DNA of 47,354 bases, taken from a virus. This document shows positions 1 to 47,354 of the stretch, one piece after another. A program made the translations under genes and the position numbers. The stretch lies in IMG/VR virus record IMGVR_UViG_3300027971_000073, positions 1 to 47,354 of that record. One strand, given 5' to 3'. The first letter of the stretch is position 1; every line of letters begins with the position of its first letter. The notes under the pieces were generated by a model. It was not told the origin of the DNA. It saw nothing but the letters and a program-made list of their open reading frames with translations, and searched no databases.

Positions 1-128
1 TTCTGCTTCAGCATTTCAACGCGAAGTTGACGATCTTCATCTTCAACAGCCTGAGCCCTTTCTGCGTCCGCATAGTACTTCTCGCTCCAAGGCATTGTGA
101 CCAATGGTCTTTGGATTCTGTCTGCCAT
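1..128 (-). CDS. Internal virion protein, partial (version A, N-terminus only)
   Basis: The first 42 codons of a gene whose remainder lies beyond the left edge. Its translation begins MADRIQRPLVTMPW and matches the N-terminus of the complete 321-residue protein at 38192..39157; the two DNA copies differ by one base in 128. The start ATG is at 128. It lies immediately downstream of the 593-residue internal virion gene, as in version B. Its presence here is the main evidence that the left edge cuts through a repeat of the right part of the window. Confidence 0.85.
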   Translation of the reverse strand, partial: MADRIQRPLVTMPWSEKYYADAERAQAVEDEDRQLRVEMLKQ

Positions 129-132
129 AATA

Positions 133-1914
133 TTATCCTATCTTTCCGTCCATCCACTTCCGGATGATTGCTTTTATTTTGGGTTTGTTGCGTATTGACT
201 TGGCAATTCTTTCTCCATATTCGAGATAGAAGTTTCTCAAGTTGTCTGATGCCTTCGTGAACATCCACTCCCTAAATTCAAGCCACTTAGGATTGTCGGC
301 GCCATAAACCTCGCGAGCCACCCAGCATGCGAATATTCCTGCTGTTCCGCCCAGCGACCCAACTCCCTTGAAGAGGTCAGCGCCAGCACTCAAATAGTTC
401 GGAGTCGAATTTGCGACAGCAACGCGAGATAGGGCGTCAACTTGAGATCCATACATGCTCGCCTGAGCATTTTGCATTGTGTTGTAAATGCTTCCGGCCT
501 GACCAGACAGGGCGACAGGAATCTCTGGATTTGTCGTCTGGTAGAAGTTGCTCGGAGCTCCCTGTGTCTGGAACGATCCAGGCATAGTTTGGTTTGCCTG
601 GATGTACCCCTGGAACTGCGCGTTTTGCTGTCCAAGCCTTTGATTGGCTAAATTGTAAATAGATGGTCCACCAGCAACAAATCCAGACGCGGCTCCGAGT
701 CTGCCCTGTTGGACGTTTTCGCGAAGTAAAAGATCCCTTGCCGCAGCTGCGCCTGTGGTCTCTCCAGATCCAAGGAACTGCTGTGCTGCGCCAAAACGAG
801 CGAGTTTTCTAGCTTCTCCAGCTGCCCCAAGTTGCGCAGCTTCCTGTACTGCTGGTCCAAGTCCAAAAATATTCCCCCGGGCAGTCTGTGCCCCGCGGAT
901 TGCCTGCTCATAACCGCGTCGTTCCTCGGCCCCGATCGTAGATCCAAGACGAAGCTGGTTGAGCGCTTCCTGTTCGATTGTGTTGCGCAACTGCTCTGTT
1001 TGCGAAGTTGTTGTTGGACCAATTGGGAGAGTTGCCATTTCTCGGTACTGACGACCAAGGCCAATTGCAGTCCTGTATGTATCCGGGTCGATCTGTTTTA
1101 ATTGTTCACCGGCTCGCTCCTCGGGAAGTTTGGCAAATTCTCGGAATGAAGTTATTTGCTTTAGTCCCTCTGCATCAGACATTGTAATTGGGGTGAAGTC
1201 GGCGGCCTGCTTTGTGGCATCTGCAACAGCTTTTTGAACGCTAGCTAGGTCTGATTTTAACTGGTCAATTGACACCTTTGCCGATACTGCCCTGGCATCA
1301 TTAGAGGGAAGTTGATCGTATAGACTCTGAGCCGCCTCGAGCCTGCTGTTGATTCCAACAATCTGTGAGCTTCCGTCCGATACAATCCTGTTCAATCTTG
1401 CCAGCTTAGTATTATTAAAATCATTAATAATATCCTGATCGGAAACTTGAAAGTTTAATTTATTGGAAATATCCTGCCCTGGGCCTTGGTATCCACCAGC
1501 AAATCCGGGAAGTCCAAGTTGAGGATCTGTAGGGGCGAATCTTCCAGCCATTGGGCCGCCTCGTCCTGTGAGCCCAGCAATTTGTTCGGATAAAGAATTG
1601 CGAGTGTTTTCTTGATTTTGTATTTCTGCCAAACTTTGTTTCTGTTGCTCATCTCGCGCAGTATCCTTGTAATCTTGGTAGGCATTATCAAAGTCACGAA
1701 GCATTCCGCTTTTATCAGTAACAGTCGTTTCGTATGTTCTCGGACCGCTGTCCCAGCTTCCGTTGTATGTAGATTTTCCAGATAGGAATGTTTTGTAATC
1801 TGTTGGACGATTTGCCGACTGGAAATGCCTGGAACCATTGTAAAATATGGTATTCCAATCTGCACTTGGAGCATACTTTTGATTGTAAAATTCCTCTTTA
1901 GATAGAACTGCCAT
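133..1914 (-). CDS. Internal virion / ejection-type protein (version A, 593 aa)
   Basis: A 593-residue protein rich in Gln, Ala and Gly. A long helical middle (about residues 110-330, many Q/E/K/R) suggests coiled coil. The C-terminal part has a Gly/Ala stretch followed by a conserved-looking block starting CWVAREVYGADNPKW and ending in basic helices. I recognise that C-terminal block from unrelated phage virion proteins, but its function is not established. The position between nozzle and ejection proteins suggests an internal core or DNA-ejection component. It pairs with the 576-residue gene at 39162..40892; the last 65 or so residues are nearly identical between versions while the first 110 differ strongly. 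Confidence 0.75.
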   Translation of the reverse strand: MAVLSKEEFYNQKYAPSADWNTIFYNGSRHFQSANRPTDYKTFLSGKSTYNGSWDSGPRTYETTVTDKSGMLRDFDNAYQDYKDTARDEQQKQSLAEIQNQENTRNSLSEQIAGLTGRGGPMAGRFAPTDPQLGLPGFAGGYQGPGQDISNKLNFQVSDQDIINDFNNTKLARLNRIVSDGSSQIVGINSRLEAAQSLYDQLPSNDARAVSAKVSIDQLKSDLASVQKAVADATKQAADFTPITMSDAEGLKQITSFREFAKLPEERAGEQLKQIDPDTYRTAIGLGRQYREMATLPIGPTTTSQTEQLRNTIEQEALNQLRLGSTIGAEERRGYEQAIRGAQTARGNIFGLGPAVQEAAQLGAAGEARKLARFGAAQQFLGSGETTGAAAARDLLLRENVQQGRLGAASGFVAGGPSIYNLANQRLGQQNAQFQGYIQANQTMPGSFQTQGAPSNFYQTTNPEIPVALSGQAGSIYNTMQNAQASMYGSQVDALSRVAVANSTPNYLSAGADLFKGVGSLGGTAGIFACWVAREVYGADNPKWLEFREWMFTKASDNLRNFYLEYGERIAKSIRNKPKIKAIIRKWMDGKIG

Positions 1915-1915
1915 A

Positions 1916-2467
1916 TTAAATCTCTCCAGACTGATATTTCTTAGTCGTAACCTTCTTGGCTTCTTCGTTCCTTGCTAACACATCTGAAATGTTTGTTGTG
2001 TACTCTGGAGTAAGGATAGGTTGTGATATGCCAGCCGTGTAATTAACTGGAGCCACACCTCCGCCCATTGCGACTTCTCGCTCAACCGAGGTTTCTGGTC
2101 CTTGACCATAAGTTCTAGCGAATTGGGCTGTAAGCTGATTGCCTAATGCGCGGTTTAAGGAATAAGCCTGTGGGCTGTACTCATACTGCCTGCGAAGACC
2201 CTCGAGCGTCCTTTGCCCACCGTACTGACGCTCAAGCTGTAGCCCGGTCTGGACCTGGGCTTGTTGGTCGGCTGCGGAAAGTTGACGTTCTAGTTGGCGT
2301 TGTTCGGGCATATACTTGATGCGAAGAGCATTCTCAAGCGCAGCGATGTCTGGAGACTTTTCAATATAGGTTTCAAGCGAAGAACGATAGAATAGCGCAT
2401 TTGCCTGCGCAGATTTCATCGGGTCAGGGGGCGGAGGGGGAGATGGAATTGACGGAGCGCCACCCAT
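1916..2467 (-). CDS. Small internal virion protein with proline-rich N-terminus (version A)
   Basis: 183 residues. It opens with MGGAPSIPSPPPPPDPMKSA, then a charged helical region (residues 20-100) rich in Gln, Glu and Arg, and a Gly-rich tail. No enzymatic motif is visible. The ATG shares a base with the stop of the upstream 122-residue gene, so the two are translationally coupled. Location between the nozzle gene and the large internal virion proteins suggests a virion-core or ejection component. Version B at 40895..41446 has the same length and the same proline run. Confidence 0.7.
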   Translation of the reverse strand: MGGAPSIPSPPPPPDPMKSAQANALFYRSSLETYIEKSPDIAALENALRIKYMPEQRQLERQLSAADQQAQVQTGLQLERQYGGQRTLEGLRRQYEYSPQAYSLNRALGNQLTAQFARTYGQGPETSVEREVAMGGGVAPVNYTAGISQPILTPEYTTNISDVLARNEEAKKVTTKKYQSGEI

Positions 2468-2835
2468 TATCGTAGTGCCCTTCTCATAAACTTCATAAAA
2501 TCGTAACTCCTTGGTGTTCCAGAACGGTTAAACGTAATACGCTTACGGATGCCAAAACGCTCCAAAAGGAGCACCAACAGGCACCTCAAGGAGATAGCAC
2601 CCTTTGAGGATATCGTCAAGTCTACGAACACATTCTCCCCATCCTCAGAATGAACGTAGTGATCTGGCTTTTCTCCGTCCTTTAGGCACCTGGCAAGAGC
2701 TATCCCGGCAATTCCGTCAGAATCTTTGACAATGCCGACCAAACCCTGCCTCTCGAACCAATTAAACCAATCAGCTAGGTTGTGCCACATGCCCTCCGGC
2801 ACACCGGACGCTTCAATGTATTCTATAGCGGTCAT
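2467..2835 (-). CDS. Small GNAT-like or chaperone-like protein (version A)
   Basis: 122 residues, translated from an ATG that overlaps the stop of the nozzle gene (2832..2835). A central beta-rich stretch (residues 40-75, containing VGIVKDSDGIAGIALARCL) is followed by a helix and basic C-terminus, an order reminiscent of small acetyltransferase folds. I cannot point to a certain acetyl-CoA loop, so that assignment is tentative. It sits between nozzle and internal virion genes in both versions and is about equally conserved, which suggests a morphogenesis role rather than a passenger gene. Confidence 0.55.
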   Translation of the reverse strand: MTAIEYIEASGVPEGMWHNLADWFNWFERQGLVGIVKDSDGIAGIALARCLKDGEKPDHYVHSEDGENVFVDLTISSKGAISLRCLLVLLLERFGIRKRITFNRSGTPRSYDFMKFMRRALR

Positions 2836-4682
2836 AGCGATTTCTGGATCTCGATTGTATCTGGATTTGCGGCTGCAGTAATTTGCCTGACTGCCATCTT
2901 CCCGGCCGCGCTAGTTATCTTGACGTTAAGAAGTCTCCACTTTTCGTACTTTCTGAGATCGCTCGCAATCTTCTTTTTGACGCTAGTCGGAAGAATTGCC
3001 GGAAGCTGGAAATCCAGCGTAAGAACTGAACTGGCAATATTCAGATTCGGTTGAACTTCAACGTCGCCAACATCTATGTCCCTCTGTATCGTTATGGTCG
3101 TATCAGTCGAGTATGAGTCGTCAAATATTACCTCGAAATGCGAGCCATATTTTAGCGAGAACGGATCTCCAAAATTAAAGTCCTTTGTTCTGACTGAGGA
3201 TTCATACGAATCTCCATTGTCGGCATAATCCGAAGCAGTCAGCGCAGCCGGAGACTTGTATCCAAAGTACTGAAGAATCAATCCTGTTGTAGATTTTCCT
3301 GCCAGCCGAAGACCCTGCGAATCAAAATTTGTAAGCGCAAACTGCATGATCTGAGGGGTCCAGGTACCCTCAAAAGCGCTCAAAGCAGTATTATATACCA
3401 ACATCGTATCGTTGTAGTCATTCGATCCTGTTGGGAATGCCAGGAAATATCTGTTGTCGTAGAACATTGCCGTAGATATATCGATCTTTGCCGGGTTTAT
3501 GGTCTGGATAACATCCTTTACAACCTCTGATATTGGTATTCCAATTGAGCTAAAATCGTCGGCAGCCGACCTTACCAAGGATCGAATTCCATTGTCCGAA
3601 AGAAAGAATATGTCGCTACTCACCTGGACCGCGGTGTTCCCGGCTACGCACCCGGTGTTGTTCGATATAAGCGAGATCGTCCAATCCGCAGCAGTCGTCA
3701 TTGTTTCCGGGACCTCCACCTGGAACACTCTCCTGTTTTTGAATACAATAATTCTGTTCTGATAGTATGGAACGATCGCAGTAATTTCGTCTCCGTCGTC
3801 TCCGTTAATCACAGCACTGTTGGCCGAGTCCCACACCGACGCGTCAAGTATGTCTGAGCAGTACAGTGTATTGCGGTGGATTCCAGACCCAACGCCAAAC
3901 AATCTATTCCCGGTGTTTATGATAATCCTTAGATCCACAGGGGGAGTGCTCACTGTTGCCGTTGCTGTGGCTCCGGAACCGTCGCCAATTATTGTCACGC
4001 TCGGGGTCCTGGCATATCCAGATCCTCCGTCTACAACTACAACTCCTGTCACCGCGCCCCCAGCTACAGTTGTGGTCACGGAAGGAGCAGTCCCGGTTAG
4101 GCCAGGATACTCAACCAACGCGGTTGCGGAGGTGTAGCCAGACCCTCCGGACGTGACTGTGATTGCCCTTAGCTTGGCACCCTGCCTGGTTACCGTTGTG
4201 CCATTAAATAAATGAAGATCTCCGTCTCCGTCGACAGCGTACATTTTGTCGTTGAACTGAGCCATTGAAACAGGGGCGTCGACTGCAGAAGAAAATCCGT
4301 CCTCCCATTCCGTGCTCCTATTGTCCCATAGTACGCTCGCAGATCCCCACTCCTGGTCCGCAGCGTGTGCTTCAGCGCTTCCATTTGAGTTTATGCTGTA
4401 AAATGTTCCTTGCGTTACGGTCAGCAAATATTCGTTCGCCGCGGTATCGTAGTACCTCATGCCACCAACTGAGCCGATCGCACTTGTGGCAGTTGTGCAG
4501 AATGCTGTTGCCCCGGTCCTGGTCTCCAGGTTGCCCTTTGGAGAAAGGGTCATATTGACCAATTGACTTACCTGGTTCTCTGCTAGTAGATCAGACTGCA
4601 GTCCGCTCGCCTGTCCTCCGGAGAAGTTCCGGATTCCCTCGAACGACAGGACGTCATCCAAATTGTCTTGGAAGTACGGCAC
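2832..4682 (-). CDS. Tail nozzle / tubular-B-like protein (version A, 616 aa)
   Basis: 616 residues beginning MPYFQDNLDDVLSF. The sequence is almost all beta-strand with Gly/Ser/Thr-rich turns, including two similar segments around residues 180-245 (AGGAVTGVVVVDGGSGY type). The style, length and place directly after the adaptor gene fit the long beta-propeller nozzle (T7 gp12-like) of short-tailed phages. It would form the distal tube through which DNA leaves. Version B (41811..43661) has exactly the same length but clearly diverges, especially at residues 60-170. Start ATG is 3 bases from the adaptor stop. Confidence 0.75.
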   Translation of the reverse strand: MPYFQDNLDDVLSFEGIRNFSGGQASGLQSDLLAENQVSQLVNMTLSPKGNLETRTGATAFCTTATSAIGSVGGMRYYDTAANEYLLTVTQGTFYSINSNGSAEAHAADQEWGSASVLWDNRSTEWEDGFSSAVDAPVSMAQFNDKMYAVDGDGDLHLFNGTTVTRQGAKLRAITVTSGGSGYTSATALVEYPGLTGTAPSVTTTVAGGAVTGVVVVDGGSGYARTPSVTIIGDGSGATATATVSTPPVDLRIIINTGNRLFGVGSGIHRNTLYCSDILDASVWDSANSAVINGDDGDEITAIVPYYQNRIIVFKNRRVFQVEVPETMTTAADWTISLISNNTGCVAGNTAVQVSSDIFFLSDNGIRSLVRSAADDFSSIGIPISEVVKDVIQTINPAKIDISTAMFYDNRYFLAFPTGSNDYNDTMLVYNTALSAFEGTWTPQIMQFALTNFDSQGLRLAGKSTTGLILQYFGYKSPAALTASDYADNGDSYESSVRTKDFNFGDPFSLKYGSHFEVIFDDSYSTDTTITIQRDIDVGDVEVQPNLNIASSVLTLDFQLPAILPTSVKKKIASDLRKYEKWRLLNVKITSAAGKMAVRQITAAANPDTIEIQKSL

Positions 4683-4685
4683 CTA

Positions 4686-5384
4686 CTAAACTCCTATATC
4701 TGTAATGCTGTACTCACCCAAACTCGAAGGAGTGATTACCTTTATCCCTCCGACCTGGCTCATCTCATACTGAGCCATCTGCGCCAGGTCAGCATTCGCG
4801 GTTGATACAACTGCCTGGGCCTTGGCGTACTGACGCTCGCGCTCAAGGGCGTCTGCATGGGTAAGGGCAAGGACAACGTGCTGGACGTGCGGAAGTCTCA
4901 ATTCGTCATCTAGGGCAGGCTCGCTAGGCGGAAACTCTACAATGTTGTTCTGCCTTGTGATGCATGTCAGTTTTTCAATTACCTTGATCGTAGTCGTGCT
5001 CGTCGTGTTCAACAGTGGATACAGATCGATCTCGGCAGTGCCGGACGTGTTCCGGCCCTTAAAGTAATACTGAGTCGGAGTCCCAGTCCGGTCGTTATCG
5101 AGGAGATCCGCGTCCTGGCTAATGATCGTCTGCATGTCGACAGAGAGAAGTTCGCTGTCTCCGTATGCAACGGAAAGCGGGTTTTCGACCAGGGAACCAA
5201 GAGTGATCGTCCTGCTAGCTGTAGACACTGAGTACGTCGAGTTTGTTATGCTCTCTCGCCATGGGGCGAAGTTCCAGACCCTGCGATAGTTTAAGCTGGC
5301 AGACTTCTCCAGGAACGTAAGCGTATCGGAGTCAGTCTTCCCAACTTTCTCTCCTGCGAATTGTGCGATTTCAGATAGAGTCAT
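4686..5384 (-). CDS. Head-tail adaptor / tubular-A-like protein (version A)
   Basis: 232 residues, a typical size for T7 gp11-like adaptors that dock under the portal and carry the nozzle. Helical N-terminus (residues 1-35), beta-rich middle, and a long C-terminal helix pair including THADALERERQYAKAQAVV, as in phage adaptor proteins. Version B (43665..44363) has identical length and is roughly 90% identical by eye, making this one of the more conserved proteins of the duplicated module. Its start overlaps the end of the 91-residue gene by 14 bases. Confidence 0.75.
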   Translation of the reverse strand: MTLSEIAQFAGEKVGKTDSDTLTFLEKSASLNYRRVWNFAPWRESITNSTYSVSTASRTITLGSLVENPLSVAYGDSELLSVDMQTIISQDADLLDNDRTGTPTQYYFKGRNTSGTAEIDLYPLLNTTSTTTIKVIEKLTCITRQNNIVEFPPSEPALDDELRLPHVQHVVLALTHADALERERQYAKAQAVVSTANADLAQMAQYEMSQVGGIKVITPSSLGEYSITDIGV

Positions 5385-5646
5385 TTACAGGCTCCTGTGG
5401 TGCTGGTTCTGGCTCCGGGATAGGCTCCAGGTTAAATCTTTCAAAAACCTCTCCGTCGATCTCTTCGGTGTAGGCCCCGGTGACCCGGTATCCCGCTGGG
5501 ACGCTGGCTGGAGTATAAGGCTTAATACCTACTTCAGCAAGTTGCTCCTTGCTCCAGCACCAGAAGATGCTGGCTGGATGGTTGACATCGCCAATGCGGA
5601 TGCCTTCGGGTTGACGGATGATGTTATTTTCGGTTGTGATCCACAT
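5371..5646 (-). CDS. Small tail-associated protein (version A only)
   Basis: 91 residues, starting MWITTENNIIRQPEGIR and ending in a Pro/Glu-rich tail. A GGAG Shine-Dalgarno sequence lies just before the ATG at 5646. It is placed directly after the 765-residue receptor-binding gene, where phages often encode a fibre chaperone or short fibre accessory. In version B this position is occupied by an unrelated 141-residue gene, so it travels with the receptor-binding protein. No catalytic motif is visible. Confidence 0.6.
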   Translation of the reverse strand: MWITTENNIIRQPEGIRIGDVNHPASIFWCWSKEQLAEVGIKPYTPASVPAGYRVTGAYTEEIDGEVFERFNLEPIPEPEPAPQEPVNDSI

Positions 5647-5655
5647 AGTTACTCC

Positions 5656-7953
5656 TTATCTTGCTCTTGCGTATTTGAATGGTGATTCGGCGAAAGCTGC
5701 AAAAATAAATGTTACTCCAGATTGATTCGAATCAAGATTTGTTGATCTCAACTTAAATCCATTTGATAAAATATCCATTGTATTAAAAGTCACTCCACCA
5801 ATGCTACTTCCATTTTCTTCTTGAGAATTATTTGGAGCAAGTTTTAAGGTAACCAGATTTTCTGTGCTTCTTGCTGTGTCATAAATTATCCAAGCAAGAC
5901 TACTTTGAGTTGTCTTTATCATTACAAATCTCGGCCTAAATCCGCAATATGCAAGCGGACCATCTGCTGCGCCATTGCCTGTGTAAGTTCCAAATTTACT
6001 AAATCCATCAACTTCGGCAAATAGATAGGCGATGTATGTGTCTGCGTTTGCATTAACAGCTACATTTGTTCCAACTGAAAACACGCTAGACGTTGGGCTG
6101 GTTGAGTTCCAGTAGTCTGCTCCAGCGGATGTTGATGATGTAGAATTTAGCTGAAGATATGTAGTATTCGCAATAGACGTATGCCATACAGGCCAGCCTT
6201 GATCTGCGCCAGCCGTTGTTCTGGCCTTAACGATAACCATCTTTGGGGCAACGCCCAATGTGTGCGCAATAGTTCTATTTGCTCCGTTGCCAGTATAGCT
6301 AACAACATCAAGTCCTGCTTGTGTTGACTCATCCCAAGCCCAAGCCACATACTGCGTGCCAGTAGTGTTTACAAGCGTGCTTGTTGAAATCGTAAATCCG
6401 TTTGATCCAAACGCAGTAAGTCCGCTTGAGCTTGTTACTTGATCTCCAGTTGTGTCGCTGGAAAGCTGTGATTGAGTTCCCCTTGTTGTGTCATAAATAG
6501 CGTGGCTTGTCGCTCCGCCGCGATTCTTAATCCACACCAGGTCGGGGCTAAAGCCAAGACTAGAAATTGAGTTGGATGCGCCTGTGCCAGTGTAAGCAAC
6601 TACATCCATTGCAGTGCTTGGCTTCTTGATTGTAGGAGTCGTAAGGTTGGTTGTGCAGAGTGCCTTGAAACCAGTTGGCGGAGCATATCTCCACGTTTGC
6701 TGACCAAAGTTCATCGTTACATCATTCGCAGATGTTGAACTTCTTCCGCTTGTTGCAAAATAATATGGACCGCTTGTGAGGGATGTATATGCAGTTCCTT
6801 GTGAAGTTCCGTTTTTATAGAAAACAAGAGTTCCAGCACTTGCGTCAAACGCTACTCCAATTGTGTCTCCATTTGTGTATGAAGATCCATAAGAACTTGA
6901 TGATGCATTGTTATATTTTAATCCATTGTAATAATACCCCCAACTATCTGAAGATGACCCAACATAAGTATTCATTATGTTTATGCCTTGCGAAATACCA
7001 GCAGAACATTCGGCTCCAAGAGCAGTAACGTACATTTCGCAATACCACTTTCCAGATGTCATTCCAATTGTTGAGATTGATCCGCGATCTCCAGCATTTG
7101 TTCTTAAATTTCCGTCAATAATTGTGCTTCTTATGGTGCTTACTGGATTTAATGTGGCGTAATTACCCCTGACCTCCCCGCCAACTCCAGTGTCTGTTCC
7201 GTAATTTGTTGGACTGTCCACCAAACTATCGTTTGCAACCTTGTCGGCAAGAGTGCTTGTTGCTACGGAGAAATTGTTCGGAGTCCAGTTGTTGCCATTT
7301 GGGCTGGAGTCCTTGCCAAGTGTGGCTGCTGTATTGTTGCTATTATCCGCAAACTTCAAGTAAAACCCATTTGTTCCGTACGTTCCTGCGTATGCTTTAG
7401 CCTTCCATCGTCCTGTTATTGCATCGGTCTCTCCGAAGCTGGATGGGGTTAATGCTTGTCCGTCTATAAAGTTGATTTCGGTTAGGTAGCCATTAAAATA
7501 GCTTGCTGTATTGGCCGCACCCAATTGATGGGCAACTGCTGTGTTAAAAGTATTGCTAGTTGCCGTGGCAGTGCCAACGCTCACACCATTCACATAAAGC
7601 GTATGTGATGTTCCATTCTGCGTCCAAACAATGTGATACCAAGCAGATGGATCTCTAAATAAAGCTGTTGTTGTTAATGCGCTTGAAGCTGCAAATGTAA
7701 GATTTAGCGCATCTCCAGTTGTGAATCCAAAGCTATGATTTGTTGATACTCCAAAAATTTGTTTTGTTGCTCCAAGTAATCCTAACTTCACCCACAATGA
7801 AAGGGTAAATATTGATTGTGATGTTGGAGTTGAGAGCGTTCTATTTAAGTATGCTGAATCACCAGAATTGAACCGCAAGCTACGTTCAACTCGGTATGCA
7901 TCATTATCGCCTTGCGCTCCAAGCAGGCCGTTTGGATGGACAGGCCAGGGCAT
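5656..7953 (-). CDS. LamG/SPRY-type receptor-binding tail protein (765 aa, version A only)
   Basis: 765 residues. Residues about 40-200 look like a LamG / concanavalin-type lectin domain (FTLSLWVKLG, AWYHIVWTQNG, YVNGVSVG). Residues about 300-415 look like a SPRY-type domain (GKWYCEMYV, GDTIGVAFD). The rest is built of three related beta-sandwich repeats with YTGTGAS / YTGNGAN / YTGNGAA openings and ends in AAFAESPFKYARAR, a C-terminus I recognise from many phage tail proteins. This suggests surface glycan binding. It is absent from version B. Base composition is more A+T-rich and more Asn/Thr/Ser-rich than neighbours, consistent with recombination. Confidence 0.8.
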   Translation of the reverse strand: MPWPVHPNGLLGAQGDNDAYRVERSLRFNSGDSAYLNRTLSTPTSQSIFTLSLWVKLGLLGATKQIFGVSTNHSFGFTTGDALNLTFAASSALTTTALFRDPSAWYHIVWTQNGTSHTLYVNGVSVGTATATSNTFNTAVAHQLGAANTASYFNGYLTEINFIDGQALTPSSFGETDAITGRWKAKAYAGTYGTNGFYLKFADNSNNTAATLGKDSSPNGNNWTPNNFSVATSTLADKVANDSLVDSPTNYGTDTGVGGEVRGNYATLNPVSTIRSTIIDGNLRTNAGDRGSISTIGMTSGKWYCEMYVTALGAECSAGISQGINIMNTYVGSSSDSWGYYYNGLKYNNASSSSYGSSYTNGDTIGVAFDASAGTLVFYKNGTSQGTAYTSLTSGPYYFATSGRSSTSANDVTMNFGQQTWRYAPPTGFKALCTTNLTTPTIKKPSTAMDVVAYTGTGASNSISSLGFSPDLVWIKNRGGATSHAIYDTTRGTQSQLSSDTTGDQVTSSSGLTAFGSNGFTISTSTLVNTTGTQYVAWAWDESTQAGLDVVSYTGNGANRTIAHTLGVAPKMVIVKARTTAGADQGWPVWHTSIANTTYLQLNSTSSTSAGADYWNSTSPTSSVFSVGTNVAVNANADTYIAYLFAEVDGFSKFGTYTGNGAADGPLAYCGFRPRFVMIKTTQSSLAWIIYDTARSTENLVTLKLAPNNSQEENGSSIGGVTFNTMDILSNGFKLRSTNLDSNQSGVTFIFAAFAESPFKYARAR

Positions 7954-7959
7954 TGGAGG

Positions 7960-8973
7960 TTACGAGAAGTTCTGGCTAGATACTCCGTAGAGTACAGTTC
8001 CGTTTGTTACAAAGGAAAGAACGTCAACTTGCGCTGATCCAGTAGAAAGAACTGGAGCTACCCCACCAGTAAACTTGTACGCTGTGCTAAATGAAAGAGT
8101 ATTATTCCCGCCAGTGCCTTGCGTCACAATCATCACATAGGTGCACCCAGCCTGCGGGTTGGTCGGCGTGTTCATTGTTGAGTTTGTTGTTACAGTAAGC
8201 GTAGCAACCTGGTTCTGCGACAGATCCCAAGGAACAGTTCCGCTTGTGATTGTCAACGCTGTGGCTGCAAAGTTATGCGCTCGGCTATATTGCTGTGCAG
8301 TATTAAGAACAGCAATTCTGGTTCCTACTGTTGCCGATCCTGTGCTGATCGTTAGGTCGCCAGTAAGAGTAGTCGTGAAATTGCCAATCGTCCCGGTCGT
8401 GCTGTTCAAAGTTCCAATTGTTCCAAGCGTCGAATTGACGGAACCACTAAAGGTTCCTCCTGTGAGATTGGACGTGAGTGTGGAGCTTGTTAGCGTCTGA
8501 ACTGTGCCACTTGTAATGTTCGCAGCTGTTCCAGTTATAGTCCCGGATGTTAAAGTTGGAATTGTGCCAACAGTAATCGTGGCAGCTGTGGATGTTGTGG
8601 TTCCAAATGTTCCGCTAGGGATAAGTGCCGTGGCAATCGTCCCATTCGTAATCTCAGCGCTAGTGCTGATTGACCTATTCCCGGTGACGGTTCCAAGGCT
8701 CAGGACTCCTGTAAAATTGGCATTGGTATACGTTCCGCCTGTCAGTGCATCGTCAAACAAGTTTAAGACGGTTGTCTGTCTTGGGGCGACCCCGGACGAT
8801 AGGCTCGCGTCGTCAATCATGATCTTGTCGTCGGTTGCGACAGCGGTCAGTGAGGTCTGGTCTCTAATTAAAGACTGATAGACGTCTAGTCCGTCGACCA
8901 GGTTGTGAAGCGCGGCCGCGGTTACGGTGCCGTTCGTTGCGAACGTTTGAGAACGATTGAATTTGATGCCCAT
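7960..8973 (-). CDS. Repetitive tail fibre protein (version A, 337 aa)
   Basis: 337 residues. The N-terminus (1-95) is non-repetitive and matches version B, so it is probably the virion-attachment part. The middle (about 95-215) is made of Gly-Thr repeats such as SGTIGTLNSTTGTI, a spacing typical of beta-helical fibre shafts. The C-terminus (about 220-337) contains Thr/Ser-rich beta strands and differs completely from version B, which fits a receptor-facing head. It lies between two other fibre genes. Confidence 0.75.
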   Translation of the reverse strand: MGIKFNRSQTFATNGTVTAAALHNLVDGLDVYQSLIRDQTSLTAVATDDKIMIDDASLSSGVAPRQTTVLNLFDDALTGGTYTNANFTGVLSLGTVTGNRSISTSAEITNGTIATALIPSGTFGTTTSTAATITVGTIPTLTSGTITGTAANITSGTVQTLTSSTLTSNLTGGTFSGSVNSTLGTIGTLNSTTGTIGNFTTTLTGDLTISTGSATVGTRIAVLNTAQQYSRAHNFAATALTITSGTVPWDLSQNQVATLTVTTNSTMNTPTNPQAGCTYVMIVTQGTGGNNTLSFSTAYKFTGGVAPVLSTGSAQVDVLSFVTNGTVLYGVSSQNFS

Positions 8974-8974
8974 A

Positions 8975-9670
8975 TTAAGTTGTAAACCTCATTGCGGTTG
9001 CAAAGAACGTGCCAGCAGGAATTGTCCCGGCAGTCGCGCCTTGGTTCTGAATTGAGTAACGAACGACATTTGTTGCCGTCGGATAAAGAGATAATCCAAC
9101 ATTAACCGTTCCAGTAGTTGAACCTAGCGAGTTCAATGAGCCGATAACAATATCACCAAGTGCCGCGCCAGTTAGAGTAAAGGTTCCAGTTGTAGCGTCT
9201 GCTCCGTTATGTGCGCTAACTGTAGCAGAAGTGAAAGCTGCTGTTCCAAACGAAGCATTGGTTATGTTGGGACCAGTAGCGCCAATCTCAAGCGTACCAA
9301 CTGTCACAAGCCCTGTATTGGTAATCGTGGTCGAAGCAATCGTGCCGATCGTCGCAGTGCTGATTGTGGCAGTGCTGATTGTAGCAGTGCTGATGCTGGC
9401 AGTACTGATGCTGGCAGTGGCAATCGTTGTCGTGCCTGTTGAAAAGGTATTGCTAGATCCAAACGTGACTGGGCCTAGGAGTCTGGAGGCTCCGTCCACT
9501 GCAAACGTGCCACTGCTCTTTACCCCGGTCGTAGATATCTGAAGGGCCGAAACTCCAGCCTCGTTGCCACTGGACACGGCCGCGAGCGTAGGTCCGACAA
9601 TATCGCTACCAAACGTCTTTAGGACCTGGCTATAGCTTGTGCTGATATTCTGTGTGCCAAGTGTTGCCAT
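8975..9670 (-). CDS. Repetitive tail fibre protein with STATI repeats (version A, 231 aa)
   Basis: 231 residues. The first 75 residues match version B closely. Next come tandem five-residue repeats of the type STASI/STATI (about residues 85-107), then Gly/Thr-rich beta repeats, and a C-terminus ending AGTFFATAMRFTT that is again shared with version B. Conserved ends around a variable repeat centre suggest a short trimeric fibre whose length varies by repeat number. Its ATG overlaps the stop of the upstream membrane-protein gene (TAATG at 9670). Confidence 0.75.
   Translation of the reverse strand: MATLGTQNISTSYSQVLKTFGSDIVGPTLAAVSSGNEAGVSALQISTTGVKSSGTFAVDGASRLLGPVTFGSSNTFSTGTTTIATASISTASISTATISTATISTATIGTIASTTITNTGLVTVGTLEIGATGPNITNASFGTAAFTSATVSAHNGADATTGTFTLTGAALGDIVIGSLNSLGSTTGTVNVGLSLYPTATNVVRYSIQNQGATAGTIPAGTFFATAMRFTT
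9354..9413 (-). repeat. Four 15-base tandem repeats coding STATI-type pentapeptides
   Basis: Four consecutive 15-base units, each beginning GCAGT on the plus strand, at 9354, 9369, 9384 and 9399. They encode the STASI/STATI repeats of the fibre. The corresponding place in version B (46472..46501) has only two units, so copy number has changed between versions. The unit is a multiple of three, so slippage keeps the frame. Confidence 0.9.
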
Positions 9671-9897
9671 TAGTGATTTATCCTGTTTTTGACCAGGTCC
9701 CAGGCAACGGAAAACAGTAGCCCGGCGACCCCAGCAATTGCGAATATCCTGGAACGGAGGTGCTCCAGGGCAGAAACTCTATTTACCACATCTGCGTAGT
9801 TTGACAAGCTGGTCTCGACCATGTTGTACAATTGGACCTGGCGCTCTTCCATCCGGGCCAGCTTGACCTCTATGCCCCACACCTGGTCTTCACTCAT
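9670..9897 (-). CDS. XhlA-like coiled-coil membrane protein, possible holin accessory (version A)
   Basis: 75 residues from the ATG at 9897 (MSEDQVWGIEVKLARMEERQ). A charged amphipathic helix covers residues 5-50, followed by one membrane segment (about residues 52-66, IFAIAGVAGLLFSVAWDL) and a short basic tail. This helix-plus-C-terminal-anchor layout is that of hemolysin XhlA-type phage lysis proteins. A longer upstream start at 9951 would run through the preceding gene and has no match in version B, where translation starts at the same MSEDQ. It overlaps the 90-residue gene by 8 bases. Confidence 0.65.
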   Translation of the reverse strand: MSEDQVWGIEVKLARMEERQVQLYNMVETSLSNYADVVNRVSALEHLRSRIFAIAGVAGLLFSVAWDLVKNRINH

Positions 9898-10162
9898 TGC
9901 GAGACTCCAGGTACTTGAGACTGACCGCAAGATGTACGACCGCACCGACAACCTCGTCCCGGTCCCTGCCGTCTGCCACCATCCTTTTGATCGATCTGTT
10001 GACTGACAGAAGGTGCTTTACTGCACCGATATACTTCGTTCCTCTTGCAAGCCTGTTGTTGTCCTCGGCACACTTCAGTGCCTCCATGAAACAGGCGTAA
10101 TCCTTTGCCGTCAGCAATAAACGCAAACCCAGGACTGTGATCCATGTGGCGATGCGCTTCAT
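9890..10162 (-). CDS. Conserved small protein, function unknown (version A)
   Basis: 90 residues. The N-terminus MKRIATWITVLGLRLLLT could be a short membrane or signal segment; the rest is helical and basic with no known motif. Its start overlaps the stop of the lipoprotein gene by ATGA, and its end overlaps the XhlA-like gene, so it sits in a tight membrane-protein trio that may serve lysis. Version B (46978..47250) is almost identical. The second reading frame is also open here in both versions, but I attribute that to the high conservation. Confidence 0.6.
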   Translation of the reverse strand: MKRIATWITVLGLRLLLTAKDYACFMEALKCAEDNNRLARGTKYIGAVKHLLSVNRSIKRMVADGRDRDEVVGAVVHLAVSLKYLESRNE

Positions 10163-10293
10163 TTGACATTACCAGAACTTACTGCTCCGGCATCTTCCGC
10201 AGCACCCATGTCCGAATAGCGGGGCAGCACATTGCTGTCCGCTGGCTTTGGCGAGCAGGAGCAGAGCAATAGGGTGAGGAGGAGGAGGGGCAT
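10159..10293 (-). CDS. Small lipoprotein, possible outer spanin subunit (version A)
   Basis: 44 residues starting MPLLLLTLLLCSCSPKPADS. A Leu-rich signal segment ends in a lipobox-like LCSC, after which the mature part is short, polar and Pro-containing. Such small lipoproteins next to holin-like genes often act as outer-membrane spanins. The ATG overlaps the stop of the 276-residue fibre gene (TGATG at 10293) and its stop overlaps the next ATG (ATGA). Version B at the right edge shares the lipobox and C-terminus but diverges in the middle. Confidence 0.65.
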   Translation of the reverse strand: MPLLLLTLLLCSCSPKPADSNVLPRYSDMGAAEDAGAVSSGNVK

Positions 10294-11123
10294 CAGAGTG
10301 CAAACGATCTAATTAGTGAATCAATCGCAAAGGTTTGAGTTTTTGTTAGCGTTGTATTTGAATCCCAAAAAAGAAGAGTTGAAAACAATGATGTCTCTGC
10401 GCTTGCCGCACCAGAATTTAATAAGCAATGCAAAATCCATTCTTGATTTGCCGCATAGGTTCTTGCGTTTCCTCCAGAAACAGTATTCGAATTGTCCCAA
10501 AATATTGCTCTTGGAATATATAGTTTTTGATCGTTAGCAGAAAATGTGAGTCCAAGAAATTGATTTGAAAAACTTGGAGCGGAAGAGAATATGGTGCTTG
10601 TTATTGTATCAGTTCCTCGATCTGCTCTCAATATAACATTTGATGTGCTTCCAGTTGTGTCGTGACTAAATAAAATAGCTCGAAGTGTTGATTGATTGTT
10701 TAGGCAAGAAAATCCTGCACGAATACTGTTTGTTGCAGTTGTTTGCGCTCCAATTAAGTTGCAAAGAATATATGCTGATGGTGGTTGATTATTTGTAAAC
10801 GTCCTATTCCCAACGCTAATTTTATCAACAGCAGAACCCTCAAGAACTATTCCACTTTGCGTTCTTGTTCCACCAGTAAGAGTAGCAGATGCCCCTGCTT
10901 TTAGATCGATTAAGGATGTTCCGCTTTTCTGTACATCATTACCAAGCAAGAATCCGCCAGCTAATGGAGTCCAAAGACTCTGTGCTTTTAGATATGTGAT
11001 TAGTTTATTGATTCCGATTTGTTGCTCTAGTTTTGTTACTTCTGCTGAAGCAATATAATTAGACGCATCTGCATCTGGTGCTGTTCCAAGTGCTGTAGCA
11101 AGAGGCGATCTAAAGATAGCCAT
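10293..11123 (-). CDS. Probable tail fibre / receptor-binding protein (276 aa)
   Basis: 276 residues. A short N-terminal block (MAIFRSPLATALGTAPDADA) is followed by a helical segment (25-60) and a beta-rich body with several Gly/Ser/Thr turns and lectin-like features. A+T content is higher than in head genes, as for the other receptor-side gene at 5656..7953. The context is a run of tail fibre genes. I cannot identify a specific domain. No second version is present because the window ends before this point in version B. Confidence 0.6.
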   Translation of the reverse strand: MAIFRSPLATALGTAPDADASNYIASAEVTKLEQQIGINKLITYLKAQSLWTPLAGGFLLGNDVQKSGTSLIDLKAGASATLTGGTRTQSGIVLEGSAVDKISVGNRTFTNNQPPSAYILCNLIGAQTTATNSIRAGFSCLNNQSTLRAILFSHDTTGSTSNVILRADRGTDTITSTIFSSAPSFSNQFLGLTFSANDQKLYIPRAIFWDNSNTVSGGNARTYAANQEWILHCLLNSGAASAETSLFSTLLFWDSNTTLTKTQTFAIDSLIRSFAL

Positions 11124-11132
11124 CGCCTACTC

Positions 11133-11546
11133 CTAGCTCAACTGCGTCACTTTAGCCGTGCCAGCGGTGGCGAAGATGCCACCTATTAAGCCAGTATAAT
11201 TGGATGGGACTTCAAAGTAGTCTCCAGCGGATAGGCGAGCGGTGTAGGATGAGGTGCTGGTGGTCGCTGTGCCGAGAGTTACATGGAGCGTACCTGGGCC
11301 TTCTGAAAAGATCTGGCAACCCAGCCTGCCTGTGCTTGCCGTGGCAATCGTGCCGTAGCTGGTGCTGGTGAATGTAGTCGGGCCAGTTCCGCCAGTTGTA
11401 GCGTTGGGGGGCCTGAGGCCATCAGCAACGTCGGCCTGGAGCGTGACCATTAAAGCCTCAATCGCCTCCAGGTTGTAGTTAATGCTTTGCGTACCGCCTG
11501 TGGCAGTGCCTACGGTTTCAAGAATGCGTTGTGTTTGCCAGCCCAT
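11133..11546 (-). CDS. Hypothetical tail-region protein (137 aa)
   Basis: 137 residues. Helical N-terminus (about 1-42) followed by a Thr/Ser/Gly-rich beta domain ending FATAGTAKVTQLS. The pattern of a short helical attachment part and small beta domain resembles a head-fibre or short tail decoration. It lies between the 276-residue fibre gene and small head genes. No catalytic residues or known domain are evident. Confidence 0.6.
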   Translation of the reverse strand: MGWQTQRILETVGTATGGTQSINYNLEAIEALMVTLQADVADGLRPPNATTGGTGPTTFTSTSYGTIATASTGRLGCQIFSEGPGTLHVTLGTATTSTSSYTARLSAGDYFEVPSNYTGLIGGIFATAGTAKVTQLS

Positions 11547-11586
11547 ATATTTGTCCTTTTTAGTTTATCACGCTAGGGGGTATTCA

Positions 11587-11934
11587 TCAAGCGGCGGCTA
11601 CAGTAATACTTCCACTACCAATATTTATTGTCCACCCAGAAGTAGGAATAGTAGCAGCAGAACCTCCAACTGCCGTAGCTATATTATTATTATTATAATC
11701 ATAGAAGTACCATCCGTCTCCACCCCACTCTAAACGAAAATCATAGCCTGCTGAAGAAGATATGAAAACATATATTGTATCCTTAACATAAATTTCGCTT
11801 GTAATATTACTATTCGAGCTTGTTACATAAATTTGACTCGTACTCGCCACGGGAATCCCGCTGGGCGCGGCTCCGCCACCAAAGGGAAGTTTTCTTCCGT
11901 TGTTTAGTCCAACATTAAGACTTAGCGAAGGCAT
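11587..11934 (-). CDS. Hypothetical beta-rich structural protein (115 aa)
   Basis: 115 residues from the ATG at 11934 (MPSLSLNVGLNNGRKLPFGGG). An in-frame ATG at 11949 would add five residues; neither has a strong Shine-Dalgarno sequence. The sequence is Ser/Thr/Asn/Gly-rich with alternating hydrophobics, including FRLEWGGDGWYFYDYNNNN, a style common in fibre or decoration domains. It is A+T-rich like the receptor-binding genes. Function not recognised. Confidence 0.5.
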   Translation of the reverse strand: MPSLSLNVGLNNGRKLPFGGGAAPSGIPVASTSQIYVTSSNSNITSEIYVKDTIYVFISSSAGYDFRLEWGGDGWYFYDYNNNNIATAVGGSAATIPTSGWTINIGSGSITVAAA

Positions 11935-11957
11935 AAAATTACAATGCAATCACCCGC

Positions 11958-12003
11958 CAAGGGATTGAACCTTGCGCGGTTTGACTGCTAATAGGTAATT
12001 AGC
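11958..12003 (-). other. Two hairpins between genes, one identical in form to a tRNA T-arm
   Basis: On the minus strand, GCTAAT/ATTAGC form a 6-bp hairpin with a five-base loop (11987..12003, including the stop of the 78-residue gene). It is followed by CAAGG-TTCAATC-CCTTG (11958..11974), which has the exact stem length and loop consensus of a tRNA T-arm. No matching acceptor or D-arm is present, so this is not a complete tRNA. It could be a tRNA remnant, a tRNA-like RNA element, or chance. Confidence 0.45.
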
Positions 12004-12235
12004 CCTTGTAGGCGATCACACGTCCAGTTCCAGCAGTGAAGCTGTTGAACTGTCCGTAGATTATGTTCCCGGAACCGATCGTCACGCCTGTCAGTGTGCC
12101 ATCGAAGTCTCCTGCAATGGCGCTGAAGGTCGTGTCGGCCAGCATTTGGATCGCCCAATATGCCTGCCCGGAAACGCCTGTGGTGCCAACGGTAAAACCG
12201 TTCCTGGCTCCAAACCTATCTGTATCGGCAGACAT
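11999..12235 (-). CDS. Small Gly-rich virion-region protein (78 aa)
   Basis: 78 residues starting MSADTDRFGARNGFTVGTTG and ending RVIAYKG. Rich in Gly, Thr and Phe with beta-strand periodicity. I recall similar short proteins next to capsid genes in other environmental phages, annotated only as hypothetical. The start overlaps the end of the 63-residue gene by one base, so it belongs to the capsid-downstream operon. Possibly a minor capsid or cement protein. Confidence 0.6.
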   Translation of the reverse strand: MSADTDRFGARNGFTVGTTGVSGQAYWAIQMLADTTFSAIAGDFDGTLTGVTIGSGNIIYGQFNSFTAGTGRVIAYKG

Positions 12236-12426
12236 TAGCTGTAGACCGGGATCTTGTACGAAGTGCCGTTGAGACGAACCGTAATTCCCAAGGTCGCAGT
12301 ACCAGAGACAAAAGTCCCAGTAGTTGCGGTCGTGATGAATTCCAGTGAGGTAGCTTCTGTTCCAGCATCAATCCGGACAGGCTTCCCTTTTGCTCTTAAT
12401 TCGCGACGAATATATATATCACTCAT
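12235..12426 (-). CDS. Small beta-rich hypothetical protein (63 aa)
   Basis: 63 residues (MSDIYIRRELRAKGKPVRID...). A basic N-terminal strand or helix precedes a short Thr/Gly-rich beta segment. Its start overlaps the stop of the 97-residue gene (ATGA at 12423..12426) and its stop overlaps the next start, indicating coupling in the post-capsid gene string. A structural role is inferred only from context. Confidence 0.55.
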   Translation of the reverse strand: MSDIYIRRELRAKGKPVRIDAGTEATSLEFITTATTGTFVSGTATLGITVRLNGTSYKIPVYS

Positions 12427-12716
12427 GGATCTAATTTCCTATGTTTTGCCCAAACTTGTTTGATTGTATCGGCTTTATGTCTTGGGCGGAACCTTGAGCC
12501 GAGTTTTTGTTCTAACGCTTGATAACCTTTTAGAATGTTGCGACCATCCATGGCCGCGGGGTGATATGCTGGTTCTGAACCACAATTAACAAGTCTGAAG
12601 CTGGAGGGAAAGTTGCGCCGTTTTAGTTTACTTGGGACATTGTCCCTTTCATCTACCGGACGCTCGAGCGTTACAACGCCCCCGGTGTCCCTGTCTTCAT
12701 ACTCGTAGAGTGGCAT
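12423..12716 (-). CDS. Hypothetical protein with FmdB-like opening (97 aa)
   Basis: 97 residues. It opens with MPLYEYEDRDTGGVVTLERP, reminiscent of the MPxYEY start of FmdB-type zinc ribbons, but only one Cys is present (NCGSEP), so a zinc ribbon is not supported. The C-terminal half is basic and helical. The ATG overlaps the stop of the upstream gene (12716). Function unknown; membership of the capsid-to-fibre operon suggests a morphogenesis role. Confidence 0.6.
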   Translation of the reverse strand: MPLYEYEDRDTGGVVTLERPVDERDNVPSKLKRRNFPSSFRLVNCGSEPAYHPAAMDGRNILKGYQALEQKLGSRFRPRHKADTIKQVWAKHRKLDP

Positions 12717-12967
12717 CAGTCTTCCATCATTTCCCCGCCGTCCATCTTGACAGCTTCATTCCTAAGACGCTCGCCTTCGGTTTCAGCTTCCGGAGATTCT
12801 TTTTCAATCTCTCCTTCTGCTTCGCTTACGCGAACGACGGCAACGCCTTCTTTGATTTCAACAACTTCTCCGGTCAATTCAACCATGTCACCGATTGCAG
12901 GCTCGGCCTGTTCGGTCTCTTGCGAGATGGTTAGATTTTCGATCGGAATATTTACCATGTTAGCCAT
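12716..12967 (-). CDS. Acidic hypothetical protein downstream of capsid gene (83 aa)
   Basis: 83 residues from the ATG at 12967 (MANMVNIPIENLTISQETEQ), strongly acidic, with a central beta strand pattern (DMVELTGEVVEIKEGVAVVRV) and a Glu-rich C-terminus. I chose this start because GAGG lies 8 bases upstream. An in-frame ATG at 13060 would translate through the strong hairpin at 12987..13022 and gives a low-quality, Gly/Pro/Lys-rich leader. Possibly a small capsid-associated or DNA-mimic-like protein; not identified. Confidence 0.6.
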   Translation of the reverse strand: MANMVNIPIENLTISQETEQAEPAIGDMVELTGEVVEIKEGVAVVRVSEAEGEIEKESPEAETEGERLRNEAVKMDGGEMMED

Positions 12968-12986
12968 TTTTGTGCCCTCGCTTTTA

Positions 12987-13022
12987 GGCTCGGGCCCGGG
13001 GAGATTTTTGCCTCCCCGAGCC
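12987..13022 (-). other. Strong G+C-rich hairpin after the capsid gene
   Basis: Minus-strand GGCTCGGG pairs with CCCGAGCC, and an inner GGGGAG/CTCCCC continues the stem around a GCAAAAAT loop. It sits 43 bases past the capsid stop and about 20 bases before the next start. No T-run follows on the minus strand, so it is not a standard rho-independent terminator. It could limit read-through, stabilise capsid mRNA ends, or be an RNA processing site. Confidence 0.6.
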
Positions 13023-13064
13023 TTCGCTTCGGGCCCGATCATTAATACGATCGCGCCCATTTAA

Positions 13065-14081
13065 TTAGCTGACTTCAGAACGGCTAAACACGATTCTGTA
13101 GAACGCATTGTTCAACGAAACCGCGGTGTAGTACGTTTTGACAGCAACCGAGGTTACCAAATCGAGAGGATCGGACTTGTCCGGACCTTCTGCAATCAGA
13201 ACCTTGGGGCTATAAGGCGAATCTCCTGTGAGGGAAGGTACGCCGAATGCCTGGTCACCGAGCACGATGTTCGCCAAGAATGGCGCTGTGCTGGAGTTAT
13301 AGGCCGCTGCCGCAGTGCCAGAGATGGCGCTGGCGGAGGCAGAACCAAACGACAGAATGTTGTGCGACAACAGAGTCTTCACTCCGTAGTACGTGCCAAC
13401 TTCGCCCTTCAGCAAGCTGTCCACGTTCGAGTAACGATGAGCCTGGATATAGTCGTCATCGTTGAGGATCGAACGAGCAGTGCGAGGATCTGCAACCAGG
13501 ATGTAACCACCCTTGATCGTAGGAGCCTTGTCAACTCGGAGGGCAGTCACGGAATCGAGCAAGTCGAGTGCCGTGAAGGACGAATTGGCTGCAGTCGCGG
13601 CGATGAATGCCGTCGAGTTGCTGTTCTGCGCGTAGCGAACCGAGGTCGACAGAGTGCCAGTTCCGGAGGTAGTTCCGGTCGTGAGCACACGGTGAACGAG
13701 GGTGTCGGCATGCAACGCATGATCTTCCGCCAATTGAGTCGTGGCCTGCGCCATTGAATCAAACAAGTTTGTGGCTTGCAGGATGTCAGACAGCTTGACC
13801 AAGCTGGCGAACTGCTGGAGGGTCGCGCCGACAGTCGACAGGGTCAACTGACGTTCGTTCGATCCAGGGTTTGTGCCTTCTGAGGTTACTTCGATGATCG
13901 AGCTAATGCTCGGGTTGTCGTATCTATAAAAGCGAATCTGCTTGTTTCCGTTTTTCCGTGGAAGAGCCGCTTTCATTCCGAATTGTTCCATCTGGAGGAT
14001 GGGCAATTGACGTTGGAGTAATTCTTTTGAGAAATACTCTTGGTAGGCCGCTGCGAGCGAGCCAGAGGTTACTAGTGCCAT
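13065..14081 (-). CDS. Major capsid protein, N4-gp56 family type
   Basis: 338 residues starting MALVTSGSLAAAYQEYFSKE. The N-terminal helix with PILQMEQFG, the stretch NKQIRFYRYDNPSISS, the TSEGTNPGSNERQLTLSTVGATLQQFASLVKLSDI segment in parts, and the late YILVADPRTAR strand fit the N4-gp56 family of HK97-fold major capsid proteins as I know it. It follows the scaffold gene by 26 bases, the usual order. It would form the icosahedral shell. A G+C-rich hairpin follows the stop. Confidence 0.85.
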   Translation of the reverse strand: MALVTSGSLAAAYQEYFSKELLQRQLPILQMEQFGMKAALPRKNGNKQIRFYRYDNPSISSIIEVTSEGTNPGSNERQLTLSTVGATLQQFASLVKLSDILQATNLFDSMAQATTQLAEDHALHADTLVHRVLTTGTTSGTGTLSTSVRYAQNSNSTAFIAATAANSSFTALDLLDSVTALRVDKAPTIKGGYILVADPRTARSILNDDDYIQAHRYSNVDSLLKGEVGTYYGVKTLLSHNILSFGSASASAISGTAAAAYNSSTAPFLANIVLGDQAFGVPSLTGDSPYSPKVLIAEGPDKSDPLDLVTSVAVKTYYTAVSLNNAFYRIVFSRSEVS

Positions 14082-14107
14082 ATAATTTTATCTCCTATGT
14101 CTAAACC

Positions 14108-15064
14108 TTAGTTAGCGTCGTCAAATTCCATCGCCATTCGGCGAAGTTCGGCACCTTGTTCTGCAGAGGATAAATCCTTAAACTGCTTCTTAGGCGCCGG
14201 GGTTGACGGTGAACCAACTCCAGGTTGTAAACGTTTTTTGAACTCCGCATTTTCTTTGCGGAGCTTTTCGACTTCATCTGCTAATCCGGTTGAGTTATCC
14301 GTTTTAAGAGCAAGCTGTGCGATCTCGACTGCATCGACGATGCCGTCAGGATACTGGCGAAGGACTGCTTTTGAGTTAAGTAGTTCTGCTACTTTTTTAT
14401 GTAGGTTTGAATTTGAATCCTTTAGATCTGGATGCTTATCAACCAATCTGTTCAGATTCTCGTTCCAAGCCTTCTCGCCCATCTCCTTAACTTTTCTCTC
14501 TTGAGATTGTACTTCGTACTTTTCAACCTCTTGAGCTCTCTTATCGGCCTGCTCGGCTAGATCTTCTCGACCCTCTTCCCGGAACTGCTTCGCAGCGTTT
14601 CGGTAGTCGGTCGCGTCGAACTTGCCTGCTGGTCTCTCCTGGTCTGCCTTCCGCGCCTCATCACGTTCGCGCATGAATTCCTGGCGCTCACGTTCCAAGC
14701 GTTCCTTTTCGGCCTTAGATTCCGCCTTAGCTTGCTGAATGGCATCCCATTCTTTCTGCTGACGGTTCTTTAGCTTCTCGTACTTGCTGGGTTCCTTGGC
14801 CTTGTCGGATGACTCAACCGGACTCTCAGACTCTGTCGTTGTTAAAGAACTATCACCTTTTTTGTCCACGACTTCGGTCGTAGAAGGCGAATTTTCTGTT
14901 TTAGGTTCTGTCGTCGACGTGGGGTTCGACTCGATCTTCTCCACTGGTTCCGACGTTGGTGTCGCTTCCGGTTTTGCTTCCACTTTATCTGGAGGGATAA
15001 TCCCATCCTCAATCATGGCCGCTCTTCGTAACGATTCCGCCGTCAGTTCTATTCCATTACCCAT
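14108..15064 (-). CDS. Capsid scaffold protein
   Basis: 318 residues, highly charged and without hydrophobic core segments. N-terminus MGNGIELTAESLRRAAMIED, then a Thr/Ser/Glu/Lys-rich disordered region (30-95), a long coiled-coil-like helix (about 100-200, RLERERQEFMRERDEARKA) and a C-terminus with a Lys/Pro linker and a helix ending MEFDDAN. This composition and position between portal-side genes and capsid are typical of phage scaffolds. A GGAG with GGGG lies upstream of the ATG. Confidence 0.75.
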   Translation of the reverse strand: MGNGIELTAESLRRAAMIEDGIIPPDKVEAKPEATPTSEPVEKIESNPTSTTEPKTENSPSTTEVVDKKGDSSLTTTESESPVESSDKAKEPSKYEKLKNRQQKEWDAIQQAKAESKAEKERLERERQEFMRERDEARKADQERPAGKFDATDYRNAAKQFREEGREDLAEQADKRAQEVEKYEVQSQERKVKEMGEKAWNENLNRLVDKHPDLKDSNSNLHKKVAELLNSKAVLRQYPDGIVDAVEIAQLALKTDNSTGLADEVEKLRKENAEFKKRLQPGVGSPSTPAPKKQFKDLSSAEQGAELRRMAMEFDDAN

Positions 15065-15146
15065 GCTAACCCCTTTACTCCAGCCCCGAGATGGTTAACG
15101 ATCTCAGGCGGGATTGTGACTAGTCTATGTACTCCGCGGGTAACCT

Positions 15147-15434
15147 CTAGTCGTCTGCCCCTCCCGCGGGATGAGTGGCATCAATTCCAAGGGAATCGAT
15201 AACTGCCACTGCAGATCTGAAACCTATGGCAAACCCACAGGCTGTCAAGTCGCCTTTTTGAACTGCGCTAGAATCTTGCCTAATAGTCATATTTCTCAAG
15301 ATCGCGGCGAACCTTACGCCATGCTCTGACCTCATAAAACTGCCAAGTGACCTGGCGTCCTCTTCGGTCCACTCGGGTTCGTCTACCCACATCGTAAAAC
15401 GCATGAAGTTTATTAGAGCCCTAATTTTTGTCAT
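15147..15434 (-). CDS. Hypothetical helical protein (95 aa)
   Basis: 95 residues from the ATG at 15434 (MTKIRALINFMRFTMWVDEP), which overlaps the methyltransferase stop as ATGA. The sequence is helical with an acidic patch (EPEWTEEDARSLG) and ends in a Gly/Ala-rich tail. No motif is recognised. Its place between the portal-linked methyltransferase and the scaffold suggests a head-assembly accessory. The 80 bases after its stop carry only a weak 5-bp hairpin and the scaffold ribosome-binding site. Confidence 0.55.
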   Translation of the reverse strand: MTKIRALINFMRFTMWVDEPEWTEEDARSLGSFMRSEHGVRFAAILRNMTIRQDSSAVQKGDLTACGFAIGFRSAVAVIDSLGIDATHPAGGADD

Positions 15435-15955
15435 ATAATTACCCCCCATGAACTATCTTTGAATAACTTCGCAGCAACTCCATTAAGTCTTTGCCTTAGA
15501 GCATTATGCACCTTATCCATATTAATGTCGTGCCCGGCCAGGATGCCACCTTTCCTAATCTTTGGTTTCCAGGCGTCGATATCTGCGACGACAGCGTCTG
15601 TCTGGTGATCTCCATCCAAGTACACAAAATCTAAAGACGCGTCTTGAAATTCATTCGCACCTTCCAGGCTAGTTAGTTTTAGATGTGAAATATTTGGGAA
15701 CCAAGCAGTACGCTCAAAATATTTTTTTTCAACCTCGGCCATGTCCGCGTTCGATGCGTGGTCGTCTTTGTCGTATCCATTACGCCATGGATCTACCGTG
15801 ACTACGCTATTGAAATACTTTGCCATCACCACAGCATTTTCACCGGAAAATGTTCCAACCTCAACCGCGGGACCGTTTACGCCAACTTCGTTTGCCCAGG
15901 CATATAATGCATGAAGAGCTTTTAATTGCTCTTCGGGTCTCATCAGTGCTATCAC
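15431..15955 (-). CDS. Class I SAM-dependent methyltransferase
   Basis: 174 residues. The N-terminal motif I (GPAVEVGTFSGENAVVMAKY, residues about 28-47) binds S-adenosylmethionine; the acidic strand end FNSVVTVDPW follows, and a later SLDFVYLDGDH (about 107-117) is the metal-binding-like DGDH motif of the Methyltransf_24 group. These enzymes often act on small molecules or sugars, so the substrate is not predictable. The ATG overlaps the portal stop (ATGA at 15952..15955), an unusual place for a methyltransferase, so it may modify a virion or surface component. Confidence 0.75.
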   Translation of the reverse strand: MIALMRPEEQLKALHALYAWANEVGVNGPAVEVGTFSGENAVVMAKYFNSVVTVDPWRNGYDKDDHASNADMAEVEKKYFERTAWFPNISHLKLTSLEGANEFQDASLDFVYLDGDHQTDAVVADIDAWKPKIRKGGILAGHDINMDKVHNALRQRLNGVAAKLFKDSSWGVII

Positions 15956-17859
15956 ACCATCGGTTGTTGCATGTTTCCTGGCATCTGTCCAGCCATTTCC
16001 GGGGGCGGGAGTTGCCCCTGAGCGCCCTGCAGTTGTCCCTGCTGTTGCTGTTTCGCCTTGTTCATCTTCTTGAGTTCGGCAGTAATCGCCCGGGCAGTGT
16101 TCGGATCGATCTGTTCCAACGCCTGCAAGTGCTGATCCAAATGCTGACCGATCGCCTGTGCTGTCGCCTGGTCAACCTGGCGGAATCCTTTTTCGGCTGC
16201 TTGCTGGAAGTCAAAGATGATCTCAAGATGGGCCCGGTGATCGTCGGTCGGTTTGATCGCAATCGGGAACGCGGTCGTCATCATCGCGGCGAGTTCCTTC
16301 GCCTGTTCTTCCCTCTGCTCCTGTTGGTTCATCATCGGGTCCTGGACCAGACGACGTACCAAGCTGGGATCGTCTAGCTCAAGCACAGACTTAACAAGTT
16401 CAGCCTGGTTGATGAACGGAGACTGCCCGAGCAGTTGCATCCGGGCTACTGCCTTTTGAAGTTGGAACTGGCGAGTTTGGAAGTCGTACCCGCCCTTGGG
16501 CATGATCGAATACTGTTCGTGCAATGCTTCCGGTGGGACGGTCCCGGTATCCTCTGCATATCGGAAATTCAAATCCTTCTTGTCGTACTGCAGATAGATC
16601 GACCAGCACTGACGGAACAGGCGACCTAGCGACATGCGGAACAGACGGTTTCTTAAATCAGCACCCGCGGACCCGGTGTTCACCAACGCTTGAATTTCAG
16701 TCGCTGTTTTTCTGGAGCTACCGGGTTCCGAGGGGTTGTTGCCTACGCCAAAATCGATCGTTCCAACTCTCTGCTCTGCCTCTGCACGTTCGTCGTACAT
16801 GACTCGCATGAAGTCCATCGGAGGGGTCGTCATCTGAACAGGCTTGATGCCCTGGGGCAGGATCTGCCCAGGTTGCATTTTTAGATTTGCCATGTTGAGA
16901 GAGACAGGATTGTCGGCTTGGAACAACGGACGGTTCGCCAGTTCCAAGAAGTCGAGCATGGAGTTCTTTAGCTTCGCCAGGGTCATCTCATTGGCAGCCA
17001 AGATCTCCGCAAGTCCGCGGGATGAGTAGAATCCTCCGTTGGTCAATTCATAGCTAAACTCTGTGAATGGGCACTGCTTGTGCTTGTAGGGAAGAACAAA
17101 ATCTTCACGCACTGGATCAGTTGTTGCTAGGGGCGAGTACGTCGCAACGTTCCACTCGTCGTCTTCGTTCCTGGTGTAGATCTCCCAAAGAATGATCCGG
17201 TCCGGGCGAGAGTCGTAGGTGATGCCTTCGCGCTGGTAAACGGCTTGTTCCTTTTCGGTATTGATGCCCTCGAACTTGGTCCCGCGTCCGGCAATTCTTT
17301 TGATGAAATCCTCGTCCTGGTTGTAGGCCGCTACGCGCTTATACTGCTCCACCGATAGTACCATGACGTGACAAAGATAATCGGCGTCGTCCAAGGCAAC
17401 GGTTTGGTCCGGCACAATGAACCTGGTCGGATCGATCGCCTGGAAAATGATTTCCTTCTTGCCCTCGTCCCAAATTGATTTGAGTACTGCCCGACCGAAC
17501 AAGAGCATGTCGTCGATTAAGCGAACGATCTCAAATTGAAATGCAGTACGCTCCCGGATCTTGTAGTCGAAGTATCGTTCTGCCGTAACGGTAAGCGGAA
17601 CCAACTGCTGGCGCATGGGAACAAACCCGGCGACGACGTCGTTGCCAAGGGCTGAGTTGACGTAGTTAGGTTTGAGTCTTTCAATAATGCGATCAATCAG
17701 CGCGACGTGCATGTCCGCCGCGGTCGGCCATGGCTTAACCTTCCGGCGCATTCCGAACGTGCGCATCTCATAGAACTGCCTCTGCCGGGCGTCCCATGTC
17801 GCGCGGTTCTTCAGATCCCGGAGGATACGCGTATGAAGTTCGTTATTTATTGGTTCCAT
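15952..17859 (-). CDS. Portal (head-to-tail connector) protein
   Basis: 635 residues, near the usual size of large podoviral portals. The N-terminus is helical with the early PWPTAADMHVALIDRIIERL block, followed by a beta/helix middle (IFQAIDPTRFIVPD, ILWEIYTRNEDDEWN) and a long helical C-terminus ending in a Gln-rich tail (KQQQQGQLQGAQGQ). Order terL, lysis-like genes, portal, scaffold, capsid supports the call. A clear AAGGA ribosome site precedes the ATG at 17859, which overlaps the end of the upstream lipoprotein gene by 17 bases. Confidence 0.8.
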   Translation of the reverse strand: MEPINNELHTRILRDLKNRATWDARQRQFYEMRTFGMRRKVKPWPTAADMHVALIDRIIERLKPNYVNSALGNDVVAGFVPMRQQLVPLTVTAERYFDYKIRERTAFQFEIVRLIDDMLLFGRAVLKSIWDEGKKEIIFQAIDPTRFIVPDQTVALDDADYLCHVMVLSVEQYKRVAAYNQDEDFIKRIAGRGTKFEGINTEKEQAVYQREGITYDSRPDRIILWEIYTRNEDDEWNVATYSPLATTDPVREDFVLPYKHKQCPFTEFSYELTNGGFYSSRGLAEILAANEMTLAKLKNSMLDFLELANRPLFQADNPVSLNMANLKMQPGQILPQGIKPVQMTTPPMDFMRVMYDERAEAEQRVGTIDFGVGNNPSEPGSSRKTATEIQALVNTGSAGADLRNRLFRMSLGRLFRQCWSIYLQYDKKDLNFRYAEDTGTVPPEALHEQYSIMPKGGYDFQTRQFQLQKAVARMQLLGQSPFINQAELVKSVLELDDPSLVRRLVQDPMMNQQEQREEQAKELAAMMTTAFPIAIKPTDDHRAHLEIIFDFQQAAEKGFRQVDQATAQAIGQHLDQHLQALEQIDPNTARAITAELKKMNKAKQQQQGQLQGAQGQLPPPEMAGQMPGNMQQPMV

Positions 17860-18103
17860 TATTCCTTACCCTTACTTCGTATTCTAAATCGTTTACCGTG
17901 TTGATTGCGTCGTATGCCCAGGATTGAACGTTAGGAGTAGATCTTGTGACCTCTTCAAACCTTGGGTCGTTCAGAAGTCTGTCCGCGTTCCCCGACGTTC
18001 TCACCACTGGGTCTACGGTTGCGCATCCACCAAGTGCTACCACCAAAAGAAGCGTCGATGCGACTGCGAGCGTCAGACCATTCTTTCCTAATCGCAGACT
18101 CAT
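17843..18103 (-). CDS. Lipoprotein, possible outer spanin (o-spanin-like)
   Basis: 86 residues from the ATG at 18103 (MSLRLGKNGLTLAVASTLLL). A basic start and hydrophobic stretch lead to the lipobox LGGC, typical of signal peptidase II substrates. The mature part is polar with a helix. The gene starts inside the 74-residue gene 17955..18179 in another frame and runs beyond it, the overlapped layout known for Rz/Rz1 spanin pairs. An upstream in-frame ATG at 18136 would place the signal segment internally, so I prefer 18103. Confidence 0.7.
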   Translation of the reverse strand: MSLRLGKNGLTLAVASTLLLVVALGGCATVDPVVRTSGNADRLLNDPRFEEVTRSTPNVQSWAYDAINTVNDLEYEVRVRNNGTNK

Positions 18104-18179
18104 TGCGCTCACGTTCCCCGGGGAACAATCCAACAATTGCCTTCAGCAATTCGATAAGAGCGCCAATCCACGAAAACAC
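17955..18179 (-). CDS. Small protein with N-terminal hydrophobic helix, possible inner spanin
   Basis: 74 residues using a GTG start at 18179 (FSWIGALIELLKAIVGLFPG at residues 2-21). One amphipathic/hydrophobic N-terminal segment is followed by a strongly charged helix. It overlaps the lipoprotein gene in a different frame, which matches inner/outer spanin gene pairs, though it is shorter than most inner spanins (often over 100 residues). Start 6 bases after the 53-residue holin-like gene. Identification rests mainly on context. Confidence 0.5.
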   Translation of the reverse strand: MFSWIGALIELLKAIVGLFPGERERNESAIRKEWSDARSRIDASFGGSTWWMRNRRPSGENVGERGQTSERPKV

Positions 18180-18185
18180 AAAATG

Positions 18186-18347
18186 TTATTTGGCGTCGGC
18201 AGCCTTGATCAACCCGACTCCGGCGATGATCGCGGCGATGAGTATTCCAAGATCGGGCACTTTGCCTGTCTTCAAAAATTCCACCGCTGCTCCAGCGACG
18301 GCTACTACGATTGACAAAACTCCAGTTGCAGTTGTTTTCCAGTTCAT
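18186..18347 (-). CDS. Holin-like membrane protein (53 aa)
   Basis: 53 residues starting MNWKTTATGVLSIVVAVAGA. Two hydrophobic segments (about residues 8-24 and 36-47) are joined by a short polar loop with FLKTGKVPDLG, and the C-terminus is short and charged. A perfect GGAGGA ribosome site lies 6 bases before the ATG at 18347. This is a familiar form of small phage holin-like protein found beside terminase or endolysin genes. It lies between terL and the spanin-like pair, forming a compact lysis-like cassette. Confidence 0.7.
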   Translation of the reverse strand: MNWKTTATGVLSIVVAVAGAAVEFLKTGKVPDLGILIAAIIAGVGLIKAADAK

Positions 18348-18364
18348 GTTGTTTTCCTCCAGGT

Positions 18365-19924
18365 TTATCCCCCGACATCCCAGCCGGACATTTCGTTGTC
18401 CGCGGATGCCTGCTTCATTAGTTCAAGCAAAGATGGACGCGTGTATGCCATTGTCAAGTCGTAGTCAATCCCCGAGTTATCGCATGCCATCGCAACCGCG
18501 TCGGCCCTGTCCGGAGATGCTACTCCCCTGGACCGCATCGCGTCTTTCGACTCCAGGCCCAGCTTCCCGCGGGACGTGGCTTGAGCTCTCCTGGTCACTA
18601 GTTGGCTTTTGAGAATATCGTCTTCGGGCAGTATGATGTCGCAAGTGTCGATCTTTCTGGCTAGTCGGTGCCACATCTCGGAACCCTTGTTCTGGTACGC
18701 GTCGTTGTCCCTAGCGTTGCCACCAAAGTTAATCCGGTTCACGGTCCACCCGGCTTCGTTCAGCGCGTCGCACATCGGCAGACCCAGGCCCCCGGCATCG
18801 GCGAATACTTGTTCCGGCTTAACCCCGGCTTTCTTTAGCTCCATAATAATCCGCCCGACCGTTGCCATTGTGTCCCTTTCGCGCCATGTGATCAGTGGCA
18901 GGATTCGGTTGCCCTCCCGGATTGCGATCACGTTCTCGTCGCCACCCGCGGAAAAGTCGATGCCAGCTGCCCTGTCTGTCCCATTAGGGACAGGAGGGTT
19001 GTTTACGCAATTGTCGTAGCTGCCCAAGCTCACGACTAGGCGCTCTTCGCCCAGGTCCATAAATTCTGCCTTGAGCATCGACTGAGTAAATGGGCTGTTG
19101 ATGCCATAGCGTTGTTGAATTTCTTGTATGTACAAAGGGCTGATATGGGGACAGTCCCAGGCGGTCGCTCGGGTCTTTTTCCACAGATCTGCCTCCTTTG
19201 TAAAGCATCGGTAGAACTGACCTACCGGAGCCCCCGGCGAACTGGCGACTAGTAATCTAGTTGGTTGGCACCGAAACACTGAAACGTAGATCGGATCTTG
19301 GACGGTCTTGGCCTCATCGACGACGTACAGAAGGGGAGCGCTTTCATGGTTCGCAGCGTGGAAACCCTCCGCTCGGCCTGCTGATTCGTTGTCATTGCCT
19401 GCTGTAAACCCCAAAATTCGGCTTATACGCCCCGAGGCGTGCTTGAAGCGGATTTCCCCACTGGTGACCTCAACCATGTCCCCGAAGGGCCTTAGAAGGG
19501 CTTTAATCGCAGGCCAGAGCACGGATTCGACCTGGCGATATACCGACGCAGTAACGACTGACAAAGACTCCTCAAAGCATACCATGTGCCAGACTAGGGC
19601 CGGGGCGATGACATTTGACGTCTTGCCGGAACCGTTCGCAGCCACCAGCGCTACCCGGCTATAGATCGGGGCCAGGTTATTCATGACCTCCTTTTGCCAG
19701 GGGTATAGATTCAATCTGAGCACACCCTCCGCGAATCCTGCCGGGGTAGCTTGTTCGTCAACCTTCGATGCCGGGCCGGGTTTCGATGACCCCTTTTTAT
19801 TTCTAGCCGAATTTCTGAGGGGGGTCGCGCGCGCGCGCGCGCGTGTGGGGGGCCCACCGGGGGGGGTGTCGTGGGGGGTCGGATTTTCCTGGGGTGTCGT
19901 CTTCACAATTTTATTGACTTCCAA
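18365..19924 (-). CDS. terL: Terminase large subunit
   Basis: 519 residues. The ATPase half has a Walker A AANGSGKT (residues about 95-102), a Walker B with LLYVVDEAKT (D203, E204) and a coupling-type segment VASSPG. The nuclease half has RNase-H-like acidic positions in GIDFSAGGD (D323), VFADAGG (D376) and SPDRADAVAMA (D472/D475). It would pump DNA into capsids and cut concatemers. The N-terminal 60 residues are Pro/Arg/Lys-rich and include RARARA encoded by a (CG)9 tract. It follows terS by 33 bases. Confidence 0.9.
   Translation of the reverse strand: MEVNKIVKTTPQENPTPHDTPPGGPPTRARARATPLRNSARNKKGSSKPGPASKVDEQATPAGFAEGVLRLNLYPWQKEVMNNLAPIYSRVALVAANGSGKTSNVIAPALVWHMVCFEESLSVVTASVYRQVESVLWPAIKALLRPFGDMVEVTSGEIRFKHASGRISRILGFTAGNDNESAGRAEGFHAANHESAPLLYVVDEAKTVQDPIYVSVFRCQPTRLLVASSPGAPVGQFYRCFTKEADLWKKTRATAWDCPHISPLYIQEIQQRYGINSPFTQSMLKAEFMDLGEERLVVSLGSYDNCVNNPPVPNGTDRAAGIDFSAGGDENVIAIREGNRILPLITWRERDTMATVGRIIMELKKAGVKPEQVFADAGGLGLPMCDALNEAGWTVNRINFGGNARDNDAYQNKGSEMWHRLARKIDTCDIILPEDDILKSQLVTRRAQATSRGKLGLESKDAMRSRGVASPDRADAVAMACDNSGIDYDLTMAYTRPSLLELMKQASADNEMSGWDVGG
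19826..19843. repeat. (CG)9 dinucleotide tract inside terL
   Basis: Eighteen bases of uninterrupted CG repeat, followed by G-runs, in the 5' part of terL where it encodes the RARARA linker at residues 28-33. Loss or gain of one unit would frameshift the terminase gene. Such tracts are also error-prone in replication and sequencing. The open frame is intact in this copy. Confidence 0.9.
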
Positions 19925-19957
19925 ACCCCATATAATATAATTCTAATATTGGTCGTT

Positions 19958-20620
19958 TCATTTGTCGCACAATGAGTCTTGTGTGGTATTTGCCTCAATA
20001 ACAGACTTCGACCCCGACTTTCCGGCATACTTAATTTTGTTTGCGTTGACTAACAGCGCAGCGTCGGCCGCGGTAAAATGTACGTTCGCCACCGATCCTC
20101 CGACCTGGACTCTTGCCTGCTGACCGAAATGCTCCTGAGCCCTGCGTTCGATGCGCCATGCGGCCGCTTGCCAGGTCCCCTTTTCTGCCGCCCTGTCAAT
20201 GACTTCCAATGCGCGGGTGATGTGGAGTGACTCCGCTTTTTTTAAGCGTTCCACGATGTGGGGGTTGGCGGTTAGATATCTTGATAATGTGGACTTTGCA
20301 ACTCCTAATAGGTCCGCAATCATTGCATATGGGAACCCTTTGCTGAGTGCAGTCTCGACAATTGTGAGATGCTCGTCGGTAATCTTTGGGAATCCCTTGA
20401 CGCCGATAACAACGTCCGGGATGTAGTTCGGGACTTCATTCATGAGCCTGCGCTCTTTGTCCAGGCGCTTCTCGTCCACCTTCTCAATCTTCTTTTCGGG
20501 AATGCGCAACTTCATCCTGCGCTTCTTTTGCCTCGGCACTATGGCCGGGACCGGATCAGAGACTAGATCCTTTGGACTCGTAGTAGTTGGCGAGTCGCTG
20601 GAGCTTCCAGATGCATTCAT
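19958..20620 (-). CDS. terS: Terminase small subunit
   Basis: 220 residues. The N-terminal 60 residues are charged and disordered (KKRRMKLRIPEKKIEK). A helix-turn-helix follows at about 85-115 (IVETALSKGFPYAMIADLLGVAKSTLSRYL), as in small terminases that recognise packaging DNA. The C-terminal half has a helical and short beta region. Directly upstream of terL, the usual order. Its ATG at 20620 is inside the preceding small gene, an overlap of 65 bases. It is the first large gene after the 20.75-21.13 kb regulatory region. Confidence 0.85.
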   Translation of the reverse strand: MNASGSSSDSPTTTSPKDLVSDPVPAIVPRQKKRRMKLRIPEKKIEKVDEKRLDKERRLMNEVPNYIPDVVIGVKGFPKITDEHLTIVETALSKGFPYAMIADLLGVAKSTLSRYLTANPHIVERLKKAESLHITRALEVIDRAAEKGTWQAAAWRIERRAQEHFGQQARVQVGGSVANVHFTAADAALLVNANKIKYAGKSGSKSVIEANTTQDSLCDK

Positions 20621-20753
20621 TGACTAATGTCTCCCCAACTTCGTCACTGCACTTCCTGTTGCAATTGGTAAGCAACTTCCAGAACGATGAGCATGTTGAC
20701 TTGAGCTTAACGTTCTCAGCGATGATCGATTTAATTTTAGCTTCGTCTGCCAC
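20556..20753 (-). CDS. Small helical protein preceding terS (65 aa)
   Basis: 65 residues from a GTG at 20753 (MADEAKIKSIIAENVKLKST); GGGAGG lies 6 bases upstream, supporting this start over the TTG two codons earlier. The protein is helical with four Cys (CSSFWK, NCNRKC, ECIW) and no clear motif. It is the first gene downstream of the intergenic regulatory region and overlaps terS. Small genes here often assist packaging or are regulators. Function unknown. Confidence 0.55.
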   Translation of the reverse strand: MADEAKIKSIIAENVKLKSTCSSFWKLLTNCNRKCSDEVGETLVNECIWKLQRLANYYESKGSSL

Positions 20754-20945
20754 ATGCAACCCTCCCGGTAGTTAGAAAACCCCGCGCCCGGGAACCGCTT
20801 TCACCCCTCCCGGGTCGCAACCAATTCCCCAACCCACCCCATAAGAACTGGCTTGCGTCAAAGTATTGCATCCAGGCCAACGCGCAAGTCTTTCGTGTTT
20901 CGCCTACATTTTCTGGTAAGAATTAAAAAGGCATATGGTAAACTG

Positions 20946-21011
20946 AAAAGACCCCCGCGGTTGGAGCGGTACCGCTAGCGAAGCGAAGCGGGGGGACTTT
21001 AGTCCCCCGCT
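20946..21011 (-). terminator. Attenuator-like leader with two mutually exclusive hairpins
   Basis: Minus-strand AGCGGGGGAC (21011..21002) can pair with GTCCCCCCGCT (20997..20987) around a TAAA loop. The same CCCCCGC (20994..20988) can instead pair with GCGGGGG (20958..20952), which is followed at once by TCTTTT, the form of an intrinsic terminator. Between them lies the perfect 12-base palindrome AGCGGTACCGCT (20965..20976). The arrangement is that of a transcription attenuator: one fold terminates, the other permits read-through into terS/terL. Confidence 0.55.
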
Positions 21012-21022
21012 CTAACAGGGGT

Positions 21023-21069
21023 CTGTTTCACCATTATATATATATAAGGGGAACGAAATGGTGAAACAG
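21023..21069 (-). promoter_or_regulatory. Candidate late promoter flanked by a 12-bp operator-like inverted repeat
   Basis: Plus-strand CTGTTTCACCAT (21023..21034) and ATGGTGAAACAG (21058..21069) are perfect inverted repeats. Between them is a 14-base TA palindrome (21034..21047). Read on the minus strand, a perfect TATAAT -10 box lies at 21038..21033, overlapping the arm nearest the transcribed side. The -35 is poor (CATTTC or similar), which would suit an activated promoter. Transcription would enter the attenuator leader. Confidence 0.5.
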
Positions 21070-21132
21070 TGTAGAACCCGGGTTTAACAGAGTAGGGCGA
21101 AATAGCTGTTTCTGGCCCTTTCGGGCTATGTT

Positions 21133-21336
21133 TCAGTCCAGTTTGATGGGTCGAAACGATGCCACCGGGAGCTCTTTCCCGGCCCAATTCCTGTTCCCTT
21201 TAGGCGCCCCACCCTTCTTGCCATTAGCGATCGACGCCTTGGCCTTAGCCTCCGACCTCACCTTGCCGATCCTGGACGCGAATAACGCCACCGGGACCTC
21301 ACATTTACAGTTAGGACATTCAATTGATTGACTCAT
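21133..21336 (-). CDS. Small basic CxxC protein downstream of the Mom-like gene (67 aa)
   Basis: 67 residues from the ATG at 21336 (MSQSIECPNCKCEVPVALFA), which overlaps the Mom-like stop as ATGA and has GGAGG upstream. A CPNC pair plus one more Cys may bind metal. The C-terminal half is basic, with SIANGKKGGAPKGNRNW, a pattern common in DNA-binding phage proteins. An upstream in-frame ATG at 21381 lies inside the Mom-like gene and is less likely. It is the last gene of the early block. Confidence 0.6.
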   Translation of the reverse strand: MSQSIECPNCKCEVPVALFASRIGKVRSEAKAKASIANGKKGGAPKGNRNWAGKELPVASFRPIKLD

Positions 21337-21881
21337 TCTTGCCTCCATTCTTTCCATTCTTTCCAGTTTTGTATCTCCCATTTCAGCAACGCCTTGTCCT
21401 TCTGATTGCAGAAATAGACAAACCTATGCTTCCTAGTCCGCGGAACGATCACTGCCTCTTCCATGGTCCGCGAGTGCCTGCTGTGCTTGTTGCCGACCAC
21501 CTTGTCACCGGAAGATCTCTTGTCAGATAGTCCGGTGTAGATCCAGTTGGTTGCCGAGTAGATCATTCCATTGTGCCCGGCCCCGGTGTCTGCATAGCTA
21601 ACCAGGATCAAGTACGGTCGCAACTTTGTTAACTCTCGAATGCTCCAGGATATGAATCTGCTTTCAGAGTTCTTAGGGCACCGATCGTCGAGCCACAATC
21701 TGTTCAACTCGTAGACCCTGGACGCATTCTCTGCCCCGCATATTCCCCTACATAGATGGGGCGACGCGGGTTTGCCGAACGAAATCACGCCTAGCAGTTC
21801 ACTGCCATGGAAGCATCCGAACGACCAGTTGCAAGGCACGGCCCGGTGCGCGTAGTGGTTGGCGACGACTACTTCATTCAT
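21333..21881 (-). CDS. Mom-like DNA adenine modification enzyme
   Basis: 182 residues from the ATG at 21881 (MNEVVVANHYAHRAVPCNWS). The segments HYAHRAVP, LLGVISFGKPASPHLCRGICG (in parts), YELNRLWLDD (57-66), NSESRFISWSIREL and SYADTGAGHNG (95-105) match the Mom family (phage Mu Mom-type, GNAT fold), which converts adenine to a carbamoylmethyl form and protects phage DNA from restriction. The in-frame upstream extension to 22121 runs through the tRNA-like gene and the preceding gene, so it is not used. Confidence 0.8.
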   Translation of the reverse strand: MNEVVVANHYAHRAVPCNWSFGCFHGSELLGVISFGKPASPHLCRGICGAENASRVYELNRLWLDDRCPKNSESRFISWSIRELTKLRPYLILVSYADTGAGHNGMIYSATNWIYTGLSDKRSSGDKVVGNKHSRHSRTMEEAVIVPRTRKHRFVYFCNQKDKALLKWEIQNWKEWKEWRQE

Positions 21882-21912
21882 CGTCTTTGACCCTATGGAC
21901 CGGAATTTAAGT

Positions 21913-21988
21913 TGGAGCGCAGAGGTAGGAATTGCACCTCCGTTCTCCCCTTGGAATAGGGGAAGTTCTACTACTGAACTATCTGCGC
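21913..21988 (-). tRNA. tRNA-Gly(UCC)-like gene with an 8-base anticodon loop
   Basis: 76 bases that fold as a cloverleaf: 7-bp acceptor GCGCAGA/TCTGCGC, then TCCA with encoded CCA; 4-bp D-stem GTTC/GAAC; anticodon stem TCCCC/GGGGA. The loop is TATTCCAA, eight bases, one more than normal; anticodon would be TCC (Gly). The T-stem GGAGG/CCTACC needs a bulged A, and the T-loop TGCAATT has G instead of the usual T at position 55. The D-loop AGTAGTA has A where G18 is expected. It fills the gap between two genes exactly, ending 32 bases before the Mom-like ATG. Confidence 0.75.
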
Positions 21989-21994
21989 GTAAAC

Positions 21995-22267
21995 TCACCA
22001 TGTCCCCATCTCGTCGATGAACCCGATCGTCTTGTCCCGGCGATCCTTCAGCACTGCCAGAAGCCTGTCGGTCATGTCGACCTCGGACAGCATGGAGTTT
22101 CCTCCTATGCAACTCCCGCACCTATTGAGGTAGGTCAGGATCTTGGGCTTGTTGCTGGCGGACTGATTGATCTCACAGATTCCGTAGTCGTTCCCGGACC
22201 GATAATACTTGCCCGGGACCATCTGCTCAAACGTCAGTTCACCCTCCTCTTCGGAGTAATACTTCAT
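21995..22267 (-). CDS. Hypothetical protein (90 aa)
   Basis: 90 residues from the ATG at 22267 (MKYYSEEEGELTFEQMVPGK), supported by GGAGG 6 bases upstream. An acidic N-terminus precedes a short beta part with CEIN and CGSC cysteines and a C-terminal helix. The stop lies 7 bases before the tRNA-like gene. It overlaps the 26-residue membrane peptide gene by ATGA. Not recognised; membership in the small-gene operon is the only clue. Confidence 0.6.
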   Translation of the reverse strand: MKYYSEEEGELTFEQMVPGKYYRSGNDYGICEINQSASNKPKILTYLNRCGSCIGGNSMLSEVDMTDRLLAVLKDRRDKTIGFIDEMGTW

Positions 22268-22344
22268 GATTTCCTCCAGTACATTTTCCACATGAACACG
22301 GTGCAGAGAATAAGGCAAGGAGCGATTAGGATTAGCTCTGACAT
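22264..22344 (-). CDS. 26-residue membrane micropeptide
   Basis: Encodes MSELILIAPCLILCTVFMWK plus a short basic end (26 residues in all): a single membrane segment with positive charges at the C-terminus. GGAGG lies 5 bases before the ATG at 22344, and its stop overlaps the next ATG (ATGA). The start lies 13 bases inside the end of the 151-residue gene. Strong ribosome site and exact coupling make it more than chance. Function unknown; possibly a lysis or superinfection-exclusion peptide. Confidence 0.6.
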   Translation of the reverse strand: MSELILIAPCLILCTVFMWKMYWRKS

Positions 22345-22787
22345 ACTGCCTCCTTCTTCCACTCGGTCACCTTTAGGATCGAGGGCGCCTCGATGCCCAG
22401 GTAGAACTGGATGCCCTTTGTGTCCGTCACAAACTTCTTGCCCTTGTTAACTCCGTCGAGCACCTCGAAGACGAACGACTTGTTCGCCCGGCCCCTATAT
22501 CCGCACAGGCGAGAAGTGCCCTTGGGGGTCTTAAACTCCTTGGTCAAGTGCTCCTCCTTTAGTCCGTCGAATCCATGGCGAACAATCGACCGCAAGTCCG
22601 CCAGGTCTTTGGTCACAATCTCTCCGCCCTCCTCAACCGACCGGACCTCCATCTTGAAGGTGGCAGTGTCCGCGTTGTAGGTGCAGTTGCCTAGCTTGAG
22701 GTTGAACTGCTTGTTGACCTTGTTGAGCTCTGCCAGGAGCGGGTCAATCTGATTACGAATTATGTTGAGTGTGTCTTTGTTGATCAT
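22332..22787 (-). CDS. Hypothetical protein (151 aa)
   Basis: 151 residues from the ATG at 22787 (MINKDTLNIIRNQIDPLLAE). N-terminal helix, then an alternating beta/alpha region with GYRGRANKSFVFEVLDG and KGIQFYLGIEAP. No catalytic motif recognised. I chose this start because it is preceded by the same AACCAAGAAAGA-type leader found before the next upstream gene; an earlier ATG at 22820 overlaps that gene. It belongs to the operon of small early genes. Confidence 0.6.
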   Translation of the reverse strand: MINKDTLNIIRNQIDPLLAELNKVNKQFNLKLGNCTYNADTATFKMEVRSVEEGGEIVTKDLADLRSIVRHGFDGLKEEHLTKEFKTPKGTSRLCGYRGRANKSFVFEVLDGVNKGKKFVTDTKGIQFYLGIEAPSILKVTEWKKEAVCQS

Positions 22788-22809
22788 GTTGGTTGGTTCT
22801 TTCTTGGTT
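22788..22809 (-). promoter_or_regulatory. Repeated translation leader, copy 1
   Basis: On the minus strand, AACCAAGAAAGA followed by ACCAACCAAC ends directly at the ATG of the 151-residue gene. A near-identical copy (one base shorter) precedes the ATG at 23089. No Shine-Dalgarno sequence stronger than AAGA is present. The conservation of a leader between two otherwise unrelated neighbouring genes suggests a shared translational signal or a recent duplication of the leader. Confidence 0.7.
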
Positions 22810-23089
22810 ATGAATTGCATTCACTGCACTTGCACTTGCTAACGCCCTGGAGAAATGTGTAAGCCTCCTGGACGCTCGACTCATGGACCTGGTGGGCCCC
22901 GGTCCCGGCATTATCTACCCAGCCTGGCTTGAGGTAGATCCAGAATCCGTCACCGTTGTCGCCAGTGCGCTTGATGTACTCCTTAACCTGGGGGTCGTTC
23001 AGATCCGAACCGCGATAGTCGCGCTCGTCGCTGATTGAATCTACCCGGTGGTCTCGTTTGATCTTTTCGATTAATTTACTTTCGTGCAT
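22808..23089 (-). CDS. Hypothetical protein with C-terminal Cys cluster (93 aa)
   Basis: 93 residues (MHESKLIEKIKRDHRVDSIS...). A basic-acidic helical N-terminus is followed by DGFWIYLKPGWV and a helix. The last residues CKCSECNS carry three Cys that could bind metal. Start ATG at 23089 follows leader copy 2. It is part of the small early-gene string. No family recognised. Confidence 0.6.
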   Translation of the reverse strand: MHESKLIEKIKRDHRVDSISDERDYRGSDLNDPQVKEYIKRTGDNGDGFWIYLKPGWVDNAGTGAHQVHESSVQEAYTFLQGVSKCKCSECNS

Positions 23090-23110
23090 GTTGGTTGGTC
23101 TTTCTTGGTT
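23090..23110 (-). promoter_or_regulatory. Repeated translation leader, copy 2
   Basis: On the minus strand, AACCAAGAAAGA then CCAACCAAC immediately before the ATG at 23089, matching copy 1 at 22788..22809 apart from one extra base there. A weaker relative, with CAACGAAAGGAACCCCACC, precedes the ATG at 25416. The shared pattern is an A/C-rich leader with a central AAAGA/AAAGGA. Confidence 0.7.
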
Positions 23111-23115
23111 GGGGG

Positions 23116-23388
23116 TTAGGCGTTACGATTGAAGCATATGTCGATGTACATCTTGGCGTCCCGGAGGGTCGATGCGATATCTATGCTGTTGCTGGAGTTG
23201 TAACCGTCCATGTCTTTGTATGTATTCCACTGGACTCCGGCGATCTCCTCGTCGAGTAAGTATCCGTTGTCGAACTTCTTAATAATCCACCCGCGATACT
23301 GATACATGTCTTTCCCGAGTTTCTTGGCTGTATGTTTGTTGGCGACTTTGACCGCGCCAACTTCGGTGTGGGTTAATGTGTTGCTCAT
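23116..23388 (-). CDS. Hypothetical protein (90 aa)
   Basis: 90 residues starting MSNTLTHTEVGAVKVANKHT. The central stretch MYQYRGWIIKKFDNGYLLDE suggests a small beta fold, followed by a helix with STLRDAKMYIDICF. Such Y-rGw-i-K patterns occur in small phage proteins of unknown role. It is the first gene after the helicase and follows an 88-base spacer with a hairpin, so it may begin a transcript. Confidence 0.6.
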   Translation of the reverse strand: MSNTLTHTEVGAVKVANKHTAKKLGKDMYQYRGWIIKKFDNGYLLDEEIAGVQWNTYKDMDGYNSSNSIDIASTLRDAKMYIDICFNRNA

Positions 23389-23399
23389 GGTTAGAATTT

Positions 23400-23473
23400 A
23401 ACCCATCCGCTGGGTTATGTCTACAAGTATTTTCAATACAATGCGTAAGTTGTTGATATTGAATGAAATACTT
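23400..23473 (-). promoter_or_regulatory. Intergenic hairpins downstream of the helicase gene
   Basis: AACCCA/TGGGTT form a 6-bp hairpin with a 5-base loop (23400..23416), 12 bases before the next ATG. A second inverted repeat AAGTATTT/AAATACTT spans 23425..23473 in an A+T-rich stretch. The A+T-rich segment could hold a promoter (TTGAAA and TTGTAT are possible -35 boxes), but I cannot identify a convincing -10. Confidence 0.4.
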
Positions 23474-23476
23474 TTT

Positions 23477-24895
23477 CTAAAAACCTGGCGCCGGAACGCG
23501 GTAAACCTCGCCAAACTGCGATTTATCCTTCATCAACTTGCCGGACTTCACCAAGCGCGTGAGGTATCTCGAGAGGGTTCCCCGCGGAATTCCCATAGCA
23601 GGATCTGCTTTCTCCCACACCTCCTTGAACGATGAGCCCTTCTCCTTGTCAACGCACGCCATCACTTCGTCGTCCTCGTATGCCTTCTTCGATCCTTCGG
23701 TTGGTCGCGCGTCGTCCGGATTAAATTCTGCTGTGCGTTTCATCAGGGGAAATTCCCACTGTACGCAAAACGGATCGATCGGCGAGAAGTCTCTCATCGT
23801 CGGCTCGACGATTAAAACATTCTCTTCCTTGTGCGGATGCATAACGAAGATGCTGTCCGGGTCCCGGGCGAATACTGTACTGCCCGACATCTTATCAAAC
23901 CCGGCCCTGTTACCGTGGCCCTTGCTGAAGTGATGCCCGAACACGACGCTGGCGTTTGTTTCGACTGCAATGCTGTCCACCTCGTTCATCAACGTTGCCA
24001 TCTCTCCGGCACTGTTCTCGTCTCTCTCTCCATACAGCTTGTAGATCGGGTCGAAGCAGATCAGTCCAAACTCTCCGATCCGTAACTGGTCGATGATCTT
24101 GGGCCGCAACGCGCTCAGGTCCGCCGAGTGTCCGCGCAAGTTCCAAACGAACAACTGGTCATTGGGTATCTGAATGCCTAGCGCCCGGCACACGGATCTG
24201 ATCCGCTCGCGAAATGAGTACTGCTGGATCTCAAAGTTAATGAACAGCACCCGCGTCTTGCGAGTAGGCATCTCCCAAAACTTTGTGCCAGACGCAACAC
24301 ATATCGCCAACTGCAACAGCGTCCACGTCTTCATGCTTTTGCTCGTCCCGCCCAGCACCATCTTGCAACCGCGGTGCAGGGCACCAAAGATAATCTCCTC
24401 CGGCTTCTCAATCGCCAATTCATCTAGAGCGCTAGCCTCCATGATGAGTGGGAGATTCCCACTGCCCCATGGCTTGCTGGCCCCAGCCAGGATGTTCCTA
24501 ATATCTTCCGGGCACGCGTCCTGCTCTTCCATCGCACCGAGCGCCTTGAGCGCAGCTGCGTGCATGTTCCGCATCCGGGTAGTCTTCCGCAACCTGGGCA
24601 ACCAATAGTCCATCTTGGAAGCGGAGGTGATCGATCCAGACATAATCTTTAGACTGAATTCGTGCACATACTTCGGATGCTCCTTGCCGACAAACTCGCC
24701 CATAGCGACAGCGTCAGGTGGCACACCGTCCCTGAGCCCCCGGGCGACGCACCGGGCTACTGGTTGGTAGTAGTTGTGCGGGTCGAGGATCTCAGCCTTG
24801 TTCCTGTCTAGAATAATTGGGTCGGTGAAGCATGCCGACAGCACTGCCCACTCAGCCTCATTGTCCCGAGGTGGTCCGTAAGAGTCTTGGTTCAT
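23477..24895 (-). CDS. RepA-like replicative helicase / AAA_25 ATPase
   Basis: 472 residues from the ATG at 24895 (MNQDSYGPPRDNEAEWAVLS), which overlaps the preceding stop by ATGA. The N-terminal 120 residues resemble a DnaB-type helical domain. The ATPase core has Walker A GGTSKSMKT (182-190), Walker B LICFDP (278-283) and a HHFSKG sensor-like motif (321-326), the pattern of RepA/AAA_25 hexameric helicases. The C-terminal 90 residues hold a winged-helix-like part (GTLSRYLTRLVKSGKL). It would unwind DNA at the replication fork. No primase or polymerase is seen in the window. Confidence 0.8.
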   Translation of the reverse strand: MNQDSYGPPRDNEAEWAVLSACFTDPIILDRNKAEILDPHNYYQPVARCVARGLRDGVPPDAVAMGEFVGKEHPKYVHEFSLKIMSGSITSASKMDYWLPRLRKTTRMRNMHAAALKALGAMEEQDACPEDIRNILAGASKPWGSGNLPLIMEASALDELAIEKPEEIIFGALHRGCKMVLGGTSKSMKTWTLLQLAICVASGTKFWEMPTRKTRVLFINFEIQQYSFRERIRSVCRALGIQIPNDQLFVWNLRGHSADLSALRPKIIDQLRIGEFGLICFDPIYKLYGERDENSAGEMATLMNEVDSIAVETNASVVFGHHFSKGHGNRAGFDKMSGSTVFARDPDSIFVMHPHKEENVLIVEPTMRDFSPIDPFCVQWEFPLMKRTAEFNPDDARPTEGSKKAYEDDEVMACVDKEKGSSFKEVWEKADPAMGIPRGTLSRYLTRLVKSGKLMKDKSQFGEVYRVPAPGF

Positions 24896-25056
24896 TGTGG
24901 TTGCGTCCCCCACATTTCCTTCCAGACGGTCTTGCGCATTTGCAAGATCACTCCCCACACATTGTCAGGGAAGATCCAGCACTTCTCGACCTGGAACTGT
25001 TCCGCCAGTTTCTTTAGCTCGTTGGGCACCTCAGACTTGTAGTCGTCAATCTTCAT
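24892..25056 (-). CDS. Hypothetical protein coupled to the helicase gene (54 aa)
   Basis: 54 residues starting MKIDDYKSEVPNELKKLAEQ; helical N-terminus, then CWIFPDNVWGVILQM and a basic Trp-containing end. Its stop overlaps the helicase ATG (ATGA), and its ATG shares a base boundary with the upstream stop (TAAATG). Possibly a helicase loader or accessory by position; no sequence support. Confidence 0.6.
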   Translation of the reverse strand: MKIDDYKSEVPNELKKLAEQFQVEKCWIFPDNVWGVILQMRKTVWKEMWGTQPQ

Positions 25057-25416
25057 TTAATTACCCTTCCTTGATTGGTGGAACTTTCTGTTCTCATTTT
25101 CACTACACTTCTCGGGCGTCAACTTCTCCAGGCGCCGGACTACGTCACGGTGATCCACGTTGGCCCCGGCAACCATGAGCCATGTAGCCATAGGTTCACC
25201 GCGTATTGCGCGGACTAATTCGTCCGACTCGATGTAGCTTTTGTATCCGTCTCCGTGTCCCGAGTTGCGTCTCGGCTTGGCTATTGATACGAGCCCGGAC
25301 AGAATCTTTCTGCGGTTCAGCAGTTTAATGTCTGAGATCATCTGCACGACGACCTCTCCTGCGAGTTGCCTATACCTTTCGGTCAGGTCTCCTTTTGTGA
25401 GTCTGGTGGATTGCAT
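25057..25416 (-). CDS. Basic hypothetical protein (119 aa)
   Basis: 119 residues starting MQSTRLTKGDLTERYRQLAG. Mostly helical and basic, with NRRKILSGLVSIAKPRRNSG and a later helix pair. A helical, positively charged profile just upstream of the helicase gene could indicate a DNA-binding replication accessory; this is inference. AAAGGA lies upstream of the ATG, within an A/C-rich leader resembling the repeated one at 22.8 and 23.1 kb. Confidence 0.6.
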   Translation of the reverse strand: MQSTRLTKGDLTERYRQLAGEVVVQMISDIKLLNRRKILSGLVSIAKPRRNSGHGDGYKSYIESDELVRAIRGEPMATWLMVAGANVDHRDVVRRLEKLTPEKCSENENRKFHQSRKGN

Positions 25417-25628
25417 GGTGGGGTTCCTTTCGTTGGGGTTGTTGTCTTATCTTCTACAAAAGTTCCTGTCAACATGTCCAGCTTATATCCGTTTCCGTGC
25501 CAATGATCGTAGAGCATGGAGTTAATTATTCTTCCCTTGTGCCCGAACTCCTCTGGGAACAAGTTCCCTGGATGAATCCCGAGATCTCTTACCAGAGTCC
25601 CGAAATTAATTGCGGTCAGCTTATACAT
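25383..25628 (-). CDS. Hypothetical protein (81 aa)
   Basis: 81 residues from the ATG at 25628 (MYKLTAINFGTLVRDLGIHP); a GTG two codons upstream is the alternative. A helix-rich first half is followed by YDHWHGNGYKLDMLTGTFV and a Thr/Pro/Lys-rich disordered tail. It overlaps the next gene by 34 bases. Not recognised. Confidence 0.55.
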   Translation of the reverse strand: MYKLTAINFGTLVRDLGIHPGNLFPEEFGHKGRIINSMLYDHWHGNGYKLDMLTGTFVEDKTTTPTKGTPPCNPPDSQKET

Positions 25629-25636
25629 TTTCACTT

Positions 25637-25906
25637 CTATTTTTGGGGCATTGCATGCATGAAGACTGGAGCCTGCTCGCCCACATAGACTTCGGCAATC
25701 TTATAATCAAAATATTCGTGGGCCTCATCATGGTCCATGCCGTCCTTCATTAGCTCCTGGATAATCTTGTCTATGTCGTACACGGCGCACAATAGCCCAT
25801 CAAATGTCCTGCCCACCCCCACAATCGCGCAGTCAAATCCGTCGGCAAACATGATGCCGTCAGCCTCTTCGCCAAATGTGTCGAGGATTTCGTCCCTTAT
25901 GTTCAC
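25637..25906 (-). CDS. Acidic hypothetical protein (89 aa)
   Basis: 89 residues starting with GTG at 25906, which overlaps the preceding stop (GTGA) and has GGAGGAG 6 bases upstream. Acidic, with GFDCAIVGVGRTFDGLLCAV and a helix containing MDHDEAHEYFDYKIAE, then VGEQAPVFMHAMPQK. The DEAHEYF... VGE-PVF pattern is familiar from small hypothetical proteins of other phages. Function unknown. Confidence 0.65.
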   Translation of the reverse strand: MNIRDEILDTFGEEADGIMFADGFDCAIVGVGRTFDGLLCAVYDIDKIIQELMKDGMDHDEAHEYFDYKIAEVYVGEQAPVFMHAMPQK

Positions 25907-26493
25907 GCTGTCTCCTCCCCGACCACATCGTCCCAGGTCGCGTCTTCACCGTGCCATTCTTCGCGCTGTCCGCGCAGCCACTCAGGCTTGTCGCCTGGAG
26001 TGGTAAAGCTCGACTCATTCCATAGGACATTGTTGCCCGGGACAGCAGTGATCCTGCCGTTGTTTAGCTTAATGAAATGGTGAGACTTGGTCTGCTCCGG
26101 GGCCATGGAGAATCCGTCTCCGTAAGGTTCAGCAGTAAACATGTATCTCCCAACCTCCCATGTCTTCTTGCTAGCGATCCACACTCGGCAGGACAAGCCC
26201 ATCAAGTAAACGTATTCGACCGTGACAAAATCCCACCCAAAACAATCCCACCTCTGCGCGTCGTTCAGATCCCAATCGGCAATAGCTACCTCTCCATGAG
26301 CCAAGGCATGCAGTGGAAGTCCGCGGTAGATTGCCCCGCACTTCAACATGACAGTGCATCCCCAGGCCCGGCCAGGGATCGCGGTCAGCCCGAACCAGAC
26401 AGCGTCATCTATCTCCTGCTTCATACCGTCCGACACAAATGCCATGTCGACCTTGACGTATAGGTGGCGAGGAAGGCTGGCTGCGTGGGTCAT
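25903..26493 (-). CDS. Hypothetical protein (196 aa)
   Basis: 196 residues (MTHAASLPRHLYVKVDMAFV...). Beta-rich with many aromatic residues: WFGLTAIPGRAWGCTVMLKC, DWDLNDAQRWDCFGWDF, then an Asn/Gly-rich stretch and an acidic C-terminus ending DDVVGEETA. Start is coupled to the 59-residue gene by ATGA. No enzymatic motif that I can name; Trp and Cys content suggests a compact beta domain. Confidence 0.65.
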   Translation of the reverse strand: MTHAASLPRHLYVKVDMAFVSDGMKQEIDDAVWFGLTAIPGRAWGCTVMLKCGAIYRGLPLHALAHGEVAIADWDLNDAQRWDCFGWDFVTVEYVYLMGLSCRVWIASKKTWEVGRYMFTAEPYGDGFSMAPEQTKSHHFIKLNNGRITAVPGNNVLWNESSFTTPGDKPEWLRGQREEWHGEDATWDDVVGEETA

Positions 26494-26669
26494 TTGACCT
26501 TCTTCCGGGGCAAATTGTTCTTAACCTTCTTCCAAACCGATTCGTCCTTATCAAAGCCAAGAGACCAGTTCATGACCTTGTTGTAGATCGAATACCCATA
26601 TCCAAACCGCATGAACGTCCTTGAGATCAAGTCTCCTATCCAATAGAAAGTCCAGGCTAGTGCTCTCAT
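26490..26669 (-). CDS. Small basic protein of a common phage type (59 aa)
   Basis: 59 residues starting MRALAWTFYWIGDLISRTFM, then RFGYGYSIYNKVMNWSLGFD, ending in Lys/Arg. The W-x-IGDLISR...GYGYSIYN-M-WS pattern is one I recognise from small phage proteins of unknown function. The ATG at 26669 overlaps the stop of the 26-residue peptide gene, and its own stop overlaps the next ATG, so three genes are joined by ATGA. The N-terminal part could associate with membrane. Confidence 0.65.
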   Translation of the reverse strand: MRALAWTFYWIGDLISRTFMRFGYGYSIYNKVMNWSLGFDKDESVWKKVKNNLPRKKVK

Positions 26670-26746
26670 TTATTCAGCTTGTCGCAGTACATGAGGAGTA
26701 CTCCAAAGACAACCATCCAAAACATGATTATAAAGAAATCGCTCAT
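26666..26746 (-). CDS. 26-residue membrane micropeptide
   Basis: Encodes MSDFFIIMFWMVVFGVLLMY then a short polar tail with CDKLNK: one membrane segment. The ATG overlaps the oxygenase stop (ATGA at 26743..26746), and its stop overlaps the next ATG, so it sits precisely within a coupled chain. Together with the similar-sized peptide at 22264..22344 it is one of two single-helix micropeptides in the early block. Confidence 0.6.
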   Translation of the reverse strand: MSDFFIIMFWMVVFGVLLMYCDKLNK

Positions 26747-27306
26747 CGCCACTGTCCTCCTGTAAGCCAGGCGACCAGCACCCACCTAGATCCAAAGAAC
26801 ACTGGCAGTGCTTGGTGCCTGATGTAGGTGGGGAACATCGTTGCCGATCCCCGCTTCTTTACATCTTTCGCGTTGTGCAAGTCGCACTCAACCCGAAGTC
26901 CTCCGCCTAGAAACTCTGATGGATCTGATAGGTTGATCACCATAGTTAGCTTGCGATCGCTACCGTCGAAGCAGTCGAAGTGCGGCAGGAAGAACTGACC
27001 CGGCCTGTAGCGTAGGATCTGCAGTTGCTGAATGCCTGTGATGTCAAACTTGTAGTGCTCTTCGTTTAGGTCCATGGCAACACTTCTGACAACGTCGTAT
27101 AGCCACTTGTAATGTTCTGCGAACGGCACCCAACAAGATGAGCATGTCCTAGTGTATGAAGACCTGGTCGTGCCATCCTTCTTCATGACGTGGGATCTCC
27201 TCATGCCTATGACCTCGGCATCATCGCGAATCATATTGCACTGCCCCTGCGTCAACACGTCCGGCTCGCACACTGCTGTTAAAATCTTTTGCTTAAACTG
27301 GTTCAT
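26743..27306 (-). CDS. 2-oxoglutarate/Fe(II)-dependent oxygenase (prolyl-hydroxylase type)
   Basis: 187 residues. The iron ligands are visible as H109 and D111 in LPHFDCFDG and H164 in YIRHQALP; R174 in FGSRWVLVAW would hold 2-oxoglutarate. The strands KLTMVINLSDP and GGGLRVE are the usual double-stranded helix core of P4H-like enzymes. It would hydroxylate a protein, nucleic acid or small molecule. Neighbours are two glycosyltransferases, which suggests a hydroxylate-then-glycosylate pathway. Start overlaps the preceding stop by ATGA. Confidence 0.85.
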   Translation of the reverse strand: MNQFKQKILTAVCEPDVLTQGQCNMIRDDAEVIGMRRSHVMKKDGTTRSSYTRTCSSCWVPFAEHYKWLYDVVRSVAMDLNEEHYKFDITGIQQLQILRYRPGQFFLPHFDCFDGSDRKLTMVINLSDPSEFLGGGLRVECDLHNAKDVKKRGSATMFPTYIRHQALPVFFGSRWVLVAWLTGGQWR

Positions 27307-27554
27307 TGCACCATCTCGTTTAGTGCAGCTTTCAAAGCGTACTGGAACAGAGCATCCTTGTCGCTCGCGATGTGGATGCGCCCGGCCTCAACGATTGATT
27401 CGTAGACATCCTTGTCCACGTCCAAGCCCAACTCATAGCAAACAACTTTCTTCTCAGAAATGATTTTAATCAGATCTTTTTTAGGTTTGCTTGGATTTCC
27501 TTTGTCTTTGCTAGGATATCTTCTGGCTTGATTGATTTTAGAACGTTGCACCAT
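27303..27554 (-). CDS. Lysine-rich hypothetical protein (83 aa)
   Basis: 83 residues starting MVQRSKINQARRYPSKDKGN, strongly basic for 35 residues and then a compact alpha/beta part (VVCYELGLDVDKDVYESIVE). AAAGGAG precedes the ATG at 27554. It overlaps the GT9-like gene by 85 bases in another frame, a long overlap for this genome, but its ribosome site and coupling to the oxygenase gene support it. Function unknown. Confidence 0.55.
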   Translation of the reverse strand: MVQRSKINQARRYPSKDKGNPSKPKKDLIKIISEKKVVCYELGLDVDKDVYESIVEAGRIHIASDKDALFQYALKAALNEMVQ

Positions 27555-28534
27555 TTGGGTTCTCCTTTTATCGCGTTGACTGCATCTTTACATTTGTCCT
27601 TGGGTTGCTCGTACACCGAGCATGGGGCGTGGGGACAAACATCTTTAGGGAAGATTGGCTTCACATACTTGTAGTACTTCGAGGTGTGCTCAGGTCCGTA
27701 GGGTCCGTACAGCCCTACGGTTGGCGCGTCGAATACCGCGGTCATGTGCATGATTGCCGACTCCGGGCAAACTGCCATGTCGCAACGCGCGGCCAGGTGC
27801 AACAGGGTCCTAACATTACGCAGTCTTCCCTGCAGATTGATTAGCCTATTGTGCGTGACGGATAAGGGAGGATCGTCGTGGCCTACTGCGACAACGTGCC
27901 AATCCTTATTCTCTTTTAGGAACGACTTGATGAATAGTCCTGCCTCGTAGGTGGGGTAGCTCTTCCACAATGAAGATCCGCTAATGCTGTAAAGCAGGAA
28001 TGGTCCGGCAACGTCAAATCCAACCGTAGCAAGTTCATGCTGATCCTTTTCCATCAGCTTTGCGTATGGCTTCTTAAACTGATCGTCAACCTCTACGCCC
28101 CAAGATCCGTAAACGTAGTCATACACGTTTCCGTCTAGGTGCGCGGTCTTCGACAAGATATCGTCAAGACAGACGTGGCCTTTGTACGACTTCCAGGTGG
28201 CGATTGTGGGTGCTAACGGTAGCGCCCTAACTCCTGCAAATCCTTCCCACAATCCAAGATGACGTTGAGGAACGTAGGCATCGATCCTTCCGTCTCCCTC
28301 GTAGTGTTGCATTGCCCTGGCGATGCCCATGGCGATGAACTGATCCCCAATCGCCCCGCCCCGGTACAGGGCCGCGTACCCGCCCGAGGCACAACCAACC
28401 CTGTACGGTATCGTGTACGCGTCTGCATGTGTGCCGGGTATCCCGCGGACTTCATCCGGGACTACGATTGAATCGTGCGGATGGTGGAGCCGATCGTCCA
28501 ACATCATGGGATCTTTTAGGGTCAATATTCTCAT
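27470..28534 (-). CDS. GT9-like glycosyltransferase (heptosyltransferase-type fold)
   Basis: 354 residues. The N-terminal RGGAIGDQFIAMGIARAM (about 58-75) resembles the G-x-GD phosphate-binding start of GT9 enzymes. The C-terminal CDMAVCPESAIMHMTAVFDA with PTVGLYGPYGPEHT (about 251-285) is the characteristic nucleotide-sugar-binding region. GT9 members transfer heptose or other sugars to lipopolysaccharide; a phage copy could modify host surface or phage components. ATG overlaps the stop of the GT8-like gene (ATGA). Confidence 0.75.
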   Translation of the reverse strand: MRILTLKDPMMLDDRLHHPHDSIVVPDEVRGIPGTHADAYTIPYRVGCASGGYAALYRGGAIGDQFIAMGIARAMQHYEGDGRIDAYVPQRHLGLWEGFAGVRALPLAPTIATWKSYKGHVCLDDILSKTAHLDGNVYDYVYGSWGVEVDDQFKKPYAKLMEKDQHELATVGFDVAGPFLLYSISGSSLWKSYPTYEAGLFIKSFLKENKDWHVVAVGHDDPPLSVTHNRLINLQGRLRNVRTLLHLAARCDMAVCPESAIMHMTAVFDAPTVGLYGPYGPEHTSKYYKYVKPIFPKDVCPHAPCSVYEQPKDKCKDAVNAIKGEPKWCNVLKSIKPEDILAKTKEIQANLKKI

Positions 28535-29175
28535 GGTAATACCTTGTCCATTTCCTCAATCCACTTTGCCCTGGCATCTCCGTAGATCCCGGCTGCGTGT
28601 GGCATGAAACCATCCGACTGCTTCTTGTCCTTTGGCGTGTTGATCTCCATCGCGTTCCATTCCCAACTCAGGAAACGGATAGAGTAACCGAGCATTCTGG
28701 CCCGGTAGTTTGTGAAAGTCTGCTCGGGGAATGCGAATGGGGCGTACACGAAATTAGCCCAGGCGCCTGCATGTTGCTTGTCGCAAACCATGACTCCGGT
28801 ATTGAAATAGCCTTGAGTCCACCTAACCGATCCGAGCAGTGCCTGGGATAGGATCATCTCGTTCGCCCGGCCCCAATGCAACTGGTCGCCGTGAGGGGCA
28901 TCGGCACAAGCGTAGAAATGTCCGTGAGGGAAAGTCTCGAATGGGTTTACGCACTCGCGCGAAATCAATACATCGCTGTCAACGAACAGAGTCCTGTCAG
29001 CATTCTGCACCGCGTCGACTAACGACATCTTGGCTAGCAGTCCGATCGGCTTCTCCGGCTTAATGACAACTAGGTCGGCGCCCCAGCGCGTCGACGCCTC
29101 TTTTATCCTAGGGAGGGAATGATTCTCAAACCATTCCGGCAACTGGCAACTAACCGTTACTATTTGCTTCTTCAT
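28531..29175 (-). CDS. GT8-like glycosyltransferase
   Basis: 214 residues from the ATG at 29175 (MKKQIVTVSCQLPEWFENHS), preceded by GGAGG at good spacing. DSD at about 66-68 within RTLFVDSDVLI is the metal/nucleotide-sugar motif of GT-A enzymes, with a later FNTGVMVCD and a C-terminal GDARAKWIEEMDK. The fold resembles glycogenin/GT8-type transferases. It is coupled to the GT9-like gene. A longer in-frame start at 29244 overlaps the preceding gene and lacks a ribosome site. Confidence 0.75.
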   Translation of the reverse strand: MKKQIVTVSCQLPEWFENHSLPRIKEASTRWGADLVVIKPEKPIGLLAKMSLVDAVQNADRTLFVDSDVLISRECVNPFETFPHGHFYACADAPHGDQLHWGRANEMILSQALLGSVRWTQGYFNTGVMVCDKQHAGAWANFVYAPFAFPEQTFTNYRARMLGYSIRFLSWEWNAMEINTPKDKKQSDGFMPHAAGIYGDARAKWIEEMDKVLP

Positions 29176-29302
29176 GAATCCCGGCCTCCTTAATTGCCTT
29201 CGCCAGCCCCTCCGGGACAATCTCAATCCTCCCGGTGGAATCAAAGATATCTCCGTTTGAAGTCACCGCGTAGTATCTTTCACCCCACTGGACGTAGATC
29301 AT
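29150..29302 (-). CDS. Small hypothetical protein (50 aa)
   Basis: 50 residues from the ATG at 29302 (MIYVQWGERYYAVTSNGDIF), a tidy beta-strand pattern followed by DSTGRIEIVPEGLAKAIKEA and a short tail. GAGGAAGG lies upstream, and the ATG overlaps the stop of the 65-residue gene (ATGA). Ends 26 bases inside the GT8-like gene. No family recognised. Confidence 0.6.
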   Translation of the reverse strand: MIYVQWGERYYAVTSNGDIFDSTGRIEIVPEGLAKAIKEAGIHEEANSNG

Positions 29303-29496
29303 GTTGCCTTCCTCTCCTCCATAAATCTCTGGATGATTTGATGCAACCGATAGTTTTCCCAGGACAGATACTCCATAATGCGCTCCACCCTTGTCGACTC
29401 GTCCTTGTGAAGAAACACTGCTAGCGGGTCTTCCCATGTCTTTGTCTCCGGGCCAATATGTATGCTGGTGCTATTTGTTGTCACGGATTTTGTCAA
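29299..29496 (-). CDS. Hypothetical helical protein with non-ATG start (65 aa)
   Basis: Up to 65 residues, starting with TTG at 29496 or GTG at 29484; neither has a clear ribosome site. The body is helical and charged (VERIMEYLSWENYRLHQIIQ). It overlaps the membrane micro-gene upstream and the 50-residue gene downstream by ATGA. Coding potential rests on the coupling; start uncertain. Confidence 0.45.
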   Translation of the reverse strand: MTKSVTTNSTSIHIGPETKTWEDPLAVFLHKDESTRVERIMEYLSWENYRLHQIIQRFMEERKAT

Positions 29497-29602
29497 TTTT
29501 TTCGATTGCGATCATGCTGATCCAAACTACTGGCGCAAGTACAATCACGACAGTTGTGATTAGCCCAATCAGAAATATCAACTCAATGATGCGCCCGGCC
29601 AT
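29471..29602 (-). CDS. Small membrane protein (43 aa)
   Basis: 43 residues from the ATG at 29602 (MAGRIIELIFLIGLITTVVI), with a long hydrophobic segment (about 5-31) and a charged C-terminus EKIDKIRDNK. The ATG overlaps the stop of the 123-residue gene as TAATG. One or two closely packed membrane helices are possible. A longer frame from 29680 would run inside the upstream gene and is rejected. Could be a holin-like or exclusion protein. Confidence 0.6.
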   Translation of the reverse strand: MAGRIIELIFLIGLITTVVIVLAPVVWISMIAIEKIDKIRDNK

Positions 29603-29973
29603 TAATGTATCTTCCCTTCCTTCGCCTTGTAGAGCGTGAACACGGCCCGGACCAGTGCTCGCTCCAGGTGGTCGATACAAGTTTCGCCGGAACTATCCGG
29701 AGAAGACGTGTTGCCATCGATCTGTTGCATCGCCCGGGTCATGTGGGCAATTGCCCTGTCCGAGTTGTAGCGGAGCGAATTCTTGTGGAACCACTCTCCA
29801 AACCTAGACTTGTTTGACCCCCGGCTCATGATCTTTCTGATCACGGTGCTCGCATGAGTAGCTACGTCTTCGATCGTTGGTTCTGTATGTTCTCTGACCG
29901 GGAGCCCCTCCTGGAGCTCTCGAACTGCTGTTCCTAGCGAATCGATTGCTTCCATGATTGATTGTGTACTCAT
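29602..29973 (-). CDS. Hypothetical helical protein (123 aa)
   Basis: 123 residues. Helical throughout, with SRFGEWFHKNSLRYNSDRAI and AHMTRAMQQIDG, then a Ser-rich acidic loop and ETCIDHLERALVRAVFTLYK. The spacing of a His-containing helix, a DSSGET-type loop and a second His helix recalls small phage proteins related to MazG-like or DUF5664 families, but I cannot confirm metal ligands. Stop is coupled to the 43-residue membrane gene. Confidence 0.55.
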   Translation of the reverse strand: MSTQSIMEAIDSLGTAVRELQEGLPVREHTEPTIEDVATHASTVIRKIMSRGSNKSRFGEWFHKNSLRYNSDRAIAHMTRAMQQIDGNTSSPDSSGETCIDHLERALVRAVFTLYKAKEGKIH

Positions 29974-29974
29974 A

Positions 29975-30247
29975 TTAGCAATCCCACTTTCTCAGGCTTT
30001 TATTGATCCTGCTGTTAGGGTCCCGGGCAGTCTTGGCCGAGGTCAACTTCTTCTTCATGCCCGACATGCGAGCACAAAAAGATTTGCGCCTCGCAGCCGA
30101 GGTCTCAGATCGAGCAGCCTGCTTCTTGCTGACCGGAGCCTTTAGGTTCCCGCCTGTAGACCGATTGTAGCTACGACGTCCGGCCTCATTCAGACCACCT
30201 TCCGGGTTCTTACCTAGAGCCCTTTGCCATGCTGGACTATCTGCCAT
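29975..30247 (-). CDS. DUF6321-like basic phage protein (90 aa)
   Basis: 90 residues from the ATG at 30247 (MADSPAWQRALGKNPEGGLN). Sequence blocks SPAWQR-GKNPEGGLN, GRRSYNRSTGGNLKAPVSKK and KSFCARMSGMKKKLTSAK... ending INKSLRKWDC match a small protein I know from many environmental phages (DUF6321-like). It is very basic, probably nucleic-acid-associated. The ATG lies 11 bases inside the end of the 52-residue gene. Confidence 0.75.
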   Translation of the reverse strand: MADSPAWQRALGKNPEGGLNEAGRRSYNRSTGGNLKAPVSKKQAARSETSAARRKSFCARMSGMKKKLTSAKTARDPNSRINKSLRKWDC

Positions 30248-30395
30248 AACCAATTTCCTTGGCAGTTAGTTTTGATCTCTCAAACGCCTTCGCGGTTGGA
30301 GCTCCTTTAGAGCCCGGCTTTCTCATTTTTTCTTTCGAGCCAGCTTTAATCCTGGCCCTCTTTTTGTGTATGTTTGCGTATAGTCCTGGTTTCAT
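30237..30395 (-). CDS. Small basic phage protein (52 aa)
   Basis: 52 residues starting MKPGLYANIHKKRARIKAGS, ending KAFERSKLTAKEIGYGR. AAGGAG lies at good spacing before the ATG at 30395. The MKPGLYANIH-KRARIKAGS opening is one I recognise from small phage proteins that often adjoin the DUF6321-like gene, as here. Almost every third residue is Lys or Arg, suggesting binding to nucleic acid; function unknown. Confidence 0.75.
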   Translation of the reverse strand: MKPGLYANIHKKRARIKAGSKEKMRKPGSKGAPTAKAFERSKLTAKEIGYGR

Positions 30396-30412
30396 TTTTA
30401 TTTCTCCTTTTG

Positions 30413-31285
30413 TTAAACCACACCTTTGGGTTTGAATTTCTTGTCAAAGCACCACAATGCTAAACAGTGCTGAAAAGCACTCCAACCGTCTTCCAACTCC
30501 TGCTCGCTCCACTTGTAAACGTAGGGAGCGGACGGAGTCTTTGACGATAGTATCACCGACATGCAGTGCACTTCTTTGCCAAGGGCCTTCCTATAGGCCC
30601 CCAACTGCATCGCGTCGTGTGGGTACACCGGGCGCCTAGATGCTGTCACCTTCTCCGGGTCGAACGATCTGTTCTTCAGATCGATTAAGCATGTGCCATA
30701 CTCGGAGTGATCAATCAGCGCGTCCGCCTTCCCGGCGTATCCAGCACCGACCAGCACCTTCTCTTCCCAATGCGCCTTCACGACCTGGGAGTTGATCCAC
30801 TCCACCATGTACTCTGCGAATGGAATAAGATCCTCCCGGATGTGTATATCTGATGTAGATACAGGCTCCTTCTTCTCGCGCAGTAGTGGCAATAGTCTCT
30901 CCTGGACGTCGTGCATGGAGGTACCATGGTTCGACGCTTTCTTGGTCACTGCCTTGCTCAACTCCTCAACTGCCGAGGCCCAATCTTCCAGGGACTCACC
31001 GGGAAGTCTCGGGCGCTCGTCGGCTGCGAGTAGGACCTGGGTTATTTTCCAGGCATTGAGTTGTGGGGCGTCCTTCACTTTCATCACCGAAGTGACCGAC
31101 GGAAGAAGATCAATACCTTCCTTGGCTAGCTTCCTCACGTCGCGGAGCGTTGTTGGGCGATCGCGCCCTTCAGCGTCCGGGACCGTGTGGAAAGCCTCTC
31201 CGTCAGTCGAGTACCAGTGCGCGGAGAATTCCGCGGATACTAGCCTCGTCGGCGTTTCCGAATAAGTAGAGAGTTCCAGTGCCAT
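30413..31285 (-). CDS. RecB/Cas4-like PD-(D/E)XK nuclease
   Basis: 290 residues from the ATG at 31285 (MALELSTYSETPTRLVSAEF), which overlaps the SSB-like stop as TAATG. Core motifs are visible in the middle: an acidic residue in AGKADALIDHSEYG, a following LIDLKNRSF (D-x-K) and the HDAMQLGAYRKAL helix (QLxxY), the pattern of RecB-family exonucleases. It would act on phage recombination or host DNA breakdown. The next-upstream start (31369) lies inside the SSB-like gene. Confidence 0.8.
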   Translation of the reverse strand: MALELSTYSETPTRLVSAEFSAHWYSTDGEAFHTVPDAEGRDRPTTLRDVRKLAKEGIDLLPSVTSVMKVKDAPQLNAWKITQVLLAADERPRLPGESLEDWASAVEELSKAVTKKASNHGTSMHDVQERLLPLLREKKEPVSTSDIHIREDLIPFAEYMVEWINSQVVKAHWEEKVLVGAGYAGKADALIDHSEYGTCLIDLKNRSFDPEKVTASRRPVYPHDAMQLGAYRKALGKEVHCMSVILSSKTPSAPYVYKWSEQELEDGWSAFQHCLALWCFDKKFKPKGVV

Positions 31286-31902
31286 TAGAACGGTGCTCCG
31301 TCGTCGGTCGCCGCGGTCGATTTGACTCCACCGAGCTCTTTCGACAGAAGAACTTTTTCCTGTAGCCACTTCGGCAAGTTGGTAAACTCGCCACCCTGGC
31401 CTTGCTCAATCTCATACGAGATAAGATTGTTTACGCGCTCAGGAACTGCCATGCCTTTAGGCAATTTGGATGCAGATCCAATCGCAGCGTAGGTCTTGCC
31501 GGAGGTTTGACTAACCTTGTGGACTACGTTGAGCAGTGCCGACTTCCCAAGGAAGTCAGTCACCTTGAAAGAGGCGAGTTGTTTCGCGTTGAGCGCTGAA
31601 CCGAGCCAGCCTTCAACAAACTTCCGAAGCGACGCCTTCGGTCCGATCGACGCGGTAAACTCCGCGGAACAGACCAACGGCTTTTTGATGATGGTCACCT
31701 TACCATTCTCTACTTGCTCGAAGTCGTCGTTCTGATCGCAGACTTCAAACCCGATCCGGATCTTCTTCAACTCCTTCGTCTCACCTTGGTAGGTGCTCTT
31801 TTGGGTTCCCATGTCAATTACCGAATAGCAGATTGCAGGATGCGCTCCCGCTTCTACGATCAGTCTTTCTTTTGTGCTTTTCTCACTTAGTACTAGCGCC
31901 AT
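31285..31902 (-). CDS. Single-stranded DNA-binding-like protein
   Basis: 205 residues. Beta-rich N-terminal two-thirds (PAICYSVIDMGTQKSTYQGE, KIRIGFEVCDQNDDFEQ, PKGMAVPERVNNL) fit a phage OB-fold group associated with replication. The C-terminus ends TDDGAPF, an acidic tip closing in Pro-Phe like that of bacterial SSB, which recruits partner proteins. Sits between the Holliday-type resolvase and the RecB-like nuclease, a recombination set. AAAGGAG precedes the ATG. Confidence 0.75.
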   Translation of the reverse strand: MALVLSEKSTKERLIVEAGAHPAICYSVIDMGTQKSTYQGETKELKKIRIGFEVCDQNDDFEQVENGKVTIIKKPLVCSAEFTASIGPKASLRKFVEGWLGSALNAKQLASFKVTDFLGKSALLNVVHKVSQTSGKTYAAIGSASKLPKGMAVPERVNNLISYEIEQGQGGEFTNLPKWLQEKVLLSKELGGVKSTAATDDGAPF

Positions 31903-31916
31903 ATATGTATTCTCCT

Positions 31917-32330
31917 TTATGGTTTATTTGGGTTTATTTGAGGTGAAGTCTGATGAATGTCTTTTGCGTGTGTGACTGCTGGCAACACGATCGGAAGACT
32001 ATTATTTACCAAATCGATCCAATCTTGGAACTTCATTGTGACGTGCCATCCTGTTTGATTTCTTCGATGACAGACGATAGGTGTCTTACCAGTTTTTGAA
32101 TCGTTGGTAGACTGTTGCATCCAGTCGTAAATTTTGGTTTGCTGGCAGTACTTGACCTCGACGTGGAAGGGCCAGAATTCTGATTCGACCAGTACGTCAC
32201 TAGCTCCGCCATCCGGAGACCCGCAGAATTGCTGGGCGCGCCTAGCCTTCCATCCAGCCTCACTGAGCAGGCTTGATACCTCGCGTTCACCGCGTTTCCC
32301 CTTGTTGCGTGACATCTTTCCTCCGCCCAT
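31917..32330 (-). CDS. Holliday-junction-resolvase-like PD-(D/E)XK nuclease
   Basis: 137 residues. N-terminal RNKGKRGEREVSSLLSEAGW with RRAQQFCGSPDGGASDVLVE, followed by FHVEVKYCQ (E-x-K), is the core of archaeal/phage Hjc-type or VSR-like nucleases. The HRRNQTGWHVTM strand is the usual C-terminal part. Perfect AAGGAGGT precedes the ATG at 32330; a second ATG at 32315 with GGAGGAAAG is also possible. The 94 bases upstream hold a small hairpin (32374..32388) and a TTGACC box, a plausible early promoter without a clear -10. Confidence 0.8.
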   Translation of the reverse strand: MGGGKMSRNKGKRGEREVSSLLSEAGWKARRAQQFCGSPDGGASDVLVESEFWPFHVEVKYCQQTKIYDWMQQSTNDSKTGKTPIVCHRRNQTGWHVTMKFQDWIDLVNNSLPIVLPAVTHAKDIHQTSPQINPNKP

Positions 32331-32424
32331 GGTGACCTCCTTGTTTCAAGATCACCGGACTCTGCCGAAGCACGGCAACTAGGTCAACACATTATTTTTG
32401 GGGAACTTTAATTAGCTTGACTTG

Positions 32425-32859
32425 TTATATCTTCGACAAACTCATCCAGGCAATTGAATCTTCTGGAGATGCGGAACGCGTCGCTTTCATTTTTCTTGAG
32501 TCAAATACCCAAAGCAAATCCTTGTCCAGCGCGACCAGGAATATTAGGTCGATGCACTTGCCGTACTTCCTCTTGTCGACTCCGCGCCCGGTGCTGAACT
32601 TGTAGCTCGGGCCCCTTCTGCCACTGCTGTGCAGTCGTGGAGATCCACACGACTTGACCTGGATTCTTTTGAATGTGCCGTCTTTCTCCGCGACAATATC
32701 GTACCCGGCGTTGTCCTCAAATGGGGTCAACACATTCCACCCGGAAGCGAGGAGTCCTGCAATTACCCTGGCGACTCCTACTGCTCCTGTCTGACGATTA
32801 CCCGGTTGGAGCATTCCCGAAAAGTCGATATCTGTTCGAGACTCTATTCTGGAGACCAT
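32425..32859 (-). CDS. PDDEXK_5-like endonuclease
   Basis: About 144 residues if it begins at the ATG at 32859; starts at 32907 and 32814 are also possible and none has a good ribosome site. The core is GNRQTGAVGVARVIAGLLAS, then NAGYDIVAEKDG with FKRIQVKSCG (D...QVK), the active-site layout of the PD-(D/E)XK group that includes I-Ssp6803I-like homing endonucleases. The last part has a DLIFLVALDKDLLWVFD strand pair. It overlaps the lysozyme end. May be a free-standing mobile endonuclease or a phage-encoded DNA repair nuclease. Confidence 0.7.
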   Translation of the reverse strand: MVSRIESRTDIDFSGMLQPGNRQTGAVGVARVIAGLLASGWNVLTPFEDNAGYDIVAEKDGTFKRIQVKSCGSPRLHSSGRRGPSYKFSTGRGVDKRKYGKCIDLIFLVALDKDLLWVFDSRKMKATRSASPEDSIAWMSLSKI

Positions 32860-33622
32860 TGAGAAACTTTTTACGTTCCGGGTTCTGCTCCGCAAGCCTT
32901 CTCTCATAGGTCATCTGCTCGACAGAAACGTTCCTCATTACCTCTGATGGGTTTAATCCCTCCAGGGCCTTGAGCGTCTGAGGCCCAAGCGCTCCGTCGT
33001 CCTTCACCCCGATTGCGCGTTGCAGGAACTTTGTTGCCCCTCCGACCCCGCGGTTGAATGCCAGGTCCTGGAAGAAGGGTCGGTAAGGCTCAGGAAGTTT
33101 AGACGTGAAGGGCTTGGTATATTCTACGACGTACCTGGCAGCTGCGTCCCTTCGTTCCCCTGCTGGAAGATTCTTCAGCATCTCGGCGGCCGCGGGATGG
33201 TACTTGTCGTTGATTCCGGCGACCTCGTAGCTCCCGCCCATATCCCCGGAAGGAAGATTGTAGACCATGACGTTCCCGGACTTGTCCTTCCTGGCCTCCA
33301 TGTCAACCGTTGCTAGGGCTGAGTCGTATTCGTTCTTTGGAACCTTCGGCCCCATTAAGTTTTGATCCTGCATAATGTTTTTAGTCACTTCGTCCTCCAT
33401 TGCTCTTTGTGCTGTCTCTGCCCGGATATCATCCATCGTCGCAGCCGACCGCATACGATCCGACATTGCGACCAGGCGCTGCCCCTTCTCGTCGGTCCAC
33501 CCTGCTTTCTGTGGCTCCCGCATCGGTCTGGATACGTTTTGCCTGTCAAATTCCCCGGCCCCAAATGGGGTGAAATTTCTGCTTGCGCTTAGTTCGGGGA
33601 TCTGTGTTAGAATGTTTGCCAT
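32798..33622 (-). CDS. GH108-type lysozyme (endolysin or virion-associated muramidase)
   Basis: 274 residues. N-terminal 90 residues are charged and have no recognised fold. Then a GH108-like catalytic region: E109 in VDMEARKD is the candidate acid, followed by GDMGGSYEVAGINDKYHP (127-143), LAFNRGVGGATKFLQRAIG (187-205) and DGALGPQTLKALEGL, which resembles the small peptidoglycan-binding helix pair. It would cut host peptidoglycan. The N-terminal extension and place next to ejection proteins suggest a virion-carried entry lysozyme, but it may serve as endolysin too. Confidence 0.75.
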   Translation of the reverse strand: MANILTQIPELSASRNFTPFGAGEFDRQNVSRPMREPQKAGWTDEKGQRLVAMSDRMRSAATMDDIRAETAQRAMEDEVTKNIMQDQNLMGPKVPKNEYDSALATVDMEARKDKSGNVMVYNLPSGDMGGSYEVAGINDKYHPAAAEMLKNLPAGERRDAAARYVVEYTKPFTSKLPEPYRPFFQDLAFNRGVGGATKFLQRAIGVKDDGALGPQTLKALEGLNPSEVMRNVSVEQMTYERRLAEQNPERKKFLNGLQNRVSNRYRLFGNAPTG

Positions 33623-33893
33623 GAAGAAAATCCTATTGGTTACAGCATTATCACTCAGTCGTTGTTTCGCCGGGGATCTCCTCCTGGACGAGACAGGAAC
33701 CTACTCCGGCATGTTGGATCGGGGTATTCGCACAACAAGAACAGGGGCTATTGACGGAATGGTTTCCAGGAACAGGGGTTGGGTTAGCAATCGGAGCGGA
33801 AGATTTGACGGTTTCATTACAAAGGACGGAACCGTGTTCGATTCCCGCGGTAGATTCTCCGGGTTGACCGATAGGCTCAAAGACGTCGAGTGA
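33621..33893 (+). CDS. Secreted plus-strand protein with imperfect repeats (moron-like)
   Basis: 90 residues. The N-terminus MKKILLVTALSLSRCFAGDL is a signal-peptide-like stretch. The mature part carries imperfect repeats with RTGAIDGMVSRNRG, NRSGRFDGFITKDG and SRGRFSGLTDRL, a G-F-x-G-F style beta pattern. It occupies exactly the gap between two minus-strand genes and is the only plus-strand gene I accept. Its ATG shares CATG with the lysozyme start codon (33620..33623). No ribosome site is visible. It could be a foreign addition exporting a protein during infection. Confidence 0.6.
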   Translation: MKKILLVTALSLSRCFAGDLLLDETGTYSGMLDRGIRTTRTGAIDGMVSRNRGWVSNRSGRFDGFITKDGTVFDSRGRFSGLTDRLKDVE

Positions 33894-33895
33894 GG

Positions 33896-36800
33896 TCATT
33901 TTTTGGCCTCGAGTTGCTTTTTAATTAGCCTAGACTTTACTGCTGATTCCAGGTTTTTGCCTTGATTGGCAAGCGACTCTGCGAGTCTTCTATTAAAGAC
34001 AGCGTCTAGCCTTTTTGCCGAGGAGAGGACTCCGCGGGTTGGCTCAACAGGACCGCTAAGAGACGGTTTTGCTTTGCCTTCAGAGACTCCTGGCGCTTTT
34101 CCCGCTCCAGCAATATTTCCTCTGTCAGGCTTATTTCCTGCTCCCTCAAGGAGGGCGATTGCACCTTCATATCCATTGCGCACAAGTATATCCCGATATT
34201 CTCCGGTGCGCAACAACGAAGAAAAGTCAGGAGTTTCCCCAATCTTTTCCCCTGTCAATCCGCCTTCTTTGACGATCTGCACCATGGTGCGCTTCTCTTC
34301 GGCAGATTTACGCATCTCGTAAAGAGTCTTGGCAAACGACCAAACAGTCTCCTGGATCTCGGCTGGAGTCCAACTGTCTCCGGTTAGCTCGCTCGCCTTT
34401 TGTGCAGCCTCCCGGACTCGACTCGACATAGCCAGGTATCCCGGGCCCTTGCCTGGATCTGATTTGGTCTTACTACCGGAAAACATGCTCTGCTCGATAT
34501 CGGCAAACGTTGCCATCCATGCGTCATTGGTCACTTCGTTCACCATGTCGCGCAGATTGAGCATGAACGAATTCACCTTTGGCCCGGAGAGCATTATCTT
34601 TTCCGGGTCTACGGACGTGAGTGCCTCGATCGAATTGTTTCTCCAGGCGCCCAGGACCGAATCAAGGGTACCGCTACCCTGGACGGACTTTGCCATGATA
34701 TTCAAAATCTTGTCGGTTGACTGAGGGCGCCCTTCCTTTGTCCACAAAGTCCAAGTCTTTAGCGCGTTGACCAGGTTGCTCTCGACAGAGGTTTGAGGCG
34801 ACAGCGCAGCGAGAAGGGCCGCGAACCTTGGGGCGTCGCTATCAAAAACATCGATCAGTGCTTGGGTACTCTTCCTGTACCACCCGCGCTTTGCCTCTCC
34901 GGCGATTGCCACCTCCGCAAATTCCTGTGCTGATGGTAGCTTCTCGCGAATATCAACAATCTTCTGTCCTGCATCCCGGCGAAGTTTTTTCTGCTCGTCA
35001 GGGGTCATGAATTTGATTGCATTTTTGAGCCCGGAAACACTCGACGCCAATTCGCGCAACTTGTCCTCTTCGGTCGTGGCCGGGGCAAACTGCTTCTGTT
35101 CTACAGTCGCAGGCGCCAAGTTCGCAGCCTGCTTCTGGTAGTCGAAGAAAAATCCTGTGCGCCCGGTATCGCGAGAGTTGGCAATGCGGTCCAGGCGATA
35201 AGATTTGACCAGGCTCCCCGGAGGGCGCCCTTCGGCTGCGTACATGGGATTCGCATTTTTGTTGGAAATGTTTGTGATGCCGAATAGGTAGTTAATCGCA
35301 TTTCGCTTATCGATCCCGATCCCTGTCTCCCCGGGCCTTTCGTTGGCATGGTTGTCTAGGTACTGCATGACGTCCTTCTCGTAAGACGCCAGGTCTCCGC
35401 CCCACACCTCGTTGATCCGGCCCTTGCCACTCCTGGCAAAATCAAGCATGCGACCGCGAAGAGCAGATATGTCGACTGCCTGGGCCAGAATGTTCCCGGC
35501 CTTGGATAGGCGCCAGCCAAGGAATGCGATCTCGGACTGCCCAACCTTAATGTTTCCTAGTCCGCGCTTAACAGACTGAGCCCAGCTACCATCCTCGCCT
35601 GTGCCGACCTTTTGGTACCAGACAGAGTATGTCTTACCTTCCTGGCGACTGTCTTGGAGGGCCTTGGCTACTTCCTTTGTAAAATCATTAAAACTGTCGA
35701 GGTTAAAGAATCCCTCTGGGAGGGTATTGCCTCCGACGTATGGTTTGCCGTCGGACTGAATCTTGACGCCAAACTCGGGGCTCCCGCGCTCCAAGACAGC
35801 GTCTGGATTGTAGAGGCGCCCAACGTCCGCCACCCTGGCCTTGTCAACTGCCAGGATCGATGCTGGGTCTTTAGGTCGGACAGTTCCGTCCGGGAACTTC
35901 ACGGCAAAATCGTTTTCCTCGAGATTAGTCTTTCTGTTGCGAGTAAACTTGACTGCTGGATTGTCCGCCAGGTTCCTGTTCCCTGGCCCCGGGACTAGCG
36001 TCACGTCCTTCTGCTTCTCTGCCTTCTCTAGTCCGTCAAGATACTTGTCGCGGTCCCGGAACCATCTTGTCGTGAGCTCACGCAATTGCTTTGATGGGAC
36101 CAGGGGATTGTCCTTGAAGAGCGTGTCAATGTTCGTCGGTTTAGGCCCGGTTGTGTCGATCCCAAACTTATTCAAGAGCCTTCCAACAGGGGCCAAGAAT
36201 CCTTCCTGGAGCGAGAGCAGATCTGTGCCCGGAAGAGTTTTGCGCCGGAGAGAATCAAGATCTCTGCCTCGGGTTTCTCCAACAAACTGTTCGGCAAGAA
36301 TTTCGTCTGCAATCCAATCCAGGTCTCCAGCCCCCGGTTCTGCCCTTTGAGATCCCTCGCGAAGCTCGTTCACCTTCGCCCTCACCTCAGTTTCAGTAGG
36401 AGATCCCCGGCCCTGGCGCTCGCCTTCAATAAGTTTTCTTGCGTACTCGTTGCCTCTTTTGCGAAGACCTTCCGGACCATATTCCGCCATGACTGCCATG
36501 CGACCTTCAGACTTATTGATTGCTGGTGACTTCGTTATAATATGCGTTGCCTCGTGGCGCACCGTATCCCCCGAAGCCCTCTTGTCGTCCATGTTTATCA
36601 GCAACCTAAGTTTTCCACTTTTGTCTGGAACTCCTTTCACTACACCCGCTGCGTTGATCCCGGCATTTTCTGGCTTCATGAAAGAATCACGATTATGGAA
36701 CTCGACCTGGACGTTCGGGTCCATCATCTGAAGGGTCGCCGCGTCTAGGAATGGACGATTATCTTTACGGATGTAGTTGGCAATGCTTTCTACATCCAGC

Positions 36801-38185
36801 CCAAGCTCGGCCTGCTTTGCAAGCAGCCTGTTAACGTCACCCTGTTTTGCCAGAGCTTTTTTAGCTGGCTGTTGGGAAATGCCTCTGAATCCTCCTCCGA
36901 CTGCCCCCATCCTAGATCCAATTGCCACTCCGCCACCAATGCCCTCTTCTTCACCACCGGACCCAACGTAACCTAATCCCGCGCCAACGACCGTTCCCTT
37001 TGCCGATCCAACCCCTACGTCTAGTCCAAGTTCAGCAGTTTTGGCAGTTATTGGAGACGATAGAACTGATGTGTTCGCAGCCCGGCGCAACCATTCCGGA
37101 TTCTTCTGATTCTTGGCAACCCTCTGCATAAGGTTCATGCGAGAAGGTCCTGTCATTGCTTCTTCGCCCATAATCCTCGCGGCCTGGGCTCCTTTCTCTA
37201 CAACCTCTGCTCCAGCCCTGGTCGCGGCAATCTTGGCTCCGACCGGGAATGCGCCCGGGATGCCAACGGCAGCTGCTCCAGCAGCCATCGCTCCAGCAGT
37301 CTTCGGTGCTGATACTGATGGGAAAACCCGCTGGATGCCTTGCCCAACCTTTTCGACTCCAAGATCAATCACGTTCCCAACAGCCCTGGCGCCAGTTTCA
37401 ACTCCTTCGGCAACCCTAGTCCCAGCCCTTAATCCCCTGCTCGCTTTTGACGCGGCGGATGTGGCTTTAGCTCCAGCCCCAATAAATGGGGCAAATGTTG
37501 TAGGGTCAAGAAACGTCGACGTAGCTTCTGCAACGCCCGGCATGAATGACCCCTTCGGCAATCCAATAATACTTTTCCCTTGAGCCCTTTCGGCGTTAAT
37601 CTTGTCAACTGCCTGCATCTGATAGTTTTGCTCGATCGTCTTTTGATTTAGGTAAGATTTATAATCCGCCTGGAGACCTAGCGCCCCGGCTGCCATGTAC
37701 GGTGCTTTCTCAATAAACTTCGATGCTCCGACTGCTGTCGTACCAAGATCCATGGTGCCTCTAGCCAATGCCTCGACTGCGGTTGCTAAAGGCTTTATCT
37801 CGTCGCCAAATTCTGGTGGCTTCTGATAATACTCGGAAACGTCTTTGAGCGCCCCGCTGGCAACATCTTCTATGTATTTCTTCCCGCCCTCGTATCCTGT
37901 TTCAATTTTCTTGCTAAGTGTAGGCTCGGTTTTTCTCAGGAGAAGAAACTCGTCTTCACTTGCTATAAAGTTTGGATCTGACTCGTCTTGAGATCTGATG
38001 AATTCAGCAGAAGTCAACTCGTCCGCAAATATTGGTTTTGAATCTATGAATTGGACTTTGCCCTCATACGATTCGTGGACGATTTTTGCCTCGTCCTGCG
38101 TGAACTCAAACTGAGGATTTTCGCGATACTGGCGAAGCAGATAGTTTGCCGCCTCGCGTTTATCCTGGATGATTTCGTCGGCCAT
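33896..38185 (-). CDS. Giant ejection/internal virion protein with HEATH zinc motif (1429 aa)
   Basis: 1429 residues. The N-terminal 130 are acidic; 140-440 are Ala/Gly-rich amphipathic helices (membrane-insertion-like); HEATH (H544-H548) in VRHEATHIIT is a zincin-type HExxH motif. The C-terminal third (about 1100-1330) has blocks such as WYRKSTQALIDVF, LLAALSPQTSVESNLVNALK and WTPAEIQETVWSFAKTLYE, a domain I know from large phage polyvalent proteins. This fits a T7 gp16-like ejected protein that builds a channel and may cut host peptidoglycan or protein. Confidence 0.75.
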   Translation of the reverse strand: MADEIIQDKREAANYLLRQYRENPQFEFTQDEAKIVHESYEGKVQFIDSKPIFADELTSAEFIRSQDESDPNFIASEDEFLLLRKTEPTLSKKIETGYEGGKKYIEDVASGALKDVSEYYQKPPEFGDEIKPLATAVEALARGTMDLGTTAVGASKFIEKAPYMAAGALGLQADYKSYLNQKTIEQNYQMQAVDKINAERAQGKSIIGLPKGSFMPGVAEATSTFLDPTTFAPFIGAGAKATSAASKASRGLRAGTRVAEGVETGARAVGNVIDLGVEKVGQGIQRVFPSVSAPKTAGAMAAGAAAVGIPGAFPVGAKIAATRAGAEVVEKGAQAARIMGEEAMTGPSRMNLMQRVAKNQKNPEWLRRAANTSVLSSPITAKTAELGLDVGVGSAKGTVVGAGLGYVGSGGEEEGIGGGVAIGSRMGAVGGGFRGISQQPAKKALAKQGDVNRLLAKQAELGLDVESIANYIRKDNRPFLDAATLQMMDPNVQVEFHNRDSFMKPENAGINAAGVVKGVPDKSGKLRLLINMDDKRASGDTVRHEATHIITKSPAINKSEGRMAVMAEYGPEGLRKRGNEYARKLIEGERQGRGSPTETEVRAKVNELREGSQRAEPGAGDLDWIADEILAEQFVGETRGRDLDSLRRKTLPGTDLLSLQEGFLAPVGRLLNKFGIDTTGPKPTNIDTLFKDNPLVPSKQLRELTTRWFRDRDKYLDGLEKAEKQKDVTLVPGPGNRNLADNPAVKFTRNRKTNLEENDFAVKFPDGTVRPKDPASILAVDKARVADVGRLYNPDAVLERGSPEFGVKIQSDGKPYVGGNTLPEGFFNLDSFNDFTKEVAKALQDSRQEGKTYSVWYQKVGTGEDGSWAQSVKRGLGNIKVGQSEIAFLGWRLSKAGNILAQAVDISALRGRMLDFARSGKGRINEVWGGDLASYEKDVMQYLDNHANERPGETGIGIDKRNAINYLFGITNISNKNANPMYAAEGRPPGSLVKSYRLDRIANSRDTGRTGFFFDYQKQAANLAPATVEQKQFAPATTEEDKLRELASSVSGLKNAIKFMTPDEQKKLRRDAGQKIVDIREKLPSAQEFAEVAIAGEAKRGWYRKSTQALIDVFDSDAPRFAALLAALSPQTSVESNLVNALKTWTLWTKEGRPQSTDKILNIMAKSVQGSGTLDSVLGAWRNNSIEALTSVDPEKIMLSGPKVNSFMLNLRDMVNEVTNDAWMATFADIEQSMFSGSKTKSDPGKGPGYLAMSSRVREAAQKASELTGDSWTPAEIQETVWSFAKTLYEMRKSAEEKRTMVQIVKEGGLTGEKIGETPDFSSLLRTGEYRDILVRNGYEGAIALLEGAGNKPDRGNIAGAGKAPGVSEGKAKPSLSGPVEPTRGVLSSAKRLDAVFNRRLAESLANQGKNLESAVKSRLIKKQLEAKK

Positions 38186-38191
38186 GACCGA

Positions 38192-39157
38192 CTAACGGCT
38201 TGGGATTACTTTTCGAGCGCGAGGATCGTATCCGCCAAATCCGGACTGACTCATCGGTTGCGATTGCTGTTGCATTGGGGCCTGGTACGGCTGTTGTGCC
38301 TGAGCCGGAGCAGTTGCGTCTTCCCTGTTCCTCTTTGGCAATTCAATTGTCCTGCCGGAAATTCTTTTGTAGTCGTTGGCCTTAATGTCAAGTCGATCCC
38401 TCAGCATCTTAATTCCTTCGAGGGTCGTCGCAGTTCTTGGCCCAGCAATCGGCAGATCTAATCCAGGAACCTCAACCGGACTTGTTCCCAATGCCATCGT
38501 CTCTAGGAATGATTTGACTTCACTTTCTCTTGCGACAGATCCTGGGTCAAGCGCCTTGGCTAAAGCCACTGCAAGGAAATACGGTTTTTGACGAAGGGCT
38601 GCGCTTCCTTCTGGATTTGATATTTCGTAATTGCCGTATTTCTTAACCATGTCCTCAAGCTCGTCTGCTAGCCTGTAGGCGTCGGTGGCATTCATCTCAA
38701 AAGCAACATCGGCAGCGGTCAATTCCTTGCCCTTGGCCTGGATGGACTTTTTCGCCATGTCGACCGTTTTCATCTTCATGTCCCTCTTGATCGGATCAGT
38801 TTCCAGCCCTGCCATTCTTTCGTATCTGGCAACTCTGTCCATCATGCCCTCAAGATAGTTATACTGGTCCTCTTCCGGTGTTCCGGATGGAACATTCAGG
38901 CTAGTTCCGGGAATTGTTGTTGTGCCAGTTGTCTCGTAAAGAGTCTGCATTAGCGCAGCCCTTCTTGCCGAGTCTGTGGTCTGCATTAATTCTTCTGCAG
39001 CCTTCTGGGCAGTATCTGCTGGATAGAGTTTCTGCTTCAGCATTTCAACGCGAAGTTGACGATCTTCATCTTCAACAGCCTGAGCCCTTTCTGCGTCCGC
39101 ATAGTACTTCTCGCTCCAAGGCATTGTGACCAATGGTCTTTGAATTCTGTCTGCCAT
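38192..39157 (-). CDS. Internal virion protein (321 aa)
   Basis: 321 residues starting MADRIQRPLVTMPWSEKYYA. Strongly helical and acidic (about 10-170), with a Gln/Pro-rich C-terminus (QAQQPYQAPMQQQSQPMSQS). No catalytic motif. It lies between the 1429-residue ejection protein and the 576-residue virion protein, a place for inner-core components. Its first 128 bases are repeated at the left edge of the window. The start ATG at 39157 is followed by four bases to the next gene. Confidence 0.7.
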   Translation of the reverse strand: MADRIQRPLVTMPWSEKYYADAERAQAVEDEDRQLRVEMLKQKLYPADTAQKAAEELMQTTDSARRAALMQTLYETTGTTTIPGTSLNVPSGTPEEDQYNYLEGMMDRVARYERMAGLETDPIKRDMKMKTVDMAKKSIQAKGKELTAADVAFEMNATDAYRLADELEDMVKKYGNYEISNPEGSAALRQKPYFLAVALAKALDPGSVARESEVKSFLETMALGTSPVEVPGLDLPIAGPRTATTLEGIKMLRDRLDIKANDYKRISGRTIELPKRNREDATAPAQAQQPYQAPMQQQSQPMSQSGFGGYDPRARKVIPSR

Positions 39158-39161
39158 AATA

Positions 39162-40892
39162 TTATCCTATCTTGCTGTCCATCCACTTCCGGATGATTGC
39201 TTTTATTTTGGGTTTGTTGCGTATTGACTTGGCAATTCTTTCTCCGTATTCGAGATAGAAGTTTCTCAAGTTGTCTGATGCCTTTGTGAACATCCACTCC
39301 CTAAATTCAAGCCACTTAGGATTGTCGGCACCGTAAACCTCCCGGGCCACCCAACATGCAAACACTCCGCTAGTTCCGGACATTCCACCGATACCCTTCA
39401 AGATATCTCCACCAGCGCTCAAGTAGTTTGGAATAGAATTCGCCACAGCAACGCGAGACAGCGCGTCGACGTAAGATCCGTACTTGTTTGCCTCCGCTGA
39501 CTGCATGGTGTTGTAGATACTTCCAGCCTGTCCGGACATTGTGACAGGGATCGAAGGATCTGTGGCCGCGTAGAAGTTGAGAGGATTGCCCTGGGTCTGG
39601 AACGATCCTGGCATGGCCTGGTTTGCTTGGATGTATCCCTGGAACTGCGCGTTCTGCTGGCCGAGCCTTTGGTTTGCCAGGTTGTAAACAGAAGGGCCAC
39701 CAGCAACGAATCCAGCCGCGGCGCCAAGTCTGCTCTGTTGGAGATTATCGCGGAGCAGAATGTCCCGAGCAGCGGCTGCGCCTGTAGTCTCCCCGGAGCC
39801 TAGGAACTGCTGTGCAGAGTTGAACCTGGCCAGCTTTCGAGCTTCTCCGGCTGCTCCAATCTGAGCTGCTTCCTGCACTGCTGGTCCAAGACCGAAAACG
39901 TTTCCACGCGCGGACTGCGCCGACCGGATCGCCTGTTCGTACCCACGACGCTCTTCCTGGCCGATTGTAGATCCAAGTCTCAACTGGTTGAGTGCTTCCT
40001 CCTCGATTGCGCTTCGGAGTTGCTCGGTCTGTGGGGTCGTTGTAGGACCAACAGGAGCTGTAGCCATTTCACGGTACTGGCGACCAAGTCCAACCGCGGC
40101 CTGGTACGACTCAGGATCGATCTGGCGGAGCTGATCACTGGCTCGTTCTTCCGGTAACTTTGCGTACTCACGGAACGACGTGATCTGCTTCAATCCTTCT
40201 GCATCATTGGCATTGATCGGAGTAAAGTTGTCGACCTGGCTTTGCGCCTCGGTGATTGCCTTCTGAACACTTTCAAGATCTGCATTAAGCTGATCGATCG
40301 ACGCCCTCGCAACTGCTCGTTGAGGATCTTTGGCTGAGAATTGATCGTAAAGGTCTTGAGCTGTCTTCAGCCTGTTATTGATTCCAACAACCTGAGAATT
40401 TCCGTCCGCAACAATTCTGTTGAGCCTGTCCACCTTTGTCTTGTTAAAATCATTAATGATATCTTGGTCGGAAACCTGGAAATTCAGCTTGGTTGAAATG
40501 TCCGATCCTGCTCCCTGGTATCCACCCTGGTCGATTCCAAGGCCCTGATCGGTAGTCTGAGTCCTTGCTCCACCCGCGGTGAGCCCGGCAATCTGTTCCG
40601 CCAGGCTTCTACCCCTAGCCTCGTTGTTCAAGAATTCGTTTATCTTCGCGTCTACCGAGGCACTCCCGGCCTTCCTGGCTTCGTTCACGGCATTGATAAA
40701 AGAGTCCTGCTCCTTCGAAGAGTAAGAATTAAGATATTCGGAAAGCGACTGGGATTTCGTCCCGGCCCACATTTCGTTCCCGGTTGTTTTCTCCTCGAAC
40801 TGAATGTCTCCGTTTTTGTCGGTGTAGTACTCTTTGTACGTAATCGTTCCGCGCTTCGGATCACTCTGCTGTGGATTAAAACTTGCTGCCAT
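39162..40892 (-). CDS. Internal virion / ejection-type protein (version B, 576 aa)
   Basis: 576 residues, the version B partner of 133..1914. N-terminus MAASFNPQQSDPKRGTITYK differs completely from version A, whereas from about residue 110 on the alignment is clear and the CWVAREVYG C-terminal block is almost identical. The same Gln/Ala helical architecture is visible. The independent N-termini suggest recombination inside the gene. Confidence 0.75.
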   Translation of the reverse strand: MAASFNPQQSDPKRGTITYKEYYTDKNGDIQFEEKTTGNEMWAGTKSQSLSEYLNSYSSKEQDSFINAVNEARKAGSASVDAKINEFLNNEARGRSLAEQIAGLTAGGARTQTTDQGLGIDQGGYQGAGSDISTKLNFQVSDQDIINDFNKTKVDRLNRIVADGNSQVVGINNRLKTAQDLYDQFSAKDPQRAVARASIDQLNADLESVQKAITEAQSQVDNFTPINANDAEGLKQITSFREYAKLPEERASDQLRQIDPESYQAAVGLGRQYREMATAPVGPTTTPQTEQLRSAIEEEALNQLRLGSTIGQEERRGYEQAIRSAQSARGNVFGLGPAVQEAAQIGAAGEARKLARFNSAQQFLGSGETTGAAAARDILLRDNLQQSRLGAAAGFVAGGPSVYNLANQRLGQQNAQFQGYIQANQAMPGSFQTQGNPLNFYAATDPSIPVTMSGQAGSIYNTMQSAEANKYGSYVDALSRVAVANSIPNYLSAGGDILKGIGGMSGTSGVFACWVAREVYGADNPKWLEFREWMFTKASDNLRNFYLEYGERIAKSIRNKPKIKAIIRKWMDSKIG

Positions 40893-40894
40893 AA

Positions 40895-41446
40895 TTAAAT
40901 CTCTCCGGCTTGATACTTTCTTGTCGTCGCCTTCTTTGCCTCTTCGTTTCTAGCCATGACGTCTGCTATGTTTGTGGTGAAGTCTGGAGTGCCAATCGAA
41001 GGAGCGATCCCGGCAGTGTAATTAACAGGAGCAACTCCTCCTCCCATAGCAACGCGAGGATCGACCTCGGAGTACGGAGACTTTCCGTAAGTGCGCTCGA
41101 ACTGGCTCGTCAGTTGCTTGCCCATGCCCTTGTTCAAGGCATATGCTTCCGGGCTATACTCGTACTGCCTACGGAGTGTTTCGAGCGTCCTTTGCGGTCC
41201 GTACTGGCGCTCTAATTGCAACGCAGTTTGAACCTGGGCCTGTTGATCGGCCGCTGACAATTGGCGCTCAAGTTGACGTTGTTCCGGCATGTACTTAATC
41301 CGTAGAGCATTTTCTAGGGCTGCGATATCCGGGGATTTTTCAATATACGTTTCCAGGGAAGACCTATAAAACAAGGAATTCGCCTGGGCCGATTTCATCG
41401 GATCGGGAGGCGGTGGAGGCGAAGGAATAGATGGCGCGCCACCCAT
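40895..41446 (-). CDS. Small proline-rich internal virion protein (version B)
   Basis: 183 residues, identical in length to 1916..2467. The MGGAPSIPSPPPPPDPMKSA start and MPEQRQLERQLSAADQQAQV helix are conserved exactly, while the C-terminal half shows many substitutions. The ATG is coupled to the 122-residue gene. Conservation of the proline run in both versions suggests it is functionally important. Confidence 0.7.
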   Translation of the reverse strand: MGGAPSIPSPPPPPDPMKSAQANSLFYRSSLETYIEKSPDIAALENALRIKYMPEQRQLERQLSAADQQAQVQTALQLERQYGPQRTLETLRRQYEYSPEAYALNKGMGKQLTSQFERTYGKSPYSEVDPRVAMGGGVAPVNYTAGIAPSIGTPDFTTNIADVMARNEEAKKATTRKYQAGEI

Positions 41447-41814
41447 TATCGTAGTGCCTTTCTCATAAACTTCATAAAATCATAACTCCTGGATACCCCG
41501 GAACGGTTAAACGTAATACTCTTGCGTATGCCAAAACGCTCCAACAGGAGCGACAACAGGCATCTCAAGGAGATAGCACCCTTTGAGGATATCGTCAAGT
41601 CTACGAATATGTTGTCTCCGTCCTCGTGGTGAACGTAGTGATCCGGCTTTTCTCCATCCCTTAGACACCTGGCGAGGGCCACCCCGACTATCTCGTCCGA
41701 GTCTCGGACTATGCCAACCAGGCCCTGTTTTTCAAACCAGTTAAACCAGTCAGATAGGTTGTGCCACATTCCTTCCGGGACTCCGGATAACTCGATGTAC
41801 TCTATGGCCGTCAT
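41446..41814 (-). CDS. Small GNAT-like or chaperone-like protein (version B)
   Basis: 122 residues, same length and layout as 2467..2835, beginning MTAIEYIELSGVPEGMWHNL. Differences are mainly conservative (for example VGIVRDSDEIVGVALARCLR instead of VGIVKDSDGIAGIALARCLK). Coupled to nozzle and small virion genes in the same way. Confidence 0.55.
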   Translation of the reverse strand: MTAIEYIELSGVPEGMWHNLSDWFNWFEKQGLVGIVRDSDEIVGVALARCLRDGEKPDHYVHHEDGDNIFVDLTISSKGAISLRCLLSLLLERFGIRKSITFNRSGVSRSYDFMKFMRKALR

Positions 41815-43661
41815 ATCGATCTTTGTAGCTCAATTGTGTCAGGATTGGCGGCCGCGGTTATTTGCCGAATCGCTAGCCTGTTTCCTGTGGCTGCAATCTT
41901 TATATTCAAGAGTCTCCACTTTTCGTACTTCCGCAGATCCCCGGCGTACCTCTTTTTGACGGATTTGGTAAGAACCGCAGGAAGCACAAATGGAATCACA
42001 AGGGATGAATTTGAAACGTCAACATTTGACACAAGGCTATTGTATCCAACGTCGACGTCTCTCTGCATCGAGATCGTGACGTCGGTTGCAAATGAGTTGT
42101 CGAATATGACTTCGAAGTGGCTCCCATATTTCAGAGAAAACGGATCTCCAAAATTAAAGTCCTTTGTAATCACGTAAGACGGATACGTTGAGCCAGCATC
42201 CTTGTAGTCGTCCAGCGTCGCCGCAGTAGGAGTTTTGTATCCGGCGTACTGCTCAATGACTCCGTTTGTCTTTTTGAACATTGCGCGAGATCCAGCGTTG
42301 TTAAAGTTTGTGAGAGTAAATTGTAGTACCTGAGGACTCCAGGTTCCCTCGAATGCGTTTAGAGCTGTATTGTACACCAGGATCGTGTTGTTAATGTCGC
42401 TCGCCCCGGTTGGAATCGCCAGGAAATATCTGTTGTCGTAATAAATTGCTGTGGCAACGGAGATCGCCCCGGTATTGATGCTTTGAATGACATCCTTGAC
42501 AACTTCCGATACCGGGATTCCAACCGAACTGAAATCATCTGCAACGGACCGCACGAGCGACCTGATTCCGTTGTCGGACAAGAATAGGATATCACTTGCT
42601 ACCTGGACTGCTGTTGCCCCAGCAACGCACCCGGTGTTGTTCGATATGATTGATATAACCCAATCGGCCGCTGACGTGGCGTCCGGAGGAATGTCAATTT
42701 GGAATACCCTGCGCTTCTTAAAAACAATTAGCCTATTTTTATAGTGAGGAACGACCGCGGTGATCTCGTCTCCGTCGTCTCCGTTTACAACTATGCTATT
42801 CGCAGAGTCCCAAACGTTTTCGTCAAGAATGTCGGAGGCATAAAGAGTGTTTCTGTACGCACCAGATCCGACACCAAAAAGCCTGTTTTCAGCATTAATA
42901 AGAATTCTCAATGCCTGAGGAGGTGCGCTTACGGTTGCCGTTGCAGTTGCCCCTTGCCCATCTCCAATAATTGTTACTGCCGGGGCTTTTGAATATCCAG
43001 ATCCTCCATCCACAACAACAACAGCAGTTACGGCTCCTCCGGCCACGGTCGTTGTTATCTGAGGTGATGTTCCGCCCCAATCTGGACCAGTTACAACGGC
43101 TGTTGCCCTGGTGTAGTTGCTCCCGGCTGTTTGGACTGTGATTGCGCGCAGCTTCCCTCCCTGTCTTGTGACCGAAACTCCATCCCAATAGTGTAAATCT
43201 CCGTCTCCGTCGGCCAGGAACATCTTGTCCCTAAACTGAGCAAATTGAACTGCCACACTCTGCGAGATGCTGTACCCATCGTTCCATCTTTGTTGTTCGC
43301 TTCCAAATGCCCTGGCAACCTGAATCCATGTTTCGTTGGAAGGATGAATGGTTGCTGTCCCATTTGCTCCGATCGTGTAAAACCTTCCGCTCGATACAGT
43401 CGTGATTTGCTGATAGTTCGATGTTTCGAAGTAGCGCATTCCGCCGACTGAGTTTGTCCCAGTAGTCGCCCCGGTTGAGAATGTTGTAGTACCGAGCCTT
43501 GTCTCCAGGTTTCCCTTTGGCGACAGCGTCATGTTGTACATCTGCTGAACCTGGTTTTCTGCAAGAAGATCAGATTGCAGACCGCTCGCCTGGCCCCCGA
43601 CAAAGTTCCTGATGCCGTCAAAGGACAGGACGTCGTCTAAATTGTCCTGGAAGTATGGCAC
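41811..43661 (-). CDS. Tail nozzle / tubular-B-like protein (version B, 616 aa)
   Basis: 616 residues, exactly the length of version A. N-terminus MPYFQDNLDDVLSFDGIRNF and the central DGGSGYSKAPAVTIIGDGQG repeat are conserved; residues 60-170 and 400-560 diverge strongly, the surfaces most likely to face the host or fibres. Same beta-rich composition. It would continue the DNA exit channel below the adaptor. Confidence 0.75.
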   Translation of the reverse strand: MPYFQDNLDDVLSFDGIRNFVGGQASGLQSDLLAENQVQQMYNMTLSPKGNLETRLGTTTFSTGATTGTNSVGGMRYFETSNYQQITTVSSGRFYTIGANGTATIHPSNETWIQVARAFGSEQQRWNDGYSISQSVAVQFAQFRDKMFLADGDGDLHYWDGVSVTRQGGKLRAITVQTAGSNYTRATAVVTGPDWGGTSPQITTTVAGGAVTAVVVVDGGSGYSKAPAVTIIGDGQGATATATVSAPPQALRILINAENRLFGVGSGAYRNTLYASDILDENVWDSANSIVVNGDDGDEITAVVPHYKNRLIVFKKRRVFQIDIPPDATSAADWVISIISNNTGCVAGATAVQVASDILFLSDNGIRSLVRSVADDFSSVGIPVSEVVKDVIQSINTGAISVATAIYYDNRYFLAIPTGASDINNTILVYNTALNAFEGTWSPQVLQFTLTNFNNAGSRAMFKKTNGVIEQYAGYKTPTAATLDDYKDAGSTYPSYVITKDFNFGDPFSLKYGSHFEVIFDNSFATDVTISMQRDVDVGYNSLVSNVDVSNSSLVIPFVLPAVLTKSVKKRYAGDLRKYEKWRLLNIKIAATGNRLAIRQITAAANPDTIELQRSI

Positions 43662-43664
43662 GGA

Positions 43665-44363
43665 CTAAACTCCTATGTCTGTGATGCTGTATTCGCCTAA
43701 ACTTGACGGTGTGATGACCTTTATTCCTCCGACCTGGCTCATCTCGTACTGAGCCATCTGCGCCAGGTCAGCATTTGCGGTCGACACAACGGCCTGTGCT
43801 TTTGCGTACTGACGCTCCCGCTCCAACGCGTCTGCGTGAGTGAGTGCAAGCACGACATGCATGACGTGAGGAAGTCGGAGCTCGTCATCTAGGGCCGCCT
43901 GGCTAGGTGGAAAATCAACCGTGTTGTTGCTCCTTGTGACGCATGCCAGCTTTTCGATCACCTTGAGAACCGTTGTACTGGAAGTATTGAGAATAGGGTA
44001 AAGATCGATCTGGGCTGTTCCGGATGTATTACGACCCTTGAAATAATATTGGGTCGGAGTTCCGGTCCTGTCCGAATCGAGAAGATCGGCGTCCTGACTA
44101 ATAATTGTCTGCAAGTCTACCGACAGAAGCTCGCTGTCTCCATACGCAACGGAAAGAGGATTCTCAACGAGCGAACCTAGCGTGATTGTCCTGGTCGAAG
44201 TTGAAACAGAGTATGTGGAGTTTGTTACGGTCTCTCTCCACGGAGCAAAGTTCCAGACCCTGCGATAATTAATGCTGGCAGATTTCCCAAGAAAAGAGAG
44301 CGTGTCGGAGTCGGTCTTCCCAACCTTCTCCCCGGCGAATTGGGCGATTTCGTTTAGAGTCAT
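43665..44363 (-). CDS. Head-tail adaptor / tubular-A-like protein (version B)
   Basis: 232 residues, identical in length and roughly 90% identical by eye to 4686..5384. Differences cluster in the beta-rich middle and are conservative. As the most conserved pair in the module it sets the minimum relatedness between the two versions and shows they descend from one gene rather than from unrelated phages. Confidence 0.75.
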   Translation of the reverse strand: MTLNEIAQFAGEKVGKTDSDTLSFLGKSASINYRRVWNFAPWRETVTNSTYSVSTSTRTITLGSLVENPLSVAYGDSELLSVDLQTIISQDADLLDSDRTGTPTQYYFKGRNTSGTAQIDLYPILNTSSTTVLKVIEKLACVTRSNNTVDFPPSQAALDDELRLPHVMHVVLALTHADALERERQYAKAQAVVSTANADLAQMAQYEMSQVGGIKVITPSSLGEYSITDIGV

Positions 44364-44371
44364 TGCTGGAC

Positions 44372-44797
44372 TCAGTTAAGAATCGATGGCCAGACTGATT
44401 TGATTTCTTCTGATGTATTTCCTGGAATTTCAGTGTTTGTCACGTCGCGAAGAGCTTGCTTTTTAGCTCCGATATCAGCTTGCTTATCAAATTGTCCAAG
44501 CTCGATTGCCTTCATGAATTCAACATCCAATGCCTCAAGTTTTGGCTTACGTGCTTCGCGCCACTTGTTTTTCCAGATTGCCTTGGCCTTATCAGAATTG
44601 AATTTCAATCCTCCGTTTACCTCAAGTGCCATTGCAAAATCAAAGTCTACCGGGAACTGCGAGTTATCAATTACTACGCACTCAACTCCGCTGGGTATGT
44701 TCGCAGATATAAACTCTTCTATTTTGGAGTCATTCTCAAGAATTGGATTGATAATCCTAATTGATGATCCGTTATTATGGATGATAATTTTAGCCAT
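44372..44797 (-). CDS. Tail-assembly-chaperone-like protein (version B only)
   Basis: 141 residues from the ATG at 44797 (MAKIIIHNNGSSIRIINPIL), GGAG just upstream; an ATG at 44809 overlaps the fibre gene. The C-terminal half, with WKNKWREARKPKLEALDVEF and KQALRDVTN, matches phage tail-fibre-assembly or tail chaperone proteins (paired Lys/Arg helix plus KKQALRD). It replaces the 91-residue gene of version A and sits next to the fibre gene, as expected for a fibre chaperone. Confidence 0.7.
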   Translation of the reverse strand: MAKIIIHNNGSSIRIINPILENDSKIEEFISANIPSGVECVVIDNSQFPVDFDFAMALEVNGGLKFNSDKAKAIWKNKWREARKPKLEALDVEFMKAIELGQFDKQADIGAKKQALRDVTNTEIPGNTSEEIKSVWPSILN

Positions 44798-44798
44798 G

Positions 44799-45884
44799 CT
44801 ATACTCCAAATGCGATGACAGAAATGTAGTCTAGGTCAGCTTTGATTGGACCAGCAGTTTGTGTCAAAACTGTTACTGACGAAGAAGAGGAAAGATACGA
44901 ATTTATTGTATAATTATAATTTGTTGAAAGTCCACCAGATGCAGACCATCCCATTCCTGTTCCTATTGATGTGTTAAAGTTAACTGTATAATCTCCTGTA
45001 TTGTTTCTTGCAACAGATGCAATCCCAAATGAACTCCTTACAGCAAGAGTCGGAGTTCCGTTGAAGTTGACCCACCCTTTTGCAACCCTGCTCGAAACAT
45101 TCGTTGACTCGCTTGTGCTTGTTGATAGAGCTCCAAAGTATACGCTGTTTGTACCGATTGATCCACCAACAGCGGATGTACTGACAGTGGTGACGCGACC
45201 CTTTGTGTCTAGCGTCACGATCGGGTATGCTGTTGAATTTCCATACGTCCCGGCCGCAACTCCTGACGTTCCTAGTGTTCCTGTTCCCTGACTAATAGTA
45301 AAGTCTCCGGCCAGCGTAGTGGAAAGGTTTGCAATCGTCCCGGTCGTGCTGTTAAGAGTTGCAATTGTTCCGGCTGTTGAAGTCAGCGCTCCGCCAAAAG
45401 TACCTCCGGTAATGCTGGCCGTCGTGGAGTTCAGTGTCCCGATCGTCCCTGACGTCGCGATCACTGACGTGGAGTTCGTCGTCCCGGAAGATAGGTTTGT
45501 GATTGTGCCAAGGGTCGAGGTCGTTGTCCCTGCAGTAAGGTTTGGAATTGTTCCGGTGGTAATCGTCCCTGTCGTGCTGATCGTTCGGTTTGCCGATACT
45601 GTTCCAACACTCAGAACGTTCGACAAGTTCATGTTTGCGTATGTCCCGGAGGACAACGAACTATTCAAAAGATTCTGGACTGAAATTCTGCTTGGAGCAA
45701 TTGCTGCGTCTACGTTTATTGGCGCAATCAGCATTTCGTCAGCAGTGCTCGCCGTCGTGACGAGATCCTGGTTTTTGATGATAGCAGAATTTACCAGGGT
45801 ATCTTTGATAAGATTGTTCAGGTTGTCCGCCGTGACTGTTCCGCCTGTTACAAAGTCAACTTGAAGATCTAGAATGTCTGCCAT
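44799..45884 (-). CDS. Repetitive tail fibre protein (version B, 361 aa)
   Basis: 361 residues, partner of 7960..8973. Residues 1-95 are similar in pattern (MADILDLQVDFVTGGTVTAD), the Gly-Thr repeat shaft is longer, and the C-terminal 140 residues (VYFGALSTSTSESTNVSSRV ... LDYISVIAFGV) share nothing with version A. Conserved base, variable tip: the form expected for fibres under host-range selection. Confidence 0.75.
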   Translation of the reverse strand: MADILDLQVDFVTGGTVTADNLNNLIKDTLVNSAIIKNQDLVTTASTADEMLIAPINVDAAIAPSRISVQNLLNSSLSSGTYANMNLSNVLSVGTVSANRTISTTGTITTGTIPNLTAGTTTSTLGTITNLSSGTTNSTSVIATSGTIGTLNSTTASITGGTFGGALTSTAGTIATLNSTTGTIANLSTTLAGDFTISQGTGTLGTSGVAAGTYGNSTAYPIVTLDTKGRVTTVSTSAVGGSIGTNSVYFGALSTSTSESTNVSSRVAKGWVNFNGTPTLAVRSSFGIASVARNNTGDYTVNFNTSIGTGMGWSASGGLSTNYNYTINSYLSSSSSVTVLTQTAGPIKADLDYISVIAFGV

Positions 45885-45885
45885 A

Positions 45886-46758
45886 TTAGGTTGTAAACCT
45901 CATTGCGGTTGCGTATAGCGTTCCTGCGGGAGTTGTGCCGTGGGAAACTATATCTGTATTAAGTATTACATATCGAATCGTATCTGCCGATTCAACCCTA
46001 AACGAAGGAATGAGCCTTTGAGCCAAGGTAGCGTTTGTTCCTGTACTTGAGCCAATTGATGTAAGCCCACCAAAGACGATGTCTCCCAAGGCTGCGCCTG
46101 TTACCGCAAATGTTCCTGTTGTAACATTTGATCCCGCTGTAGCCGAGTCTAGGTCTTGGAATGTAGAACCAGTAAACGCTGCCGTGCCATAACTGACTAC
46201 AGTTAGCCTCGGACCACTTGCTCCAACTTGAAGCGTTCCAACCGTTGTAAGCCCGGTATTATTGATCGTTGTTGATGCAATCGTGCCAAGCGTGTTTGTG
46301 CCTGTGGAGGAGGTGAACCCTGTCGCAAAGGTTGTCGCCCCAATGACAGTCGGAATAGTTGCCGTGCTGATCGTGGCGCTCCCGGCTGACAGTGTTCCAA
46401 TCGTAGTCGTCCCGGTTGACATGGTGACGTTAGTCCCGAATGTTACCGGGCCAAACTGGAGCGGGATTGTGGCAGTACTAATAGTCGCAGTGCTGATGCT
46501 GGCAGTAGCGATCGTTGTTGTGCCTGTGGAAAGAGTAGTGTTGGATCCAAACGTGACCGGGCCCAGGAGCGTGGAGGCGCCATCCACCGCAAGCGTCCCG
46601 GTGCTCTTGACCCCTGTGGTGCATATCTGAAGGGCCGAAATTCCTGCCTCGTCTCCACTGGAAACAGCCCGGAGTGTTCCGTCCACAATGTTGCTACCAT
46701 AAGTCTTTAGTAGCTGACTGTAGCTTGTGCTGATTAGTTGTGTGCCAAGTGTTGCCAT
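45886..46758 (-). CDS. Repetitive tail fibre protein with STATI repeats (version B, 290 aa)
   Basis: 290 residues, partner of 8975..9670 and 59 residues longer. Residues 1-75 and the last 15 are closely similar. The middle has an extra duplicated block GPVTFGTNVTMSTGTTTIGT alongside GPVTFGSNTTLSTGTTTIAT, so length grew by module duplication rather than by STATI units, which here number two (46472..46501). Suggests a shaft whose length is set by repeat modules. Confidence 0.75.
   Translation of the reverse strand: MATLGTQLISTSYSQLLKTYGSNIVDGTLRAVSSGDEAGISALQICTTGVKSTGTLAVDGASTLLGPVTFGSNTTLSTGTTTIATASISTATISTATIPLQFGPVTFGTNVTMSTGTTTIGTLSAGSATISTATIPTVIGATTFATGFTSSTGTNTLGTIASTTINNTGLTTVGTLQVGASGPRLTVVSYGTAAFTGSTFQDLDSATAGSNVTTGTFAVTGAALGDIVFGGLTSIGSSTGTNATLAQRLIPSFRVESADTIRYVILNTDIVSHGTTPAGTLYATAMRFTT
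46472..46501 (-). repeat. Two 15-base STATI-type units (version B)
   Basis: Two consecutive 15-base GCAGT units (46472 and 46487) followed by a degenerate third, at the position where version A has four. The change is in frame. Together with the duplicated GPVTFG block in the same gene it shows that both short and long repeats vary between versions. Confidence 0.8.
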
Positions 46759-46985
46759 TAGTGGTTCATCCTGTTTTTGACCAGGTCCCAGGCAACGGAA
46801 AATAGTAGCCCGGCGACCCCAGCAATTGCAAAGGCCCTAGAACGGAGGTGTTCTAGGGCAGAAACTCTATTTACCACATCCGCGTAGTTTGACAAGCTGG
46901 TCTCAACCATTTTGTACAATTGGACCTGACGCTCTTCCATCCGGGCCAGCTTGACCTCTATGCTCCACACCTGGTCTTCACTCAT
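46758..46985 (-). CDS. XhlA-like coiled-coil membrane protein (version B)
   Basis: 75 residues (MSEDQVWSIEVKLARMEERQ...), almost identical to 9670..9897, with the same charged helix and the single membrane segment AFAIAGVAGLLFSVAW. The start coincides with version A, which supports MSEDQ as the true N-terminus. Coupled to the fibre gene by TAATG at 46758. Confidence 0.65.
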   Translation of the reverse strand: MSEDQVWSIEVKLARMEERQVQLYKMVETSLSNYADVVNRVSALEHLRSRAFAIAGVAGLLFSVAWDLVKNRMNH

Positions 46986-47250
46986 TGCGAGACTCCAGGT
47001 ACTTGAGACTTACCGCAAGATGTACGACCGCACCGACGACCTCGTCCCGGTCCCTGCCGTCTGCCACCATCCTTTTGATCGATCTGTTGACTGACAGAAG
47101 ATGCTTTACTGCACCGATATACCTCGTCCCCCTTGCAAGCCTGTTGTTGTCCTCGGCACACTTCAGTGCCTCCTTGAAACAGGCGTAATCTTTTGCCGTC
47201 AGCAATAAACGCAAACCCAGGATTGTGATCCATGTGGCGATGCGTTTCAT
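46978..47250 (-). CDS. Conserved small protein, function unknown (version B)
   Basis: 90 residues, near-identical to 9890..10162 (MKRIATWITILGLRLLLTAK). Overlaps the XhlA-like gene by 8 bases and the lipoprotein stop by ATGA, as in version A. High conservation alongside the diverged fibre genes indicates a core function, possibly in lysis. Confidence 0.6.
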   Translation of the reverse strand: MKRIATWITILGLRLLLTAKDYACFKEALKCAEDNNRLARGTRYIGAVKHLLSVNRSIKRMVADGRDRDEVVGAVVHLAVSLKYLESRNE

Positions 47251-47354
47251 TTGACATTACCAGCGTCTTCAGCCGCGCCCATAGTCGGTACATTGGGATA
47301 TTTTGTGTGGGGCATAGCATTATTATCCGCTGGCTTGGGCGAGCAGGAGCAGAG
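47247..47354 (-). CDS. Small lipoprotein, partial (version B)
   Basis: The last 35 codons of the partner of 10159..10293; the start lies beyond the right edge. It begins LCSCSPKPADNN in the window, keeping the lipobox, then differs through the middle (MPHTKYPNVPT) and rejoins version A at MGAAEDAG and the ending GNVK. Stop overlaps the 90-residue gene start by ATGA. Confidence 0.65.
   Translation of the reverse strand, partial: LCSCSPKPADNNAMPHTKYPNVPTMGAAEDAGNVK

What the first reader, a model, noticed from the sequence alone, without database searches (positions are those of the whole stretch)
21913..21988. Phage tRNA-Gly-like gene with an 8-base anticodon loop and altered elbow
The acceptor, D and anticodon stems are perfect and CCA is encoded, but the anticodon loop TATTCCAA has one extra base before U33, the T-loop has G at position 55 and the D-loop has A where G18 should be. 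G18 and psi55 normally touch each other, so both partners are changed. Extra-base anticodon loops occur in frameshift-suppressor tRNAs such as sufD tRNA-Gly. It could be a specialised decoding or non-decoding tRNA, or a decaying one.
Basis: partly seen in the sequence, partly recalled or inferred. Interest (0 to 1): 0.7.

Follow-up and report, generated by a model that had tools for sequence, protein, structure and literature searches.

The report
Phage tRNA-Gly inside DNA-modification gene mom
The odd tRNA is a real, strongly conserved glycine tRNA that looks unfit for protein synthesis and lies inside or against phage genes for the DNA-modifying enzyme Mom, so it is probably the glycine supplier for Mom, which decorates adenine in DNA with a glycine-derived group.

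Summary
In detail: window 21913-21988 (minus strand) is a tRNA-Gly(UCC) with an 8-base anticodon loop, A18, G55, U73 and encoded CCA. It is not decaying. Thirty-seven distinct homologues keep fold, loop length, bulge and CCA; the elbow pair 18-55 co-varies (G-U or A-G). In the overlap, RNA rather than peptide is conserved. A blind search for tRNA-Gly(UCC) genes with this bulge returned 81 loci; 80 carry mom, on the same strand wherever strand was scored, nearly all overlapping or abutting it at the 5' or 3' end, including a cultured Salinibacter phage. Mom's known product is a glycinamide of adenine, and its glycyl donor is unsettled in the papers I could read. Best explanation: this is a dedicated, translation-excluded tRNA whose Gly-tRNA is the glycine donor for Mom, analogous to staphylococcal cell-wall tRNA-Gly. 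The Mom link is shown computationally; donor function is inferred. Mu and many other mom phages lack the tRNA and would have to use host Gly-tRNA.

The parts
21913..21988 (-). tRNA-Gly(UCC)-like RNA, 76 nt including encoded CCA (21913-21915) and discriminator U73 (21916)
   Evidence: RF00005 33.5 bits; own covariance model R1 100.4 bits; 37 distinct homologues
21951..21958 (-). 8-base anticodon loop UAUUCCAA, anticodon UCC at 21953-21955
   Evidence: sequence; 8-base loop in all 37 close homologues
21924..21941 (-). T-arm with bulged A at 21926, between positions 63 and 64, and G55 at 21935
   Evidence: bulged A in 37/37; flanking pair changes A-U to C-G in step
21969..21975 (-). D-loop AGUAGUA with A18 at 21972, partner of G55
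   Evidence: 18-55 is A-G in 29, G-U in 6 and Y-U in 2 of 37
21333..22001 (-). mom gene, 222 aa, ATG 22001-21999 (or GTG 21998-21996); codons from about 21986 to 21913 are the tRNA
   Evidence: Pfam Mom PF25680 E=6e-39, PHROG 1384 Mom-like; in-frame ATG/GTG 10 or 13 nt before the tRNA in 73 of 76 loci; AF2 core >90 pLDDT with GNAT/Mom fold
21913..22001 (-). N-terminal extension of Mom encoded by the tRNA (MVSLRADSSVVELPLFQGENGGAIPTSALQ), predicted disordered
   Evidence: pLDDT <50 for residues 1-26 apart from one; Pfam Mom domain starts right after it

Best explanation
The element is a functional tRNA-Gly dedicated to the DNA-modification enzyme Mom, not to the ribosome. Proposed working: (1) the RNA is cut out of the mom transcript by host tRNA processing; (2) host glycyl-tRNA synthetase charges it through G1:C72, C2:G71, U73 and C35/C36; (3) the bulge between T-stem positions 63 and 64, the 8-base (or U33-less) anticodon loop and, in the window's group, the A18-G55 elbow keep it from EF-Tu and decoding; (4) Mom, a GNAT-fold transferase, moves glycine from Gly-tRNA to N6 of adenine in phage DNA, and the adduct ends as the known alpha-N-(purin-6-yl)glycinamide (isomeric with N6-glycyladenine, so a rearrangement would follow). 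Shown here by sequence analysis: a real, selected tRNA fold, in-frame overlap with mom, and near-exclusive linkage to mom. Inferred: processing, charging, exclusion from translation, donor role and chemistry.
For: RNA under selection: 37 distinct 76-nt homologues with 97.9% of stem cells paired versus 43-53% when slid; in a wider set 97.5%, 438 double-change cells, 0/500 shuffles as high. Tertiary core kept: U8-A14 37/37, G19-C56 37/37, 15-48 A-U 23 / G-C 13 / A-C 1, 18-55 switching G-U to A-G. RNA not peptide: 4-fold sites differ 13.6% in the tRNA codons versus 53.8% in the mom core; in close pairs 0.8% versus 19.6%, while amino-acid change is higher there (3.8% versus 2.1%). The peptide is predicted disordered, and one group has a different anticodon stem and peptide but the same loop. 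Mom linkage: a pattern built from the tRNA alone gave 81 loci with the bulged tRNA; 79 had mom in the locus, and a further one (L283) when the record was read on; 79/79 scored were on the same strand. Linkage at either end of mom, and in the cultured Salinibacter phage B2_17. Mom types are swapped behind a constant tRNA. GlyRS-type elements kept: in the wider set C2-G71 72/73, G1-C72 73/73, U73 79/81. Product is a glycinamide of adenine (Swinton 1983, listed in PMC3874153). S. aureus tRNA-Gly used for cell wall also changes G18/G19 and weakens EF-Tu T-stem pairs (PMC4052509). The serine mutated in the Mu Mom 'inactive mutant S124A' structure 8bv8 aligns with window S113 and is kept.
Against: No transcript, charging or enzyme data. 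Mu-type phages and 50 or so other mom records have no such tRNA, so Mom does not strictly need a phage-encoded one. The fold search puts Mom next to acetyl-CoA GNATs and shows no special likeness to aminoacyl-tRNA transferases in the 50 matches listed. Others assume a glycyl-CoA type donor (PMC7824862). 17 of 81 tRNAs of the wider set have an ordinary 7-base loop with U33, and 38 of 81 do not encode CCA. The bulge and UCCA were part of the pattern for that wider set, so their constancy there is not independent. The overlap with the mom ORF means one transcript cannot give both tRNA and full mRNA, which also fits a regulatory role.
Confidence: 0.7

Rival explanations
1. A tRNA mimic in the mom mRNA that controls mom expression in cis (RNase P cleavage, GlyRS or another protein binding, or ribosome blocking), comparable in purpose to Com/TIS control of Mu mom; it never acts as a free tRNA.
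For: In-frame overlap with the mom ORF in the close family and at the 3' end of many others. Mu mom is under translational control by an RNA structure (PMC6483171) and Mom is toxic when expressed artificially (PMC12707154).
Against: The element sits at the 5' end in some phages and the 3' end in others, and does not overlap mom in a few, which does not suit one translational switch. CCA is encoded in 37/37 of the close set although its neighbour U73 varies, and acceptor-end Gly identity pairs are kept; neither is needed by an mRNA hairpin.
Confidence: 0.15
2. A translational tRNA: it decodes Gly GGA/GGG codons, replaces a tRNA destroyed by host defence, or suppresses a +1 frameshift (sufD-like).
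For: UCC anticodon with U34 and A37, tRNA fold; phages often carry tRNAs; 8-base loops are known in +1 suppressors.
Against: T-stem bulge inside the EF-Tu contact region, U33 absent in 22 of 81 of the wider set, extra base 5' of U33 rather than in the anticodon, and near-total linkage to mom rather than to tRNA clusters. It is the only tRNA detected in the window.
Confidence: 0.08
3. A decayed tRNA kept as raw material for an N-terminal extension of Mom; selection acts on the peptide.
For: The ORF is open through the tRNA in every homologue, and this is the only frame open in all.
Against: Four-fold sites are more conserved than in the mom core while amino acids are not; compensatory changes in all stems; peptide predicted disordered; the element also lies 3' of mom elsewhere.
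Confidence: 0.02
4. A recombination or attachment site carried by mom cassettes; the tRNA is kept only as a homology arm.
For: Different mom subfamilies lie behind the same upstream sequence and tRNA, with the crossover at the tRNA 3' end.
Against: Sequence diverges widely with compensatory change, opposite to what a homology arm needs; it also occurs downstream of mom; no integrase was looked for systematically beside it.
Confidence: 0.05

Closest known systems
Non-proteinogenic tRNA-Gly of Staphylococcus (donors for FemXAB pentaglycine bridges)
   Same: Glycine tRNA set aside for a non-ribosomal transferase; changes at 18/19 and in the EF-Tu-binding T-stem pairs (PMC4052509)
   Different: Here the T-stem is bulged rather than A-U-rich, G19 is kept, the anticodon loop is enlarged or lacks U33, and the gene overlaps its partner enzyme's gene in a phage
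Phage Mu Mom (PF25680; structure 8bv8)
   Same: Same protein family and fold; residue S124 of Mu Mom conserved as S113
   Different: Mu has no such tRNA; Mu mom is controlled by Com
Canonical tRNA-Gly(UCC) (RF00005)
   Same: Cloverleaf, U73, CCA, UCC, D/T core contacts
   Different: 8-base loop, T-stem bulge, A18-G55 elbow, in-frame in an ORF; missed by ARAGORN and often below the Rfam cut-off
sufD-type +1 frameshift suppressor tRNA-Gly (recalled, not tested)
   Same: Eight-base anticodon loop in a tRNA-Gly
   Different: Extra base lies 5' of U33, not in the anticodon; conserved over many phages; linked to mom

Membership tests
Canonical elongator tRNA-Gly (RF00005) | Cloverleaf with U8-A14, 15-48 and G19-C56 | tested here: met
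Canonical elongator tRNA-Gly (RF00005) | 7-base anticodon loop with U33 | tested here: not met
   8-base loop in the window and all 37 close homologues
Canonical elongator tRNA-Gly (RF00005) | Unbroken 5-bp T-stem for EF-Tu | tested here: not met
   bulged A in 37/37
Canonical elongator tRNA-Gly (RF00005) | Decodes GGA/GGG on ribosomes | not testable with these tools
   needs experiment
Staphylococcal-type non-proteinogenic tRNA-Gly | Loss of G18 and/or G19 | tested here: inconclusive
   G18 lost in 31 of 37 (A18 29, Y18 2), G19 kept
Staphylococcal-type non-proteinogenic tRNA-Gly | Weak EF-Tu T-stem pairs 49-65 and 51-63 (A-U) | tested here: not met
   49-65 is G-C; weakness would come from the bulge instead
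Staphylococcal-type non-proteinogenic tRNA-Gly | Glycine donor to a non-ribosomal transferase | not testable with these tools
   inferred from mom linkage
Mom family (PF25680) for the ORF around it | Profile match over the domain | tested here: met
   E=6e-39; subfamilies tested
Mom family (PF25680) for the ORF around it | Serine equivalent to Mu S124 | tested here: met
   window S113; Ser in 20 of 21 aligned, Thr in one
Mom family (PF25680) for the ORF around it | Makes N6-carbamoylmethyl-adenine | not testable with these tools
   needs LC-MS of phage DNA
+1 frameshift suppressor tRNA (sufD type) | Inserted base in the anticodon, 4-base codon reading | tested here: not met
   UCC intact; insertion is 5' of U33
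tRNA pseudogene | Relaxed constraint, broken stems | tested here: not met

The most novel reading that the evidence does not exclude
DNA can be modified from aminoacyl-tRNA: Mom is a Gly-tRNA-dependent DNA-adenine transferase, and many phages carry a purpose-built, ribosome-excluded tRNA-Gly (T-stem bulge, odd anticodon loop) encoded within the mom gene itself.
Probability: 0.65. Interest if true: 0.95.

Novelty: categorically new. Interest (0 to 1): 0.92.

Why it matters
The Mom product has been known since 1983 (Swinton et al., listed in PMC3874153), but the papers I could read only assume where its glycine-derived group comes from. This finding points to Gly-tRNA and gives a ready test. If right, it would, to my knowledge, be the first tRNA-dependent DNA base modification, and the first tRNA partner of a phage anti-restriction enzyme. 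It also defines a widespread tRNA class that standard annotation misses, encoded inside a protein gene in frame, and a signature (T-stem bulge) for finding other tRNAs removed from translation.

Tried and rejected
Looked for hosts or prophages with the element: the one scan of GTDB genomes gave 8 matches, all chance. BLAST of the window region and of the window tRNA against cultured phages found nothing; a divergent homologue (L117) found the Salinibacter phage; other tRNA forms gave only short or unlinked matches. Checked stop-codon recoding as a reason for an odd tRNA: in the one terminase frame with 'stops inside' that I read (L089) the stop lies before the start. Checked a tRNA near mom in Methylophilales phage Melnitz-3: its sequence reads as tRNA-Trp. 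tRNAs in JeffCo and phiSA_BS1 are Arg. Tested whether the element belongs to one phage lineage only: several near-complete carriers lack a detectable homologue of the window's terminase and capsid. Literature searches found no paper joining Mom to Gly-tRNA; the library holds no preprints and few subscription papers, and the one Mom biochemistry paper I tried by DOI was not held.

Full report
Observation. The window is an IMG/VR virus record. Its only Rfam match above cut-off is a tRNA at 21988-21917 minus, 33.5 bits; ARAGORN reports none. In addition the T-stem reads GGAGG/CCU-A-CC, with one bulged A between positions 63 and 64.

Where it sits. The ORF downstream on the same strand is Mom (PF25680 E=6e-39; PHROG 1384). 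A protein search with Mom alone returned 35 loci; 34 carry the element upstream at near-constant spacing, the 35th is cut at the contig end. The apparent start ATG at 21881 is not conserved: several relatives have CTT or CTC there. An in-frame ATG or GTG lies exactly 10 or 13 nt before tRNA base 1 in 73 of 76 loci, often as a start/stop overlap with a variable upstream gene, and the frame is open through the tRNA into Mom. The Pfam Mom domain begins right after the tRNA-encoded residues. So mom starts before the tRNA and the tRNA is nested in its first codons. This frame is the only one without stops in all 37 homologues.

Is the RNA or the peptide selected? Pattern and protein searches of viral contigs gave 37 distinct, ungapped 76-nt sequences. 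Stem cells pair at 97.9%, against 43-53% for slid controls, with 8 pairs showing double changes. Tertiary contacts are kept: U8-A14 and G19-C56 invariant, 15-48 A-U or G-C in 36 of 37, 18-55 either G-U (6), A-G (29) or Y-U (2). So the altered elbow is a co-varying replacement, not decay. One group has a different anticodon stem, and hence a different peptide, but keeps the 8-base loop [C/U][A/G]UUCCA[A/G], the bulge and CCA. At four-fold sites the tRNA codons differ in 13.6% of comparisons versus 53.8% in the mom core (lowest core window 40.3%); in close pairs 0.8% versus 19.6%, although amino-acid change is higher in the tRNA part (3.8% versus 2.1%). AlphaFold2 leaves nearly all of residues 1-26 below pLDDT 50 while the core is above 90 and matches Mu Mom 8bv8 best. 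The RNA is what is kept.

Link with Mom beyond this family. All 76 loci of the close family run in frame into Mom, from eight subfamilies below 60% identity (plus one contig-truncated locus); one representative of each was checked by profile. In one group of related phages different mom subfamilies lie behind the same upstream sequence and tRNA, with the crossover at the tRNA 3' end. Several near-complete carriers have no detectable homologue of the window's terminase or capsid. A divergent copy (L117) then matched an annotated tRNA-Gly in Salinibacter phage B2_17, which turned out to lie just after a mom gene and to have the same bulged T-stem, with G in place of U33. The last viral scan therefore used only the tRNA: UCCA followed by the bulged T-arm. 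Of 81 loci (these plus B2_17), 79 hold a mom gene by my own HMM and one more when the record was extended (L283); a single fragment (L280) has none. For comparison, 326 of 50,697 cultured-phage records give a Mom hit with the window protein, a lower bound on the base rate. The tRNA was on the same strand as mom in all 79 scored. It lies either nested at the 5' end of mom or at the 3' end, where it mostly overlaps the last codons. Note that the bulge and UCCA were required by the pattern; the fold, the strand and the mom linkage were not. Model R1, trained on the first 37, finds one such tRNA in each of 87 loci. On the 73 distinct sequences 97.5% of cells pair and 438 cells show double changes, against at most 76 for slid controls. 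The acceptor top is nearly fixed (G1-C72 73/73, C2-G71 72/73, G3-C70 71/73) while the lower acceptor pairs vary freely; U73 is kept in 79 of 81. Loops are 8-base (43) or 7-base (37, of which 20 lack U33), with one of 9.

How it probably works. Mom's product in Mu is alpha-N-(deoxyribosylpurin-6-yl)glycinamide (Swinton et al. 1983, listed in PMC3874153). One review assumes an acyl-CoA such as glycyl-CoA as donor (PMC7824862). A GNAT-fold enzyme whose product contains one glycine residue, encoded with a tRNA-Gly that keeps glycyl identity elements but carries changes at the EF-Tu and decoding surfaces, is most simply read as an enzyme and its glycyl donor. Staphylococci set aside tRNA-Gly for FemXAB in a comparable way (PMC4052509). 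Adding glycine to N6 gives N6-glycyladenine, an isomer of the known product, so a rearrangement through the free amine would be needed; this chemistry is inference. Why the tRNA overlaps the gene is open: it may couple the two in horizontal transfer, or balance tRNA against enzyme, since one transcript cannot give both.

Limits. Nothing here shows transcription, processing, charging or enzyme activity. Many mom phages, including Mu-type phages, have no such tRNA and would have to use host Gly-tRNA. Foldseek does not single out aminoacyl-tRNA transferases among the listed matches. Preprints and most subscription papers were not searchable, so prior publication of a Gly-tRNA donor for Mom cannot be excluded.

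Noticed in passing
window 1-9676 and 39030-47354: The two ends repeat each other at 69-98% identity, offset 38979-39029 over the first part and shorter further in. Probably a ~39 kb genome assembled past its own start into a diverged strain; sister contigs are 36-39 kb.
   Followed up: partly
L261 (Salinibacter phage B2_17, record 19156-19745) and the record of L303: The Mom domain is split between two reading frames or pieces at about profile position 130-150 in two unrelated records; sequencing error, decay or a programmed frameshift.
   Followed up: no
L382 (Microbacterium phage Antuna) 1138-1871: An ordinary tRNA-Gly(CCC) lies 33 nt beyond a mom gene on the opposite strand; possibly another form of the Mom/tRNA-Gly link.
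   Followed up: partly
L269, L294, L326: Two Mom genes in tandem, the tRNA nested in the first.
   Followed up: no
loci: These tRNAs are largely invisible to standard tools: ARAGORN found one in 35 loci, without an assigned amino acid, and Rfam passed its cut-off in 5 of 12 loci.
   Followed up: yes
L116, L118, L121 tRNA: Discriminator base is A73 instead of U73, perhaps matching hosts with the other type of glycyl-tRNA synthetase.
   Followed up: no
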